This document shows positions 1-64,000 of a DNA stretch of 64,000 nt, piece by piece. Where the stretch lies: contig JADGCJ010000004.1 of the NCBI GenBank assembly GCA_015229045.1, forward strand, positions 1 to 64,000, given 5' to 3'. The notes beneath the pieces are model-generated. The model was not told where the DNA came from, searched no databases, and saw only the letters and a list, made by a program, of their open reading frames with translations. This DNA is from Magnetococcales bacterium (lineage in GTDB: Bacteria > Pseudomonadota > Magnetococcia > Magnetococcales > DC0425bin3). The position numbers and the translations under genes are program-made. Numbering within the stretch: position 1 is the first letter of the stretch; the number at the start of each line of letters is the position of its first letter.

Positions 1-110
1 ACCAGGACTCTGTCCTGGACCTGCCAGGGAGCCAGCCCCCTGGACCCCAATGCCAGAAAGCGATCATGGCCTCGGGTGTGCCAGTTCCAAAGCAGGTGCG
101 GTTCAATATG
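1..110 (+). repeat. Dispersed multi-hairpin repeat, copy 1 (cut by window edge)
   Basis: The first bases match the right part of the copy at 1107-1310: a CAGGACTCTGTCCTG hairpin, an inverted AGCCAGCCCCCTGG/CCAGGGAG block, then a GCGATCATGGCCTCGGG-like tail. The left part lies outside the window. No coding capacity is supported; the fpg frame happens to be open through it. Confidence 0.8.
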
Positions 111-197
111 TTTCGACCACAAAAAAATGATGTACCCAAGTGGACGCGGTTTGGCAATTTTTTGTTGCCGGGACTTGTCGAAAGGAGCAGTCAGACC

Positions 198-1016
198 ATG
201 CCAGAATTGCCGGAAGTGGAGACTATGCGTCGTGGGACGGCGCAACGGATTGTGGGCAGAAAGATCCTGGCTGTTGACATACGCTGCACCAATCTGCGTT
301 GGCCCATTCCCGAGGCAAAATTAAGACAAAAAGCGTCAGGAGAGACTGTTTTGCAAGTAGAACGTCGAGGGAAATATTTGTTATTTATTTGCTCTAACGG
401 AAGCGTTTTGCTCCATTTTGGCATGACGGGGACTCTTCGCTGGGTCCAATCAAACGACCCATGGCAAAAGCACGACCATGCTGCCCTGGAGTTCGGAGAC
501 AACACTGCCCTGCGTTTTCATGATCCTCGCCGTTTTGGTACCCTGCTATGGGTTGATCATCCTTGGGAAGGTCACCCTCTACTGGCAAGCCTCGGTGTCG
601 AGCCCCTGAAAGAGAAGTTCCATGGTGATTTCCTGTTTACCCGTTCGCGCTCACGGCGGGTGAGTATTAAAAATTTTCTCATGGATGCCAAGATTGTGGT
701 TGGCGTAGGGAATATTTACGCCAACGAGGCATTGTTTCTGTCTGGTATCCATCCGCTGCGACTTGCCCATCAACTTTCGCTGGAAGAGTGCCAACGTCTG
801 GCACATACGATTCGAGAACTTCTCACCGCTGCCATTGCCAAGGGAGGTACCACGTTCAGAGATTTCAGGGACAGCGATGGCAATCTTGGCTACTTTCAGA
901 TGAATCTGCACGTTTACCAGAAAAAAAACGAACCATGTTCCACGTGCAACACACCCATCCAAATGGTACGCAATGGGGGACGTTCCACCTTCTTTTGCTC
1001 GATCTGTCAAAAATAG
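198..1016 (+). CDS. mutM: Formamidopyrimidine-DNA glycosylase
   Basis: Bifunctional glycosylase/AP lyase that excises oxidised purines such as 8-oxoguanine in base excision repair. From the ATG at 198 the protein has 272 residues, the usual family length, and begins MPELPEVE, so the mature N-terminus is the catalytic proline followed by the conserved glutamate. The C-terminus has the four-cysteine zinc finger (CSTC then CSIC) used for DNA binding. The reading frame is open upstream to an ATG at 66, but that part lies in a dispersed repeat. A good ribosome site, AAAGGAG at 181-187, supports the start at 198. It stands alone, with repeats on both sides. Confidence 0.97.
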   Translation: MPELPEVETMRRGTAQRIVGRKILAVDIRCTNLRWPIPEAKLRQKASGETVLQVERRGKYLLFICSNGSVLLHFGMTGTLRWVQSNDPWQKHDHAALEFGDNTALRFHDPRRFGTLLWVDHPWEGHPLLASLGVEPLKEKFHGDFLFTRSRSRRVSIKNFLMDAKIVVGVGNIYANEALFLSGIHPLRLAHQLSLEECQRLAHTIRELLTAAIAKGGTTFRDFRDSDGNLGYFQMNLHVYQKKNEPCSTCNTPIQMVRNGGRSTFFCSICQK

Positions 1017-1408
1017 TCCCGCCTGATTTCGGGTTGATTCGTTCTAAACCGAATCCATTTTGAGATGCGTCGTTTTTTAACTGTTGAAAGACTGGAATAG
1101 TCCAGAGTAATCGCATTTAAACTGCGTCTACTTTGGGATACGTCGTTTTTTTTGTTCGGGAAGAAATGTTGACATGAAAGATTTTATCGGGGCTTCGCCC
1201 CGAACCCCACCAGGAATCTGTCTTGGACCTGTCCGGTCGCCAGCTCCCTGGACCCCGATGCCAAAAAGCGATCATAGCCTCGGGAGTGTACCAGTTTCAA
1301 ATGCGATTGTCCTGGGGATGGCTCAGGAAGAGAGTGATCCCTTCCCGGGGACATGTCGCTTTTTTGTGATCGAAAAAAATGGCAACATGAATTTTTCTCC
1401 ACCCGGTT
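1017..1408. other. Non-coding gap occupied mainly by a dispersed repeat
   Basis: Between fpg and the convergent cyclase gene. The stretch 1107-1310 is a nearly full copy of the dispersed multi-hairpin element. At 1044-1079 a short segment (AACCGAATCCATTTTGAGAT then GCGTCGTTTTTT) recurs in similar form at 48682-48716. No gene is supported. Confidence 0.7.
1107..1310 (+). repeat. Dispersed multi-hairpin repeat, copy 2
   Basis: Begins with CGCATTTAAACTGCGT, continues through a T-run (GTCGTTTTTTTTG), GACATGAAAGA, and then three consecutive small hairpins: GGGGCTTCGCCCC, an AGGAATCTGTCTTGG hairpin, and a CCAGCTCCCTGG block. It matches the copies at 28490-28660 and, inverted, 38405-38580. There is no open frame for a transposase, so this is a REP/MITE-like intergenic element. 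Confidence 0.8.
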
Positions 1409-3607
1409 TCATTTGCTTGTATGGGTGTAGACGCCATCCCAGCCAGCGCCCGGGGGGGAATCCTGGAACTTTTGGATCCGTTCCAGATAGATAGCGTAGA
1501 TTTTTTGGCCTGGATCCTGCTCCAATAAGGCAGAAAGGCGATCTTTGGCCTCTTTCCAGGCTTGACGTCGATAGAGGTTCAGGGCCTCATGGTAGGTGTC
1601 AAGATTTTTCAGGTCCGAACTCCCTACCTCCGTCGCACGACCGAGCGGTTCAAAGATGGCCACAGGTTCATCCTTGCCCTTCACTCTGACCAGATCAATC
1701 TCCCTGAACAGGTATCCGGCAACCAGCTTGCGGGTGGATTCGCCGACAAGGGTGTTGACACCATACTGCTTTGTCAGACTTTCCAGGCGCGACCCCAGAT
1801 TGACGGCATCACCCAGGACCGTGTAGGCCATGCGAAATTCCGACCCCATGTTGCCCACATTCATGATTCCGGAATTGAGACCAACGCCAATCTTGAGTGT
1901 CGGCCAACCACGCTCCTTGAGTTGACTGCCCAGTTCGTGCATGGTCTGGATCATCTCCATGGCGGCATTCAAGGCATTCTCGGCGTGTTTGGGATCCGTC
2001 AGAGGGGCACCCCAAAAAGCCATGATGGCATCCCCCATATACTTGTCGATGGTGCCGCGATGTTTCTGGATCACCTGGGTCATGGGAGTGAGGAAAAAAT
2101 TCATCAATTGGGTCAACTCCGCAGGCTTGAGCCCTTCGGAGATGGTGGTAAAACCGCGCACATCGGAAAAAAGCACAGTCATCTCGCGGCTCTCACCACC
2201 TATGGTGAACTCCTGACCGCTGGCGTTCATCTCTTCTACCAACTCCTTGGGTATGTATTGACCAAAGACGCGAGATATCTTACGTTTGCCTCTGGATTCC
2301 ATGAAAAATCCATAGGATGTGTGAATCACAAACATGGTCAGGATCAGCATGGAGTTGGCTGCCAGGGGTAGCATCAGGCCTCTGTGCCAGGCATACAGCG
2401 CTCCCAGATAAAGAGACGCCAACAAAAAAAGGGTCAACAGCATGGTCTTGATCGGGGAGAACCGGGGCAGGGTCAAGGCCAACAAAATTCCCGTTAGCAG
2501 TAACACAAGAAGCTCCACGCCCGGAAGATAATCCGGTTTGCTCAAGATGCGACCATCCATGATACCGCTGATAATGTTGGCATGAACCTCCACCCCAGGA
2601 TAGACATTTTGCACGGGGGTGCTTCGCATATCCATCAATCCCGGCGCCGAGGTGCCAACCAAAACCACAGCTCCCATCAGGGTCTCCGGTTTGGTGCGAC
2701 GATTCAGGATGTCCGTTGCGGAAACATAGGGAAAACTGCCCTGCGGACCACGAAAAGGAACCAATATGGCATAGTTTTGATCAACCGGGATCCGAATATT
2801 GCCCAGAGTAATGGATTCGGGGCCCAGTTCCAAAGGGGCACTCTGGCCGACAACCACACGCGCAAGGGCCAAGGCCAGGGAAGGATAAATATTTCCCTGG
2901 TACTCCTGCACCAAAGGCTGGCGACGAAATACACCATCCGGATCCACCGGACTGTCAAAAAAGCCGCCGCCTGCTGCCTGGCGCTGCAGGAGTTCGAGGT
3001 TGCCGCCAAATCCACCGGCCTGAATGAAGGAGCCTGCATATTCGCTCTTTTTTAAATTTTCAGATGTCAGAATGGGGGGAGGGATGGCACCGGATGACTT
3101 CTCCGCATCGGGTTCCATGCCGGATTTGAAATAGAAACCAAGAATCACTGGTTTTTCGGCCAGGGTATCGGCAAAGATTTGATCGAAAGAGAGATCTTTG
3201 CGCAACAAGGGAAGCTGCTCCAGAAACCGGGCGTCGTCGTGCAGGACACCTTGGGCCAGACTCTCGAGAATCGACAAACCGGAGCCGGTGTCAGGTTCAG
3301 CGAACACCACGTCAAACCCCAAGGCGCCGATGCCGTACTCGTCAAACAAGATGGAAACCAGGTCGGCCACGCGTTTGCGATTCCACGGCCAGCGCCCCTC
3401 GGCAGCCAGACTTTTCTCATCGATGTCGACAATGACGATGCGTGGATCGATGGTCTGGGAAGATGTCTCTCGAACGCGCAGATCGTAGGCCATATTTTCC
3501 AGCGAAATCAATGCTGGAATATCAACCATATGGAGAATGTGCAGCGCAAAAACGGCGATACAAGCCGAACTGATCGCATGTCGAACCCAATAGCGCTTTG
3601 CTGCCAT
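1409..3607 (-). CDS. CHASE2-domain class III adenylate/guanylate cyclase
   Basis: Membrane-bound nucleotide cyclase, 732 residues. An N-terminal membrane segment (about residues 10-35) is followed by an extracytoplasmic CHASE2 sensor domain (starting around the conserved IVDIDEKSL), then closely spaced membrane helices around residues 355-440. The class III catalytic domain follows, with metal-binding aspartates in LFSDVRGFTT and YMGDAIMAFWGAP and the typical AYTVLGDAVNLGSRLE segment. The lysine before the MGD motif and the threonine of AYTVLGD are the residues expected for ATP, so adenylate cyclase is more likely than guanylate cyclase. A ribosome site AAGGTGG lies before the ATG. The gene sits 62 bases downstream of the HD-GYP gene and is probably co-transcribed with it. 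The ligand is unknown. Confidence 0.92.
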   Translation of the reverse strand: MAAKRYWVRHAISSACIAVFALHILHMVDIPALISLENMAYDLRVRETSSQTIDPRIVIVDIDEKSLAAEGRWPWNRKRVADLVSILFDEYGIGALGFDVVFAEPDTGSGLSILESLAQGVLHDDARFLEQLPLLRKDLSFDQIFADTLAEKPVILGFYFKSGMEPDAEKSSGAIPPPILTSENLKKSEYAGSFIQAGGFGGNLELLQRQAAGGGFFDSPVDPDGVFRRQPLVQEYQGNIYPSLALALARVVVGQSAPLELGPESITLGNIRIPVDQNYAILVPFRGPQGSFPYVSATDILNRRTKPETLMGAVVLVGTSAPGLMDMRSTPVQNVYPGVEVHANIISGIMDGRILSKPDYLPGVELLVLLLTGILLALTLPRFSPIKTMLLTLFLLASLYLGALYAWHRGLMLPLAANSMLILTMFVIHTSYGFFMESRGKRKISRVFGQYIPKELVEEMNASGQEFTIGGESREMTVLFSDVRGFTTISEGLKPAELTQLMNFFLTPMTQVIQKHRGTIDKYMGDAIMAFWGAPLTDPKHAENALNAAMEMIQTMHELGSQLKERGWPTLKIGVGLNSGIMNVGNMGSEFRMAYTVLGDAVNLGSRLESLTKQYGVNTLVGESTRKLVAGYLFREIDLVRVKGKDEPVAIFEPLGRATEVGSSDLKNLDTYHEALNLYRRQAWKEAKDRLSALLEQDPGQKIYAIYLERIQKFQDSPPGAGWDGVYTHTSK

Positions 3608-3669
3608 AGAACTATACCACCTTCATGTCCGAATGACGACGAATCCCTGGACAAAGAGACCAAAGACCA

Positions 3670-5370
3670 TCAATTTGCCGTTGAAGGGGCAGGAGGAGGG
3701 GAGGGGGGCGCATAGCCCGGAATCTGGTTGACATTCACCTCATCAATCTGCTCGGGAGAGAGGTACTGTTCGGCGTAGCGCATGAACACCTTCTTGTCAA
3801 TGAACACCTGAAACAGATCCGGGTCGATGTGCTGGTCCTTTTTCATGAAACCGAGAATTTTCAAGGATTGTGCAAGAGTCTTGCCCGGTTTATAAGGACG
3901 ATCCCTGGCAGTCAAGGCTTCAAACACATCCGCGATGGCCATGATGCGGGCCTGAATGGACATCTGATCGCGCTTCAATCCCTTTGGATAGCCGGTTCCG
4001 ATCATGGTTTCATGATGGCCGCCGGCCATTTCCGGTACCCGCGCCAAATGTTTGGGGAAGGGGATGGCCTCCAGCATCTTGATGGTGGCAACCACATGAT
4101 TGTTGATGATCTCGCGCTCTTCCTTGTTGATGGTTCCCCGATCAATGTTGAGGTTGTAGACCTCGTTCTCGCTGAGAAAATTGCACGTCTTTCCTTCCGG
4201 ATCACACCATTGATACTGACTGATGGCGGCAACACGATCCTTGCGCTCTTTGGACATGAACTCACCGCCAACATTGGACTCGCGAATAAAGTCACGATCA
4301 TCCTGGATTTGTTGAATCTTGAGACTCAGTTCTCCATCGATGGCCTGCTGGTCAATTTTTTCCCCTTTTTCGAGAGCGGCCACTTTTTTCTTGAGGATCT
4401 CGATTTCGGCATCGCGTTTCAGGACTTCAAAACGGACATCGACCAGTTTGACCCGGTCAAAGATGGTTTCAAGTTTGGTGGCTTTGTCCACCACCTCGGT
4501 GGGGGTCACCACTTTGCCACAATCGTGCAACCACGCTGCGATCCTCAGTTCGTACATATCGTCATCGGAGAGTTGAAAGCCTTTCAACTCCCCGACATCC
4601 GTTCCGCAGGCTGCCTCGGCCAGCATCTCCGCCAGGACTGGAACCCGATGACAATGCCCACCAGTATAGGGCGATTTTTCGTCGATTGCGGTGGCGATGG
4701 ACTGAATGAATGACTCAAACAGCTTTTTCAAGTCGGAGATCAAACGCTGGTTGGTCATGGCGATGGCTGCCTGGGAGGCGAGGGACTCCGCCAGTCGCTG
4801 ATCTTCATCCGAAAAGGCGATGATCTCACCCGTCGCAGGATTCTTGGCATTGATCAGTTGCAGAACCCCGATAATCTGGTTCTCGTGATTCTTCAGGGGC
4901 ACGGTCAAAAAGGAGGTCGAGCGGTATCCCGTATTTTTATCAAAGGCCTTCGTTCCCGTAAAATCAAACCCATCGGCCTGGTAGGCGTCAGGAATATTCA
5001 CCGTTTTATCCTGGATGGCACAGTATGCCGCCACCATGGCCAGATTGGGTTTTCCATCCTTGACAAGCGGCAACTCCGGAAAATTGATGGGAACCCCTGT
5101 TGTTCCACCCATGGCAATTTTCAGGGAATCGGTACGAATGATCTCAAACTTGAGGGTCTTGCGTTCCGTGGCCAAGTAGATTGTGCCCGCGTCGGCGTTG
5201 GTCAGCTCCTTGGCGCCGAGCAGAATATTTTCCAGGAGACGGTTGGTGTCCCTTTCGGAGGAGAGGGCGATACCCAACTCGTTCAGCTTGTTGATACGAC
5301 GCAAGAGACCGTCGGAATGGTCACCGTTTATTTTAGTATTTTCAATGCGTTCCACGTCAGCCTCCGGCAT
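3670..5370 (-). CDS. GAF and HD-GYP-type phosphohydrolase
   Basis: Predicted cytoplasmic signalling phosphodiesterase of 566 residues. An N-terminal GAF sensor domain (about residues 25-205) precedes an HD-GYP-related catalytic domain. Visible motifs are LHDCGK (the HD metal ligands), HHETMIGTGYPKGL (the GYP region, with MIGTGYP rather than the usual DGTGYP) and a DVFEALTARDRPYK motif. Between HDCGK and the next histidine there is a long coiled-coil insertion (about 110 residues, DRVKLVDVRFEVLKRDAEIE onward) containing a two-cysteine segment, which is much longer than in canonical c-di-GMP phosphodiesterases. The annotated ATG has a weak ribosome site; a GTG five codons later follows GGAGG and is an alternative start. 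The family role suggests c-di-GMP or another cyclic dinucleotide; the altered GYP motif leaves activity uncertain. Confidence 0.88.
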   Translation of the reverse strand: MPEADVERIENTKINGDHSDGLLRRINKLNELGIALSSERDTNRLLENILLGAKELTNADAGTIYLATERKTLKFEIIRTDSLKIAMGGTTGVPINFPELPLVKDGKPNLAMVAAYCAIQDKTVNIPDAYQADGFDFTGTKAFDKNTGYRSTSFLTVPLKNHENQIIGVLQLINAKNPATGEIIAFSDEDQRLAESLASQAAIAMTNQRLISDLKKLFESFIQSIATAIDEKSPYTGGHCHRVPVLAEMLAEAACGTDVGELKGFQLSDDDMYELRIAAWLHDCGKVVTPTEVVDKATKLETIFDRVKLVDVRFEVLKRDAEIEILKKKVAALEKGEKIDQQAIDGELSLKIQQIQDDRDFIRESNVGGEFMSKERKDRVAAISQYQWCDPEGKTCNFLSENEVYNLNIDRGTINKEEREIINNHVVATIKMLEAIPFPKHLARVPEMAGGHHETMIGTGYPKGLKRDQMSIQARIMAIADVFEALTARDRPYKPGKTLAQSLKILGFMKKDQHIDPDLFQVFIDKKVFMRYAEQYLSPEQIDEVNVNQIPGYAPPSPPPAPSTAN

Positions 5371-6020
5371 GTGCGCCTGAAGATCAACACTCTCTCAACA
5401 CACTCCCTCACGTAAGGACACTCTTCTACCATGTATCTTTCTGGAAAAAAATGGGAATCTGTCTGTTGCCAAGGGTCGGATCATGTTCGCCTGTTTTGGT
5501 ATGAATTTTTCCATAGGTCTTTCATGCGGCGCCGGGCCAACGCACATTGGCTGACATAGTTCTCCGTCACCTTCCTTGGACAGTGCCAAACCAGAATAGT
5601 TACAAACAGCGTTCGCCTGGCATGATCTGGCATGAATTTTTCCCGTAATAAATGCGCCGTTTGGCTGATTGCCATGTTTGTCGCATAAGATATATTATGT
5701 TAAATTGCAGACAGGGATCGGTCAGGGACCAATGAACCCCCCAAGCCTCTGATTGAACTCACATGTTATGTCAAATAAGCCAAAAAGATCAATTTTCGTG
5801 ATAAAGGCCTGGACATGAAAGCCTTTGTCAGGGCTTCGCCCCGAACCCCACCAGGACTCTGTCCTGGACCTGCCAGGGAGCCAGCCCCTGGACCCCGATT
5901 CGCTGCCGTCCGTCCCGAACGGTCGCAGGCATCTGGATGCCTGGCATTCATCTGCCGGCAAGCCTAGAATCCCCGGGTTCGCACTCAATGCAATAACCCC
6001 GTGAAAGGACTGTTTCCGTC
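5371..6020. other. Long intergenic region with one repeat copy
   Basis: Between the divergent HD-GYP and metG genes. Several short frames exist, but none has a ribosome site or recognisable protein. The part 5690-5800 is AT-rich and could hold promoters. A dispersed repeat copy occupies 5811-5900. Nothing else is supported. Confidence 0.6.
5811..5900 (+). repeat. Dispersed multi-hairpin repeat, copy 3 (short form)
   Basis: Starts at GACATGAAAGCCTTTGTCAG and carries the GGGCTTCGCCCC, CAGGACTCTGTCCTG and CCAGGGAGCCAGCCCCTGG hairpins, ending GACCCCGATT. It lacks the left T-run part seen in copies 2 and 4. Confidence 0.8.
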
Positions 6021-8117
6021 ATGTCGCGTCGCATCCTGGTCACCAGTGCCCTCCCCTATGCCAATGGGCAGATCCATCTCGGTCACCTCGTGGAGTACAT
6101 CCAGACCGATATCTGGGTTCGCTACCACAAGTTGCGCCAGCATGACTGTGCCTACATCTGTGCCGACGATACCCACGGCACACCCATCATGATCCGGGCC
6201 AGACGGGAAGGAATCACCCCCAAGGAATTGATCGCCCGCATGCACGGAGAGCATACGCGCGACTTTGCCGGTTTCGCCATCGGTTTCGACAACTACTACA
6301 GCACGGATTCTGATGAAAATCGCCGTATTTCCAACATGATTTACGAAAAAAACCGCGATGGCGGCCATATGGACCGGCGCATGGTGCGTCAGGCCTATTG
6401 CGAGACCGATGGCATGTTTTTGCCCGACCGCTTTGTGCGCGGCACCTGCCCGTCTTGTGGCGCCCTGGACCAATACGGCGACGCCTGCGAAGTGTGCAGC
6501 AGCACCTATGCCCCCCTGGACCTGAAAGAGTCCCGTTGCGCCCTTTGCGGCGCTCAACCCGTGGAGCGCGAATCGGAGCATATCTTTTTCAAGCTCGCTG
6601 ATTTTGAGACCTTCCTGAAGGAGTGGACCCGCTCCGGGCGCCTGCAAGAAGAGATGGCCAACAAGCTCGATGAGTGGTTCAAAGAGGGGTTGAAGGATTG
6701 GGACATCTCGCGCGATGGCCCCTACTTTGGCTTTGAAATTCCCGATGCACCGGGGAAATATTTTTACGTCTGGCTCGATGCCCCCATCGGTTATATGGCC
6801 TCGACCATGAACTGGTGTCAGCAGGTGGGGCGCAACTTTGCCTCCTACTGGTCAACCGATGCCCATGCCGATGTCTATCATTTCATTGGCAAGGATATTC
6901 TCTATTTTCATACGCTGTTCTGGCCGGCCCTGTTGCAGGGGGCTGGATTTCGCACCCCGACGGCTATCTTTGCCCACGGTTTTCTGACCGTCAACGGCAT
7001 GAAAATGTCCAAGTCGCGGGGCACTTTCATCAACGCCCGGACCTATCTGGCGTTCCTCGATCCGGAGTATCTGCGCTACTACTATGCTGCCAAACTGACC
7101 AGCCGGGTGGATGACATCGACCTGAACTTTGCTGATTTTATCCAGAAGGTCAACAGTGATCTGGTCGGCAAGGTGGTCAACATTGCCTCGCGCACGGCCA
7201 ATTTCATACATAAGGGGTTTGCCGGTCAGCTCTCCATCGACTACCCGGACGATGGTGGCCTGCACGAGCAGTTTGTCCAGGCTGGCGACGAGATTGGTCA
7301 ACACTATGAGACACGCGAGTATGCACGGGCCATGCGGGCCATCATGCGTCTGGCTGAGGAGGCCAATCGCTTCGTCGAAGGCAAGGCCCCCTGGCAAATG
7401 GCCAAGGAGGATGGGCACTCCAAGGCGTTGCAGGACACCTGTACCGTGGCCCTCAACCTGTTTCGTCTCCTGATCATCTACCTGAAGCCGGTGATGCCTT
7501 TGCTGGGCAAAAAAGTCGAGCAGTTTTTCGACGTGACGGAGTTCACCTGGGAGGATCGCAAACGCCCCTGGCATAACCAACAAATCAAGCCGTTCAAGCA
7601 TCTCATGGCACGGGTCGATCCACAGAAGGTCGAGGATCTGCTCAAGGCTGCCAAGGAAGAGGGTGAGGAGTCCCCTCCTCCTGCCGCTGTCTCCATCCCC
7701 TCCTCTCTTGCGATGGCTGCGGCATCATCTCCGGCGCCCACCCTCCCCTCCCCTCCTCCATCGGCATCGGGAACCACGGATCTGGCAGCGGAAATTGCCA
7801 TCGATGATTTCAGCAAGGTGGATCTGCGCATAGCCCGCATCACGACGGCTGAAGAGGTTCCCGGCGCGGACAAACTTCTCAAACTGACCCTGGACCTGGG
7901 CCCTCTGGGAAACCGCACCGTCTTTGCCGGTATCAAATCCGCCTACACCGCCGACTCCTTGCAGGGTCGTCTCACCGTGATGGTGGCCAACCTGAAACCG
8001 CGCAAAATGAAGTTTGGTCTCTCGGAGGGGATGGTTCTGGCGGCTGGACCGGGCGGCACCGAAGTGTTTCTTCTCGCCCCCGACGCCGGTGCCCTGCCAG
8101 GAATGCGCATCAAATAG
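6021..8117 (+). CDS. metG: Methionyl-tRNA synthetase
   Basis: Charges tRNA-Met with methionine in the cytoplasm. The 698-residue protein has the class I signature HLGH near residue 21, the KMSKSRG loop in the catalytic core, and a double CxxC zinc knuckle (CPSCG, CEVC, CALCG) typical of the MetG1 type. A Pro/Ser/Ala-rich linker (about residues 555-590) leads to a C-terminal EMAP-II-like tRNA-binding domain (from [12 protein letters not shown]), which mediates dimerisation and tRNA affinity. Length and order match the E. coli-type enzyme. A tRNA-Glu gene follows about 60 bases downstream on the same strand. Confidence 0.97.
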
Positions 8118-8176
8118 GGATAAAGAGCCTTGCCTTGGCAGAAATCCATCGCCATAATGCCCACTCTTCCTTCTGC

Positions 8177-8252
8177 GTCCCCATCGTCTAGAGGCCTAGG
8201 ACGCCGGCCTCTCACGCCGGTAACAGGGGTTCGAATCCCCTTGGGGACGCCA
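8177..8252 (+). tRNA. tRNA-Glu (anticodon CTC)
   Basis: A complete 76-base cloverleaf. The acceptor stem is GTCCCCA/TGGGGAC, the anticodon stem CCGGC/GCCGG has loop CTCTCAC (anticodon CTC), and the T-loop is GGTTCGAATCC. The CCA end is encoded (8250-8252). The gene borders the left end of the accessory region; tRNA genes are frequent integration sites, but no duplicate of its 3' end was found in the window. Confidence 0.96.
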
Positions 8253-8280
8253 TTCAAATTTCGCGAGCTTTTCTTCGATT

Positions 8281-11018
8281 TCAAACCGCCCTTCCAGGCG
8301 GTTTTTTTGTGCCTGAAAATCCCAATATTTTCGCCGGAGGGGATTCTGCCGTCCATCGCTGCAATGCGGCGTCAAGTGCGGTACTGGTGTGACTGCGCTT
8401 CTGGGCTACCAAACGCAGCTTTTGCAGCAGCACGCTGCGTTCGTGGGTGCGGCTCTCGGCTTCAATGGCCGCACGGAGTGTTTCCACCAAAGTGTCAATT
8501 TCACTTGCTGACACCGCATTCACAGCAGCATCAATGAACTCGCCCAGATGTCTCTCGCGGAAATAAGGTTCCTTGTAATAGGGAAGAGCCAAAGAACACC
8601 ACATGATGCCGCAGACCATTGCCAGGTTCGGTCGGCGCTTGACCGTACCCAGCAGCAGTGCATCGATCATGTTGGGCCAGCCGATCGTGCTTTTATCCGA
8701 CAAGGCGCGGGCGACCTCGAACCCTGTGCGAGCGTCGTGCAAGGTAGCTTCGGCAATCAGCGGGGATGCAAGTCGGTAGGCGCTGTCTCGGCCCTCGGTC
8801 TCCATCATGCCAGCCACTTGGCGCATCAGAAAGGCAACACGTTTGCCACGCCTAGTTGGATCGGCTGTGTCAGCGCGAACAAGCAGTTTCAACCACGTGT
8901 CATACAGGTAATCTTTTTTTGCTGGACGATCATTGCCAAGGCTCTCTTTGAATACCTGATCGAGAAGGTCACGGGCACGTGTTTGATTGCCTGTTTGCGC
9001 AAAAGCAATCGCCAACATGGCAAGACCATCCACTTGTGCGCCAGGGGTGTCTTCCCGAAGCAATACAACTGATGGTTCGAGCCGACGCGACGCTTCTTTG
9101 GCATCTCCGTTGATCCGGTAGATTGCAGCACAGCCGCGTGATCCTGGGCGCGTGCCAGATAACGCAGTTCAAGCCAACGCTGAGGGGTATCGTTCGGAGC
9201 TGAACGGGCTAGGTTTGCCAACTGGCGATAAATCCTGGCTGAGTAGCCGGCATCCACCTCATCCAGACGGAGATACGGCTTTCTGATGATGTACAACCGA
9301 AAACTGTTATGGAATACGCTCCACCCCTGTGAGCTTTTGACAAGCAGATGTCTGGCGGCCTTCAGAGCGCGTTCGATATCCGGCTCTGGAACTGCCTGGA
9401 CCAGCAACGTCAATGGAATTGGCCCTTCGGCGCGCGCGATGTAATCCAGCACACTGCGTGCCCTGTCGTCATCCTTTATGTCACGCCAAGCCGACTCATA
9501 GATCGTTTCAAGATCACCTTCAAACCTTATGGAGCCACCGAGAATTTCCAGTCGGCGGTTTCCGTCTGCTTCGCGCAATGCCTCGATCAGATAGCGCGCT
9601 ACCAGTGGATGGCCGTGGGACAGTTCGAAGATTTGATCTCGATCAACAGACGTATCAAGATTGAGCAAATCGGCCATTCTGTGGACGGCCTCGCGTTTCA
9701 GGGGCGAGACAACGACCTTCCGACCAGTTGCATCGGCTTGGTCTCGTACCGAGGGCTTCAGATCCTGCAGGTCAAGCCGTTGGGTGCCCAGCACGAACAG
9801 CACCCCGTCAGGAATGGAAGCAGGCAGTGGCAGTTCTGCGAGAAACGAGTGCTGCGGATTCTCTTCACGCGGCACATGATCCAATCCATCAACTACAATG
9901 AGAGTCCTAATCTGATCTTGTTGGTAACGATTTCCGGCCTGTTGAAGCAGGACTGAAAAGTGCTCCCTCCGTTCTGAACTTGTATTATTGCGAAAACGCA
10001 CTCCTTGCAGGCCGGTTTTTTTGAGTTGGGATGCAACATCGTCAAGAAAGTCATCCGCCTCTCCGCGCCCAATCCCCTGGCCTGTTCCAGGGACATAGGC
10101 TAGGTACCGTACCACCCGCAGATTGCTTTCTGTGGCCAAAGAGGTCTGCAAAAGGGTGGACTTTCCCGTGCCAGGCGGTCCGACAAGGGCGATATAGCCG
10201 TTCACAGAATTGCGAATGGCCTGCAACAGAGTCTCCTCGGTCTCGACATTGCGCTGCACATGCGCTCCCACCGGAAAAAAATGACGGTGACGTGAAATGA
10301 AGCTGTCACGCCAACCAAGCGCATTCAGCAACTCTGCTCTGCTCCAGCGATCCTTGTTCCTCGAATCGGCCACCAATTTGGGCAGCAGCTTTGCAATTTC
10401 CTCGGAAAGTCGTGCATCTTCAGGGGATAGCCGATGGAACTGCACAAAATCGGCAGCAGAACCGTACAACAGGCGAAAGCCCAACCAGAACTGCTCGAAG
10501 TCTTGTTCGGCAAGGCCTGAAGATTGACGCAGCTCATCCATAAAGTTCCACCAGCGCGTTGCCCGCCACTCATCAAGTGTACGCCTGGGATGTTGTTCGA
10601 ATTCTGCCAGAAACGCCGCGCTATGATCCGCAGGATTGCTGCCTACCGTGTCATTGATTGACGGGATATCGTTGGTAACAAGATGAATCTCAATCGTCTG
10701 ATTGGGGTGGGCAGATTTCAGGGACTGCCATGCTGCGACAAGTGGTTTGAGCAGGCCATTCTGCCCCATCAGGAGTGTACGCAGCCTAAATGTTTCAGAA
10801 AATTGCGACGTCTTGAACTGATGGCCGACAACTCGGTCTGCGAAGCCGAGCACCACATCATCCGCAATGCCGGCTGTTCGGTCAGCCAGACCAACCCAAA
10901 GCAGCTCATTGCGATCCAGAGCCGCGTAGATCGCTGCGGCTGACGACTCGTATTGGCGGACATAGCCACGCTGGGCACGGCGCTCGCCTTCGCCGGGCGC
11001 AACTCTCACTTCATCCAT
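8281..11018 (-). pseudogene. Cap4-like nuclease / STAND NTPase defence gene, frameshifted
   Basis: Encodes an anti-phage-type sensor/effector in two frames. The first part (11018 down to about 9130) starts with a predicted restriction-like nuclease domain: D53/D54 in GIADDVV and Q67-x-K69 in GHQFKTS. Next comes a STAND-type NTPase with P-loop GPPGTGKST (residues 280-288), Walker B LIVVDGLDHV and the SHGHPLVARYL element, then a helical C-terminus. Near 9128-9132 the frame changes: continuing in the other frame reads AAIYRINGDAKEASRRLEPS and runs as a helical-repeat region to the stop at 8281. The two pieces make one natural protein of about 910 residues, so this is a frameshifted gene or a sequencing error. 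It is the last gene of the minus-strand defence array, 49 bases after AIPR. Confidence 0.8.
8283..8309 (+). terminator. Rho-independent terminator of tRNA-Glu
   Basis: Inverted repeat AACCGCC (8284-8290) and GGCGGTT (8297-8303) followed by a run of T. The stop codon of the last accessory gene on the minus strand (8281-8283) lies at its edge, so the defence gene array ends exactly at the tRNA transcription unit. Confidence 0.85.
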
Positions 11019-11067
11019 GGAGCCTCATAGCAATCTTTCTCCTCCGCACCATTGGACGCATGAATCC

Positions 11068-12861
11068 TCACTGCAACTCCGGGATATCCGTAACTGGCAG
11101 GGAATAGCTGCCCTTTCGCACGGCAACCCAGCACTCAGGCTTCTTGGCCCATTCGGAAATCATTCTGCCCTCTGATGTCTCATGCAGAACCTTGTTGACC
11201 TCTGTCGCCCAGGTTTGAATCTGCTCCTTCAGTCGAGGGGAGATGGCCTGCCTGAGCCAGATTTTTTCAAGATCCATCCGGTTTCCCAGACGGTTTGCCA
11301 AAAGGGAGACTGTATAGGTCGTCACGTTCGCCTGAAAGGCCGGAAACATCGGACGAACCAGTTTCTGGGTATCCTTGTACAGAATCGCCTTGGCAATCAT
11401 CTTTTTGAACTCCGTGACGTCAGGCAGGGAAAGGGGGGTGCCATTTCCGTCAGCACCGTCGATCCGATCCATGAACCTCATGAAGTTCTTTTGTGCCCCG
11501 AAACTCACGGAGTCGGGCAACTGATCCCAGGCATTGATGTACTTTGCCAGATCGGTCTTGATGATTTTTCGTGCTGGCGGAATGGCCTGCCTGAGGTTGC
11601 GCAACTTCGCCGGGGTTGTTCCCTCCCTGGCAAGCATCGTGTTGAAACTTCCGGCCGCCCGCTCGTAAAACCAGCGACCGACCCCATCCGGGCAGTAGGT
11701 CGACATGGCCAGTTTCTCGACCTCGACGTGAAACGGCTTGTTGGCAGAAAGATCAGACTGCCGTACCGAATTCTGGCTGTTGGCGTACTTTGAGATGTCG
11801 GAAATGAGTGTTTCTTCCTTGACCGGATCGTCGGACTTCAGGACGATAACCTTTGCCGGAATCCTGACTTTTCTCAGGTCGAGATCGGGATTCTTCTTTT
11901 TCGTGAAATAGATCGATGCCGTCGTCTGCCCCCCGTTCACGATCTGCATCCCCTTCAGCCAGAGAATTCCTGCTCCGCCATCGGGCGTCTTCCCGAGATG
12001 CAGCTCGTCGGCGATCACGACGATTCCGTTGTTGTAGGCCATGAACCTCTGGGGATCGTCCTTCAGGGTATCCCGTATGCCCCGGTTGATCTTTCCCGTC
12101 ATACTCAGAAACGAACGGACGTTTGCCTCAAGAAGTCTGGCACCATACTTTTCGTACACAAACCGCAACACCTCACCGGGGATGACGGTCAGCGCATAGT
12201 CGTATTCATCCATGTCTCCCGGAATGTAGACGCAGGGAAGCGCCTCCCCGGCCACTTCCTCGAAGTTGACCACGAGTTCATCACGCGGTTTGCCTTCAGA
12301 CCAGTGACGGTGAAGGCGCTCGATATCCATGACCTCAAGCTTTACGGTTTTTCCGCTGACTTCCCTGGTCTTGAAATTCTTGGCCTTGGCCTGACTGTCG
12401 GTCAGAACATAGATCCTGATCTGGTCCAGTTTTGCATAGCACTCCTGGATCGTTAGCGCCAAGGCATAGGCGTCATTCGACTGGTCCATGGTAGTCGCCA
12501 ATCGACCCTGCGCACACTTGGCAAGAAAGCGAAGGCACTGCTCGGCTGCCGTCTTGGTCTGCGTGTCCGAGATGGAGGTGATCTCATCTGCGCCTTCGTA
12601 CAGGCTGACGAACAGATCAAGCTGGTCCGCATCCTCCGAGACGGCGTATCCGCTGAGACGCAGATTGGCGTTTCCGACTTTCGCGGCGTAGTGGCACACC
12701 ACCGGGTCGAACGTCATGCCGATTTCCGACATGTGCTGCATGACCACTTCGGCAAACACCGATTCCGGGTAAGGATAGGCATTGTCGGGTTCACCAAGAC
12801 GGTCGCCAATCTCAGAGCGAACCTCTGCCTGGGTCTGCCGGAGAAAATCCACGAGTTCCAT
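11068..12861 (-). CDS. AIPR family (abortive infection phage resistance) protein
   Basis: A 597-residue protein with the signature of the AIPR family: RSFLSMTGKINRGIRDTL around residue 247, then YNNGIVV and the QIVNGGQTTASIYF segment, followed by a helical C-terminal half. The molecular activity of AIPR proteins is not settled. The family is known from abortive-infection loci and from operons that combine a MORC-like ATPase, a Z1 helicase and a DUF4420 nuclease, exactly the neighbours seen here. Its ATG lies on the last base of the DUF4420 stop codon, so the two are translationally coupled. The frame is intact. Confidence 0.88.
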   Translation of the reverse strand: MELVDFLRQTQAEVRSEIGDRLGEPDNAYPYPESVFAEVVMQHMSEIGMTFDPVVCHYAAKVGNANLRLSGYAVSEDADQLDLFVSLYEGADEITSISDTQTKTAAEQCLRFLAKCAQGRLATTMDQSNDAYALALTIQECYAKLDQIRIYVLTDSQAKAKNFKTREVSGKTVKLEVMDIERLHRHWSEGKPRDELVVNFEEVAGEALPCVYIPGDMDEYDYALTVIPGEVLRFVYEKYGARLLEANVRSFLSMTGKINRGIRDTLKDDPQRFMAYNNGIVVIADELHLGKTPDGGAGILWLKGMQIVNGGQTTASIYFTKKKNPDLDLRKVRIPAKVIVLKSDDPVKEETLISDISKYANSQNSVRQSDLSANKPFHVEVEKLAMSTYCPDGVGRWFYERAAGSFNTMLAREGTTPAKLRNLRQAIPPARKIIKTDLAKYINAWDQLPDSVSFGAQKNFMRFMDRIDGADGNGTPLSLPDVTEFKKMIAKAILYKDTQKLVRPMFPAFQANVTTYTVSLLANRLGNRMDLEKIWLRQAISPRLKEQIQTWATEVNKVLHETSEGRMISEWAKKPECWVAVRKGSYSLPVTDIPELQ

Positions 12862-13883
12862 TATCCAGTTACCTCCAGTGCCTCGAATGCCCGGTCCAGT
12901 ACCATGCCGGGGGTGCCGATCAGATCAAGGTCCAATTCATAGCGGACCTTTCTGATCGCAGTATTGACATTGCCACGGGTCAGTGCGGGAAACTCTTCAT
13001 TGACCAACAGCATTTTTGTTTCGACATGAGAAAAAAGTCGCTTGTACCGGTCCGAAAATGCAGCAAAAAATCCAGCTTTCAGCACAAGGGTTTCGAACCT
13101 TCCTTTTGCTTCTGGAGCACCATCCAGCAAAGACGAAAGACTGGCGACGATTTCAGGCAGGGTCTTGCCCGAACCGTTCAATGCCAGACGGACTCCGGCC
13201 AGAAACAGGGGATGGACAAGCGAGGGATCAAGCTGCTCAAGCGATCCAACGGTCGCCGGGAATCCCTGGGCAGCCACCGTGCTTTTCACTTCGATGGCAC
13301 CTGAGCCAATCAGAAAGTCATGCAGGCCATCAAGCGGTCCCTGCCAGCCGTCCAGAATTGCGGTAGCCGACAACCCCCTTTCCAGAAGCAGCTTCAGAAA
13401 AAAAAGCTCACCAACCAGGCCAACTTCCGCCTCTGGTCCAAGCACCAAGGCCCGGCCCTGGTGCATGAATTCCTGCCAGGCCTCGATCCTGTCGATGAAA
13501 AGCCGAAACAGCATCCGGTCATCGACATGCTCACAGCCCCTCAGCATGCCGATGACATCTTCGGCCATGCGCGAGAACATGTCCAGACTGCCGACTGGTT
13601 GACGTGCAAGGGAGACCCAGACCTTGGCCTGACCTGGTGTTTCATGCCTGACACGTTCGACACGGAACCCGTGCCCCTGAGGGAGTTGGCGATCGGGTGG
13701 GACATGGACTGCATTGAAACCGACCAGGATGGCCTCCTCGTTGCCCGGGAAATGGCGCCCGGCCAGCAGATGAAGAGATCCATGAGGTTCGATCGGGATT
13801 GTTCGCCAACCACCCTGTTCGCTCTCACCGGCAAGGGCACGCCATGCCGATTGCAGCCTTGAGATGTCATTCTGCAGAGCCAT
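12861..13883 (-). CDS. DUF4420-type PD-(D/E)XK nuclease
   Basis: Predicted endonuclease subunit of the MORC/Z1 restriction-like system, 340 residues from the chosen ATG at 13883. Nuclease motifs read, in order, E159 (LVGELFFLK), D189 (GLHDFLIG) and E198-V-K200 (AIEVKST), the usual PD-(D/E)XK arrangement. The frame is open further upstream to 13961, but the ATG at 13883 (MALQNDISRL) gives a compact 17-base overlap with the Z1 gene and fits the family. It is coupled to AIPR downstream. Proteins of this group are probably the DNA-cleaving part; that is family inference. Confidence 0.85.
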   Translation of the reverse strand: MALQNDISRLQSAWRALAGESEQGGWRTIPIEPHGSLHLLAGRHFPGNEEAILVGFNAVHVPPDRQLPQGHGFRVERVRHETPGQAKVWVSLARQPVGSLDMFSRMAEDVIGMLRGCEHVDDRMLFRLFIDRIEAWQEFMHQGRALVLGPEAEVGLVGELFFLKLLLERGLSATAILDGWQGPLDGLHDFLIGSGAIEVKSTVAAQGFPATVGSLEQLDPSLVHPLFLAGVRLALNGSGKTLPEIVASLSSLLDGAPEAKGRFETLVLKAGFFAAFSDRYKRLFSHVETKMLLVNEEFPALTRGNVNTAIRKVRYELDLDLIGTPGMVLDRAFEALEVTG

Positions 13884-16728
13884 ATTCCTGCTCCCAGAGC
13901 ACATTGTTGACCTTGTATTCGACCTTTGTGCCGGAGTTGCTTCCCGGAAAGCTGATGGCAAAGGCGACTACCGGTGGCGTATCCTCCGAAAAGCCCGCCT
14001 CGGCCTCTTTGGGGTCCAGACCGTAAAGAAAAAACAATCCGCGTTCCGGGTGGGCGGCCACGCCCGGCGCACCAAAACCCCTGACTTTTCTGATGGCAGG
14101 TCCGTTCGGTGTGTCCGGCTCGCCGGATTCCTTTCTCCTGCCTGGATCGGCATGCCAGGCAGCCTTGGCCATTTGCAAAGCCGCATTCCAGGCATCCTCA
14201 TCCAGATCAATGGCCTCGTCCCTCGGCGACATGAGTCTGCCGATCGAATACCGATCATCCTGGGTTCCCTTCATCTTGCGTTTCATCGTGTTGAACACGA
14301 TATCATCACGCAGTACCAGGGGAGACCCTTCGCCTCCGCCGATCACGGCCACAGTCCAGCGGGTCAGTTCACCCGTGGCACTCATCGACTGGATGAATTC
14401 CGCCAGTAGCAGGCTGTTGACCTTGTGGGCACCGGGATGCGTCTTGTAGTGTGTCAGAAAATCAACCAGTTCGGATGCAGGGACATCGGTCCACAGGAAA
14501 CTCCCTGACCATTTTTGTCGGCTGCCGTTTCGGATGCGTTCTGGATCAACTTCCGGGCGGCCAAGAGACGCAATCAGGCGTCGTGCGGTCCCCAGGTTGC
14601 GATCAAGCACTTCTTCTGTCCGATACAGCACCACCGTTTCAAGCAACTGCCCACTGAAAGAGAGCATGAGATTTCTTGCCGATCTCATTTTCAATCTTGA
14701 TGTGACCATCAGGACAGAGTGGGACTGCACCTTCAAACCGTATTCTCTCGGAGTGGCACCCGTCGCGGCCATGATATCGAATTCCTCCCGAAGCTCTTCA
14801 GCCGCATCAGTGATGTGGCCGAACCACTCGGAAAGATCGGAGGTCGTATAGAGGCGGCAAAGGTCGAGATAGCCGGGTCTGTACCCGAACCAGCGCCCCA
14901 TCTGCATGAGGGTATCATACATGCGGGATGCGCGGAGAAAATAGCTCACACACAGCCCCTCCAGGGTCAGTCCTCTGGCCAGCTTATCGCCGCCGATCGC
15001 GATTACCTTGAGACCGGCACCCTTGTATTCGGAATAATCCAGGGCATCCTTCGCTGTTCCGTTGATCATTTTGACCTGAATGTCCGACACCACATCAGGC
15101 AAATGAGCGACGACTTCTTCCCAGCCGGGCATTTCTTCAGGCACCAGGTCCGGGTGGATCTTTCCGAGATGACGGGATGTCGGCAGGAAATCCTGATCCC
15201 ACAACGCTTTCAGATTTGCAATCACCTGCTCATGCCCGATCCGGCGGGTAAGCCTCTGACGGAGGTGACGGACCTGCTGTTCGATCTGGAGATGAACATG
15301 CCGCTGAACCGAATTGAAGCGGGTTACATGAACCAGCATCGACGCATGGTCGTTTTCCTGCCCGCGCAGTTTCCGTACCACACATGCAAGCAGGAAGGCG
15401 TCAATGGCCTCACCAAGCGAGGGAGGCAAAGCATCCACGCCATTGAACAGAGGGATGTGTCCATTCTTGTGTCTGGGCGGCATCCAACCGTCGAGGTCGT
15501 TCTCGGCTGCGTGATCGCTGATGCCGCGCACGAGATCAATGCCGCCATCACGCCCATCCTCGCTTTTTTGTCCGAACAACATCGCGGGACCGATATAATT
15601 GGAAGGTGCGGCCAGATTGATGATGAATGCGGACGGGAACAGATCCTGCCCTTCCTCTCGGGTTTCGCCCCTTTCGTGAATGAAGATGTTTGCAAACGGC
15701 GTCGCCGTATATCCCACATAGGCTGATTTGGCGAATGAATGCAGAATGCTCCGAACGAGACGATTGATGGCCGTCGGCTGGTGTTCCTCATCAGGCCTGC
15801 CGTCAGCATTGAAAATCTGCTCTCCTGTATCGACACTGGCGTGGTCCGCCTCGTCATCAATCACGAGCAGGGGGAGGTTGGTGACGACCCTCCGGCCACT
15901 CTCCTGATCATGATGGTCGGCCACATGGTTCCGAATCCATCTGAAAAGCCGCTCAAGAACCGTCTTGTTCTTTTTGACCACGAACAGCCACGGTCTCTGC
16001 TCTGGCGAGATTCCCAGGTTTTTGGCCACGCTCGTGGTAAAGTCGCCATTGTTCGAGCGATTGGTCGCAAAATTGGGGCGGATGCTGGAATCCTTGTCGA
16101 TTTCACCAACGCCGATTATCTGGATGTCGCCCTGGACAGGCCTGGTCTCGTATCCGAGGAAACCCTCGTCCAGGCGCATTTGGGTTTGTGAGCGGAGGTT
16201 GTTGTGAAGACCGGCGAGCACAATCACGATCTTGTATCCGGCATCTGCGGCCTTGCAGATGAGTCCCGTGTAATGCCCGGTCTTTCCGGACTGCACATGT
16301 CCCACCACAAGACCTCGCCGGTCCCACACGCCTGCACGCAGAGGATCTTCCAGCAGACCAAGTACCGTATCCGTAGACTGATCCAGGCCATCGATCGCCT
16401 TGAAGGAAAGTGTGCGTTCCAACCACTCGCTGTATCGCTGCCAGTACCGCCACTCCCGCTTCCGCGATGCAACGAGCCAAGCCTCATGCCCATCATTGCT
16501 TGTGAGCATTGTATCCTGGCCAATCCAAAGACTGAACCGGCGGATCAACTCGTCTGTCACGTAATCCCTGTTGAGACCCTCGCCCCACCTTGGGTTCATT
16601 TTCAGCACCATATCCATCTTCTCCGCAATGACAGCGGGAGTGATTGACGACCTGTCCACTTCGTCAAGCAGGAGTTCCTGGACAAACTTGACCACCTTTT
16701 GCTGGATATCCGTGGACTTGCCATTCAT
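13867..16728 (-). CDS. Z1-domain superfamily II helicase
   Basis: A 953-residue helicase-like ATPase. Walker A GHVQSGKT is at residues 143-150, the DEAD-type Walker B LLVIDDEADH is near residue 293, and a YTATPFANIF motif III segment follows. The Z1 domain has the characteristic IGGDKLARGLTLEG and QMGRWFGYR (motif VI) near residues 620-660. It is expected to move along or remodel DNA and couple recognition to cleavage. The start overlaps the end of the GHKL ATPase gene by 4 bases and the end overlaps the nuclease gene by 17, so all are translated as one operon. Intact. Confidence 0.92.
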   Translation of the reverse strand: MNGKSTDIQQKVVKFVQELLLDEVDRSSITPAVIAEKMDMVLKMNPRWGEGLNRDYVTDELIRRFSLWIGQDTMLTSNDGHEAWLVASRKREWRYWQRYSEWLERTLSFKAIDGLDQSTDTVLGLLEDPLRAGVWDRRGLVVGHVQSGKTGHYTGLICKAADAGYKIVIVLAGLHNNLRSQTQMRLDEGFLGYETRPVQGDIQIIGVGEIDKDSSIRPNFATNRSNNGDFTTSVAKNLGISPEQRPWLFVVKKNKTVLERLFRWIRNHVADHHDQESGRRVVTNLPLLVIDDEADHASVDTGEQIFNADGRPDEEHQPTAINRLVRSILHSFAKSAYVGYTATPFANIFIHERGETREEGQDLFPSAFIINLAAPSNYIGPAMLFGQKSEDGRDGGIDLVRGISDHAAENDLDGWMPPRHKNGHIPLFNGVDALPPSLGEAIDAFLLACVVRKLRGQENDHASMLVHVTRFNSVQRHVHLQIEQQVRHLRQRLTRRIGHEQVIANLKALWDQDFLPTSRHLGKIHPDLVPEEMPGWEEVVAHLPDVVSDIQVKMINGTAKDALDYSEYKGAGLKVIAIGGDKLARGLTLEGLCVSYFLRASRMYDTLMQMGRWFGYRPGYLDLCRLYTTSDLSEWFGHITDAAEELREEFDIMAATGATPREYGLKVQSHSVLMVTSRLKMRSARNLMLSFSGQLLETVVLYRTEEVLDRNLGTARRLIASLGRPEVDPERIRNGSRQKWSGSFLWTDVPASELVDFLTHYKTHPGAHKVNSLLLAEFIQSMSATGELTRWTVAVIGGGEGSPLVLRDDIVFNTMKRKMKGTQDDRYSIGRLMSPRDEAIDLDEDAWNAALQMAKAAWHADPGRRKESGEPDTPNGPAIRKVRGFGAPGVAAHPERGLFFLYGLDPKEAEAGFSEDTPPVVAFAISFPGSNSGTKVEYKVNNVLWEQEYGSAE

Positions 16729-18251
16729 GGTCGCACCTCTTCGGCGGTTGATGTCTCGTCCGGCAGTGCGGCCACGAGATCCGGATAATTCTGAAAGGGT
16801 TCCGTATGAAGAAGGCGTTCCCTGGCCAATGCGGGACTCAATCCCTTCCTGGCAACCATATTCTGGAACATGACATCCAGGATGGCCTTGACTTCACTGG
16901 GCGGATCTCCGGCAAACCCGGTGCGAGGTGTTTCCCGACACTCGGTGGTATCAAGCCAGATTCTCTGCACAGGGATCGTTTCCTCAAGTATGCGCAGCAT
17001 GGTCTTGATCTGAGGCAGCAACGTGCCCGCTTCTTCGAGAACCGTTCTGACTGCAGGATGTGCAGGATCAATCCGGTACCGCATGCCACCCTGGAAATGT
17101 TCTGCTTGCCACACCTCCACAATCGGCTGTTTGTCGCCAAGACGAATTGTCTTGCCCCGGTGCGCAAAGACGCGCCGGGCGCGGGATCGGGTATCCTCGG
17201 CAAGCCGGATCAATTCCGGACGAACCTGGACGGGGGGTCTTGCAATCGATTTGCGAATATCGATTTTCCAATCCGCATCAGCGGAGTTGGGGATGTCCAA
17301 TCTGATCCGTGCCAAACGGTGCGCTTCCTCCTTGGTCCAGGAACGCCCCGATCCCAGACCCAGCCAGCTTCCAGCCACCAGAAGTCGCCGGTTGCGATAC
17401 ACATAAAAACCCTGTTGCGCGGTCCAGCCATCCGGGCCGGCGGCAACTTCGTGTTCATTCTGGCTTAAACGATCCTTGTGCGGAAGGACGTGGCCCTGCA
17501 CCTCGACCTTCCCGCCGGGTGTTTTCAGAAGGACCAGTGGTGATGTCCATGTCGCTGGATGGCGGGAGAGAAATGGATCCCATGGCGCCATGGGTCTGCC
17601 GTTCAGGCGGATCTGCAACCCGGGATTCTGTCCTTCCAGGTAGCGGTGAAAGACCATCGCCAAGTGATGTTCGACGGAATCGACAAGGTCAAGAAAATTC
17701 TGCTCCGAAAAGCCGGGAGCGACAATGCGATCAAGCCGCTCCCACAGGACCATCGTTCCCGCTTCGGCAGTCGCAAGAGGGGCCAGGAGTGCGCGGGAGG
17801 TCTCAGCCGGTCCCTCAAGCAAATGCCATCCATCATCGGCACTCGCGGCCAGGAAATCCAGATCCCAGCACAGGCAGACAGAATTCCCGCCCTTCTTTTT
17901 GCTGGCGACCGTCAGACACCGGCATTGCGAAAAGGATGCGGTCTTCAAACCGATGCCGAAGCGTCCCAGGTCGGTTGCAGTCCTGCTGTCGAGAGGACTT
18001 TTTTCGCCAAGACGCATGGCCCGGTCCAATTCGCCATCGTCCATGCCGCCACCATCATCCAGAATCAAAATACGGCTGTCTGGCCCTCTCCAGTCGAACC
18101 TCAGATCAACCGTTCGCGCACCTGCGGCAATGCTGTTGTCTATGATGTCGGCAATCGCTGTTGCAGTGGAGTAGCCAAGCCCCCTCAGAGCCTCAATCAT
18201 TGCGCAAGCTTTTGGAGGGGCATGTCGTGAATTCCTGCTGACTTCTGTCAT
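16725..18251 (-). CDS. GHKL (HSP90/MORC-like) ATPase
   Basis: Cytoplasmic ATPase of 508 residues from the MORC-related branch found in restriction-like operons. The N-box is IADIIDNSIAAGA (residues 33-45, Asp in the catalytic acid position), the G1 box DDGGGM (65-70) and the G2 box LGRFGIGLKTASFSQC (95-110). A transducer-like domain and a C-terminal region rich in basic and aromatic residues follow. It likely acts as an ATP-driven clamp. It overlaps Z1 by 4 bases and begins 9 bases after the sigma-factor half gene. A decayed relative of its N-terminal domain is encoded upstream at 20508-20897. Confidence 0.9.
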   Translation of the reverse strand: MTEVSRNSRHAPPKACAMIEALRGLGYSTATAIADIIDNSIAAGARTVDLRFDWRGPDSRILILDDGGGMDDGELDRAMRLGEKSPLDSRTATDLGRFGIGLKTASFSQCRCLTVASKKKGGNSVCLCWDLDFLAASADDGWHLLEGPAETSRALLAPLATAEAGTMVLWERLDRIVAPGFSEQNFLDLVDSVEHHLAMVFHRYLEGQNPGLQIRLNGRPMAPWDPFLSRHPATWTSPLVLLKTPGGKVEVQGHVLPHKDRLSQNEHEVAAGPDGWTAQQGFYVYRNRRLLVAGSWLGLGSGRSWTKEEAHRLARIRLDIPNSADADWKIDIRKSIARPPVQVRPELIRLAEDTRSRARRVFAHRGKTIRLGDKQPIVEVWQAEHFQGGMRYRIDPAHPAVRTVLEEAGTLLPQIKTMLRILEETIPVQRIWLDTTECRETPRTGFAGDPPSEVKAILDVMFQNMVARKGLSPALARERLLHTEPFQNYPDLVAALPDETSTAEEVRP

Positions 18252-18260
18252 GAATATACC

Positions 18261-19157
18261 TCAGGATTCCAAATAACTGCGCATTTTTCGGGAAATGCCG
18301 GGGTGTCGCAACCGGCGCAGAGCCTTGGCTTCAATCTGGCGAACGCGTTCGCGGGTCAAGTTAATCTTCTGGCCAACATCTTCCAAGGTATGAGCAAGGT
18401 GCATATTAATTCCAAAGCGCATCAATAGCACCTTCTTCTGTTGCTGTGACAATGTATTTAAAATTCTGATTGTAACCATGTGTGAATTTTTTCGGATCAG
18501 CATATCCAATGCAGAGAGTATTGTCCCGTTTTCAATGAATTGTTCCAGACAGATTTGTTCGTCTTCACTTGTCAAACACTCCAGAGACACCATTTCTTCA
18601 GTTAAAAAGTTATGAACCCGGTGCACTTTCCCCAAAGGCATCTCCATACGTTCAGCAATTTCTTCCGGTCTCGGCTCTCGTCCCATTTCCTGGGCCAGTA
18701 ATTGGCTGATCTGCTTATATCTGTTAATGGTTTCAATCATATGTACCGGAATACGAATGATGCGTGCTTGATCTGCTATTGCTCTTGTAATGGCTTGCCG
18801 GATCCACCAAACCGCATAGGTCGAAAATTTCGCACCATGTGCCGGGTCAAATCGATCAACTGCCTTGAGCAGACCGATATTACCTTCCTGGACCAAATCC
18901 ATATACGGCAGCCCATGATGCTTGCTTGCGATCCACAGAACCAGTCTGACATTGTACTCAAAAAATTGTTTCTTTGCTGCCTGCACGCGACTGAGACCTT
19001 GAGCCAGAATTTCACGTGCTGTACTGCCCTGACTGTCCTGCTCTACAGTTCTCCAAATCCGATCCACGAACCCATTCGAAAGGCCAAGTGCCAGTATTTC
19101 GTCTCTCAACCTGTCGGCAACAGCCTCCCTCTCGACGATTGATCTAGCTTTGTTCAT
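18261..19157 (-). CDS. Sigma-70 factor C-terminal half (regions 2, 3 and 4)
   Basis: A 298-residue RpoD-like polypeptide from the ATG at 19157. Region 2 is clear: EYNVRLVLWIASKHHG, then DLVQEGNIGLLKAVDRFDP and FSTYAVWWIRQAITRA. Region 3 follows, and region 4 ends with a DVGQKINLTRERVRQIEAKA helix-turn-helix. Its ATG overlaps the stop of the preceding gene as ATGA. The overlap lies in a run of seven A, where a -1 slip would join both halves into one protein. It would direct RNA polymerase to specific promoters, possibly those of the island itself. It is less well conserved than housekeeping RpoD. The neighbours are the MORC/Z1 operon 9 bases downstream and the ankyrin/sigma N-half upstream. 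Confidence 0.88.
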   Translation of the reverse strand: MNKARSIVEREAVADRLRDEILALGLSNGFVDRIWRTVEQDSQGSTAREILAQGLSRVQAAKKQFFEYNVRLVLWIASKHHGLPYMDLVQEGNIGLLKAVDRFDPAHGAKFSTYAVWWIRQAITRAIADQARIIRIPVHMIETINRYKQISQLLAQEMGREPRPEEIAERMEMPLGKVHRVHNFLTEEMVSLECLTSEDEQICLEQFIENGTILSALDMLIRKNSHMVTIRILNTLSQQQKKVLLMRFGINMHLAHTLEDVGQKINLTRERVRQIEAKALRRLRHPGISRKMRSYLES

Positions 19158-20508
19158 TTTTTTGTGTGAAGGGTGCGAATGATTGCTGTCCTGTTCGCAA
19201 ATCCGGATGAGATGTCTGGTGAAAATGGGAAGCTCGGATGGAGGGCATCCTCGCTGCATTCATCGTCTGCAGCATTCTGTCTTTCTTCATCTTCATCAAG
19301 GATATCACCTTGCCAACCCTGCTCATGCACTTCACTTTCTGCGATATCGTCATATCCAAGCATCAACCGGATTGAAATATCCCCCTGTTTTGCTCGATCA
19401 AACCAATCAAGGAGTTCAGCCATTGCAGCAGGTGATCGTGGAATTGCACTGAAGGCCGCTTTTGTGCCATCAGATATTTCATGAGCCAGTTCAATCTCTT
19501 CCTCTCTTGAGAGGATTTTTTTTTGGCCGATGTCTTTAAGATATTGACTTTGGGGATCATTGATGCCGGACTGAAGATCAGAAAAAAACACAATAGCTTC
19601 GTCTACCACGGAATCATCCCTGTTCTCGAAGAATTCGTTCTCCTCGACTGTTTCTGCTGGTGGCAGGGAAGGTGCAAAAAGGTCAGGAGCATTTTCCACC
19701 AGAATGCTCAGGTCTCCCAGGACAACCCGGAGTGCATTCAAGAATTCGACATCCGGCGATTCCTGATTCTCGGCATCCACAGGCACTGCATCAACCAGTT
19801 GTTTTTCAGTAACCCATCCGTTGTGAATCCCGACCAGAATCAGGTTTCTGGCTGCAGTTTGCCATGCTGCATCCTTTTCCGACCATCTTCGTCTCCTGGA
19901 GGCAAACAGTTCCGGCAAATCTATGTCAATATCAGACCAGTCCGCGTCGGTATCGACCGGGATGTGACGGGAAATCCGCTTCTGGATCTCTCCGGCAATT
20001 GCAAGGCAGAAGGGATCACCTGAGGGCGTGGGCGACTCTGTTTGTTCCTCCCACACCGAGAGATCGAAATCATCCCCGTCAAAAGAGACATTTGAAAGTT
20101 CGTCATCAGAAAAAGTGCCGTCTGCTGGTGCAGTCGAATGGTCAGGCACCATGAAATCCGCAATCGTGGCCTCCTCCACAGTCGGTTCATCCCGTGCAGG
20201 CAGATGATGCAACTTCAGAATGGACTCAACCTCGCCATGACCTTTCTGGACCGCTGCCGAAAGCGCATCATTCCCGTCATCATCCTGAAAGGCAGGATCA
20301 GCACCAGCCTCCAGCAAAACCCGGCAGACCTCGGTGTGTCCCTTTTCGGCAGCGCCAGAATGAGCGGGGTCTTTCCCTTGCCATCCGTGGCGTTGACGTC
20401 GGCTCCGCGCTGCAGGTAAAACATGACGGTTGCCTTCACCCCCGTGATGGCGGCCATCTTGAACAACAGCGGCAGGGTGTTCCTTGATGATGAGGGCTGT
20501 CTGCTCAT
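19154..20508 (-). pseudogene. Ankyrin-repeat / sigma-70 N-terminal half, with one frameshift
   Basis: Starts at the ATG at 20508 (MSRQPSSSRNTL), which overlaps the previous stop as TGATG. Two to three ankyrin repeats come first (YLQRGADVNATDGKGKTPL, then GHTEVCRVLLEAGADPAFQD), followed by an acidic stretch. The C-terminal part has sigma-70 region 1.2 (YLKDIGQKKILSREEEIELA) and RpoD-type non-conserved region (LLDWFDRAKQGDISIRLMLG). The ankyrin part changes frame at about 20352-20356, where a GC pair seems duplicated: removing it restores the canonical TPLILAAEKGH. Region 2 onward is in the next gene. So this is an ankyrin-fused sigma factor that is split and partly broken, or miscalled at two indels. 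Confidence 0.75.
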
Positions 20509-20897
20509 CAAATCCACGCCTTCAGGATGCACGACTTGATAAAATGGAGGAGGATCGGAAGGAAGGGCATGCACTGGTGGATCCTGGCCATGTCAAAGCC
20601 GAGGTCGAAACGTCCCAGGCCCGAAGCCGACCGTTGGTCAAGAGGAGTAATCCATCCAGACCACTCGGCGTTGACCGGTTCTCCGCAATCCAGGCTCTGT
20701 TCGTCGTTCAGCAGCGTGATGACGGAATCACGACCATTCCATGGACTCCGGATTTGCAGCATGGATGCATTGGCGGATATGCTGTTGCCGATCTGATTGG
20801 CAATGGCAGTGGGCATGAGAGATCCTCCTCCCCTGAGTGATTCCTTCAGGACGGATGCAGGAGAGGAAACCAGATCAAACCCGGGTTGATCGTTCAT
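20508..20897 (-). CDS. Degenerate GHKL ATPase N-domain fragment
   Basis: A 129-residue protein from the ATG at 20897, which has ribosome site AGGTGG. It aligns along its length with the N-terminal ATPase domain of the GHKL protein at 16725-18251: LKESLRGGGSLMPTAIANQI corresponds to the N-box helix, the DDGGGM box is replaced by NDEQSL, and ASGLGRFDLGFDMARIHQC replaces the glycine-rich G2 box. ATP-binding residues are therefore lost. It is truncated before any transducer domain and its stop overlaps the ankyrin-sigma ATG. It may be a decayed duplicate, or a small partner that kept only the fold. The frame extends to 20936 in the divergent promoter region. Confidence 0.7.
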   Translation of the reverse strand: MNDQPGFDLVSSPASVLKESLRGGGSLMPTAIANQIGNSISANASMLQIRSPWNGRDSVITLLNDEQSLDCGEPVNAEWSGWITPLDQRSASGLGRFDLGFDMARIHQCMPFLPILLHFIKSCILKAWI

Positions 20898-21046
20898 GAA
20901 AAACCACCTAAACAACACACAATGATTCATCGACATTAATGATTACAATACAATGTGCCGATCACATCGGTCAAACGTTGTCCTCCGCAACGACCACGGA
21001 TGACCTGTCATCACCCACAATCAGACGGCGTCACAAGGGGGACATC

Positions 21047-21487
21047 ATGTCGCCCGAAAAACGAAGTGCCGTGATGTCGCGGATTCGTGGCAAGTATACA
21101 GGAATCGAAGAGATTGTTGCAGGTTTGCTTTTCGAAGCAGGCATGGAATTTGATCGGCATGCCAGTGATCTGCCGGGTCGTCCTGATTTCGTATTCAGGG
21201 AGGCCAGAATGGTTGTTTTTGTCGATGGGGATTTCTGGCACGGATGGCGTTTCCCCCTTTGGCAGGACAAGTTGTCTGAGAAGTGGGAAGCAAAAATTAG
21301 CGCAACCAGAAAACGTGATCAGCGGAATCACCGAAAATTGAGGCGCATGGGATGGAAAGTTGTGCGGTTATGGGAACATCAAATCGAAAAGGATTCAGCC
21401 ATGTGCATCAAAAAAGTGCTGCTTGTCATCTCTGGATGTCTTTCCGGCCAGAGGGGCAATCCAGTACAACGTGATGATGCGACATGA
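21047..21487 (+). CDS. vsr: Vsr-type very-short-patch mismatch endonuclease
   Basis: A 146-residue nicking enzyme of the Vsr family, which repairs T:G mismatches formed when 5-methylcytosine deaminates. Family motifs: MSPEKRSAVMSRIRGKYT at the start, then ASDLPGRPDFVF (the catalytic Asp region) and VVFVDGDFWHGW. The usual FVHGCFWH is FVDGDFWH here, so a histidine and the zinc-binding cysteine are absent. The start at 21047 follows AAGGGGG; an open extension to 20939 is less likely. It lies 28 bases upstream of a cytosine methyltransferase, the normal partner, and diverges from the MORC/Z1 operon. Confidence 0.9.
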   Translation: MSPEKRSAVMSRIRGKYTGIEEIVAGLLFEAGMEFDRHASDLPGRPDFVFREARMVVFVDGDFWHGWRFPLWQDKLSEKWEAKISATRKRDQRNHRKLRRMGWKVVRLWEHQIEKDSAMCIKKVLLVISGCLSGQRGNPVQRDDAT

Positions 21488-21515
21488 GCGCCTGGCTTTT
21501 CGGCAATAACCTGGT

Positions 21516-22577
21516 ATGATGCCAGACATGAACATTCGAGTGCTTGATCTATTCTGTGGTGGTGGGGGAAGCAGCTGGGGCGCGCACAAGGCGGGTGCCA
21601 GGATTGTGTGCGGCGTTGACGCATGGGATGTCGCCATCAAGACTTACCAGGACAATTTCCCAGAGGCAAAAGCTGTCCAGGAGCGTCTGACGCCTGATTT
21701 CAATCCTGCACAACTCGGTGATCTTAGCCGGATTGACATGATCCTGGCATCCCCTGAATGCACCAGCCATACCTGCGCCAGAGGCAAGCGGGAACGTTGC
21801 GATGACAGTCGGAACACGGCCTTTCTGGTGCTGAAATTTATCGATCATTTTGAACCGCGATGGGTGGTCATAGAAAATGTTGTCCACATGAAACAGTGGG
21901 AAAGATACGATGAATTCATCACCGAACTGCGCAAACGGGGATTCAAGATCAAGGAGCAAACTCATGACGCTGCATGGTTTGGCGTGCCTCAAAACCGGCG
22001 GCGTCTTTTTATCGTCTGCGACCGAAATGGCGATATCCCTGCAATCACTCCGGCTGAAGGGACAATAAAACTGACGGCGGGAGACATCCTGGACACTTGC
22101 AGAACCTGGAAATGTGGCCCTCTTGACAATGGAAAGCGTGCCCTCCCGACCCTTGAGCGGGCACGACGGGCCATCGATGCACTGGGGAAAGGCAAACCGT
22201 TTCTGATTGTTTATTATGGCAGCGACGCAGCTGGGGGGTGGCAACCACTGGATCGTCCCATCAGGACACTGACCACCCTGGATCGCTTCGGATTGGTGGA
22301 ATGGTACAATAACATCCCGACACTGAGAATGCTGCAGGTACCCGAGTTGCGCCGGGCCATGGGGTTCTCTGACGATTTTCGGATGCAGCAGGGCTGCCGG
22401 AGGGATCAAATCAAGGTGCTTGGGAACGGTGTTTGTCCGCCGGTCATGACGTCAATTGTCAGGCAGATCACCTCATCGTTCCGAGACACACTGATTGTCC
22501 CGCGATCGATTGCACGCCATGCCATCCCTGAATTTGCAAACAGTTGTGAAATCAACTCGTTGATGTCAATGCCATAA
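21516..22577 (+). CDS. DNA (cytosine-5-)-methyltransferase
   Basis: A 353-residue C5 methyltransferase. Motif I is LDLFCGGGGSSWG, motif IV is ASPECTSHT with catalytic cysteine (SPEC instead of the common PCQ), motif VI is IENV, motif VIII QNRRRLFIV and motif X LGNGVCPPV. The target-recognition region between VIII and IX is short. It probably modifies the host DNA that the MORC/Z1/DUF4420 genes would otherwise attack, with Vsr repairing the resulting deamination products; this pairing follows from the context and family knowledge. The start may be 21516 or the in-frame ATG at 21528; neither has a strong ribosome site. Confidence 0.93.
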   Translation: MMPDMNIRVLDLFCGGGGSSWGAHKAGARIVCGVDAWDVAIKTYQDNFPEAKAVQERLTPDFNPAQLGDLSRIDMILASPECTSHTCARGKRERCDDSRNTAFLVLKFIDHFEPRWVVIENVVHMKQWERYDEFITELRKRGFKIKEQTHDAAWFGVPQNRRRLFIVCDRNGDIPAITPAEGTIKLTAGDILDTCRTWKCGPLDNGKRALPTLERARRAIDALGKGKPFLIVYYGSDAAGGWQPLDRPIRTLTTLDRFGLVEWYNNIPTLRMLQVPELRRAMGFSDDFRMQQGCRRDQIKVLGNGVCPPVMTSIVRQITSSFRDTLIVPRSIARHAIPEFANSCEINSLMSMP

Positions 22578-22773
22578 TGCATCCCGCCCCTGTCAAACGG
22601 TCATTCGGCCCAATTGTCGGACTTTTTGGCGATGTCATGCGACATTCCTCCGTGCACTGAGATGACTCTTCACACTGACAATTGTCATTCATAAAGAGAC
22701 TTTAATAAAATATTTGTTGTTTCAAACCGTAGCCTTTTTGAAAGGCACAGGCATGAAAAATGGGAACAGTTCT

Positions 22774-22817
22774 TTCCATATTGTCGGCATATATTGACAT
22801 ATACCGACAATATGGAA
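22774..22817 (+). promoter_or_regulatory. Operator palindrome and promoter of the abiE pair
   Basis: A perfect 14-bp inverted repeat, TTCCATATTGTCGG (22774-22787) and its reverse complement (22804-22817), with a 16-base AT-rich spacer. A good -35 box, TTGACA at 22794-22799, lies in the spacer and a weak -10 (AATATC, 22817-22822) lies 17 bases after it. The AbiEi ATG is at 22831, so the transcript leader would be very short. AbiEi antitoxins are known to repress their own promoter through inverted repeats, which fits this site. Confidence 0.8.
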
Positions 22818-22830
22818 TATCCTTGGGGGC

Positions 22831-23430
22831 ATGGAAAACCACTGCCAAACAATCATCAATCTCGCCCGCACCCACGGGATCATTCGACCACGCGATCTGA
22901 ACGTCCTGGGGTTGCCTCGGGTGGCACTCTCGCGACTGGTTCGACGTGGAGAACTTGTCCTGGTAGGGCGGGGGCTTTATGCAGTCCCTGATCGGACGGT
23001 ATCCGAGCATGGTACCCTGGCCGAAGTTGCGCGCAGGCACCCCCAGGGGATTGTCTGTCTGCTGTCCGCCCTGCAATTCCATGATCTCACCACGCACACG
23101 CCTTTTGAAGTCTGGCTGGCCATTCCCAACAAGGCACGCGCCCCCCGGATGGCGTATCCACCGCTCCGGATCGTTCGATTTTCAGGCGATGCGCTGACCG
23201 AGGGCGTTCAGGAGCATTTGGTTGACTGCGTACCCGTGCGCGTGACCAGTGTCGCCAAAACCGTGGCCGACTGCTTCAAATACCGCAACAAGATCGGGTT
23301 GGACGTTGCTCTCGAAGCGCTGCAGGCGTCCTGGAGAGAGAAACGGTTCACCATGGACGAGCTTTGGCATGCTGCTGCCGTTTGCCGGGTCGCCAATGTC
23401 ATGCGCCCCTATATGGAGAGCCTGACATGA
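22831..23430 (+). CDS. abiEi: AbiEi-type antitoxin / transcriptional autorepressor
   Basis: A 199-residue type IV antitoxin. The N-terminal winged helix-turn-helix (GIIRPRDLNVLGLPRVALSR, then LVLVGRGLYAVPD) binds DNA; the C-terminal part (from about residue 85, LTTHTPFEVWLAIP onward) is the antitoxin domain. It is expected to bind the palindrome at 22774-22817 and repress the pair, while opposing AbiEii without direct binding. The stop overlaps the AbiEii ATG as ATGA. The G-run before the ATG is only about 2 bases away, so initiation may be near-leaderless. Confidence 0.88.
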   Translation: MENHCQTIINLARTHGIIRPRDLNVLGLPRVALSRLVRRGELVLVGRGLYAVPDRTVSEHGTLAEVARRHPQGIVCLLSALQFHDLTTHTPFEVWLAIPNKARAPRMAYPPLRIVRFSGDALTEGVQEHLVDCVPVRVTSVAKTVADCFKYRNKIGLDVALEALQASWREKRFTMDELWHAAAVCRVANVMRPYMESLT

Positions 23431-24329
23431 GATTCCACAACATGGCGGCATCAGTACGCGCCAGGCTGGCAAACCATGCGCGGGAGTCGAGACAGGATTT
23501 CAATTTTGTCCTCACCCGCTATGCCATCGAACGTCTGCTCTATCGGATCAGCATTTCGGAACATGCCCACCAGTTCATATTGAAGGGGGCACTGCTGTTC
23601 GACCTGTGGTTCGACATCCCCCACCGCCCGACCAGGGATGCGGATTTCCTCGGTTTCGGGTCGTCCGATCTGCCGCACATCACAGATACCTTCCGGGAGA
23701 TCTGCATGGTCGAGGCACCGGACGGCATGAAGTTCCTGCCCGACTCGGTGCGCCCAGAAGAGATCCGCAAGGATGCCAATTACGCAGGTGTGCGCGTCAC
23801 CCTGATTGGGATGCTCGACAACGCCCGTTGCCCACTCCAGATTGACATCGGATTCGGAGACGCCGTGACCACTGCACCTGAGAATGTCGAATACCCGGTG
23901 ATCCTTCCTGGGTTCGATGCACCAAAGTTGCGGGTCTATCCCCGCCACACTGTTGTGGCAGAAAAAACCGAGGCATTGACATCTTTAGGGATCGCCAACA
24001 GTCGCATGAAAGATTATTTCGACCTCTGGGTTCTGGCACAGCACACCGAGTTTGAAGGCGAAATTATCCGCCAAGCCATCCGGGAAACTTTCGACCGTCG
24101 CCAGACACGATTGCCGGATCAGCCTCCCACAGGTCTCACCCTGGTATTCGCGCAAGACCGGCAGAAACAGGCGCAGTGGCAGGCTTTCCTGAGAAAGAAC
24201 GGGTTGGACGCGCCATCACTGGACAAGATTGTGTCGGCACTCGCCGACTTCCTGATGCCGGTTATTCAGGCCGCCAGTGCCGGAACATCCTTTCCTGCCA
24301 AGTGGGGAGCAGGAGGGCCCTGGGTCTGA
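23427..24329 (+). CDS. abiEii: AbiEii-type nucleotidyltransferase toxin
   Basis: A 300-residue toxin of the AbiEii/AbiGii nucleotidyltransferase family, which stops growth during phage infection. The polymerase-beta-like active site reads FILKGALLFDLW then RPTRDADFLG (the paired acidic residues), with VVAEKTEAL and RMKDYFDLW helices downstream, as in other family members. The start at 23427 gives a 4-base overlap with the antitoxin stop; the frame is open to 23364 but that would overlap the antitoxin domain. Confidence 0.9.
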   Translation: MRFHNMAASVRARLANHARESRQDFNFVLTRYAIERLLYRISISEHAHQFILKGALLFDLWFDIPHRPTRDADFLGFGSSDLPHITDTFREICMVEAPDGMKFLPDSVRPEEIRKDANYAGVRVTLIGMLDNARCPLQIDIGFGDAVTTAPENVEYPVILPGFDAPKLRVYPRHTVVAEKTEALTSLGIANSRMKDYFDLWVLAQHTEFEGEIIRQAIRETFDRRQTRLPDQPPTGLTLVFAQDRQKQAQWQAFLRKNGLDAPSLDKIVSALADFLMPVIQAASAGTSFPAKWGAGGPWV

Positions 24330-24741
24330 GGAGAACGTTCACCAATTCAATGGATGAGGTGTTCGCCTCGTGACCCAGGCTTGAGGCCCTGGGAAAGATG
24401 GGGGAAAAAGTCATCGCCTGCCATCGGGAGTTGAAAGGTGGTCCACAGATGCCATGTGGTGCCAAGGAGAAATTCTGATGCGCCATGGAAAAACTTTGAA
24501 GATCAATCGCGTTATTCGTCCTTGGATCAATTGGCGACCAAAGTGTCTTTGAACTTTACTCCATGTTGCGTCGCAACAAAGCCTGGAGAATTTGGTTTGG
24601 AAATCCCATTTCGGTACGCCATATTTAGATCCGCTCTCGTCCGCTGAAGTGACGTAGCCAGCTAAAGATGTGCGTCGTGGTGTCTTGCCCGCTGGTGGAT
24701 CGGTGTTTCGCCATGATGCTGGGTTTGCCTGGACGTGAGGC
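24330..24741. other. Non-coding gap between abiE and the methylase cassette
   Basis: Lies between two convergent transcription units. Short frames on both strands have no recognisable content or ribosome site. No clear terminator was seen. It may be remnant sequence. Confidence 0.5.
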
Positions 24742-25683
24742 TTAAGCTTGCGGCGCCTCTGTCAAGAGCAATTTTTTTCCCTCCTGAGTCCAGGCACGGA
24801 TCTCGCTGACGGTGTCCTGTGGAACGGTGTGGGCGAAATCCACCATACGACAACGATCGAAAAGGATGCCAGCTTCGGTTTGGGTGTTTTGCCAATGGGC
24901 ATCCACCGCCTCGGCGACACAGAAGACACGCATGGGTGCAGGATAGATGCTGTTTCTCATCCACTTGTGTGTAAAGTGTTCGGGCTGTAACTGGGTCATT
25001 GTGTCCCGCCAGTGGGTGCCTGTTTTACTTTGTGCAAAGAGAATGAGTTTTCCGGGACGCTGATCCTGGAAGGGTACCCAGGCTACCACGTCCAGCTTGC
25101 CGTCTCCGCTCGAAGCAGGTGTTGTATCGGCATCCAAGGTGCGGAACGCGCCTCCTTCCCCGAGTTCGTTGCACAACGTATCAATTTTTTTCGTGAATGC
25201 TCTTGGAACAGCAGTGCCAAAAACCAGGGAACGCGCCCGCCCTCCTCCCAGATAGTTATGCAGGACGTCTGCGGTCAGCTTTTCGAATAGTGCTGTGCCG
25301 TCTTTTCCATCAAGTTTTCGGTATTTCTGCATGTCGAGTCGGGTACAGAGGAGCAGATAGAGATAAATGTTGGCCCGGGATTCGGATCCGCCGTCCCCCA
25401 TGTACCGAAGAAGTTGCCCTGACGCTTCCACACGAAACGGATAGGCTCCGTTGCAGGCATTGTCTCGACGTGCGACCACGTCCATTACATCCACTGCAAG
25501 GGATTCGTTTGCGTCGTCCTCATCACCGGGGCCACCGCGACGAAGATTCTCGTTGTTTCTGCCGAGGGCGGACAGCAGGGCTTGTGCAGAGAAAGATCCC
25601 TCCAGCCATGCCCGTGATTCCGCGAAATCTGCCAACTCGGAACTGTTGGCATACTGAGAGGGGTGATTGAGGAACTTGAACAT
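24742..25683 (-). CDS. Predicted PD-(D/E)XK-like nuclease of a methylase/ParB cassette
   Basis: A 313-residue protein I do not recognise as a named family. The C-terminal half has a restriction-endonuclease-like arrangement: E134 in ALFEKLTADVLHNYL, D198 in GKLDVVAWVPF and Q218-x-K220 in ILFAQSKTGTHW, that is, D then QxK on adjacent predicted strands. The N-terminal 120 residues are helical. It starts 10 bases after the ParB-like gene with ribosome site GAGGG and is the last gene of a three-gene operon. In context it is the likely effector nuclease, with the methylase protecting self DNA. Activity is inference from motifs and neighbours. Confidence 0.7.
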   Translation of the reverse strand: MFKFLNHPSQYANSSELADFAESRAWLEGSFSAQALLSALGRNNENLRRGGPGDEDDANESLAVDVMDVVARRDNACNGAYPFRVEASGQLLRYMGDGGSESRANIYLYLLLCTRLDMQKYRKLDGKDGTALFEKLTADVLHNYLGGGRARSLVFGTAVPRAFTKKIDTLCNELGEGGAFRTLDADTTPASSGDGKLDVVAWVPFQDQRPGKLILFAQSKTGTHWRDTMTQLQPEHFTHKWMRNSIYPAPMRVFCVAEAVDAHWQNTQTEAGILFDRCRMVDFAHTVPQDTVSEIRAWTQEGKKLLLTEAPQA

Positions 25684-25693
25684 CCGTTAACCC

Positions 25694-26797
25694 TCATTCC
25701 GTCAAGCGCTTTGGTTTTTGATCCCCCAGACGCGCACGCTCCATTTTTCCGTACAGATCATCCGCAAGGGTGGCAACGGTACCGGCGATGCGGAGAAGAT
25801 CCGACGATTTGTCATCGCCAGTTGTGAGATAACTGTGCGCCCTTTGCAGTTCCCGTTTAGCCGCAAGCAGAGATTCTTCCAAGACGGCACTGGCTGGTCG
25901 GGTCAACTCCAGACATTGGTTAAGGCTGACACCTTGGCGGATGGCTGCCAGTGCCTCGCGGTGTTTGAGGATGGTATCTAGATTCCGTAAATCCGGATTT
26001 TGGGATTCGATCAGGGGTGGAATTTTCTCTTTCCTGCTGCCGAAGAGCCAACGGCACAATTCTCCCAGGTGATTGATCCGTTCGGGTGGGACAGGCGTAT
26101 TCGTCTCTTCATTCTGGGAGCGCAAGGCGAGGAACTCGGAATACCCCTTGTATCCAAGGGCCGTTTGCAGATGAGAAAAAGGCAGACGAGAGCGGAAGGC
26201 ATCTTCACGGTTAAAAACACCCTCTCTCTCAGCCTGTTCAATGACCATCATGGCCTGATACAGCTTCTGAACTGTACCGAACTTATCCCCGATCTGACTG
26301 GCGATTTGTTCCAGAGCAACTCCAAAGGTGCCATGAACATGGGCGATATACCGTGCCTTGGCATAACTACTCCATCTGGCGGGACCATTGATGTGTTTGA
26401 CGCCCAGATAAGGCCACGCCTCTTCTCGAGTGCTTAGGATAACAGGCACTTGACAGAGTGCGTCGCTTTTCTCCTGGGTGAGATTGGGGATATTCCAGCC
26501 CTTTTCGCGCAGCTCAGGGGTCCGTAGCAGGCGGACAGCGGCCAAGCGACGGTTGCCCTCGATAACAACGTGACGCCCCTTAATCCCCCTAGCCACAATA
26601 AGAGGCTCGTGGGGAAAATAACCGCTCGCGGCAATGGACTGGACGAGTTCCTCCACATCCATCACCTCCCAAAGATGTTTCAGTATTTCCTTGTCGGTTG
26701 TTTTATCGCCGATCTCAAACTCGACCAAGCGGGGATTCTCTCGATCAAAATCGAGATTTTTGACATCCATCATGTTGGGTTGTGTGGTGGAGGTCAT
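25694..26797 (-). CDS. ParB/Srx-like domain protein
   Basis: A 367-residue protein with an N-terminal ParB/sulfiredoxin-type domain: NPR (21-23), a SIAASGYFPHEPLIV strand region and the nucleotide-binding box EGNRRLAAVRLL (80-91). A central helix-turn-helix-like part (ALEQIASQIGDKFGTVQKLY) and a helical C-terminus follow. ParB folds bind CTP or ATP and load on DNA; DUF262 proteins of the GmrSD restriction enzymes use a related fold. Here it lies between a methylase and a nuclease. Ribosome site AAGGAGAGG and an ATGA overlap with the methylase stop couple translation. Not associated with parA or an origin, so a partition role is unlikely. Confidence 0.78.
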   Translation of the reverse strand: MTSTTQPNMMDVKNLDFDRENPRLVEFEIGDKTTDKEILKHLWEVMDVEELVQSIAASGYFPHEPLIVARGIKGRHVVIEGNRRLAAVRLLRTPELREKGWNIPNLTQEKSDALCQVPVILSTREEAWPYLGVKHINGPARWSSYAKARYIAHVHGTFGVALEQIASQIGDKFGTVQKLYQAMMVIEQAEREGVFNREDAFRSRLPFSHLQTALGYKGYSEFLALRSQNEETNTPVPPERINHLGELCRWLFGSRKEKIPPLIESQNPDLRNLDTILKHREALAAIRQGVSLNQCLELTRPASAVLEESLLAAKRELQRAHSYLTTGDDKSSDLLRIAGTVATLADDLYGKMERARLGDQKPKRLTE

Positions 26798-27699
26798 GGG
26801 GCCTCTCCTTGGGGTAGGGCCTGGAGAAGGAGTGACGGACTGCTTCCTTGACGAAATGTAGACGGCAGGGAAATGTGTTTGGGGGAGATTACGAGTTCGA
26901 TAGTTGAACGTTTGGTTTGCAGAGAGTAACGGATGGGTAGGATGGCGCGGCGACATGTATTATAAAGTTTACGAATGAGATCGTTATCATCGTAGGATAG
27001 AATCCATGGAAGGGTCTTTTGCCGCAGCAGGTAACGGGCGAGTGTGGTGTGGTCATTCTTACAATATTTGTTTAAATAGAGCCGTCTGCTGTTGCTTACG
27101 TAGGGAGGATCCAAATAGACCAGGGCACGACTTCTTGCTACCCCCTTGGGAAGATATGCTTTAAGGAAAGATAGAGCATCCATGCCGGTGAGTGCAATCC
27201 GATCACGCAGCCTTGCAATGGCCTGGATACGTGTACTCAGGTTGTCACGGTGAAAGCGGGCACCCAGGCGCCAGTTGCCTTGTTGGGCATAACCGCCAAT
27301 AGGACCAGCTTGGCTTAGGACGCCGGAACGATTGCAGCGGTTCATGTAAAAAGCCGCGAACCCGATATCAAATGGTGAATAGTTCTGATGGTTTTCGCAA
27401 ATGGTGTGTTGTCGTTGCCATTCGTCCATGTCGAGGGGGATGGTTTGGATGCGTTCAATAAAGGATTCGGGCTGGGTCAAAAGCGCATCCCAGAAAGCAT
27501 GGATACGCACATCAGCGTCATTAAGGTGGAGACGTGTGACGACCCCCGTTTGAAGCAGGTCAATTGCAGCCCCTGCACCGCCAGCGAATGGCTCGTAGTA
27601 GACGCAACCTCGGAGGTTGTTCATGTCCACTACATCTGTGAGGAACCTGGAGAAGGATCCTTTTCCTCCTGGGTAGCGTAAGGGACTGGGATACCTCAT
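26794..27699 (-). CDS. Dam-like DNA adenine-N6 methyltransferase
   Basis: A 301-residue methyltransferase of the D12 class from the ATG at 27699 (MRYPSPLRYPGGKGS). Visible motifs: the N-terminal YPGGK AdoMet element, EPFAGGAGAAIDLL (motif I, residues 36-49) and DPPY (197-200, catalytic). The frame is open to 27804, but the chosen start is the one that fits the family. It is the first gene of a three-gene operon with the ParB-like and nuclease genes. It probably methylates the adenine target that the cassette discriminates. Confidence 0.92.
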   Translation of the reverse strand: MRYPSPLRYPGGKGSFSRFLTDVVDMNNLRGCVYYEPFAGGAGAAIDLLQTGVVTRLHLNDADVRIHAFWDALLTQPESFIERIQTIPLDMDEWQRQHTICENHQNYSPFDIGFAAFYMNRCNRSGVLSQAGPIGGYAQQGNWRLGARFHRDNLSTRIQAIARLRDRIALTGMDALSFLKAYLPKGVARSRALVYLDPPYVSNSRRLYLNKYCKNDHTTLARYLLRQKTLPWILSYDDNDLIRKLYNTCRRAILPIRYSLQTKRSTIELVISPKHISLPSTFRQGSSPSLLLQALPQGEAP

Positions 27700-27876
27700 G
27701 ATTCTGAACTCTGTGAACATATGCCCGTTAAGATACTGCGCACGAATGCGCAGACGCCGCGTGACTACGCCGTTTCCCCACGCAGTTGCGGAGGATAGCA
27801 GCAATTTCCACGAAATAGCAACGGGCGCACGGCATTGTTTCGCATCGGACGCTGCCGATAGAAATGGAAGGGACGA

Positions 27877-28122
27877 TCAAGACCCATTCTTCAGCGAATA
27901 GGCGACAAACCGCTGGCTGAAGTCGGGCAGCAGGCGTTCGACCGGCTTGGGCAGAAAATGACCGCGATGCTCAACCTCGAACAGGAAATCCATCAGGGCG
28001 GAGAGCCTCTCATAATTGGGCCTGGTGTCGCGCATGATGCTGGCCACCGGACGGGGAACAGTCATCCCTTCGACCAGGTGGAGATAACCGATGATTTCCT
28101 GTGCAACTTTCAAGATGTCCAT
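27877..28122 (-). CDS. Small hypothetical protein (81 aa)
   Basis: A short protein from the ATG at 28122, which follows GGAAGG at a normal distance. It begins MDILKVAQEIIGYLHLVEGM and is mostly helical, with no motif I recognise. It lies between the methylase cassette and tRNA-Leu, all on the minus strand. Coding is plausible from the ribosome site and amino acid composition, not certain. Confidence 0.5.
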   Translation of the reverse strand: MDILKVAQEIIGYLHLVEGMTVPRPVASIMRDTRPNYERLSALMDFLFEVEHRGHFLPKPVERLLPDFSQRFVAYSLKNGS

Positions 28123-28357
28123 GAGGTTCAACCTTCCAGAAAGCATCCGTCAGTCAAAAACAATCCATTCCCTTGATACCACAAAGACCACCGAGGACAG
28201 GGGAAGCCCGTCCGGGCGAATCAAAAATCGCTTCTGTCGTCGATAGCGGAGAAAGAACCAACCTGGATGATCGGAAACAACGACCAAGCCACCTCGGCCA
28301 GGAGGCACACCCTCCCCCCTCCCGGGAGCCAAGAAGGTCTGGAAGCAGAGGGAAGAG

Positions 28358-28444
28358 TGGTGCCGGGGGCGGGAATCGAACCCGCATGTCGTTGCCAACG
28401 CCAGATTTTGAGTCTGGTGCGTCTACCAATTCCGCCACCCCGGC
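28358..28444 (-). tRNA. tRNA-Leu (anticodon CAA)
   Basis: An 87-base gene, read on the minus strand from GCCGGGG to an encoded CCA. The anticodon stem CCAGA/TCTGG has loop CTCAAAA (anticodon CAA), and a long variable arm (GTTGGCAACGAC) marks it as class II. The T-arm is GCGGGTTCGATTCCCGC. It marks the right border of the defence-rich region. Confidence 0.96.
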
Positions 28445-28489
28445 AGGCAGGAGGGACATTAGCAACTGTTGCCGGTGAAAGTCCAGGGC

Positions 28490-28660
28490 AATCGCATTTA
28501 AACTGCGTTTACTTTGGGACACGTCGCTTTTCTTGTTTGGAAAAAATGTTGGTATGAAAGACTTTATCGGGGCTTCGCCCCAAACCCCACCAGGACTCTG
28601 TCCTGGATCTGTCCGGTCGCCAGCCCCCTGGACCCCGATGCCAAAAAGCGATCAACCGTT
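28490..28660 (+). repeat. Dispersed multi-hairpin repeat, copy 4
   Basis: Starts CGCATTTAAACTGCGTTTAC and runs through the T-rich part (TCGCTTTTCTTG), ATGAAAGACTTTATCGG, GGGGCTTCGCCCC, CAGGACTCTGTCCTG and CCAGCCCCCTGG to GACCCCGATGCCAAAAAGCG. Nearly identical to copy 2 over its whole length. Confidence 0.85.
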
Positions 28661-28860
28661 TCATCTCTTCCGGCACCGACTGATGTCGTGGCCGATCTCT
28701 CCGGGTTTGGCTGGCGGGTCGGGCCAAGGGGGTCGAGAGGTGGTGAAGATCGCAGATTTTGTCGTTGGCAACTCCACATTTGACGACCAGGTTGGGCAAA
28801 GGGGTTTGAGAAGTGGTGAAGGCTCTGGTAACGTGATGGGTTCACGCGGGTCGCAATCTT

Positions 28861-28932
28861 TACCGTGAAAGTCGCGCAGCGACTCTATCGGAGGGTGGAG
28901 GGAGGCTCCCCCCCCATCCATGAAGGTTGGAC
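28861..28932 (+). repeat. Second dispersed repeat family, copy 1
   Basis: A unit of about 70 bases, GTGAAAGTCGCGCAGCGACT followed by GGAGGGTGGAGGGAGG and CCATCCATGAAGGTTGG. It shares this order with 43859-43933 and, more weakly, 42826-42893. It contains a small inverted repeat (GTCGCGCAGCGAC). It lies just upstream of the LsrF-like gene. Confidence 0.7.
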
Positions 28933-28968
28933 ACACCGCTTCAGACTTTCAGCGCGAGGAGAGATCCC

Positions 28969-29850
28969 ATGGCAGATACCGAAGGGACACAGGATGTTCA
29001 TGACTACCATCTTGATATTGCGGTCAAGAATCGACCGTTTCATCTCAAGGGGTGCCATGCCCTGGACTGGGGGATGCAAAATCGGTTGGCCAATATTTTT
29101 GATGCGGTCTCCGGCAAAACCGTCATGCTGGCGGTGGACCATGGCTACTTCATGGGGCCTACCACCGGCCTGGAACGCATGGATGTGACCATCGTCCCCC
29201 TGCTCGCCCATGCCGATACGCTCATGTGTACCCGGGGGGTCCTGCGCAGCACCATGCCCTCGACCTTCAACCGGGGAGTGGTTTTGCGGGCCAGCGGCGG
29301 TCCCAGCATCCTCAAGGAGCTCTCTGACGAAGAGATCGCCATGGATATCGAGGACGCCATCCGCCTGAATGCCTCGGCAATGGCGGTGCAGGTGTTCATC
29401 GGTGGTGAATTTGAGACCCGCTCCGTCCACAACATGACCCGGCTCGTGGATATGGGCAATCGCTATGGCATGCCCATCCTCGGCGTCACTGCCGTGGGCA
29501 AGGAGCTGGTTCGAGATGCGAAATACATGCGCCTGGCCAGCCGGATCTGCGCCGAGCTGGGCGCAAGCTACGTCAAAACCTACTATGTGACCGAAGGGTT
29601 CGAAACGGTGACCGCCTCCTGCCCGGTGCCCATCGTCATCGCCGGTGGCAAGAAGCTTCCGGAGTTGGATGCCTTGCGCATGGCCTACAATGCCATCCGG
29701 CAAGGAGCCGCCGGAGTGGACATGGGCCGCAATATTTTCCAGGCCGATGCCCCCACGGCCATGATCCTCGCCGTGCGCAAGGTGGTCCACGAAGGATTGC
29801 GACCGGAGGAGGCCTTCTCCTACTACAACTCGTTGAAAGCCAAAGGCTGA
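28969..29850 (+). CDS. LsrF/class I aldolase-family thiolase or aldolase
   Basis: A 293-residue TIM-barrel enzyme of the LsrF / DhnA-type class I aldolase family. It has [12 protein letters not shown] near residue 52 and [14 protein letters not shown], where the lysine is the expected Schiff-base residue; VIAGGKK and [12 protein letters not shown] match the phosphate-binding end of the barrel. LsrF itself is the thiolase of autoinducer-2 breakdown, but no other lsr genes are present, so the true substrate is unknown. The ATG at 28969 follows GAGGAGAG. It is followed 36 bases later by an aldolase/dehydrogenase fusion. Confidence 0.82.
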
Positions 29851-29886
29851 AGTCGATTGTGACTGCCGTACCGTCAAGGAAGAGCC

Positions 29887-31968
29887 ATGGACAATCGCTG
29901 GTCGGAGCAGGAAGCGGCAGAGTGCTTGCAAAAGTGGGGTCCTCGTTGGGGCGAACCCCTTGCCTTGCGCACCTATGCTGGTCGTTTACTGGGTCGGGAT
30001 GATCGGCTGGTTTTGCACGGTGGTGGCAATACCTCGGTCAAGACCACCCTGCCGGATTTGTTGGGACATCCGCGCCCCGTTCTTTTCGTCAAGGGATCGG
30101 GATTTGATCTGGCCAGCATGACTCCGGAAGGACATGTTGGCCTGGAACTGGAGTTTTTGCGCCAATTGCGTACACTGGAGGTGTTGTCGGATGCCGCCAT
30201 GGTCAACGTCTTGCGCACACATGCGCTGGATGCCGAGGCACCGACCCCTTCCATCGAGGCGTTGCTGCATGCCTTTTTGCCACCGCGCTTTATCGATCAC
30301 ACCCATGCCGATGCCATTCTGGCCCTGACCAACCGCACCGATGCCGCCAGCGCCATCCAGGATGCCCTGGGGGATGCGGTCATCGTTCTGCCCTATTTTC
30401 ATCCGGGGTTTGCCCTGGCCAAGGCGGCCGATGCAGCCTTCGCCGCCCATCCCGGGCGACAGGGCATGATCCTGATGCAGCATGGGTTGGTCACCTGGGG
30501 CGAAACGGCGGAAGAGTCCTATCGGGCAACCATCGACCTGGTCAGTCGCGCCGAGGCGTGGCTGGAAAAACAGCGCAAGCGGCCTGTCATCGCCACAGAT
30601 CCGGTGGATCCGGTCGATACCCGTGAGCGCTATCGGGCGATTGCCCCCTGGTTGCGCGGTCTTCTCGCCCGCCCGACCGGCAATCCGGATCGACCTCATC
30701 GGCGCGTCATTCTGCGTGTCCGCCATGACCGGGCAACCCTGGAGTTTTTGGCGGCACCGTGCGGGCGCGATGTGGCCATGACCCCTCCTCTCACCACCGA
30801 TCACCTCATCAGGACCAAAGCCCTGCCCCTGTGGTGTCCGGACCCGGCCCATCTGGAGACGGAGATTGCCGCCTATGCCCGGGCCTATGAGGCCTATTGG
30901 CAACGCCATGCCTCACGGGTGGCGCCAGGGGTCATGCCCTTCGATTCCCTGCCCCGGGTGATCTTGATTCCGCATGTGGGTGTGGTGTGCGTGGGCGCGG
31001 ATGCTCAAGAGGCCGACATCGCCAGAGACATCACCATGAACACCCTGGCCGTCAAGCGCCTGGTGACCGAGGGGGGCGTCTACGCCGGACTGCCGGAAGA
31101 GGCCCTGTTTGACATGGAGTATTTTCCCCTCCAACTGGCCAAGTTGACGCAACAAACTCCCCTCCCCCTGGCCCGCACCGTGGCCATGGTAACCGGAGCG
31201 GCGGGGGCCATCGGTTCGGGCATCTGCCGGACCTTGCTGGAAAACGGCGCCCATGTCGCAGCTACCGATCTGCCAGGAGAACACCTGGAGTCGCTGGTTC
31301 GCCAGCTCCAGCCTGAATTTGCCAAGAGAGTCATTGGTGTTCCGATGGACGTCACCGACCCGGATGCGGTTCATGACGCCTTTGCCAGCGTGAGCGAAAC
31401 CTGGGGCGGAGTCGATCTGGTGGTGATCAATGCCGGTCTTGCCCATGTCTCGCCGCTGGCCAAAATGGATCTGGAGGCTTTTCGGCGCGTGGCACGGGTC
31501 AACGTCGAGGGAACCTTGAACCTGTTGACCGCCATCGGCCCCCATATGCAGCTCCAGGGAACCGGCGGCGATGTGGTCCTGATCTCGACGAAAAATGTCT
31601 TTGCCCCCGGTGCCCAGTTTGGGGCCTACAGCGCCACCAAGGCGGCGTCCCATCAATTGGCCCGGGTGGCCAGCCTGGAGTTGGCCGACCAGGGAGTTCG
31701 CGTCAACATGGTCTCCCCGGACGCCGTCTTTGCCGATGGCGACCGCCGCTCCGGTCTGTGGGCAACCGTCGGTCCCGACCGCATGCGGGCGCGCGGCCTC
31801 GATGAACAAGGGCTGGAAGAGTATTATCGCAGCCGCAATTTGTTGAAGGCACGTATCACGGCCAGACACGTCGGCCAGGCCGTGCTGTTTTTTGCCACGC
31901 GCCAGACCCCTACCACCGGAGCGACCCTCCCGGTGGATGGCGGTCTGCCTGACGCCACGCCGCGCTGA
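29887..31968 (+). CDS. Class II aldolase / short-chain dehydrogenase fusion
   Basis: A 693-residue bifunctional enzyme of the RhaD-like aldolase/SDR type. The N-terminal class II aldolase domain has LHGGGNTSVKTTLPD and the zinc-binding HTHAD (residues 138-142), with a further ligand in QHGLVTWG. The C-terminal SDR domain begins VAMVTGAAGAIGSG, with the catalytic YSATKAA and a serine on the preceding strand (VVLISTKN). Such fusions cleave and oxidise deoxy-sugar phosphates, for example rhamnulose-1-phosphate. With the neighbouring LsrF-like gene it suggests a small sugar-degradation operon, but the sugar cannot be named from sequence. Confidence 0.9.
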   Translation: MDNRWSEQEAAECLQKWGPRWGEPLALRTYAGRLLGRDDRLVLHGGGNTSVKTTLPDLLGHPRPVLFVKGSGFDLASMTPEGHVGLELEFLRQLRTLEVLSDAAMVNVLRTHALDAEAPTPSIEALLHAFLPPRFIDHTHADAILALTNRTDAASAIQDALGDAVIVLPYFHPGFALAKAADAAFAAHPGRQGMILMQHGLVTWGETAEESYRATIDLVSRAEAWLEKQRKRPVIATDPVDPVDTRERYRAIAPWLRGLLARPTGNPDRPHRRVILRVRHDRATLEFLAAPCGRDVAMTPPLTTDHLIRTKALPLWCPDPAHLETEIAAYARAYEAYWQRHASRVAPGVMPFDSLPRVILIPHVGVVCVGADAQEADIARDITMNTLAVKRLVTEGGVYAGLPEEALFDMEYFPLQLAKLTQQTPLPLARTVAMVTGAAGAIGSGICRTLLENGAHVAATDLPGEHLESLVRQLQPEFAKRVIGVPMDVTDPDAVHDAFASVSETWGGVDLVVINAGLAHVSPLAKMDLEAFRRVARVNVEGTLNLLTAIGPHMQLQGTGGDVVLISTKNVFAPGAQFGAYSATKAASHQLARVASLELADQGVRVNMVSPDAVFADGDRRSGLWATVGPDRMRARGLDEQGLEEYYRSRNLLKARITARHVGQAVLFFATRQTPTTGATLPVDGGLPDATPR

Positions 31969-31977
31969 TCATCCTCC

Positions 31978-34900
31978 ATGCAACAAGCAAGGCATCCCCG
32001 TGCCCGGGAGTTTTTTCAGAAGGGATTGTTCAACGATTTGACCTCGTTTGCCCAGATGGAGGACCGGATCAGCGTCCTGGTGGATCCCTGGGCACAGCAG
32101 GCGGCCTTCGAGGTGTTTGCCGAGGCCTGGCTGGCGACCCGTCGCCTGGTTCTGGCGCGGGAGATTCAGCCGCGTCTGCCCCTTGAGCCAGGCCCGCCGG
32201 GACCGGATGGGTGCATCGAAACCCCTTGGGGGGATCGCATCGGCTATCGGGTGATCTTTCGGGCGGATCGCAAACCGCCGCCGCGCAAGGATCTGGGCTT
32301 CTTCCTGGAAGAGTCGCCCGAGGTTTGGTGGCAGCGGTTGTTGATCTGCAATGGACCGGCCGAACTGCCCACAACCTTGAACAGTCGTCCCCATTTTTGG
32401 CGGATTGCCCGCACCGACCTGGAACGCCTGGATGCCGAGGCGTTTCAAACCCTGCGCCGCTGGTTCATGGGGGGTGGTCTTCCCACCGAACGGGAATCAC
32501 CCCCGCTGTATCAGGCACGTATCCTCGCGACCCTGGCCGAGAGAGGAGTGTCGCAGGAGCGTGCCACGCTCGTTCTGCCAGGTGTTACGGGTGAAGGCTC
32601 TTTTCTGCGCCGTCTCTGTCTGCACAACAATGGGGCGGGTCTGGTCCTGCTCCTGGTCCGTTCCCTGGCGCGGATGCGGGCACTGTTGCGGGCCTGGCAG
32701 AGAGAGGGTGAGTGGTTCGCTCTGGCCGTTTTGGCGGCATGTCGGGAGCCGCTGGCCGGACGTCTGCCTGATCATCCGGTGTTGCGGCGCAGCGATCTGG
32801 ATTTTCCCCTGCTCGACAGACCGGAGTCCATGCGTCGCTTTCTGGGCTGGCGCTTTCACGGAACGCGGGTTTTGCTGACGACGCAGGCCTCCCTTCCCCT
32901 GATACGCGAGGCAATGGCAGGCCTGCCCCCCGCCGAACTGGCGATCGTGGAAGATGCCTGGAATCTGGTCGACGATCCCGAGATGTCGGCCCTGGAAGCT
33001 CTTGCCAGTCAACGTCTTTTCTTGACACCGCTCGCTTCCCGATACGACCTGGAACAGAGGGACCGGGAGGGGGAGAGCAAACGTATCTTTTCCCTGGGAG
33101 AGGGCGACCGTTTTGCTCCCCTCCTCGACCCTCTGGCCACCGATCCCCCACCCCGCGATGAAGGGTGGCGCCCGATCAAGGTGGTCTTGGTCGGATTGGC
33201 CGATCCGTTCGCACCCTGGGGTGACCTGCAACGTGCCTTGGCGGTGTGCGGTGTGCGCAGGGTGTTGACGTTTCACGACTCGGCGGAGGATGCGCGGGGA
33301 TTTGCTCGCCTGATCGGCGGCGACTCCGGTTGGCAGGCCCTCTATCTGGATGCCACCATGTCCGAGGCTCTGCAACAGCGCATCGTGACCAGTTTTCGCG
33401 AGGCGACCGGGCCGGTATTGCTGGCCAGTTTTCGTTCTTTGACCTCCGGGTTGGGTGTGCCTGCGGCGGATGCGGCGGTTTTTTTTCCTTCGGTGCGCAA
33501 GGATGCCTGGGAGAGCTGGACCACGGTCTGGGGATCGTTTCGTACCCCCGATGCCGGGAAGAGTGCGCCGGGCTGGTTGCTGTTGCCGGTGGTGTCGGGG
33601 CCGTCGCTCGCCGAGGGAATCACAGCGGACACCATGCCTGGTTTCTGGCGCATTCTGGAGACCATCCGCGATGTCGATGCCGGTTTGCGCCAACGTTTGC
33701 GCCAGGCCAGAATCCAGCTGGGCCGTACCGGAACCTGGGATCAGACCACTCTCATGGAGCGTATGGGGCGCATCGATCCCGGCGGTGTTCCCGGCGATCT
33801 CACCCCGGAGCTGGCCGATATCTTGCTGCGTCGTCTCACCGTCGCCTGGGACCAGCACTATGGTGCCCTCCTCACCAGTCATGAGCGCCATGGCGACCTC
33901 AACGGCGACCATCGCTTCGATCCCGAGCTGCAACAGTGGGTCAAAAATCAACGTCAGCTCTACAAAAAGGGGGGGATGGATCCGGAACGCATCAAGCTCC
34001 TGGATGAACTGGGCTTTGTTTGGGATCCGGCCCAGGCGCGTTGGGAGCAGATGCGGCAGCGATTGATCGCTCACAAGGAGCGGCGGGGCGATGCCAATAT
34101 TCCCCAGGTACTGGCCGAGGATCCGGAGCTGGCGCGCTGGGCTGCGGAGCAACGCAAAAACTGGAAAAGCAAAACCCTGGAAGCGGAACGGATGGCCGCC
34201 CTCGATCAACTGGGTTTTGTCTGGGATCCGGAGGCGGTGCACGGGGCGGAGATGCGCCAGCGTCTGCTCCAGTTCCGGGAACAGACCGGACACACGGATG
34301 TGCCGATTCCTTACCCTGACGATCCTGCCCTGGCAGTCTGGGTCACAGAGATGCGGCGCAAATGGCGCAAGGGCAACGTCGATCCCGAAATAGTGGAGGA
34401 TTTGACCGCTCTGGGGTTTGTCTGGGATCCCGAAGAGGTTGCCTGGGAAGAGATGTTCACCCGCCTGACAGCCTGGCGTGACTCCGCCGGACACGCCCGG
34501 ATTGCCGATCCCTTCCCGGCGGATTTGCCCCTGGGTCGTTGGGCCGAGGAGCAACGACGTGCCTGTCGCAAGAATCGTTTGTCCGATACACGCCGACAAC
34601 GCCTCGATGCCTTGGCCTTTGTCTGGGATCTGGAGGCGGATGCCTGGGAGAGCATGTTTCGCACCCTGGAGCGTTCGTTGCCCACCGAGGGGTTGTTTCC
34701 GGACACTTGGCCGGGGCAGCCCGAACTCGCCGAGTGGATAGCCCGCCAGTGCCGCATGTGGAAAAGCGAACGTCTGGATCCCGTCCGCAAGGCCCGCCTG
34801 GATACGCTGGGTTTTGTTTGGGATCCTGAGCGTCGTGCGTGGGAAAACAGGTTTGCCGATCTGGGGCGCTTCCATCGTCAATATGGCCACGTGCATATTC

Positions 34901-35832
34901 CCAGGGAGTCTTTGGCAGCTCCCGAGCTCGGTTCCTGGTTGGTGGAGCAGCGCAAAAGACACGCCCAGGGGCGTCTGGATGCGGAGTCCGTGGAGCGTTT
35001 GACTGCCCTGGGTGTTCTCTGGGATCAGGAGGAGGCCGAATGGGAGGGCATGTTGGCCACTTTGGTCTTGTTCCATCGGGAGCGCAACCATTGCGTGGTA
35101 CCGAAAGAGTGGCCCGACAACCCTGCCCTGGCGCGGTGGGTGGCCCAGCAGCGCCAGATCTATCGTCGAGAGCAGCTCTCTCCTGAGCGTGTGCAGCGTT
35201 TGAATGCCATCGGTTTCACTTGGGATTCGCGGGAGATTCTTTGGGAGGAGATGTTTGCCTTGTTGATGCTTTACCGGGAGAAGCATGGCGATTGCAATGT
35301 GCCGGATCCCTGGCCGGAGAATGCCGATCTGGCCTGGTGGGTCGGGGCGCAGCGCAAGGCGTATCAAAATGGCAATCTCAATCCCAAGTGGATTGCACGT
35401 CTCAATGCGGTCGGATTCATTTGGAACATGCAGGAGGCCCTGTGGCGAGAGATGCTGTTAGCGCTTATGAATTTTCACCGGCGTTTTGGTCATTGCCTCG
35501 TTCCGCGCAGTTGGGCGGAGAACCCCAAGCTGGCCAGTTGGGTGACAGCCCAGCGTCAGGCGTACAAGAGTGGTTCGTTGCCTGCGGAGCATATTGCTCT
35601 GCTTGATCCTCTGGGGTTCATTTGGGATCAGCAGCAGGTGGTACAGGAGGAGTTGTTCCTGGCCTTGCAGGTTTACAAACAGCGCTTTGGTCATTGTGAT
35701 GTTCCCGTCGAGTGGCCGGAGAACCCGCAATTGGGGCTTTGGGTTGCCAGTCAACGCCAGAGACGTGCGAGGGGAGAGTTGGAAACAGAGCGTATCAAGC
35801 GGTTGGAGGATATGGGGTTCAGGTGGGAGTGA
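31978..35832 (+). CDS. Catalytically dead SF2 helicase with ten helicase-associated repeats
   Basis: A 1284-residue protein. The N-terminal 600 residues follow the order of an SF2 helicase of the helicase-associated-domain group: the place of Walker A reads LPGVTGEGSF (no GKT), the DExH site reads LAIVEDAWN, and the C-terminal helicase part reads VLTFHDSAEDARGFARLI, SLTSGLGVPAADAAVFFP and WGSFRTPDAGKSAPG, where arginine-finger and GRALR residues are gone. Residues 622-1284 are ten tandem helicase-associated domains, each about 66 residues with a WV..QR and LGF.WD pattern. It is therefore more likely a DNA- or RNA-binding scaffold than an enzyme. It begins 9 bases after the sugar-enzyme fusion, without a strong ribosome site, and ends overlapping a convergent gene by 14 bases. 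Confidence 0.85.
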   Translation: MQQARHPRAREFFQKGLFNDLTSFAQMEDRISVLVDPWAQQAAFEVFAEAWLATRRLVLAREIQPRLPLEPGPPGPDGCIETPWGDRIGYRVIFRADRKPPPRKDLGFFLEESPEVWWQRLLICNGPAELPTTLNSRPHFWRIARTDLERLDAEAFQTLRRWFMGGGLPTERESPPLYQARILATLAERGVSQERATLVLPGVTGEGSFLRRLCLHNNGAGLVLLLVRSLARMRALLRAWQREGEWFALAVLAACREPLAGRLPDHPVLRRSDLDFPLLDRPESMRRFLGWRFHGTRVLLTTQASLPLIREAMAGLPPAELAIVEDAWNLVDDPEMSALEALASQRLFLTPLASRYDLEQRDREGESKRIFSLGEGDRFAPLLDPLATDPPPRDEGWRPIKVVLVGLADPFAPWGDLQRALAVCGVRRVLTFHDSAEDARGFARLIGGDSGWQALYLDATMSEALQQRIVTSFREATGPVLLASFRSLTSGLGVPAADAAVFFPSVRKDAWESWTTVWGSFRTPDAGKSAPGWLLLPVVSGPSLAEGITADTMPGFWRILETIRDVDAGLRQRLRQARIQLGRTGTWDQTTLMERMGRIDPGGVPGDLTPELADILLRRLTVAWDQHYGALLTSHERHGDLNGDHRFDPELQQWVKNQRQLYKKGGMDPERIKLLDELGFVWDPAQARWEQMRQRLIAHKERRGDANIPQVLAEDPELARWAAEQRKNWKSKTLEAERMAALDQLGFVWDPEAVHGAEMRQRLLQFREQTGHTDVPIPYPDDPALAVWVTEMRRKWRKGNVDPEIVEDLTALGFVWDPEEVAWEEMFTRLTAWRDSAGHARIADPFPADLPLGRWAEEQRRACRKNRLSDTRRQRLDALAFVWDLEADAWESMFRTLERSLPTEGLFPDTWPGQPELAEWIARQCRMWKSERLDPVRKARLDTLGFVWDPERRAWENRFADLGRFHRQYGHVHIPRESLAAPELGSWLVEQRKRHAQGRLDAESVERLTALGVLWDQEEAEWEGMLATLVLFHRERNHCVVPKEWPDNPALARWVAQQRQIYRREQLSPERVQRLNAIGFTWDSREILWEEMFALLMLYREKHGDCNVPDPWPENADLAWWVGAQRKAYQNGNLNPKWIARLNAVGFIWNMQEALWREMLLALMNFHRRFGHCLVPRSWAENPKLASWVTAQRQAYKSGSLPAEHIALLDPLGFIWDQQQVVQEELFLALQVYKQRFGHCDVPVEWPENPQLGLWVASQRQRRARGELETERIKRLEDMGFRWE
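33841..35829 (+). repeat. Ten tandem helicase-associated-domain repeats (protein level)
   Basis: Each unit of about 66 codons has the pattern W..M...L..(F/Y)....GH..VP....(N/D)P.L..WV..QR......L...R...L..LGF.WD. The later units (7-10) are the most alike (GHC.VP..W.ENP.LA.WV), which suggests later duplication there; units 4 and 5 are the most diverged. This also creates a long artefactual antisense frame. Confidence 0.9.
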
Positions 35833-36346
35833 ACGGCGGATCATGAGGATCGGTGTGGAACATTCTGAAACAGTTATCCAGATACCAATCAACGACCTGC
35901 TCCGACCCACGTGCGTAGTCGAGACGAATCTCTTCCAGGGCTTTGGTGAAACGGTCAACCTCGGCCTGAGGTAGAACACCCTCCCGATGCTTCTGCTGGG
36001 CCATGACAAGCATCTGTTCCAGTTCCCGATAGACCGGCCCTTGTGGATCCAGGACCGTGTAAAGCTCTCCAACCGCCTGGAAAACAGTCATGAAATACTC
36101 TGGAGGCGGGGGTTCTCTGACGGGTGGAGGCGTCGTCGGAGGTGGGGGCGGAGGAGGCTCGACGCTCTTTTTTCTTATGACGGGCCGGACGCCATCGATT
36201 GTGAAAGCGCGCATGTCAACCCAGGTATCCGGGGCAGCTGGCAGACCAAAATCAACCGAGGTCGCACGCAGCTTCTCCTTGCGAACCCCATTGAGGGCGT
36301 AATCACGCAGGTCGATCCACAGGCCATCGGCAGTGACTCCGTCCAT
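35819..36346 (-). CDS. Hypothetical protein with proline-rich linker
   Basis: About 175 residues from the ATG at 36346, which has a strong ribosome site (GGGAGGAG). Two related segments at the start (GLWIDLRDYALNGVRKEK and TWVDMRAFTIDGVRPVIRKK) look like an internal duplication of a small beta unit. They are followed by a proline stretch, PPPPPPPTTPPP, and a helical C-terminus (ELEQMLVMAQQKHREG). No family recognised. Converges on the dead-helicase gene with a 14-base overlap. Confidence 0.7.
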   Translation of the reverse strand: MDGVTADGLWIDLRDYALNGVRKEKLRATSVDFGLPAAPDTWVDMRAFTIDGVRPVIRKKSVEPPPPPPPTTPPPVREPPPPEYFMTVFQAVGELYTVLDPQGPVYRELEQMLVMAQQKHREGVLPQAEVDRFTKALEEIRLDYARGSEQVVDWYLDNCFRMFHTDPHDPPFTPT

Positions 36347-36425
36347 GATCTCCTCCCGCATTGCACAGGTCAAAGTTGGCTCCACGTTCCTTATCGGTTG
36401 GGGATGGGAGAGGATTGAGTGAATT

Positions 36426-37199
36426 TTATTTGGGAACCCTGGACGGGCGTATGGTAGTTTTGGTTTGGATGCCGCGCATCAGTGTGTTCTCCAGCACCCG
36501 TATTGCGTCCCCAATCTGGCTCGGGTCATGGGCATTCGAGCCGGGAGAGATCAGCGCCTCGTGTCGGCGGCAGATGTCCAGATAGGGCTGCATGGGTTCA
36601 TGATAAGCCGGGTTGAGTTCGACGGCGATTTTGCGTTCGGTGGCGCGGATGACAATGGCCTCGAACAAATCCATCGGAAATGAAGAGATGTAGCGATTAC
36701 AAACACCCCCGGGATGGGCAATGGCGTCGACAAGAGGGTTGTCGAGCAGGCCTATACTGGCGCGAAATTCGATATCGATGGCCTCGGTGGCATTGCGATA
36801 ACCGGAGCGCCAATCCTTCTCCGGAAAGGCATGAACGGCACCAAGAATAAAATCGGCTTCGTGTAGCATGGCCTCGGTCAGATCGAGGGAACCGGCAAAA
36901 TCCATGACCGGCACCTCCAGTCCCAGGCGGATATCGATCTTTCCAGCCCATTGCTCTTGCAGACGGCGAACATCATCGACATAGCGGGAAAACCAATCCC
37001 CGCTGCCGACGAGATCATCTTCGGTGTGTTCGGTCAAGATGAGCCGCTCGATCCCCATCGCCACCGCATGCCGGATCACCTCGGACGCCGGTGCCGAACC
37101 ATCGGAATGGGTCGAGTGAACATGATACTCCCAGGCCGGGAGGGGAGTGATCAACCCGGAGGCGGAAAGAAAAAAGTGTTCGTTCAAATGGGGACGCAT
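36426..37199 (-). CDS. PHP-domain phosphoesterase (histidinol-phosphatase-like)
   Basis: A 257-residue metal-dependent phosphoesterase. Metal ligands of the PHP fold are visible: HVHSTHSDGS near the start, TEHTEDD, GLEVPVMD, a HAFPEKD histidine, AHPGG and SNAHDPSQIG at the end. It resembles HisK-type histidinol phosphatases, but no histidine-biosynthesis genes are nearby, so the substrate is open. The start at 37199 (MRPHLNEHFF) was preferred over an upstream frame extension that reaches into the neighbouring peptidase gene. Confidence 0.85.
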   Translation of the reverse strand: MRPHLNEHFFLSASGLITPLPAWEYHVHSTHSDGSAPASEVIRHAVAMGIERLILTEHTEDDLVGSGDWFSRYVDDVRRLQEQWAGKIDIRLGLEVPVMDFAGSLDLTEAMLHEADFILGAVHAFPEKDWRSGYRNATEAIDIEFRASIGLLDNPLVDAIAHPGGVCNRYISSFPMDLFEAIVIRATERKIAVELNPAYHEPMQPYLDICRRHEALISPGSNAHDPSQIGDAIRVLENTLMRGIQTKTTIRPSRVPK

Positions 37200-37288
37200 G
37201 CCTTGACCAGTCTCATCGTGTCGTGACCCGCTCGACAGAAAAACAGCGGATCGTCTATACTCTCCGGAATATAAAGCCCTTTTGATTT

Positions 37289-38395
37289 TCAGGCAAGTCG
37301 GCAATCCTGCTGTTGATGATGTTTGAGGATGCGCGTGACCAGATCGATGCGTTGGTGAAAGCTCTTTTTCAAGGCGCGTTCGCGGGGGGTATGGTCCCAT
37401 TCGCCGAAGGGTCCAAAACCATCGAGGCTGATGACTCCCGCAGCATGAGTCAGGTTGGCATCGCTGACCCCGCCCCGCAACTCGGTGGGCAGGGGATCGC
37501 CGGTGATGGTGCGCAGAATGGCCACCATCCGGCTTTGCCGGGCATCCGGTTCAAAGAGATCGCGCTGCACGCCTCCTTCCAGCACAAGTTTGCCACTGGG
37601 GAGAGGCGGGTGCATGACAAGATGATCGATGGCGCGCAAAACCCGCTCTTTTTCACTCCGGGAAGCATAGCGAAGCTCAAAGAGAAGCCTGGCGGCAGGG
37701 CTGATCGTGTTGGCACCAATACCACCCTCCATGCGACCGACATTGAGGGTGGTTTTTTGTTCAGGCGCGGCCAATCGGGCGAGAGCCAACATGATATGGG
37801 CGGCGATAGTGTTAGCGCAAACGCCAGAAGCAAAATCATTGCCCGCATGCGCCGCCACTCCATGCACATGCAGGGTAAAGGTAGCGACCCCTTTGCGCCC
37901 CACAACGATTTCGCCACCCTTTCCGGCGGCCTCAAAGACCAGGCAAAGAGCGTATTCCGGAGCGATCCTTTGGGTCAGGTGGCGAGAATCATCGCTGCCA
38001 GTCTCTTCGTCGGCTACAAAAAGACAATCAATGTTCCGAATGGTACCCAGATCGCGATGAATTGCCCGCAAGGCTTCCAGAATAACCATCAACCCTCCCT
38101 TCATGTCGCACACCCCGGGTCCGCAGACCCATGGGTCATCTTCGCGAAATTCCGAACGGGAGCCGGGTGGTTCGACGGTATCCAAATGGCCAACGAGGAG
38201 AATTTTTTGTCCGGGAATGGTGGAAGAACGATAATGCCAGTGGTTGCCGATCGGGATACGTGTGTGACAGTGAGCGGTGTAGCCAAGAGACTCCAGCCTG
38301 GGTCGGAAGAATTCCCCTACGGCATCCACGCCAATTTTATTGGTTGTGTGAGAGTTGATGGTGACGATTTGCTGCAACTCAGCAAAAAGGCCCAT
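37289..38395 (-). CDS. M20-family zinc metallopeptidase
   Basis: A 368-residue amidohydrolase/peptidase of the M20 (carboxypeptidase G2-like) group. Zinc ligands and catalytic residues: VGHLDTVEPPG, CDMKGG (bridging aspartate), ADEETGSDD (catalytic glutamate and ligand), VFEA, and a C-terminal GPFGEWDHTPRERA histidine. A lid/dimerisation domain occupies the middle. The ribosome site AAGGA precedes the ATG. No signal peptide, so cytoplasmic. The PHP gene follows on the same strand after about 90 bases. Confidence 0.9.
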   Translation of the reverse strand: MGLFAELQQIVTINSHTTNKIGVDAVGEFFRPRLESLGYTAHCHTRIPIGNHWHYRSSTIPGQKILLVGHLDTVEPPGSRSEFREDDPWVCGPGVCDMKGGLMVILEALRAIHRDLGTIRNIDCLFVADEETGSDDSRHLTQRIAPEYALCLVFEAAGKGGEIVVGRKGVATFTLHVHGVAAHAGNDFASGVCANTIAAHIMLALARLAAPEQKTTLNVGRMEGGIGANTISPAARLLFELRYASRSEKERVLRAIDHLVMHPPLPSGKLVLEGGVQRDLFEPDARQSRMVAILRTITGDPLPTELRGGVSDANLTHAAGVISLDGFGPFGEWDHTPRERALKKSFHQRIDLVTRILKHHQQQDCRLA

Positions 38396-38404
38396 GACAC
38401 TGTT

Positions 38405-38580
38405 TCCTTGTGATTCGGGGACCTGTCAAAACGGGGTCCAGGGGGCTGGCTCCCTGGCGGGTCAAGGGCAGAGCCCTTGCGGGGTTTGGGGCGGAGCCCC
38501 AATAAAGTCTTTCATGTCACCCCTTTTTCCCGATCACAAAAAAACGACGTATTTCAAAATAAACGCGGTTTAAGGTCCGA
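38405..38580 (-). repeat. Dispersed multi-hairpin repeat, copy 5 (inverted)
   Basis: On the minus strand it reads AACCGCGTTTATTTTGAAAT, then CGTCGTTTTTTTGTGATCGG, GACATGAAAGACTTTATTGG, GGGGCTCCGCCCC, GCAAGGGCTCTGCCCTTG, and AGGGAGCCAGCCCCCTGG. The loops and stems vary together with copies 1-4, so the hairpins are conserved by compensating changes (CAGGACTCTGTCCTG becomes AAGGGCTCTGCCCTT). Confidence 0.85.
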
Positions 38581-38676
38581 TTTTTCAAGCATGCCAATTT
38601 CAAATGCGATTGCCCTGGGGGTACCTGGGCAGTTACCGGAAAACAAACCGCAAACTCCGGGTATTGGCCCACTTCG

Positions 38677-39426
38677 TCAAGGCTTGACAGGGGGGGGCGA
38701 CGCCTCTTCCCCGGGTTGTTTGGTCTTCGGGGTGGTTGGGACAGCAGTTCTTTCTTTATCCTTGGCAGCGGGAGCGGCATCCCTGGCGGGAGTACTCTTG
38801 GCGGCAGGGACCGCGTCTTTGGCGGCAGGAGCATTTTTAGCGACAGGAGCTACGGTGTCCTTGGCGGGAGCAGCATCCTTGGCGGCAGGGGCTACGGTGT
38901 CCTTGGCAGGAGCAGCATCCTTGGCGGCAGGGACGCCTTTGGGCGGTGATGCAGGCACGGCCGACTCACTACCCTCTTTTTTGTCCGTAAAGGTGGGAAT
39001 CGGCTTGCTGCCACCCTGGGCTTCGGGAGATCCAGCCCCCTTCTCTTTTTCAGGCTCCTTGGTCTTTGCCGGAACCGGAATGGCATCGGGCAGAGCCGTC
39101 ACGGGAGGGAGGGATGCACCCGGTTTGGCGGCAGGATCGGCAGGTTGAGACAGAGGGGGCTTGGCAGCCCCCCCTTTCATGACGGAGTCGGAGGTTGTCG
39201 AGCGAGTCGTGAAGAAGGCCAGGGAAAGGCTGGTCAGCATAAAAACCGTCGCCAGAACAGCCGTCAACTTCCCCAGAAAGCTTCCGGACCCCCGTGCCCC
39301 AAAAAGGCTCTGCGAGCTGCCACCAAAGGCGGCGCCCATGTCGGCACTGCTTCCCTTTTGGACGAGGACGACAAAAATGATCCCGAAGGCGACAAGAAGG
39401 TGAATCACGGTCAGGATCAGTGTCAT
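38677..39426 (-). CDS. secG: SecG preprotein translocase subunit with long repetitive tail
   Basis: Inner-membrane component of the SecYEG translocon. The first 80 residues are typical SecG: helix TLILTVIHLLVAFGIIFVVL, then QKGSSADMGAAFGGSSQSLF and a second helix (LTAVLATVFMLTSLSLAFF). Family members are usually 75-130 residues; this one has 249. The extra tail of about 165 residues is low-complexity and rich in Ala, Pro, Lys and Asp, with tandem units such as AAPAKDTVAPAAKD repeated about five times. The tail has no membrane segment and is probably disordered. The gene lies 49 bases downstream of tpiA, a common bacterial pairing. Confidence 0.95.
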   Translation of the reverse strand: MTLILTVIHLLVAFGIIFVVLVQKGSSADMGAAFGGSSQSLFGARGSGSFLGKLTAVLATVFMLTSLSLAFFTTRSTTSDSVMKGGAAKPPLSQPADPAAKPGASLPPVTALPDAIPVPAKTKEPEKEKGAGSPEAQGGSKPIPTFTDKKEGSESAVPASPPKGVPAAKDAAPAKDTVAPAAKDAAPAKDTVAPVAKNAPAAKDAVPAAKSTPARDAAPAAKDKERTAVPTTPKTKQPGEEASPPPVKP

Positions 39427-39475
39427 GCAACAACTCCGTTGTGGAACATCACTCAGTTATGAATGGTCAATCTGT

Positions 39476-40270
39476 TCAATCCGAGGCTGGATTGGCATCG
39501 ACGATGGCCAGGAAATCCTGAGCCTTCAGGGCAGCGCCGCCAATCAAACCACCATCGACATCCTCAAGGGCCAAAAGGCCAACAGCATTGGAGGGTTTCA
39601 TCGACCCACCGTAGAGGATGCGAATTTTCGATGCCGTATCGGCACCCAGCTTCTCCGTCAGGAACTTGCGGATGAAGGCATGGACCTCTTGAACCTGCTC
39701 GGGGGTGGCATTTTTGCCGGTGCCGATGGCCCACACGGGTTCGTAGGCCACAACGAGGGTGCTGCGTTTGGCGGCCTCTTCGGGCAGCTTGGGAATGACG
39801 GCTTCCAGCTGGGGACGAATCACCTCGATGGTACGATTGGCCTCCCGGTCTTTCAACTCTTCGCCGACGCAGACGATGGGAATCAATCCATCGCGGAAGG
39901 CGGCTTCGACCTTTTTCCCGACGATTTCACTGGTCTCGCCGAAGAACTGCCGCCGCTCCGAGTGTCCGAGGATCACATAGCGGCAACCGACATTGCGCAA
40001 CATGATGCCGCAGATTTCGCCGGTACGTGCTCCTGGTCCTTCGACATCCATGTTTTGTCCCCCCACCTTCATGGAGTACCCCTTGGCACTCACGGTTTGG
40101 TGGACGGTGTTGATGGCAGTGAAAGGCGGGCAGACCAGGACTTCGCACTGCAGCTTGCGATTTCTCTCCCGCTCGGAGAGTCCGGCACCGATCCCATCTA
40201 CCAACTCCTGGGCTGTCTCGATCAGCCCGTTCATTTTCCAGTTTCCAGCAATTAATGGACGACGTCGCAT
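39476..40270 (-). CDS. tpiA: Triosephosphate isomerase
   Basis: Glycolytic enzyme interconverting glyceraldehyde-3-phosphate and dihydroxyacetone phosphate. The 264-residue barrel has all catalytic residues: Lys in AGNWKMN, His in ILGHSERRQ, Glu in AYEPVWAIGTG, and the phosphate-binding YGGSM. The ATG at 40270 follows a GAGG ribosome site; an upstream extension to 40309 is unlikely. It precedes secG on the same strand. Confidence 0.97.
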   Translation of the reverse strand: MRRRPLIAGNWKMNGLIETAQELVDGIGAGLSERERNRKLQCEVLVCPPFTAINTVHQTVSAKGYSMKVGGQNMDVEGPGARTGEICGIMLRNVGCRYVILGHSERRQFFGETSEIVGKKVEAAFRDGLIPIVCVGEELKDREANRTIEVIRPQLEAVIPKLPEEAAKRSTLVVAYEPVWAIGTGKNATPEQVQEVHAFIRKFLTEKLGADTASKIRILYGGSMKPSNAVGLLALEDVDGGLIGGAALKAQDFLAIVDANPASD

Positions 40271-40519
40271 TGGCGTGGCCTCGCAATAATGTCTTTCTGT
40301 TTCCAACAACAGGTTTTAACAAGGGAGCCATTATAGGAACAATCCCATCCAAGTCAATGGGGTTTGGGAAATCCCTTGCCCAATGCCGCTTTCGGAGGCA
40401 TTGTCCCCGTGACAGCAGGTGGTATGATCGCGGTGCACCTGAAATTGCAGGTTTTTATTTTCAAGTTTATTTTCATTAATTTAAAAAAGTTTCCTGTTTG
40501 TGGCGGATCGACCGAAACC

Positions 40520-42820
40520 ATGACGCATTGGCACGAAAACAGCGCAATTGTCCAAAAACGTTGGCCGGAGTTGTGGCATCTTTGTCTTCGGGGAGTGGCT
40601 CGTCATCGCGTCGAGGTGGTACAGGATGGGGTGTTGGTGGATGGCCTGCACCTGTTCAGCCTCTTCGATCCGTCGGGCGAGGCTCGTGTGCAGGCAGAAA
40701 GGGTTCCTCCAGGGAGTCCGGAGGCCTTTTTGTATGGCTTGGGCAGCGCGCATCTCCCCGAGGTACTTCTGGCCCGACGGGAGCTGCAACGGCTGACGGT
40801 GGTGTTGCTCGATATCGGCCTCTTCTGCCAGAGCCTGGCCACGATGGACCATCAGGTGTGGCTGGCCGATCCGCGCACGATCCTGGCAACCTGGGAGGAG
40901 TTCCCTGCACCCCGATCCCCTTTCGCTGTCACCCCCACGGCCTTGCGCTTGACCAGCCCGGAACCTGCCGCAAAAAAACTGGCGACCCGCATCCGCCTGA
41001 GCCTGGAAGAAAATCATCTCGACCGACGTTTTCTCGAACACCCCCTGTTGATGGAAAAGATACGGCAAAACAAAAAGGTCATGGATCAGGATCCGGGAGT
41101 CGAAACCCTGTTTGATTCTTATCCGGGGAGTACCATTCTGGTGGCCGGTGCAGGCCCTACGTTGAGCGATCACCTGACCATACTGGCCAACCGTTCAGCC
41201 AAGAGTATCCTGATCGCTGTCGATGCAGCCCTGCTGCCGCTGCGTCAGGCGGGCATTCTTCCCGACGTGGTGGTGACGCAGGAGTACCATCCCATTGTCT
41301 TCACCCTCTTCCAGGACATGGAGGAGGATATCTCCCTGGCACGGATACCCCTGGTCTACTTCCCCGCCTCGGACCCGGAGGTTCTGGCGGCGTGGCCTGG
41401 TCCACGGCGGGTGGCGTGTTCGCACTCCCCGATTTATGCGGTCATCCGGCAGCAACGCGGACGATCCATCCTTTTTGCCTCGGGCAGTGTGTTGCATCCA
41501 GCCGTGGATCTGGCCGTGCGCATGGGAGCGGCCAGGGTTGTTCTGGTGGGGGCGGATTTTTCCTTTCCCGGCGGGGCGAGTCACGCCGAGGGCTGCGCGG
41601 CCATGCGCTGGAACAGCCCCTATGACACCGCCCTGACGCTTTCCAATGGCCAGGGCGAAGAGGTGCCTACATCTCACGCCCTGAACAGCATGCTGCTGGA
41701 ACTGGAAGATTATCTGTGTCTCCATCCCGATGTTGCATTTTTCAATGCCAGTCGCCGGGGAGCCAGAATTGCGGGGGCACGCGATCTGGATGAGGTCCAC
41801 AACCCCCTCCTCCCTGCCTCTCCTGGCACACTGCCTTTGCCCTGGAAAAAAGAACAGGCCCCGATTCCTGCGCTCGACGTCACATCCCTGCTTCGCCAGG
41901 CCGATGCTTGTCTGCTTGTTTATCGTTACGCCCGGGCGGAAAGGATACTCAAGGATCTTCTGGAGAACCTCTCTCCGGAACAGGCTCCCCGCGAACGCAT
42001 CCTGATCCAATGCGGCGCAGCAGAGATTTTGCTGCACAGAAACAGGATCGATCAGGCTGAAACACTGGTATCCGAGGCCCTGGCGACGGCGCGCCGACTC
42101 AATCCCGGACAACGGCAGGCCATCCTGTTGCGCGTCGTTGCCCTGCGTGGCATGGCTGCGGTCCACATGCTGGGGGGGGACTCCCGCACGGCTGCCAGCC
42201 TGTTGGAAGATGTCCGCTCCCTGACCTACGCCCTGGACGATGCTCAGGAAAAAGCCCGTACCGGGCGCATCATCGCAATTTTTTTGCACCTGCATGGACG
42301 CTTCCAGGCCGCCCGGCAACAACTGCTGGAGACCCGGGCCGCTCTGCTCCTGGCAGAAAAAAAGGGCCACCCCCTGCCGCTCGAAGATGCCCGCTGTCTG
42401 ATGGATCTTGGCCATTTGACCGCCGGCAGTGGTGCCTGGAGCGAAACCAGGGAATATTTTTCTCAGGCTTGGGTGCTTTATCAGCGACACGAGGAAAAAA
42501 CTGCCGCTGCCATGGCCCGCCATGCCCTGTTCACCCTGCGCCGGGATATGCAGCAGGCTCTGCAGATCCATCCTGGCAACTGTCAGGGACACATGACACA
42601 AACCGTCCGCCTTTTCCGCCAGGGGCACGATACCGAAGGCGCGGAGGCCATGAAACGGTTGATCGATTGTGCCCTGCGTCGCCTGGAAGACAAAGAGGGG
42701 ATTGACCCGGAGCTGGTCAATCCCCTCCTCGCCCGCATCCTTGACGCCCAGAAGCGCAACGACTTCATCCAAATCGCCGATGACCTCGCCCATCGACTGG
42801 CCCCGGTCTGGTTGGGGTGA
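40520..42820 (+). CDS. DUF115 (Maf-type) motility-associated glycosyltransferase with TPR-like tail
   Basis: A 766-residue protein whose central domain (about residues 190-450) is the DUF115 / motility-accessory-factor fold: STILVAGAGPTLSDHL, ILPDVVVTQEYHPIVF, ILFASGSVLHPAVDLAVRMG and VVLVGADFSFPGG. The C-terminal 280 residues are helical repeats resembling TPR (LVYRYARAERILKDLLENL onward). Maf proteins add nonulosonic acids such as pseudaminic or legionaminic acid to flagellin, but no flagellin or sugar genes are in the window, so the acceptor is unknown. The start at 40520 has no clear ribosome site; an upstream frame extension looks non-coding. Confidence 0.8.
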   Translation: MTHWHENSAIVQKRWPELWHLCLRGVARHRVEVVQDGVLVDGLHLFSLFDPSGEARVQAERVPPGSPEAFLYGLGSAHLPEVLLARRELQRLTVVLLDIGLFCQSLATMDHQVWLADPRTILATWEEFPAPRSPFAVTPTALRLTSPEPAAKKLATRIRLSLEENHLDRRFLEHPLLMEKIRQNKKVMDQDPGVETLFDSYPGSTILVAGAGPTLSDHLTILANRSAKSILIAVDAALLPLRQAGILPDVVVTQEYHPIVFTLFQDMEEDISLARIPLVYFPASDPEVLAAWPGPRRVACSHSPIYAVIRQQRGRSILFASGSVLHPAVDLAVRMGAARVVLVGADFSFPGGASHAEGCAAMRWNSPYDTALTLSNGQGEEVPTSHALNSMLLELEDYLCLHPDVAFFNASRRGARIAGARDLDEVHNPLLPASPGTLPLPWKKEQAPIPALDVTSLLRQADACLLVYRYARAERILKDLLENLSPEQAPRERILIQCGAAEILLHRNRIDQAETLVSEALATARRLNPGQRQAILLRVVALRGMAAVHMLGGDSRTAASLLEDVRSLTYALDDAQEKARTGRIIAIFLHLHGRFQAARQQLLETRAALLLAEKKGHPLPLEDARCLMDLGHLTAGSGAWSETREYFSQAWVLYQRHEEKTAAAMARHALFTLRRDMQQALQIHPGNCQGHMTQTVRLFRQGHDTEGAEAMKRLIDCALRRLEDKEGIDPELVNPLLARILDAQKRNDFIQIADDLAHRLAPVWLG

Positions 42821-42825
42821 TTGCA

Positions 42826-42893
42826 CTGTCAAAGTCGCGCGGTGACCTTCACGACCGGCGAGCGGAAATTCTCCCCATCCATGAAGGTCACTC
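42826..42893 (+). repeat. Second dispersed repeat family, copy 2 (diverged)
   Basis: CAAAGTCGCGCGGTGAC, then an intervening segment and CTCCCCATCCATGAAGGTCA. It has the same order as 28861-28932 with more changes, and lies between two convergent genes, overlapping the last bases of the glycosyltransferase gene. Confidence 0.6.
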
Positions 42894-43727
42894 CCAGCCC
42901 AGAACCTGTTCCCGGACGGCACGGGCTTCCGCCACACGGCCATCCTCTATCAACTCATTGATGTAAAAAGGAATCATGGTCTTCAGGAAAGGATAGCTGG
43001 ATTTATCCTCCTCTCTGCAGATCAGCTCGAACGCCCGCCCCAGAAAGAACAACCCTTCGCTGATATTGCCACGATAGTGCAGGTTCATCCCCAGCTTGTA
43101 GTTGCCAAAAATATGGTCCGGCTCGCGTTCCATCCAGGCCCGGAGAATGGCTATGTTGCGTTTGAGCTTTTCCTTGTTGGAATCCTGCTGATAGCCAAAG
43201 TGGGTCAGGCGCAGGTCCAGTTTTTCAGGTTTGTATTCAGGCCAGTTGCGGTAGACGGAATCACACACCGACTCGTGGATGGGATGCTCAAAGCGGATCC
43301 TGGAGTCATTGCGAAAGAGACGCATCGCATCCTGGCGTTTGATGGACCCGTTGGCCATCAGGTTGTCAATGTTGATGATGAAGACCGGCTTGCCCTCTTC
43401 ATCACCCAGGCATTTTTCCAGAAAGCGTTCGCGTGTTTTCGACTTGCTGTCAATGGCTTCGTCGCAATCCACATTCAGGATCCAGCTGTGCCGGGCCTGA
43501 TCGATGCCAAAATTCTTGGGAATGGAAAAATCATCCTGCCAGGGTTGACGAAAAATCCGGCAGCCATACTCTTCCGCTATGTCAACGGTGCGATCCCCGG
43601 AGCCGGTATCGACAAAGATGATTTCGTCAGCGACGTCCCGCAAGGGGGGCAGGGTCATGGGTAAAAAGTTCTCCTCGTTACGGCCGATCATGACTGCGGA
43701 GAGTCCGTCCCGTCGTGTTTCATACAT
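42888..43727 (-). CDS. Family 2 glycosyltransferase (SunS-like) with helical C-terminus
   Basis: A 279-residue protein with a GT-A fold: LSAVMIGRNEENFLP nucleotide-binding start, EIIFVDTGSGDRTVDIA, and the metal-binding DxD-like NVDCDEA. The C-terminal 90 residues contain a TPR-like helical unit (FGNYKLGMNLHYRGNISEGL). Similar proteins transfer sugars to peptides or cell-surface structures. The start at 43727 has AAGGTGAT; the frame remains open to 43823. It converges with the Maf-type gene, and the two may serve the same glycosylation process, though this is inference. Confidence 0.82.
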   Translation of the reverse strand: MYETRRDGLSAVMIGRNEENFLPMTLPPLRDVADEIIFVDTGSGDRTVDIAEEYGCRIFRQPWQDDFSIPKNFGIDQARHSWILNVDCDEAIDSKSKTRERFLEKCLGDEEGKPVFIINIDNLMANGSIKRQDAMRLFRNDSRIRFEHPIHESVCDSVYRNWPEYKPEKLDLRLTHFGYQQDSNKEKLKRNIAILRAWMEREPDHIFGNYKLGMNLHYRGNISEGLFFLGRAFELICREEDKSSYPFLKTMIPFYINELIEDGRVAEARAVREQVLGWE

Positions 43728-43858
43728 GGCGATCACCTTGTTTTTCCTGTTGACGAGCCACTTTTCATGGGCTGTTGATACGTGTTGAAGGTCGCCTGCA
43801 AACATGTCTGCCGGGACCAGCATGGATCAGGAAAAAGACAAGCAATATTCACGCCAAT

Positions 43859-43933
43859 TTTACCATGAAAGCCGTGCAGCGACTCTCATGATCAGAGGGT
43901 GAAGGGAGGTCTCCCCCATCCGTGAAGGTTGGA
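43859..43933 (+). repeat. Second dispersed repeat family, copy 3
   Basis: ACCATGAAAGCCGTGCAGCG followed by GAGGGTGAAGGGAGG and CCCCCATCCGTGAAGGTTGG, closely matching 28861-28932. Confidence 0.7.
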
Positions 43934-43937
43934 AACG

Positions 43938-43977
43938 AAAAAAAAAGCTGAAAAGACCTGTCCTTGGTCTTTTCAGC
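43938..43977 (-). terminator. Rho-independent terminator after pgk
   Basis: A perfect 12-bp stem, GCTGAAAAGACC (43947-43958) and its complement (43966-43977), with a 7-base loop. On the minus strand it is followed by nine T (43938-43946). It lies about 115 bases downstream of pgk and would end the chaperone-pgk transcript. Confidence 0.92.
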
Positions 43978-44093
43978 CGCATCCGGAAGTCCCCTGGGGG
44001 GAGTGGGGACCGGAACTTTCCGGCGGTCAAAGTCGCCGGCATGGCGATGGAATCATCCCTATTCCACCGTTTTGAGCGATGACAATCCCGCCA

Positions 44094-45281
44094 TTATGCA
44101 TCAGTCAGCGCAAACATGCCAGGAAGTTCTTTGCCTTCGAGAAGTTCGAGGAAAGCGCCGCCGCCGGTGGAAATGTAGGAGATTTTGTCGGCGACGCCGG
44201 CCTGTTTGACAGCCGCGTCGGTGTCACCGCCCCCCACGACCGACAAGGCACCGCTGCTGGCGACGGCCTTGCCCAGCTCCACGGTGCCTACGTCGAACGG
44301 CGGGGTTTCAAACACGCCCATGGGGCCATTCCAGATGATGGTCTTGCAGCGTTTCAGGGCTTCGGAGAACTCTTTGATGCTGGCGGGACCGATATCCAGA
44401 CCCATCCAGCCTGCCGGGATGGCATCCACGGCCACGACCTTGGTTTCGGTTCCGGCAGCGATCTCCTTGGCGATGACGGCATCGACCGGGAGAAGCAATT
44501 TGACATTTCTCTCCTTGGCTTTGGCCATGGCGGAGCGTGCAATGTCAAGCATTTCGGGTTCGACGAGGGAGTTGCCCACTTCGTAGCCCATCGCCTTGAA
44601 GAAGGTGAAGGCCATGCCACCACCGATCAGGATCAAATCCACCTTGGTCAGGAGCGATTCGATGACGCTGATCTTGCTGGAGACCTTCGATCCGCCCAGA
44701 ATGGCAGCCAAAGGGCGATCCGGGCTGGTCATGGTGCGGTTGAAATAGTTGATCTCCTCCGACATGAGAAGACCTGCCACCGCCGGGCTGACAAGCCTGG
44801 TGATGCCAACGTTGGACGAGTGGGCACGATGTGCCGTACCAAAGGCATCGTTGACGACGACATCGGCCAAGCGGGCAAACCCTTCGGCCAGTTTGGCATC
44901 GTTTTTGGTCTCGCCTTCGTAGAAGCGGACATTTTCCAGCATGAGAATGTCACCCGGTTTGAGGGCGGCGACCATTTTTTCCACTTCGGGGCCGACGCAA
45001 TCCGGGGCCATGGCGACCGGCTTGCCCAACAGCTTGGCCAGACGTTCGGCGGCTGGTTTCAGGGAGAGCTTGGGATCCTTTTTGCCCTTGGGACGTCCCA
45101 TGTGGGAGGCCAAAATCAACTTGGCACCCTTTTCCAGGGCCAGTTGAATCGTCGGGAGGGCAGCGCGGATGCGGGTATCTTTTCGTACTTGGCCCTGGTC
45201 GTCCAGGGGGACGTTGAAGTCCACACGCATGAAGGTCCGCTTGCCATTGAGATCGACGTCCTTGATGGTGAGTTTTTTCAT
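44094..45281 (-). CDS. pgk: Phosphoglycerate kinase
   Basis: Glycolytic enzyme transferring phosphate between 1,3-bisphosphoglycerate and ADP. The 395-residue protein has the substrate-binding [31 protein letters not shown] and the nucleotide-binding GPMGVFE and [11 protein letters not shown] motifs. Its ATG overlaps the stop of the chaperone-like gene by 4 bases, so they are translated together; a strong terminator follows. Confidence 0.97.
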
Positions 45282-45802
45282 GATGTCTTTGTATCCTCTA
45301 GGAAATTGCCAATGGGAAACACCGCCTGGATCTCTGCGAGCAGGCGTTGAATGCGCGCATCATCAACCGGAGCGCCGTTCAAGACATTTCGGCCGATGGC
45401 GGCATGGAACTGCTGACGATCCCGACTCCCCAGCGAGTCGAGATAGGCATTGCGACGACCGGTTGCATACCCCAGGAGCTTGCGCATCCGTTTGGCCATG
45501 CGTATGTCGCTGACCCCTTGTTGCCGCAAGGTGTTATCAAACCCTTCAAAAGTGATCTCCCACAACAGTTCGATCCTCTCCTCGTCTTCGGTTTGCCCCC
45601 GCTGTCGCCAGGAAAAAAGCTGCAACGAAACGAGCAGAACCAATACCTCGAAGCGCAAATTGAAATCGTCCGGCAGCGCCAGCCAACCGCCTCCAGTCAA
45701 CGACCGGGTCAGATCGACCAGTTGATCATGACGCGCAAGAGCCTCGGTACGCAAGGCCTGTGTACGCTGTTTTTTCTCCTGAAAACGCTGCCATGAAAAC
45801 AT
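45278..45802 (-). CDS. Ubiquinol-cytochrome c chaperone (Cbp3-like) family protein
   Basis: A 174-residue protein resembling the Cbp3/UPF0174 family, which helps assemble cytochrome bc1 in mitochondria and Alphaproteobacteria. Seen features: the [20 protein letters not shown] helix, the [20 protein letters not shown] segment (typical F-x-x-M/LD-x-x-LR-E-x-GVGD pattern) and a helical C-terminus. It begins the operon with pgk (4-base overlap). Family assignment is from motif memory and is moderately sure. Confidence 0.75.
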
Positions 45803-45911
45803 AAGCGCTTTGCTCCGGAACGGCGGGGGATTATCATACCCCAGAAACAGGCAACCTGGAAGTCAGAGAGGCACCCGTGTGCTTCGCACCTAGAACGAGT
45901 CAATAAGGCCC

Positions 45912-46610
45912 ATGAACGGACCCCTACACCCTTTACCCTCTTCTGTGCTCATTCTCCTGGCCATGCTCTTCAATCTGGCCATCTCCTCCTGCCAGACCTT
46001 GACCCAGGAACAAGGCAACATTCTGGATCCCCAAAAGGTCGCTCAGATCCGCGAAGGTCGCACAACCCGCAAGGACGTCCTGGGTCTACTGGGAAGTCCG
46101 ACCATTGTCAACTCTTTCAAACCAAATCGGTGGATCTATCTTCAGGACAGCCGCTTCGATAAATTTCGGGCCATCAACCGAGTCGAGATCGAGTTTGACA
46201 AGCAGGGTGTCGTTCGCTTCGTTACCCGCAATTTTGGCGACGACATTTGGAATCCGCAGCAACTGTCAGCCACCGAACAGGACCGATCGTTCCGTTACCT
46301 GCGCAACCTCATGGAAAACGATGTCCGCGACCTGACGCCCAACGCCATCACAGCCAACCAGCACGTACCTCTGGTTGCGACCACCCAGTCCCCCGGGGGG
46401 GTGTCGCACAAACCAAGTTTTCTGGAACGACTCTTTTCCCGCTGGAAATCGACCCCCGCCAAACCCGATACGTCATTTTCCCCCACAGAGTCGGGATGGT
46501 GGCAAGGAATCTGGTCATCGGACCCGACAGCGGCACCCGGCAGCCTGCCTTCAAAAAGCCCGGAAGCCGACGACACCCATACCCGCCTGCCCTTCCCGTT
46601 GCCGGAATGA
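45912..46610 (+). CDS. bamE: BamE/SmpA/OmlA-domain outer-membrane lipoprotein
   Basis: Component of the outer-membrane beta-barrel assembly machinery. A lipoprotein signal (LILLAMLFNLAISSC) ends at the lipobox cysteine near residue 27. The BamE domain follows: LDPQKVAQIREGRTTRKDVL, LLGSPTIVNSF, then WIYLQ and a NRVEIEFDKQGVV beta strand. The C-terminal 90 residues are a low-complexity extension beyond the usual BamE length. The stop overlaps the start of the phosphorylase gene as ATGA. Confidence 0.88.
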   Translation: MNGPLHPLPSSVLILLAMLFNLAISSCQTLTQEQGNILDPQKVAQIREGRTTRKDVLGLLGSPTIVNSFKPNRWIYLQDSRFDKFRAINRVEIEFDKQGVVRFVTRNFGDDIWNPQQLSATEQDRSFRYLRNLMENDVRDLTPNAITANQHVPLVATTQSPGGVSHKPSFLERLFSRWKSTPAKPDTSFSPTESGWWQGIWSSDPTAAPGSLPSKSPEADDTHTRLPFPLPE

Positions 46611-47326
46611 CCGCCTCTTCCATGCCGCGTACAGCTCTTATCGGTGGCACCAGTCTGCTCGAATCCCAGAGGTTTCGCAATGCCCAGCGCTGCACGATAA
46701 CCACCTCTCATGGCACGGTCCCTCTGCTGTTCCAGGGAGAGTTGATCTTTTTGCAGCGGCACGGCCTGGATGGTTACACCCCGCCGCATCGCATCGACCA
46801 TCGTGCCCATATGGCGGCCCTCCAGGCAGCGGGAGCCGAGCGCATCATGGCCGTTGGCTCGGTGGGGAGTCTGCGTCTGGATATTTCCCCGGGGGCGGTG
46901 GTCTTTCCGGATGATTTTTATGCCCCGCATCTGGCCATCACTCTCTTCGACGACGCCCGGGGACATCGGACTCCGGGTTTTGATCGTCCCTGGCGGGAGC
47001 GTCTCGTGACAATCTGGCGGCAGCAGGGGCTGCCTGCCGCAATCGATGGCGGTGTCTATTGGCAGACCATCGGTCCCCGCTTCGAGACCCCCGCCGAGAT
47101 ACGTGCCCATCAGCCCTTTGCCCATCTGGTGGGCATGACCCTGGCCGCCGAGTGCATTCTGGCCAGCGAAATGGAGATCCCCTACGCCGCCCTTTGCATG
47201 GTCGACAACTTCGCCAATGGTATCACCGATCACCCCCTGACCTATGAGGCCTTCAAGGAGCAGGTTCGCGCCAACGAAAAACATCTCCTGGCAGGCGTCG
47301 ATGCCCTGCTGATCGGGCTGACATAA
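46607..47326 (+). CDS. Methylthioinosine / methylthioadenosine phosphorylase
   Basis: A 239-residue purine nucleoside phosphorylase-fold enzyme of the MtnP group: ALIGGTSLLES (phosphate loop), RIDHRAHMAALQAAGAERI, AVGSVGSLR, GPRFETPAEIR, and MTLAAECILASEMEIPYAAL. MTAP acts on methylthioadenosine; the next gene is an MTA/SAH deaminase, so the inosine form (MTIP, as in Pseudomonas) is the more likely substrate. That is inference from context. The start at 46607 overlaps bamE; an ATG at 46622 is an alternative. Confidence 0.85.
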   Translation: MTASSMPRTALIGGTSLLESQRFRNAQRCTITTSHGTVPLLFQGELIFLQRHGLDGYTPPHRIDHRAHMAALQAAGAERIMAVGSVGSLRLDISPGAVVFPDDFYAPHLAITLFDDARGHRTPGFDRPWRERLVTIWRQQGLPAAIDGGVYWQTIGPRFETPAEIRAHQPFAHLVGMTLAAECILASEMEIPYAALCMVDNFANGITDHPLTYEAFKEQVRANEKHLLAGVDALLIGLT

Positions 47327-47408
47327 ACTCCTTGAAATTCTTTGCAACATGCCATCATAGTCAATCCATGCGTGGCTCCACCCTCATCATATACGGAAAC
47401 AAGAGACC

Positions 47409-48674
47409 ATGAACCTTTTCATCAAGGATGCCCGACTTCTCGATGACCGGAGGGTCGATATTCATATCGAGAAGGGCTTGATCACCGCAATGGACGGCAA
47501 GTTGCCCCCGCCCCCGCCAGGCACGGAGGTTCTGGACGCTCGGGGCATGGTGGCAACCCCTGGCTTGATCAACGGACATACCCACGCCGCGATGACCCTG
47601 TTCCGGGGCTATGGCGATGACATGTTCCTCATGGACTGGCTGCAAAACCGCATCTGGCCCGCCGAAGCCAAAATGAGCGAGGAGGATATCTACTGGGGTA
47701 CCAAGCTCGCCTGTCTGGAGATGATCCGCTCGGGGACAGTGCAGTTTCACGACATGTACTGGCAATATCACGCCGTGGCGCGGGCTGTGGATGACATGGG
47801 CCTGCGAGCCGGAATCGGGGCGATCCTCCTTGACGTCGCCGGGGTGGAACAGGGGGATCATCTCCAGGAACTCTCCGAGCAACTTTACGACGAAACGAGT
47901 CGCTATTCGCAACGTATCCGGTATGAACACTCACCACACGCCATCTATACGGTCAGCGAGGCCCGTTTGCGCTGGGTGGCCGAGTTTTCGGAGAAAAGGG
48001 GAACCCTGGTCCATATTCATCTTTCCGAAACCGCGCGCGAGGTCTCCGAATGTCAGGCGCAACATGGTGTGCGTCCGGCCTTTTATCTGGATCGGGTGGG
48101 GCTGCTCAACCCCCGGGTCTATCTGGCGCACGGAGTGCATCTGGACGCCGCCGAGCTGGATCTGATCGCCGAGCGCAATGCCACCCTGGTCACCAACCCC
48201 GTTTCCAATATGAAGTTGGCGGTGGGGGGAACGTTCCCCTACCAGGAGGTGGCACGGCGCGGCATCAATATGGCCATTGGTACGGATGGAGCTGCCTCCA
48301 ACAACAGCCTGGATCTGTTTCAGGATGTCAAAATTCTCGCCCTGCTGCAAAAACATGCCTCACACGATCCAACCACCCTCCCCGCCCGTGTCGCCTGGAA
48401 AATCCTCACCGGCGCCCGGGCGCCTGTTTTTGGTCAAAGCGGTCGCATCGCCCCCGGAGAAAAGGCCGATTTGTTGCTGTTGAACCTGGAGCAGGTGGAA
48501 ATCACGCCGCATCATGACCTTATCTCCAACCTGATCTACGCCGCCACGGGGCATGTCGTCGATACCATGGTGGTCGACGGCCGGATCCTCATGCGGGGTC
48601 GTCGCATCGATGGCGAAGAGGAGATTCGCCAGGAGGCGGCTGCTCGGGCACGATCCCTTTGTGTCAACAATTGA
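47409..48674 (+). CDS. mtaD: 5-methylthioadenosine / S-adenosylhomocysteine deaminase
   Basis: A 421-residue amidohydrolase that deaminates MTA and SAH to the inosine forms. Metal ligands: NGHTHAAM (HxH), HIHLSETAREV, AHGVHLD and the catalytic aspartate in GTDGAASNN. The VATPGLINGHTH strand and the final KADLLLLNLE / TMVVDG region are typical of the family. Together with the upstream phosphorylase it forms an MTA salvage route that goes through methylthioinosine. Length and motifs are normal. Confidence 0.94.
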   Translation: MNLFIKDARLLDDRRVDIHIEKGLITAMDGKLPPPPPGTEVLDARGMVATPGLINGHTHAAMTLFRGYGDDMFLMDWLQNRIWPAEAKMSEEDIYWGTKLACLEMIRSGTVQFHDMYWQYHAVARAVDDMGLRAGIGAILLDVAGVEQGDHLQELSEQLYDETSRYSQRIRYEHSPHAIYTVSEARLRWVAEFSEKRGTLVHIHLSETAREVSECQAQHGVRPAFYLDRVGLLNPRVYLAHGVHLDAAELDLIAERNATLVTNPVSNMKLAVGGTFPYQEVARRGINMAIGTDGAASNNSLDLFQDVKILALLQKHASHDPTTLPARVAWKILTGARAPVFGQSGRIAPGEKADLLLLNLEQVEITPHHDLISNLIYAATGHVVDTMVVDGRILMRGRRIDGEEEIRQEAAARARSLCVNN

Positions 48675-48740
48675 TTCCGCTTTGAACCGAATCCATTTCG
48701 GGATGCGCGGTTTTTTGACAGGAAGACGTGGAGAACGGTC

Positions 48741-49622
48741 ATGATCCTGGTCACCGGCTGTACGGGTCTGGTTGGCTACTCTTTGGTGCATCGTCTGGTT
48801 GAAGAGGGACGATTCGTGCGTGGACTGGCTCGCCATCAGCCCCACTGGCACGATCCGGCCTTATCGAATCTGCAATTTTATCGGGGATCCATCCTGGATG
48901 TCAGCGCCCTGGATGCGGCCATGGAGGGGGTGGAACAGGTGATCCACCTGGTGGGAATTCTGGTGGAGAGTGGTCAGAGCACCTTTGCCAATATTCACCA
49001 CCTGGGAACACAAAATGTGGTCGATATAGCCAAGCGGCACGGGGTGAAGCGCTTCATCCATATGAGTTCCCTGGGCACCCGACCCCAGGCGGCCAGTCTC
49101 TACCATCGCACCAAATGGGCAGCGGAAGAGTACCTCCGTCATAGCGGAATTCCCTACACCATCCTGCGTCCCTCGGTCATTTTTGGTCCACGCGACAACT
49201 TCGTCAACCAGTTTGCCCGCATGATGCGTTACCAGCCGTTCATGCCCATCCTGGGCGACGGTCTCTCTCGCATGCAGCCCATTTGGGTCGAGGATGTCGT
49301 TCATTGCGTGGTGGCAGCACTCGATGATCCGGATACGCTGGGCCACACCTTCGAGCTGGGCGGACCGGAACGCCTCACCTTCGTCGATATCATGGAGACC
49401 ATTGCCGCGACCATGGGCAAGAGCCGCATGAAGCTCTTTCTGCCCATGCCCCTGCTGCGCCTGGAGGCGGCCATCATGGAACGCCTCCTGCCCCGCCCGC
49501 CCCTGACATCCGACCAGTTGATCATGCTCCGCGAAGAGAACATATGCGATATCGATCCCATGGTCAGAACCTTCAAGATCGAACCGCGCAATTTCCGCGA
49601 GGGAATCCGTACCTATCTTTAA
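48741..49622 (+). CDS. NAD-dependent epimerase (NDUFA9/complex I-like atypical SDR)
   Basis: A 293-residue Rossmann protein. The cofactor loop is VTGCTGLVGYSL near the start, and the active-site-like YHRTKWAAEEYL follows MSSLGTRP. The C-terminal half matches the atypical SDR branch that includes NDUFA9 of mitochondrial complex I and quinone-related reductases (GDGLSRMQPIWVEDV, then TFELGGPERLTF). Substrate not identifiable. It lies 66 bases after mtaD, with a fragment of repeated sequence between. Confidence 0.87.
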   Translation: MILVTGCTGLVGYSLVHRLVEEGRFVRGLARHQPHWHDPALSNLQFYRGSILDVSALDAAMEGVEQVIHLVGILVESGQSTFANIHHLGTQNVVDIAKRHGVKRFIHMSSLGTRPQAASLYHRTKWAAEEYLRHSGIPYTILRPSVIFGPRDNFVNQFARMMRYQPFMPILGDGLSRMQPIWVEDVVHCVVAALDDPDTLGHTFELGGPERLTFVDIMETIAATMGKSRMKLFLPMPLLRLEAAIMERLLPRPPLTSDQLIMLREENICDIDPMVRTFKIEPRNFREGIRTYL

Positions 49623-49644
49623 AAAAAACGGCCCTGGGCGAGAA

Positions 49645-49695
49645 CCTGTCAAAAACGGGACCAGGGGGGCTGGCCCCCCGGCAGGCCAACAAACA
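49645..49695 (-). repeat. Dispersed multi-hairpin repeat, copy 6 (inverted fragment)
   Basis: Only the end of the element: on the plus strand AACCTGTCAAAAACGGGACC, then AGGGGGGCTGGCCCCCCGGC. It corresponds to the AGCCAGCCCCCTGG-GACCCCG end of copy 5. It lies between the convergent epimerase and pilus genes. Confidence 0.65.
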
Positions 49696-49761
49696 ACCCC
49701 CCCGGAGGAGATCTCCAGGGAGGTGTTTGTCGTTCCAGATCGATCGACGGCAGTTTCTGGA

Positions 49762-51441
49762 TCAATTCTGGTCTTGCCGTCCCTCTTTCCATTGCCCGGG
49801 GGAGACTTTGCCACCCGAAGAGCTGTCGCCGCCCGCGCAGAGATTTGCAGGCGTAAGGGAGTTGACAGCAGTCACGACGGCGTCATCGTAGGTGAGGGTA
49901 AAACCGGAGCCAAACGTCACCTGCCCTCCGGACAGAACGGAACCGTTCAGCTCGCCATTATTACCCACCTGAATTCTCGTGGAACCGGACGGTGCGTAGA
50001 CCACTCCGGCTATGCTGGCATTGTTCCCGGCAGTCAACGAGGAGTAGACATACATACCGAAATTGGCCGCACTGCCGCCCGTATTCAGTTGGAGATTGTT
50101 GCCAAATTCGGCGCTCTGTACATAGAGCTTGACGACACCGCTCGGGGACACGACGAGGCTGACATTGTTGCTGCTGTTGCCACCACCTCCTCCTCCTGAT
50201 CCACCATGGCCTCCCGATCCACCGTCAGCAAAAGCGGGTTTCATTTCCAGCCAGCCAAACCACTTTTTCCATGGAAAGTCCAGGAGGCTACCATGTCCTC
50301 CGGAACCACCATGTCCACCACCTCCGGAACCACCATGCCCACCACCACCACTGCTTGTATTCAACTGGGAGATGTAATAGGTTCCTGGCGCCATTTTGAG
50401 CGTCGCATTGTTGCCAAGGTCGAGCCGGTTGATGTAGTAGGTTCCATCTGAAACATTGAAAGTGACGGTTGTATTATTGGAGACCGTTATATTTCCATAC
50501 TGCCCGGTTCCCAGAGCGGCATTGCTGGACACAGTCACGTCGCCCTGAGCACCCGTACTCGCGATAAAGGCGGGCAGGTCAACCAGAGCCACGGTCTGTT
50601 TTTCCAGCTCACCGGCGCTGGTCAGAACATTGCAGTCCCCCATACAGTCCCTGTGCCAGTGGCCCCAGCCACCACAGCTTCCCCAGCCGGTCCAGTTGTC
50701 TTCGCCACGATTGCCTGACCGGCCATCATCCCGCCCGCCATGACCGCCCGACCCGCCACCGCCATGACCGCCCGATCCGCCATCGGCAAAAGCGGGTTGG
50801 ACGATATCCAACGAACAAAACAATTGCTTCCATGGATAATCCAGAAGACCGCCGTGGTGTCCACCACCCGAGTTGCCATGCCCCCCACCACCCCCGGAAT
50901 GACCACGACCGCGTTTCCAGTCGTTGTCATTATGGTGATCGGTGCTGGTCTTGCAGGGAATGACACCCTTGCCATTCATCTTGGCGCGGTCGTCAATGGT
51001 CAATCCGGCGTTGGCAACCAGGGCGTAGCTGCTGCAAACACCACCCGTGCTGCATGTCACCCCCGGAAACCTGGCGGCACGTCGACCTCTGCTCTCTTTC
51101 ACGATGACGGTCCATGAATTGGCCGTACCCGGTGTGGGGCGAAAGATCGTCACGAATTGACCGGCACTGGCAACGCTTTGCGTCACCACGACGTCGTTGC
51201 CGACCTTGGTCATTCCGGACAGCTTGGTCGGATCGCAATTGTTGGCTTTCAACTGGGCAAGAATCGCCTGTGTGCCGGCTTCGGCCAGGTTCAACGCCTT
51301 GTCGGAAGCCGCATGTTCAGAATCGGCCTTTTTGCCCGAGGTGTACATTTTGGCCAGGATAACCCCCGCCGCGCCCAACGCTGCCGTCAGGACGATAGCC
51401 GTGACAACCATGGAGCCCCGCTGCCGATCAAACCTCTTCAT
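49762..51441 (-). CDS. PilX-like secreted protein, Gly/His/Asn-rich, with duplicated insert
   Basis: A 559-residue protein from the ATG at 51441 (ribosome site GGAG). The N-terminus is PilX-like: RQRGSMVVTAIVLTAALGAA hydrophobic helix, then ASDKALNLAEAGTQAILAQL. The rest is rich in Gly, His and Asn, with GNN-type turns (LGNNATLKMAPGTYYISQL) suggesting a beta-helix, and ends SPGQWKE. Two copies of a 28-residue insert, LLD(Y/F)PWK...PAFADGGSGGHGG, lie at about residues 198-225 and 385-412, each inside GGHGG repeats. It is the last gene of the minor-pilin operon, probably surface exposed. The role is unknown. Confidence 0.8.
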   Translation of the reverse strand: MKRFDRQRGSMVVTAIVLTAALGAAGVILAKMYTSGKKADSEHAASDKALNLAEAGTQAILAQLKANNCDPTKLSGMTKVGNDVVVTQSVASAGQFVTIFRPTPGTANSWTVIVKESRGRRAARFPGVTCSTGGVCSSYALVANAGLTIDDRAKMNGKGVIPCKTSTDHHNDNDWKRGRGHSGGGGGHGNSGGGHHGGLLDYPWKQLFCSLDIVQPAFADGGSGGHGGGGSGGHGGRDDGRSGNRGEDNWTGWGSCGGWGHWHRDCMGDCNVLTSAGELEKQTVALVDLPAFIASTGAQGDVTVSSNAALGTGQYGNITVSNNTTVTFNVSDGTYYINRLDLGNNATLKMAPGTYYISQLNTSSGGGGHGGSGGGGHGGSGGHGSLLDFPWKKWFGWLEMKPAFADGGSGGHGGSGGGGGGNSSNNVSLVVSPSGVVKLYVQSAEFGNNLQLNTGGSAANFGMYVYSSLTAGNNASIAGVVYAPSGSTRIQVGNNGELNGSVLSGGQVTFGSGFTLTYDDAVVTAVNSLTPANLCAGGDSSSGGKVSPGQWKEGRQDQN

Positions 51442-51458
51442 AGACTTTCTCCGCGCAA

Positions 51459-52691
51459 TTAGAATTGCTCTTTCCATGACCCGGGAGTGATGGTGCCGCC
51501 ACCCCCGGCAGAACATGAAATACCCAATGCCGTCACGGCAGCCGAAGCAGAAGAGTCATATGTCACGTCATCGTTGTTGCCCAATGTGACACTGCCCCCT
51601 GAAACAATGGATCCATGCAGGTTTCCGTTATTGCCTAACTGGACCGTTGCAGTACTGGATGGGGCATCAACCACCCCAAAAATATTGGCATCGTTGCCGA
51701 CCCGGAACAGGGTATAGGCGTAGATGCCGAGATTGGCTATCGTGCCGTTGTTGTTCAAATTGGCGTTATTTCCAATGGCTGCACTCTCCACATACAGTTT
51801 GGCAACACCATTGGGCGTCACCACCAGATTGTTGTCATTACCCAGCGTCAGTTGCGAAACATGGTATGTTCCAGGTGCCATATTGAGCGTCACGTTATTG
51901 CCGAGGACAATCTGGTCAAAATGATACGTCCCACCCGATGCATTGAAAGTCAGGGTGGCATTGTTACCAACCGTCACATTTTGATAATTTCCGGCTCCCC
52001 TTATCGAAGAACCGTTATTGTCCACACTGAAGCTGCCATCGACGTTGCTGCTTGTCACGAAGGCGGGCAATGCCGGAATGGACACGGTGCGTGATTCCAG
52101 AGCGCCGGCGCTGGTTATGACGTTGCAGTTCCCAGTCTGTCCACCTCCTCCCGATCCGCCATGGCCACCACTCCCTCCCGATCCGCCGTGGCCATCTGAT
52201 CCGCCACCACTGCAAGCAGTGACGTCGTGCCCATTGATCTGGATGTTGTTACCTACGTCCAGCAGAGCGTCGCCAACAACAGCGTAGGAACACCCTGCAT
52301 TGTTGCCACATTGCAACCCTGGAAAATTCACGACGCGGCGACTGCCACTGGCTGCCGAGGTCACCGCCCAGGTGTTGCTCCCGGTGGAATGAAAAGTCAC
52401 CCTGAATACACCCTGCCCCGTAATGGTCTGAGTGACCACGACATCGCTGCCGTTCATGGCTGCGCCGGACAACAGGGTTGGGTTGCAATTGTTGGCTTTC
52501 AGTTGGGCGAGGATCAGCTGGGTACCGGATTCGGTCAAGTTGAACTCTTTGTCGCCGGCGGAGTTCTGCATGTTGGCGACGTTGCCCGATTGGTACATAT
52601 TGGATATCGCAACTCCGGCGACTCCCAATGCCACGATGATGACAAGTGCTGCTGTCGCCAGGGATCCCCGTTGTTGCTGTACGCGTCTCAT
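51459..52691 (-). CDS. PilX-like secreted protein with GNN repeats
   Basis: A 410-residue paralogue of its neighbours. N-terminus QQRGSLATAALVIIVALGVA then AGDKEFNLTESGTQLILAQL, as in PilX. After the conserved NFPGLQC come block A (residues ~134-252: CSYAVVGDALLDVGNN, then NCNVITSAGALESRTVSIPA, NVTVGNNATLTF) and block B (~253-398: GTYHFDQIVLGNNVTLNMAP to VTALGISCSAGGGG). It ends TITPGSWKEQF. The GNN turns at near-regular spacing suggest a beta-helix surface domain. It lies 20 bases after the next paralogue. Confidence 0.82.
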   Translation of the reverse strand: MRRVQQQRGSLATAALVIIVALGVAGVAISNMYQSGNVANMQNSAGDKEFNLTESGTQLILAQLKANNCNPTLLSGAAMNGSDVVVTQTITGQGVFRVTFHSTGSNTWAVTSAASGSRRVVNFPGLQCGNNAGCSYAVVGDALLDVGNNIQINGHDVTACSGGGSDGHGGSGGSGGHGGSGGGGQTGNCNVITSAGALESRTVSIPALPAFVTSSNVDGSFSVDNNGSSIRGAGNYQNVTVGNNATLTFNASGGTYHFDQIVLGNNVTLNMAPGTYHVSQLTLGNDNNLVVTPNGVAKLYVESAAIGNNANLNNNGTIANLGIYAYTLFRVGNDANIFGVVDAPSSTATVQLGNNGNLHGSIVSGGSVTLGNNDDVTYDSSASAAVTALGISCSAGGGGTITPGSWKEQF

Positions 52692-52711
52692 GGCAAGTTC
52701 CCCTTACAATT

Positions 52712-53887
52712 TCAGAAGTTTTCTTTCCACGACCCTGGAGTGATGGTGCCGCCACCGCCACCGCCACCACCGCCCGACGTAAAGGTGAGGGTGCCGTTAT
52801 TGCTGATCGTGATATCGTCATACTGTCCTGGTGCCAGGGGACCGCTGGTCTTGCTGCCATTGGCCAGGGTACTGGCCACAAAGGCGGGCAGGGCCGGAAT
52901 GGTCACATTCTGGGATTGTCGGGCACCGGCACTGGTGACGACGTTACAACTTCCCCCACAACTCCCAACATTGCTGCCATTGATCTGGGAATTGTTGCCT
53001 ACAGCCAAACTGGCGTTACCCACGATGGGGTAAGGGCACCCGCCACCCCCTGAACACGCAACACCCAGCGACGTCACAGCAGACGATTCGGCAGAGCCAT
53101 AAGTGACCAGGTCGTTGTTACCCAGAGAGACGGGGCCATTTGAAACAACGGATCCTTGCAGATTGGTATTATTGCCAAGCTGGATCGATACGGCACCGGA
53201 CGATGCATTCATCACCCCATGGATGTTCGCATTGTTGCCAACCTGGAGCGAGGTATAGGCATAGATCCCGAGGTTGGCGGCGCTGCCTCCATTGTTCAGG
53301 TTGGCATTATTGCCGATATTTGCGCTCTGTACATATATTTTGACAACTCCGCTCGGGGTCACTACTAGGCTGTTATTATTGCCCAATGACAGTTGTGCAA
53401 TATAATAAGTCCCAGGGGCCATATTGACTGTCGCGTTATTGCCGAGGGTGAGGCGATCCATGGCGTAGGTTCCATTGCCGCTGCTGCAGTTCAACCCCGG
53501 AAAATTGGTGACGCGGCGACTGCCAACCGCCGCCGCAGTGACCGACCAGGTGTTCCCCGTCCCGGTAGGCTTTTGAAAGGTCACCGTGAATGACCCCTGG
53601 TTGGCAATGCTCTGTGTCACCACGGTGGTTGTGTTGCCACCGCTTGTCGTCGTTGACGCTCCGGATAGTGCGGTGGGATCACAACCGTTGGCTTTCAGTT
53701 GTGCCAGGATCGATTCGGTACCAGCATCAGCCAGATTGAAGGCCTTGTCACCAGCGACGTTCTGCGTACCTGCGCTCTGGCTCGACTGGTACATCCTGGA
53801 CAGGACAACCCCGGCGACACCCAACGCCACCATCAGAACAAGAGCCGTCATGGCCAGGGATCCCCGCTGCTTACTGTATTTCATCAT
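52712..53887 (-). CDS. PilX-like secreted protein with swapped internal blocks
   Basis: A 391-residue paralogue with the same PilX-like N-terminus (KQRGSLAMTALVLMVALGVA; AGDKAFNLADAGTESILAQL) and the same end (TITPGSWKENF). Its two internal blocks are in the opposite order from both neighbours: block B (residues 139-283, GTYAMDRLTLGNNATVNMAP to LGVACSGGGG) comes first and block A (284-372, CPYPIVGNASLAVGNNSQIN to DDITISNNGTLTF) second. The joins fall in poly-glycine or short cysteine-flanked stretches. The start overlaps the stop of the PilW-like gene by 4 bases. Confidence 0.83.
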   Translation of the reverse strand: MMKYSKQRGSLAMTALVLMVALGVAGVVLSRMYQSSQSAGTQNVAGDKAFNLADAGTESILAQLKANGCDPTALSGASTTTSGGNTTTVVTQSIANQGSFTVTFQKPTGTGNTWSVTAAAVGSRRVTNFPGLNCSSGNGTYAMDRLTLGNNATVNMAPGTYYIAQLSLGNNNSLVVTPSGVVKIYVQSANIGNNANLNNGGSAANLGIYAYTSLQVGNNANIHGVMNASSGAVSIQLGNNTNLQGSVVSNGPVSLGNNDLVTYGSAESSAVTSLGVACSGGGGCPYPIVGNASLAVGNNSQINGSNVGSCGGSCNVVTSAGARQSQNVTIPALPAFVASTLANGSKTSGPLAPGQYDDITISNNGTLTFTSGGGGGGGGGTITPGSWKENF

Positions 53888-54384
53888 GGATTCCTCACGT
53901 ATACGGCAGTCCTGAACGGTACTGTTATGGTGCCACCCAATCCGTTCATGACAACCTGGATGGTAAAACTGATTGTAGCAAGATTTCTTGTGGCATCCCA
54001 GGTAAATTGCAGGGAGTTTTGCTGAACATTTTCCAACAAGGCAACCGCATTCATGAAAACAGTGGTCGTCGGCGTACCCGTTTGATCAAAAAGAACGGTG
54101 GCACCCAAATCGTTCGTGAACCGGATACTTCCGTTCCCGGTAGGCTGAGTCACGGAGGCAGCCGTGGCACCGCGCAGTTCTCTGATCATGACCTCCATGG
54201 CCGCCTTGGCCCTGGAAGGAATGGGCGTCAGATACATGTTGGCGATATAGGAGGAGTAGGCGCCGGCTGTCATTTTTCCGCCCACGCTTAAAAAAATCCC
54301 CAGGATCGCGATGGTGATGACCATCTCGATCAATGTAAATCCAACCCCCTTTCCAGGTGACCGTGTCATGTTCATCTCAATCAA
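53884..54384 (-). CDS. Minor pilin, PilW/GspJ-like
   Basis: A 166-residue pseudopilin. The prepilin leader ends at GKGVG before the methylation-site FTLIEMVITIAILGIFLSVG, a full class III N-terminus with the conserved Glu at +5. The remainder (RAKAAMEVMIRELRGATAAS, then beta strands) fits PilW/GspJ-type minor pilins, which prime pilus assembly at the inner membrane. 4-base overlaps on both sides place it firmly in the operon. Confidence 0.85.
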   Translation of the reverse strand: MIEMNMTRSPGKGVGFTLIEMVITIAILGIFLSVGGKMTAGAYSSYIANMYLTPIPSRAKAAMEVMIRELRGATAASVTQPTGNGSIRFTNDLGATVLFDQTGTPTTTVFMNAVALLENVQQNSLQFTWDATRNLATISFTIQVVMNGLGGTITVPFRTAVYVRNP

Positions 54385-54848
54385 TAGTTGGCGAAGGTGG
54401 TCCAGGCTGAACCCAGCCTGTTGGCCGTGCTTCCATTACGGAACACATTGACGTAGACGCACTTGTAGCTCTCAGCGGTATAGACGCCGGTTCCATTGCA
54501 CGTCATCGTACCGCCTGCCAGAGATCCTCCTTCGATGATCACCGTCCGGTCAAAGTTGATGTTGGCGCCAATGTCGATGTTGGTCTGACTGGGATAGTTG
54601 GCGGAGGTGATGCTGGCGAATCCACCTCCCATGTACTTTTCAGAAATCATCTCTTCCAGCCGTTCCTGGGCCAGGTATTGCGCCTGCATCATCTCCCGGG
54701 CAAATTTGGCACCCGTGGCCACCTGAAAATAGAGCGGCACAACGGCCAACAACGCGATGGAGACCACGACGATAAACACAATCAACTCGATGAGGGTGAA
54801 ACCACTATCCGGAAGTCGGGAAGGTAACGAGAGGCGGTTCTCAGGCAT
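54381..54848 (-). CDS. Minor pilin, PilV/MshD-like
   Basis: A 155-residue pseudopilin with leader ending PDSG before FTLIELIVFIVVVSIALLAV and the conserved Glu. AQYLAQERLEEMISEKYMGG is the helix typical of PilV/GspI-type proteins. A central cysteine pair (TMTCNG...YKCVYV) may form a disulfide. It overlaps the PilW-like gene by 4 bases and starts 2 bases after the FimT-like gene. Confidence 0.83.
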   Translation of the reverse strand: MPENRLSLPSRLPDSGFTLIELIVFIVVVSIALLAVVPLYFQVATGAKFAREMMQAQYLAQERLEEMISEKYMGGGFASITSANYPSQTNIDIGANINFDRTVIIEGGSLAGGTMTCNGTGVYTAESYKCVYVNVFRNGSTANRLGSAWTTFANY

Positions 54849-54850
54849 TT

Positions 54851-55264
54851 TCAGCGCACCAGACCCGTTGGAGTGACGATCTCCACCGTGGTGGAACTCG
54901 AACCCATGGTCAGCGTGATGGTGACACCCGCGCTCGACTGACCACGTCCGTCGAACGTGACATTGAAATCCGTCAACGTCACACCACTCAGAGTCGTTGT
55001 ACTCAAAGTAGTTCCCGACGGATCGCGAATCTGGTAGGTATCCGAAGCCGTGCGCAGGATTCTGTAGTCTCCGGTGCCCGTATTGGACATGGAGTAGGCC
55101 TGGGTCTGGCGAATATCCATGGCCAACTGATCCGCATTGCTGCGCAATTGCAGGGTGACACCGGGTGATCTGGCAGTGGCATAGACAGACAAGACGGCAA
55201 CCACCACGATCACCATGATCAATTCGATCAGAGTAAACCCTTGTTCCGCACGGATGGATCCCAT
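54851..55264 (-). CDS. Minor pilin, FimT/GspH/MshC-like
   Basis: A 137-residue pseudopilin from the ATG at 55264 (ribosome site GAGGG). Leader MGSIRAEQG precedes FTLIELIMVIVVVAVLSVYA. The C-terminal part (SNADQLAMDIRQTQAYSMSN, then strands ending EIVTPTGLV) matches the GspH/FimT fold. First gene of the minor-pilin operon FimT-PilV-PilW-PilX-PilX-PilX. Confidence 0.85.
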   Translation of the reverse strand: MGSIRAEQGFTLIELIMVIVVVAVLSVYATARSPGVTLQLRSNADQLAMDIRQTQAYSMSNTGTGDYRILRTASDTYQIRDPSGTTLSTTTLSGVTLTDFNVTFDGRGQSSAGVTITLTMGSSSTTVEIVTPTGLVR

Positions 55265-55867
55265 TGGACCCTCACAAGACCTGTCCGGGTCAATTGCACT
55301 GGGACGCCAGGGCAACCACAAAAGGCGCGCAAGGCTCCCAACTCAAACCGTGACATCCATGCCGCCGCAACCGCAGTGGAGCACCAGGATCACACGCCGC
55401 ACCACCCTTTTTGCGCCAGCTTTTGCCGGACGGACGCCCCCGCCATTCCGAACTCCCCGGTAAATCGACGGATGAGCGCTGCCGACTGTTCCGGGCTCCC
55501 CGGCAAAACAGCCAGCCCCGACACGGATCAGGGCACAAACAGCGGTCTCGATTCCCTGTATCGGGGCAAAACAGGCACTCTCCATGGCAGAGCGCGCGGC
55601 GGCAGGAGACTCCGTCCGATGCAACCGCAAGCGCTGACAAAAGAGACCCGGGTTTTTTGTGAGCGCAAACACCGATGCCCAAGGAAACGCCCACCCTGAC
55701 AGGTGCTCAATCAGCCCCGAGCACCCAGTATACCGACTCCGGGTGGTGCCATCCTGGTTTTCCACTCCAGCACCACCCGGCATATCAGTACGATAACCCA
55801 ATCCACCGAAACACGAGCCAGGACTCCGCGTCATTAAATCGCAACCACCTGGAAGAAGCCATCAGGC
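55265..55867. other. Non-coding gap inside the pilus cluster
   Basis: About 600 bases between the pilin gene and the minor-pilin operon. Overlapping frames on both strands (cysteine- and arginine-rich on the minus strand) lack ribosome sites and sensible composition. A promoter for the minor-pilin operon is expected near the left end but no convincing box was recognised. Confidence 0.5.
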
Positions 55868-56290
55868 TCAGGGAGCGCCGGTAATGTTAAAGGTAGCCGT
55901 AGCACCGGAAGTGCTGTCGGTGAGGGTACATTGTACAGTGGTCGGGGTGGCACCACCCGTGGCAGACGTGCTGCCGGAAACTGTGTAGCCTGTCGGCAGC
56001 CCACCCTGCAAAAGGTTGCCAGCAACAGTCGAGGTACAACCACCCGTTGTGGTGACGCAGTTGGCGTTGGTTGAACTTGCGGAGCAGACAGCCACGTTGG
56101 TACTGTTGGCCGAGGAGAGGCCACCGGCAATACCGGCAACAGCTGCAGTCCGGGCATTGGAAGAGAGGTTGGTGAATTTGGGTATGGCCACGGCGGCCAA
56201 AATACCCAGAATCACGATCACCATGATCAACTCGATCATGGTAAAACCACCAGCTCGGTGGAGGGTGAGGGCCTGACTGTCGTTTTTCAT
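55868..56290 (-). CDS. Type IV pilin paralogue 1 (MSHA-like)
   Basis: A 140-residue pilin from the ATG at 56290 (GGAG ribosome site). Leader ends HRAGG before FTMIELIMVIVILGILAAVA with Glu at +5, then IPKFTNLSSNARTAAVAGIA. Globular part has cysteine pairs and ends FNITGAP. Closely related to the next two pilins; the shared C-terminal TGAP and central GLPTGYTVSG mark them as one family. It probably forms, or varies, the pilus fibre. Confidence 0.88.
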   Translation of the reverse strand: MKNDSQALTLHRAGGFTMIELIMVIVILGILAAVAIPKFTNLSSNARTAAVAGIAGGLSSANSTNVAVCSASSTNANCVTTTGGCTSTVAGNLLQGGLPTGYTVSGSTSATGGATPTTVQCTLTDSTSGATATFNITGAP

Positions 56291-56510
56291 GCTGTCATCT
56301 CCGTTCTGAAAGAGTATAGGCCGCAGCCCACGCTTGAAACTGGCCCGAGAAACCGGAAATTGCCGCAGCAAAAGCCCTGACTTCCCATAGACCAGAACCC
56401 CTGGCCGGACCACGACGACCCGTCCCAGGCGTTATGCTTCAAAGCACTCTGCCAGAGTAACACATTTTTGAAAAAAACAGTCTAAAAAACTTCAGCGGGC
56501 AACTTTTTTC

Positions 56511-56939
56511 TCAGGGCGCACCCGTGATGGTAAAGGTGGACGTAGCACCCGAAGAGTCATCCGTGAGGGTGCAGGTCACAGTTTGAGGAGCGGCTCCGCC
56601 GCTGGCGGACGTGGCACCGGAAACGGTATAGCCTGCCGGAACCCCGCCCTGCAAAAGGGTGTCAGCAACGGCGTTGGTGCAACCACCTGTGGTACTGACA
56701 CAGTTGGCACCAACGACACCACCACCGGCTGCGCAGGTGGCCACATTGGTGCTGTTGGCCGAAGCAAGACCACCGGCAACACCGGCAACGGCCGCCGTCC
56801 GGGCATTGGAGGAGAGGTTGGTAAACTTGGGTATGGCCACGGCAGCCAGAATGCCCAGAATCACGATCACCATGATTAGTTCAATCATGGTGAAACCAGA
56901 CGAACGCTCAACGAAAAAATCACAGTCATGGTCTCTCAT
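56511..56939 (-). CDS. Type IV pilin paralogue 2 (MSHA-like)
   Basis: A 142-residue pilin; ribosome site GAGGGAG. Leader ends ERSSG before FTMIELIMVIVILGILAAVA. It is almost identical to paralogue 1 through NARTAAVAG and differs in the surface region (CVSTTGGCTNAVADTLLQGG). Ends FTITGAP. The gap to paralogue 1 is about 220 bases. Confidence 0.88.
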   Translation of the reverse strand: MRDHDCDFFVERSSGFTMIELIMVIVILGILAAVAIPKFTNLSSNARTAAVAGVAGGLASANSTNVATCAAGGGVVGANCVSTTGGCTNAVADTLLQGGVPAGYTVSGATSASGGAAPQTVTCTLTDDSSGATSTFTITGAP

Positions 56940-57176
56940 GCCAAAAACTCCCTCTCAGATAAATATCAAGATTGTCAAAGAGACATAAAAACAAGCCCAG
57001 TCCACCGTCCAAGCCTGCCGCCATTTTGTACAACGAAAACGGAATCATGACAAGGATAATAAACCTGAAACAAAAAAATCTCAAAAGGTAATTCGATAAA
57101 AATCATGACCTGATACCAATCTGCATTCGATGCGAGAACGAGGCAGCAAGAAGGAGGCGACGCGACAGGACGTGTG

Positions 57177-57599
57177 TCAGGGCGCACCCGTAATGGTAAA
57201 GGTGGCTGAGGCACCCGTGGTGTTGTCCGAAATGATGCAGCCAGCATTGACAACCCCACGGCCAACACTGGAAGGAGAAATGGTATAGCCAGTCGGCAAT
57301 CCGGTTTGCAGAAGGGCATCGCCGCCGGCACAGTCGTTGATTGTGACGCAGTTGGCATATCCGGCCCCACAAGCCGCCACATTGGAGACGTTGGCCGAAG
57401 AGATATGACCAGCGATACCCCAAACGGTCGCGCTGCGGGCATCGGAAGAGAGATTGGTAAACCTGGGCAAAACCACGGCAATCAAAATACCCAGAACAAC
57501 GACCACCATGACCAGCTCCAGCATGGTGAAACCACCCTCCTGCATACCGAAGAGGCGCTGCACATGGAACAGGGAGCGGGAATGATACCTGGTTTTCAT
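57177..57599 (-). CDS. Type IV pilin paralogue 3 (MSHA-like)
   Basis: A 140-residue pilin with a more diverged N-terminus, FTMLELVMVVVVLGILIAVV, and the same LSSDARSATVWGIAG, GLPTGYTISPS and TITGAP marks. The leader is either 23 residues (ATG at 57599) or 5 (MQEGG). It begins 3 bases after the stop of the BrnA-like gene, so it is probably transcribed with the toxin-antitoxin pair. Confidence 0.85.
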   Translation of the reverse strand: MKTRYHSRSLFHVQRLFGMQEGGFTMLELVMVVVVLGILIAVVLPRFTNLSSDARSATVWGIAGHISSANVSNVAACGAGYANCVTINDCAGGDALLQTGLPTGYTISPSSVGRGVVNAGCIISDNTTGASATFTITGAP

Positions 57600-57602
57600 G
57601 GA

Positions 57603-57881
57603 TTACGCCGTATGGGCCTCTTTATAGGCACGAAGTACCGCGTTGATTTGTGTCTGGTAGCCCTGCCCCCGGTTTTTAAACCACTCCAGGAGATCGTCGT
57701 CGATCCGAACAGTCACGGCTTGTTGGTCCGACAGCGGTACCAATCCCCGCCGCAACACCCCCTGCAAAAGTTTTTCTCGCGGAATAGGAGGGTTGTCCGA
57801 AAAATCAATTTCATCGTCTGCCAAGGCGTCTACGTAATTCCAATCAGACTCAGAATGCTGAGAAATAGACTTCCCGCTCAT
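57603..57881 (-). CDS. brnA: BrnA-type antitoxin
   Basis: A 92-residue antitoxin with the BrnA pattern: a WNYVDALADDEIDFSDNPPI N-terminal part that binds the toxin and a ribbon-helix-helix DNA-binding C-terminus (AVTVRIDDDLLEWFKNRGQG then YQTQINAVLRAYKEA). It neutralises BrnT and represses the pair. The start overlaps the BrnT end by 32 bases, the usual arrangement, and has an AAGG ribosome site. Confidence 0.88.
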   Translation of the reverse strand: MSGKSISQHSESDWNYVDALADDEIDFSDNPPIPREKLLQGVLRRGLVPLSDQQAVTVRIDDDLLEWFKNRGQGYQTQINAVLRAYKEAHTA

Positions 57882-58116
57882 ATTTCGTCGCCTTTCTCAT
57901 GGAAATAACACGAATAACGCCCAATTGTTCAGTATGAACCACCACCACCACCCGACCTCCGATCACGCCAGTGGTTTGGTACCTCTGCTCATCGTAACCC
58001 CTGGTATCCTCAACTGTGATGGTAAAATCCGCAAACAGTTCCCCGGCATCAGCAAAATCGATCCCGTGTTTGCGAAGATTCTCAACCCTCTTATCTGGAT
58101 CCCACACGACAGACAC
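57850..58116 (-). CDS. brnT: BrnT-type ribonuclease toxin
   Basis: An 88-residue RNase toxin: WDPDKRVENLRKHGIDFADA at the start is the family signature, followed by RYQTTGVIGGRVVVVVHTEQ and the basic RVISMRKATKYEREVYFSA end, which carries the catalytic Arg/Glu/Tyr area. The GTG at 58116 is the first start in frame; a strong AGGAGGG is further upstream than usual. With BrnA it lies inside the pilus gene cluster. Confidence 0.86.
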   Translation of the reverse strand: MSVVWDPDKRVENLRKHGIDFADAGELFADFTITVEDTRGYDEQRYQTTGVIGGRVVVVVHTEQLGVIRVISMRKATKYEREVYFSAF

Positions 58117-58139
58117 GGCTCAATGTACCCTCCTCCGCC

Positions 58140-58742
58140 TCAAAACCCCAATAAAAAAGTTAACCGAAACTGAAGAAAATGACGCAAGGTAAAAAGACTG
58201 CCCGTAATCAACAACAAAGCGATCACCCGGGGATGCTCCAGAACCCACGCCAAAAACAGATCCCGCCAACGTGCTGCCACGGTACGTAATCCATCCGTGG
58301 AAAAGTGTTGATTGGCCCAACTCTCGAAGGAGCGCAACAGGCTGGGACGAACGAGAAGAAGGACACCCACGATAAAAGTGAACAAGCCTGCCAGACAAAA
58401 AAAGAGAACCAGGCTCTCCCAAATCCAGATCTGCACTGGCCCACCTGGACCAGCCAAGGGGGTCAGGACCAGTTCCTGGCCCAGGAACCCCTTCAGGCGC
58501 AACAGGAAAACTGCCGAAGTGAAAAAGACAAACCCGCCGAAAAACCGATGGTGCCGATAAAAAAAACGCTCGGTGCGAATGGGTCGCGTCAGGGGGCGGA
58601 ACAAATCCCCGACCGGACGCCGCAACGACTGACCAGAGTCAGGCCTGATCAGCAGCCAACATCCAACCAGCATACCCAGCAGACACCCCCCGACCATCAG
58701 GATTCCCAACAAGCGAATCCCCACGACCCCCAGACCATTCAT
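58140..58742 (-). CDS. Four-helix inner-membrane protein
   Basis: A 200-residue protein with about four transmembrane helices (residues 8-32, 68-88, 107-132 and 168-186) and basic cytoplasmic loops (RRPVGDLFRPLTRPIRTERF). No family recognised. It lies between the PilC gene and the toxin-antitoxin pair on the same strand, so it may be an accessory of the pilus system. Confidence 0.75.
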   Translation of the reverse strand: MNGLGVVGIRLLGILMVGGCLLGMLVGCWLLIRPDSGQSLRRPVGDLFRPLTRPIRTERFFYRHHRFFGGFVFFTSAVFLLRLKGFLGQELVLTPLAGPGGPVQIWIWESLVLFFCLAGLFTFIVGVLLLVRPSLLRSFESWANQHFSTDGLRTVAARWRDLFLAWVLEHPRVIALLLITGSLFTLRHFLQFRLTFLLGF

Positions 58743-58836
58743 GCTCCCCCACCCCGAAAGATTATTTCACGTCCAGACAGGCATCCGTTTCGTTCGCCCT
58801 GTCACCATCCCGATCCGCAAGTGGCATCGTTGTCGA

Positions 58837-60060
58837 TCAGCCATTTTTCATCGCTGCCGATCCAAGCTCCCACATGGGCATGAAGATACCCAGAGCCAAT
58901 ACCAGAACCAACGAACCGATCACGAGCAAAAGAATAGGCTCGATCGCCGACGTCAGATTCTGCACGTCATATTCAACCTCCCGCTCGTAAAACTCTGCCA
59001 CATCCTGCATCATTTCGTCCATGGAACCTGTCTCTTCGCCCACGGCCATCATCTGCAAGACCAGCGGCGTGAACAGACCGCTGGCATAAGCGGCCTGGAC
59101 CATGCTCTCCCCCCGTTCGATGCCATCGCGCATTTCGCCGATCTTCAACGCGACAAAGTTGTTATCCACCGCCTCCCCCACGGCATGCAGCGTCTGGAGA
59201 ATGGGCAATCCGGAACGAGAACCCATCGAAAAGGCCCGTGAAAAACGCGACAGCGTCGCCCGGTTGATGATCGTTCCCACGATGGGCATGCGCAGCTTGT
59301 ACCTGTCCCACTGCAGGCCGCCCTCCTTGGTATTGATGTAGTAACGAATGGAAAAAACAATCGCACCCATCACCAGAACGATGTAAAGGGCATACTGCTC
59401 CGTAAATCCTGAAGCATTCAGTAAAATTTTGGTAAATATGGGCAGGTCGGTCTTGAACTGGGCAAACACCCCCTTGAAGGAGGGAATCACCTTGTAGGTC
59501 ACGACAAACATGGCTCCGACAATGGCCATGATGACAAAGGTGGGATAGCGCAAGGCACTCTTGATCTTTTTGCGTGTCTCCTTTTCAATTTCCATATACT
59601 GGTACAGTTGCAGAAAGGACTCCTGCATGCGTCCGGTCTCTTCTCCCATGCGCACGATACGCAGATAGAGCTGGTTGAAAATCTTCGGATGTTCGGCCAT
59701 GGCTGCGGAGAGATCCCGCCCGGCCTGCAAATCCTCGATGATCTGGCGCATGGCGGCGGAGAGCTTCTTGTTGTGTGTCCCTTCCGACAGCCCCTGAAAC
59801 GAACGAACCAGCGAGACGCCGGATTTGGTCAAGGTATACATTTGCCGGGAAAAGAGGATGAGTTCATCGACACTCGGCCACTCTTCCAGAAACGAGATGC
59901 TGATTTCCGAATCCCCGGCCCCTTTGACCTCCTCGATCTCCAGGGGTTCGATACCCCGGTTGATCAACTGGTCCACCACGGCATCGGCGGATGGGGCGTG
60001 AATATTGCCCTTGCTGACGGCACCGCTGCCGCTGCGACCACTGAAACGAAAATTGGGCAT
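58837..60060 (-). CDS. PilC/GspF (MshG-like) inner-membrane platform protein
   Basis: A 407-residue platform of the type IV pilus machine. An N-terminal cytoplasmic part (IEEVKGAG...) precedes two related type II secretion F domains: LILFSRQMYTLTKSGVSLVR with its MRQIIEDLQAGRDLSAAMAE helix, then the second copy LSRFSRAFSMGSRSGLPILQ with GIERGESMVQ. Three membrane helices (about residues 170-190, 215-240 and 375-400). It starts 15 bases after the ATPase stop. Confidence 0.95.
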   Translation of the reverse strand: MPNFRFSGRSGSGAVSKGNIHAPSADAVVDQLINRGIEPLEIEEVKGAGDSEISISFLEEWPSVDELILFSRQMYTLTKSGVSLVRSFQGLSEGTHNKKLSAAMRQIIEDLQAGRDLSAAMAEHPKIFNQLYLRIVRMGEETGRMQESFLQLYQYMEIEKETRKKIKSALRYPTFVIMAIVGAMFVVTYKVIPSFKGVFAQFKTDLPIFTKILLNASGFTEQYALYIVLVMGAIVFSIRYYINTKEGGLQWDRYKLRMPIVGTIINRATLSRFSRAFSMGSRSGLPILQTLHAVGEAVDNNFVALKIGEMRDGIERGESMVQAAYASGLFTPLVLQMMAVGEETGSMDEMMQDVAEFYEREVEYDVQNLTSAIEPILLLVIGSLVLVLALGIFMPMWELGSAAMKNG

Positions 60061-60075
60061 GGTCAGCTATCTCGT

Positions 60076-62067
60076 TCACGACGCCTGGATGGCTGCATCT
60101 TTCGTGTCAGCGGCACTCTCTTCGGAGGTCTCTTCGTCTTCATCCTCATCATCCTTGTCGCCAATTTCCGTGGTCAGCCGCATCACCTCTTCCATGGTCG
60201 TCACCCCTTTGATGGCGTAATTCAGGGCGGCCATATGCAGGGGTACATACCCTTTTTGCTTCTTGGCAACTTCAATGAACCCGGCTGTATCGTTACGACT
60301 CAGGGCGGAGACCAAAGCCCCCTTCACGTCGAGCATTTCGATGACCGCAACCCGTCCCCGATACCCGGAATTGTTGCACTGGGAACATCCCGGCCCCTTG
60401 ACCAGAGTGGGCAGCGAACCGCTCGGGGCATTCAACAGGCCACGCAGGAGGGCCTCTTCATGCTCTTCAAGGTCGTAGGGTCGGGCGCAATCCCGGCACA
60501 CCCGGCGCACCAGACGTTGGGCGAGGATGCAGCGCAACGCCGAAGCCACCGCAAAACTCTCCACCCCCATGTCTACCAGACGGATGGCCGTGCTGATGGC
60601 ATCGTTGGTGTGGAGGGTGGACAAGACCAGATGTCCTGTCAAGGCTGCCCGGATGGCAATTTCCGAGGTCTCCTTGTCGCGCATTTCCCCCACCAGAACC
60701 ACGTCCGGATCCTGCCGCAGGACGGTACGCAGGACGGTGGCAAAGTTTAAACCAATCTTGGCGTGAATCTGCACCTGGTTGATGCGGGGCAGGCGATACT
60801 CCACCGGATCTTCCACGGTGATGATTTTGCGGCCTGGTTCATTCAGCGCGTTGAGCGCTCCGTAGAGAGTGGTGGTTTTGCCGCTGCCGGTGGGGCCTGT
60901 CACCAGGATCAGGCCGTGCGGTCGATGAATGAAGTACATGAAGCGTCTCAGGAGATCCTCTTCCATCCCCACCATGCCCAGGTTCAGGCTGTCGCCGGAC
61001 TGGTCCAGGAGGCGCATCACCACCGACTCCCCATCCTGGATCGGCAGGGTGGAGAGACGCACATCGACGCTGCGCTCCTTGACGATCATGTTGAAGCGGC
61101 CATCTTGTGGCAAACGCTTTTCGGCAATCTCCAACCCGGCCATCAGCTTGAGTTTGGAGACCAGCGCCGGGGCAATCTGTTTCTCCTTGACGATCTGCTC
61201 GTGCAGGATGCCGTCAATACGTTGGCGAATGCGCAACACCTGTTCGTCCGGCTCGATGTGAATGTCCGAGGCCCCGACCTGCAAAGCATCCTCGAACAGC
61301 GACTGGAGAATCTTGACCACCGGCGCATCGACCGCCATCTCCGACTGGACAATCTGGTCCAGGCTGAAAGCGGCTGCCCGTTGCATCTCCTCGCCCAGGG
61401 CTTCGGCGTGTTCCTGGATCTCCTCCGTGCGCCGGAACACCCGGTCCATGGTGCGCAGCAGATCGGTCTCGCTCACCATGGCCAAGCGAGGTGGCCTTTT
61501 CAAAAGCCGGGTCAATTCGTCAAAAATGAAGATGTCGGTAGGATCGGCCATCCCCACCAGCAACCCCTCCTTGCTCTCGGCCAGGGCGATGGCTCGAAAA
61601 CGCCGGGCATAGCTTTCGGGAATTTTTTGAATGACATCCTGTTGAAATTGAAAATTGCGCACGTCAACAAAAGGAAGATCCAATTGCTTGGAGAGAAACT
61701 CCAAAAATTTGGTCTCGCTGAGAATTCCCAAATAGGCCAGGGTCTGGCCCAATTTTTTGCCACTCTTTTTTTGTTCGGCCAGGGCTTTTTGCAGCTGCTC
61801 ATCGGAGATCAACCCCTGGGCCACCAGGGAGTCACCGATTCTGACCTTGCGGCGCTGCTGGGCAAGAAACCGTTGCAGTTTCTCTTCGGTGACACACTTC
61901 AGATCGAGGAGCGCCTGGCCAATCTTGCAGTCATGCTGCTTCTGATAGGCCAGGGCCTGCATCAACTGGGCCTCGGTGATAATCTGGTTTTGTACCAGAA
62001 GATCGCCCAGACGCAGCTTTTTCTTGGCCTGGGGTTGTTCAGCCTGTACCTGTTTTTCCTGTTCCAT
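60076..62067 (-). CDS. MshE/PilB-type pilus extension ATPase with tandem MshEN motifs
   Basis: A 663-residue GspE-family ATPase powering pilus assembly. The N-terminal 120 residues carry two MshEN-type units (LRLGDLLVQNQIITEAQLMQ, KIGQALLDLKCVTEEKLQRF, then VRIGDSLVAQGLISDEQLQK, KLGQTLAYLGILSETKFLEF), the cyclic-di-GMP-binding element of MshE. The catalytic core has Walker A TGPTGSGKTTTLYG, the Asp box DPVEYRLPRINQ, Walker B RQDPDVVLVGEMRD and the His box LVLSTLHTNDA. The C4 zinc element is CRDCARPYD / CSQCNNSGYRGR. It is followed by an Asp/Glu-rich tail (GDKDDEDEDEETSEE). Confidence 0.95.
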   Translation of the reverse strand: MEQEKQVQAEQPQAKKKLRLGDLLVQNQIITEAQLMQALAYQKQHDCKIGQALLDLKCVTEEKLQRFLAQQRRKVRIGDSLVAQGLISDEQLQKALAEQKKSGKKLGQTLAYLGILSETKFLEFLSKQLDLPFVDVRNFQFQQDVIQKIPESYARRFRAIALAESKEGLLVGMADPTDIFIFDELTRLLKRPPRLAMVSETDLLRTMDRVFRRTEEIQEHAEALGEEMQRAAAFSLDQIVQSEMAVDAPVVKILQSLFEDALQVGASDIHIEPDEQVLRIRQRIDGILHEQIVKEKQIAPALVSKLKLMAGLEIAEKRLPQDGRFNMIVKERSVDVRLSTLPIQDGESVVMRLLDQSGDSLNLGMVGMEEDLLRRFMYFIHRPHGLILVTGPTGSGKTTTLYGALNALNEPGRKIITVEDPVEYRLPRINQVQIHAKIGLNFATVLRTVLRQDPDVVLVGEMRDKETSEIAIRAALTGHLVLSTLHTNDAISTAIRLVDMGVESFAVASALRCILAQRLVRRVCRDCARPYDLEEHEEALLRGLLNAPSGSLPTLVKGPGCSQCNNSGYRGRVAVIEMLDVKGALVSALSRNDTAGFIEVAKKQKGYVPLHMAALNYAIKGVTTMEEVMRLTTEIGDKDDEDEDEETSEESAADTKDAAIQAS

Positions 62068-62313
62068 TTTGGGTCACCACTGAAGATCTCAGCATCACAT
62101 CCCCCCCCCAACTCGACCAGAGAAACAACCGGCAAGAAGGATTCTGTCGGTACACCAACCCCAAAACCCGCCGGGAGGAAGGAGACCCCTCTCCATCCTC
62201 CCGGATTCACTTCCCGGTCACTCGATCGCACACAGCCTGGAACCTGTCTCGCCTCCTCCTTCTTGCCGCCTCGTTTTCGCATCGACTGCGAACCGCGCAT
62301 GACAGGCAACGGA

Positions 62314-64000
62314 TCAATTTGACAGCGCCTGAATTCTTTTGCCGACAAAGTTTTTCAGGTTCATTTTGAGCTGACCGTTATCCATGGCATTCTGGTAGGC
62401 CTGCAGGGCTGAGGTTTTTTCGTCCACCCCTTCCAGAGAGATGGCCAGACCCATCCACCATACGGCGTTATCGGTATGTTTGGCCAGGAGTTTTTCATAC
62501 AGATCGATGGCTTTCCAATGATTTTTGTTGCGCTGGTACATGGCTGCAAGAAGCGCCATCAGCTCCTCATCATCGGCCCCGCCCTGGGATTGGGCATTTT
62601 CCAACACGCCGAGCGCCGACTCTGTCTTGCCATCCTGGACCAGAATCCGGGCAAACAGCTTGACCAGACCGCTGTCAAAGCCCTTGGCCAACCCATCGGA
62701 CAGAAGGGGATAGGCCTCGTTGGAGCGACCCGAGGTGAACATGATACGCGCCAAAAACTCGCGGGCACGGTGGTTCGCCGGGTTCAGGTCCAGGGCGCGG
62801 CGGGCAAAATCCTCGGCCCCTTTGGCGTCCCCCTCCTGTTCCAGGCGCTGGGCCTCCTGGAAAAACTTGTCAGATTGCATGCCTTTCCCGGAGACCCCCT
62901 GTCCCGTTTTGAGAATGGCATCCTTCATAGGCTTTGGTTTTTGCAGGAAAGGACGTGGTTTTTCCGTGCCGATACCCGGTTCCGGATGCTCGGTCGCCCC
63001 TGCGACCGAGGCCACAGCTTCGGGAACCTTGGCCGGTTTGGTCGCAAGGGCCGATTTCTCCATCAGGGACTTGTCACTCTCGACCACGCCCGATGGAATC
63101 TTGACACTCTTGTCGTTGTAATCTTCCAGCACATCAATTTTTGTTTCACCTTTGGGCGAGGCAGGCGCAGCGGATTTTGTCGTTGTCCCCTCCTCCTGCA
63201 ATGCAAGCACCTGGTGATCACCTTTGGGAGGTCCGCTCTTCCCCTCCCCGGAGGCGGATGACAATCCTGCCAGGGCACCACCACCGGACAATTCAGAGAC
63301 GGCCGATCCAGAGGTCTCCGAACCAGAAGTGACAGATTGTGGAATGACAGAATGCGCGGAACCAGCACTGGTCGGAACCGCAGTTGCCAGGGCACCTTCC
63401 GCTTCCTTGCCGGTACCCTTGGCTGTTTTCTTGGCCAAACGCCTTCTGTCAGCTTTGCGCACATCGTCGCCGGGGCTGCGGGAGGAGTCGATGGTCACCA
63501 CGTAGCCATCCAGTCTTTCCCGTTTCCGGTAATCGGCAAGCGACTTTTCGGCGTCCCGCAACTCCTGAAAGCTGCCGATACGCACCGTTTTGCGCATCTT
63601 GCCAGCCTGATCACCGCTGGGCAGTTCCAGAATGTAGGGGTCATAGCCGCGTTTCCGCAGTTCACGCACCAGATCCCGGGCACTTCCATCCTCGACAAAA
63701 GCCCCTACCTGCACGGCAAAACGATCATTTTCGTTGATATAGGACTTCTTGCTGACCACTTTGGCATCGGCAGCGGCCTCTGTGGGCTTGTCGCCTGCAG
63801 GCTCTTCCGCCTTGGCAACGAGGGGATGGATCGGAATATCTTTGCCGGATACCGAAATCTCCGGAATGGCTCTCTCCGGGGTTGTTTTAAGCGACCCGAC
63901 GTCAGATCCCTGGCTCTGGACATCCTGGGGTTTGACATCGACAACCTTGGCGCCTCCCCGGTTTTTGCCCTTGGCTTTGGTTTTGGATGCATCGCCCTTC
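62314..64000 (-). CDS. SPOR- and TPR-domain pilus protein (MshN-like), 5' end outside window
   Basis: The frame has no stop from 62314 to the right edge, so the N-terminus is missing. The visible part (about 562 residues) starts with a low-complexity KPKS/VVD stretch, then a SPOR-type domain (RFAVQVGAFVEDGSARDLVR, VRIGSFQELRDAEKSLADYR). A long linker rich in Ser, Gly, Ala and Lys follows, and the C-terminal 170 residues are TPR-like (DAKGAEDFARRALDLNPANH, REFLARIMFTSG). It resembles MshN of MSHA systems. A GTG at 63759 is unlikely to be the true start. It is the upstream gene of this part of the cluster. Confidence 0.8.
   Translation of the reverse strand, partial: KGDASKTKAKGKNRGGAKVVDVKPQDVQSQGSDVGSLKTTPERAIPEISVSGKDIPIHPLVAKAEEPAGDKPTEAAADAKVVSKKSYINENDRFAVQVGAFVEDGSARDLVRELRKRGYDPYILELPSGDQAGKMRKTVRIGSFQELRDAEKSLADYRKRERLDGYVVTIDSSRSPGDDVRKADRRRLAKKTAKGTGKEAEGALATAVPTSAGSAHSVIPQSVTSGSETSGSAVSELSGGGALAGLSSASGEGKSGPPKGDHQVLALQEEGTTTKSAAPASPKGETKIDVLEDYNDKSVKIPSGVVESDKSLMEKSALATKPAKVPEAVASVAGATEHPEPGIGTEKPRPFLQKPKPMKDAILKTGQGVSGKGMQSDKFFQEAQRLEQEGDAKGAEDFARRALDLNPANHRAREFLARIMFTSGRSNEAYPLLSDGLAKGFDSGLVKLFARILVQDGKTESALGVLENAQSQGGADDEELMALLAAMYQRNKNHWKAIDLYEKLLAKHTDNAVWWMGLAISLEGVDEKTSALQAYQNAMDNGQLKMNLKNFVGKRIQALSN

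Follow-up and report, generated by a model that had tools for sequence, protein, structure and literature searches.

The ankyrin-fused sigma-70 gene in a 64,000-nucleotide stretch of Magnetococcales DNA (contig JADGCJ010000004.1, positions 1 to 64,000; hereafter the window) is, we consider quite likely, a mosaic mzaA whose frame is broken twice, within a Mza-type operon that is otherwise intact (Table 1). A diverged allele has taken the place of the sigma core, and the two frame breaks leave ordinary decoding with no full-length MzaA to produce. The split itself is probably damage, yet it points to a general pattern, that of a fast-diverging, patchwork ankyrin-RpoD sigma subunit in Mza.

Table 1. 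Features of the mzaA region in the window, with the evidence for each.
Feature	Position	Strand	Evidence
mzaA: ankyrin, region 1.1-like, region 1.2, NCR and regions 2-4, with two breaks	18261..20577	-	PADLOC, NCBIfam NF041931, G001 synteny
mzaA 5' piece, open frame with first ankyrin repeats	20215..20574	-	Pfam Ank_4 6.8e-5
First frame break, within ankyrin repeats	20352..20353	-	Alignment to G001:C108, net two-base difference
Frame 1: remaining ankyrin, linker, region 1.1-like, region 1.2, start of NCR	19154..20317	-	
A7 run (T7 on + strand), second frame break	19157..19163	-	Net two-base difference from G001
Frame 2: sigma regions 2, 3 and 4; ATG at 19163	18261..19259	-	Pfam
Diverged, AT-richer segment with most of the sigma core, probable recombination import	18200..19640	.	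Boundaries approximate
mzaB, MORC/MutL-like GHKL ATPase, intact	16725..18251	-	PADLOC 690 bits; NCBIfam 830 of 850
mzaD, PD-(D/E)XK protein, intact	12861..13961	-	PADLOC 175 bits; NCBIfam 378 of 420
mzaE, AIPR protein, intact	11068..12861	-	PADLOC 836 bits; NCBIfam 1041 of 1050
Degenerate copy of MzaB N-terminus upstream of mzaA (apparent relic)	20508..20936	-	tblastn
Vsr-type endonuclease, divergent neighbour	20939..21487	+	Pfam Vsr 3.7e-23
C5-cytosine DNA methyltransferase, divergent neighbour	21516..22577	+	Pfam DNA_methylase 2.6e-37

PADLOC matched MzaA to MzaE in order (PDLC02203-02207), with mzaA preceding the MORC-like mzaB, which bears out an earlier note on this DNA that had placed a sigma factor in an operon with a MORC gene. 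Both sigma pieces match the PADLOC MzaA model (5e-52 and 6.5e-5), and MzaC scores 1338 bits. In NCBIfam, MzaB-E, the first sigma piece and the intact MzaA of a syntenic genome (G001) all have a Mza model as their best match, while for the second sigma piece the MzaA model ranks fourth, after three RpoD models. The equivalog cut-offs of this collection (NF041931-NF041935) are reached by none of the window MzaA-E: against a cut-off of 800 for MzaA, the two window pieces score 274 and 114 and the intact G001 copy 473, and MzaC scores 1390 against 1500. The MzaB cut-off was passed in 0/399 and 0/369 genomes of other groups, and is therefore strict. As judged from these model matches, the operon is a Mza-type anti-phage operon, divergent from the reference lineage, and its two frame breaks deprive it of the full-length MzaA expected of a Mza system.

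The same five genes occur at a plasmid locus of Thalassospira marina, where mzaE is so named in the record, and in a Neorhizobium locus dcm-vsr-REase stands ahead of mzaA, the window likewise having a methylase and Vsr nearby. Vsr matches were found in 11 of 15 Mza loci, Vsr and a cytosine methylase being recurrent partners of Mza operons. The degenerate MzaB copy upstream of mzaA, about 43% identical to the MzaB N-terminus and 87% identical to the corresponding G001 copy, is open in the window and in G001 and interrupted in G016; its GHKL motifs are damaged as judged by eye, so that it looks like a relic. Adjoining the operon, a STAND/AAA ATPase gene with an Avs1b-like PADLOC match (8889-11018, minus strand) seems to run on in another frame as ORF 8281-9063, which has a weak TPR-like match; 8281-11018 on the minus strand is possibly a second frame-broken defence gene. 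A 1,284-aa ORF at 31978-35832 on the plus strand contains, by eye, several tandem units of roughly 70 residues, which resemble helicase-associated domains.

All of regions 1.2, 2, 3 and 4 are recognized by Pfam in the window sigma gene, spread over two frames: region 1.2 (3.8e-8), together with a weak NCR match, in frame 1 (19154-20317), and regions 2 (4.7e-19), 3 (4e-14) and 4 (3.4e-15) in frame 2. Frame 1 ends at a TGA immediately 3' of the A7 run, and regions 2-4 resume in the other frame. The overlap of stop and ATG at this run that the earlier note had described is present in the sequence. Its division of the domains stands for region 1.2 and NCR in one frame and regions 2-4 in the next, but not for the ankyrin part, since the first repeats lie in a third frame (20215-20574) that loses ankyrin homology at 20352. 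As listed, frame 1 has a TTG start partway through an ankyrin repeat, and frame 2 is also open 5' of 19163, as far as an ATG at 19259. The shared promoter motifs that the same note had proposed to look for were sought in 18200-21100, and none rose above chance. It speaks against decay that both large frames run without a stop, for 387 codons in frame 1 and 300 in frame 2, so any decay must be recent; the window mzaA is best read as a recently frame-broken and probably inactive gene.

The syntenic mzaA in G001 is a single 771-aa frame (L001:70-2385), encoding a protein in which Pfam finds regions 1.2, 2, 3 and 4, region 1.2 marginally (21.7 of 22 bits). A further protein labelled Magnetococcales, P0010, is 76% identical to residues 1-480 of this MzaA, with 90% coverage. 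Window and G001 DNA are 94.9% identical over 14,976 aligned columns (~15 kb). The alignment has 19 gap columns, every one within 18258-20353, a single base (18258) lying outside the gene. A net change of frame occurs at just two places, 19157-19158 and 20352-20353, of two bases each, the remaining gaps in mzaA being multiples of three or cancelled nearby. The loss of one base in the homopolymer, which the earlier note had also offered, is disfavoured by the residue spacing in near relatives, and was set aside.

Between about 18200 and 19640, identity to G001 measured in 75-base steps is 53-92%, against 92-100% in the flanking DNA, with one separate dip (85-88%) at 20550-20700. Synonymous divergence (dS) from G001 is 0.86-1.04 in the sigma core, compared with 0.05 in mzaB and 0.08 in the first 190 codons of frame 1. 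The GC content of the core is 46%, that of the 5' part of mzaA 54.6% and that of mzaB 57.6%; the Vsr gene is itself rather low in GC (49.7%), so GC alone is no proof of import. Identity, GC and dS together show that a diverged allele has replaced the sigma core, with import as the simplest account; one of the breaks lies within the putative import and one outside it. The dN/dS of the core relative to G001 (0.17-0.19) suggests that it was previously a working sigma core. When the read-through protein was used as a query, the nearest protein to the core was that of G001, at 58% over residues 310-560, which suggests an unsampled donor; among the best 80 of at least 595 matching stretches in genome contigs, no relative of the sigma core exceeded 48% identity.

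An assembly or sequencing error, under which the mzaA of this strain would be an ordinary intact fused gene, is the main rival but appears improbable. Each break is a net two-base difference, and the one in the ankyrin repeats is not in a homopolymer; the rest of the 15-kb alignment is gap-free in spite of three further runs of at least seven bases outside mzaA; and the adjoining mzaB-E are intact. The window as a whole contains 39 homopolymer runs of at least seven bases, three of them within mzaA. What speaks for an error is that the other break does sit in a homopolymer, that mzaA is intact in every relative read at the DNA level (see below), that the protein database has the window sequence just once, as P0001, an entry with one member from one contig, and that a second window gene (8281-11018) may be frame-broken too.

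To place the split among relatives, we considered, in addition to the window, 24 loci that carry a MzaB-like gene: those of G001 and G016, four on plasmids (from 34 plasmid records in which MzaB was matched), and those of two genome surveys, comprising all 5 of 369 genomes matching at E 1e-60 and all 14 of 399 at 1e-150, with G246 in both. These MzaB thresholds tilt the sample towards true Mza loci. MzaA is present at 20 of the 24 loci and, with the DNA checked, forms a single open frame free of internal stops in 20/20, which answers the earlier note's question of whether homologues are fused or split. Pfam regions 2 and 4 were matched in all 20 MzaAs and an ankyrin match was obtained in 19, so the ankyrin part is a general feature of MzaA rather than a peculiarity of the window. 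At the remaining four loci (L152, L162, L163 and L164), the stretches analysed gave no match to MzaA; the last three of these are more distant, with MzaB 35-37% identical. In L152, mzaB-E homologues of an Azospirillum plasmid lie at 8944-16493, with a 603-aa ORF upstream at 6444-8252.

These relatives bear on the possibility that the window encodes a true two-part sigma factor of the SigO-RsoA kind, as the earlier note had suggested, or that regions 2-4 are made alone, by reinitiation at the ATGA, as a freed sigma. Regions 2-4 are intact, with the motifs for contact with RNA polymerase and promoter, the ATG overlaps the stop, and other truncated MzaA-like proteins stop in the NCR, two of them (P0005 and P0033) at the same place. 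A split sigma would be expected to have its own starts and to be kept split in relatives; neither was found. No Shine-Dalgarno match of at least five bases precedes the frame 2 ATG, the best being one 4-base match at -36, none of the 20 DNA-checked loci is split, and the N-terminal partner carries a break of its own in the ankyrin repeats. The ATG, moreover, falls on an internal column that often holds Met: among 32 intact MzaAs, this column has Met in 16, Leu in 9, Ile in 3, Thr in 1, Gly in 1 and a gap in 2, with inserted residues at the spot in 1/32. Gaps 3' of the column in 15 of the 18 rows beyond the first 14 indicate that the stretch as a whole is variable. From this alignment we infer that the ATGA overlap would be a by-product of a frame break beside an internal Met codon.

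The position of the break within the predicted protein argues in the same direction. An AlphaFold2 model of the G001 MzaA, built from 31 sequences (mean pLDDT 68.8, pTM 0.36), predicts an ankyrin domain with confidence (residues 31-120, approximately) and disorder over 407-452. In G001 numbering the second break is placed at residues 469 and 472 by two alignments, a third stopping early, at 406; it thus maps within a predicted helix (457-475), outside the disordered stretch. Taken together, a two-part sigma is very unlikely here.

Among 237 sampled proteins, from searches whose length windows bias the list of truncated proteins, 70 carry a DW-D-LP signature, the window protein P0001 among them; 61 of these have a region 2.4 and/or a region 4.2 motif, and nine, including that of the window, have neither. 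P0028 is an additional truncated protein, without the signature by the pattern used. Truncated MzaA-like proteins end mostly in the NCR. In G001 numbering, homology ends at 467 in P0002, at 473 in P0004 (two of three alignments, 495 in one), at 394-410 in P0003, 377-380 in P0027, 407-412 in P0028 and 398-412 in P0089, and at 528 in P0005 and P0033 and 541 in P0072 (2.2-kb contig); the ends of the window protein, P0002 and P0004 lie within about 7 residues of one another. Some of these may be contig ends, as P0072, P0005 and P0089 are on 2-3 kb contigs. P0005 and P0033, which comprise ankyrin to region 1.2 and are separate entries in a database clustered at 90%, have a common end point and the same odd tail, and so possibly represent an old split that has been kept; a functional or stable split may possibly exist in some lineages.

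Programmed -1 slippage on A AAA AAA is exceedingly unlikely to join the frames. The junction, ACA AAA AAA TGA, presents a slippery heptamer in the required zero-frame phase and, as the earlier note had seen, a -1 shift there enters frame 2, but the upstream ankyrin break would still bar the full product. The A run is not present in the G001 DNA at the junction position, there is no upstream Shine-Dalgarno sequence, and the 80 bases downstream fold no better than shuffled sequences (z 0.18, for pseudoknot-free folds). Slippage and the two-part sigma were accordingly rejected as main readings, on the fused relatives, the lack of a Shine-Dalgarno sequence or fold, and the location in a helix. Phase variation, in which the A run and a short repeat would toggle mzaA on and off, is likewise extremely improbable, since contingency tracts are usually longer than A7, G001 does not share the run and the second break lies elsewhere. 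Its supporting evidence is that the ends of other truncated MzaA-like proteins lie mostly in the NCR and that one survey gives a SNP plus indel density in mzaA above expectation across biomes (PMC10924106).

Our preferred reading, a broken mosaic mzaA, fits into a wider variability of this subunit. Across 17 five-gene loci, MzaA is the least identical of the five subunits in 135 of 136 pairs, which are not independent, the median pairwise identities being 30.1 for A, 59.4 for B, 56.2 for C, 42.4 for D and 61.2 for E. Conservation across 31 MzaAs is lowest in the NCR, where pairwise identity averages 29.7% and 15% of cells are gaps, and nearly as low in the post-ankyrin linker (30.1%), against 55% in region 4, 58% in the ankyrin part and 64% in region 2. 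Three of five further locus pairs that were profiled show a patchy mzaA. In L258/L259, identity is about 50-81% in the ankyrin-to-NCR half, about 83-96% from region 2.2 to the end of mzaA and 91-99% beyond, and the DNA upstream is unrelated, which places a homology boundary inside or at the start of mzaA. In L268/L269 the ankyrin part, also next to unrelated upstream DNA, is 37-59% identical, and in L263/L265 identity falls to 58-79% towards the 3' end of mzaA. L151/L153 shows no such patch in mzaA, and L259/L260 is diverged across the whole gene. In the survey cited above, mzaA belongs to the genes whose SNP plus indel density is high whatever the environment, with positive selection in its PF04546 domain (NCR) (PMC10924106), findings that the pattern of exchange in mzaA extends.

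Intact MzaA has all the parts of an RpoD-type sigma factor (region 1.1-like, 1.2, NCR and 2-4), preceded by an N-terminal ankyrin domain. The motifs DLVQEGN, AVWWIRQAITR and TRERVRQIEAK of window frame 2 correspond to DL.QEGN, WWIRQ and RER.RQIE, which vary little or not at all among the MzaAs of two alignments (31 and 20 sequences). We take the first to be the clamp-helix motif contacting core RNA polymerase and the other two to serve -10 and -35 recognition, respectively. With the polymerase and promoter contact motifs kept, MzaA most likely forms a holoenzyme, as judged from its sequence. G001 has a separate, ordinary RpoD-like gene (L002, 667 aa). The ankyrin domain and NCR may sense or regulate, coupling RNA polymerase to the MzaB-E effector machinery. 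In defence, MzaA may provide the operon with transcription of its own, or it may act as a guard that detects phage takeover of sigma70. Without a full-length MzaA, the window operon is probably off, or else MzaB-E act without A, as the A-less operons elsewhere would suggest; the existence of such B-E-like operons means that A may serve in regulation or sensing. The fast divergence and patchwork of this ankyrin-RpoD fusion likewise make it a candidate specificity or sensor subunit.

More tentatively, and with considerable doubt, MzaA may be an RNA-polymerase-docked immune receptor with exchanged modules. Ankyrin, NCR and at times core modules would be swapped between alleles, like the target-recognition domains of HsdS, and the sigma subunit would determine the phage to which the MzaB-E effectors respond; NCR breaks would be an off or turnover state in an arms race, with a few lineages keeping a stable split. 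With MzaB as the query, no relative was found in viral contigs, three phage records had a MzaB match, and none of the best 80 of 482 matches of the MzaA alignment to viral contigs began before residue 219, the ankyrin part being lacking. No published account of the mechanism of MzaA was found among the literature matches listed, and why an anti-phage system has its own sigma factor is now a directly testable question.

The Mza system (MzaABCDE), reportedly first described by Gao et al. in 2020, agrees with the window operon in its five genes and their order, with a sigma-70 factor as MzaA; the window differs in its frame-broken, mosaic mzaA and in NCBIfam scores below the cut-offs throughout. 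In another publication, mzaA is termed a sigma factor and the Mza system validated (PMC9523054). Intact MzaA has the motifs DL.QEGN, WWIRQ and RER.RQIE in common with E. coli RpoD, and the G001 protein matches E. coli sigma70 (PDB 3iyd chain F) in two stretches, from the region 1.1-like part to the NCR and over regions 2-4; it differs in the ankyrin domain in front and in a hypervariable NCR. Bacillus SigO-RsoA is a split sigma factor, and the window likewise has sigma determinants in adjacent frames, but its relatives are fused, separate initiation signals are lacking and the N-terminal piece is itself broken. Iyer et al. (2008) describe clusters of a MORC ATPase, superfamily II helicase, cytosine methylase and Vsr endonuclease (PMC2292703); the words "sigma" and "ankyrin" have no occurrence in the main text of that paper, whereas the window mzaA has both.
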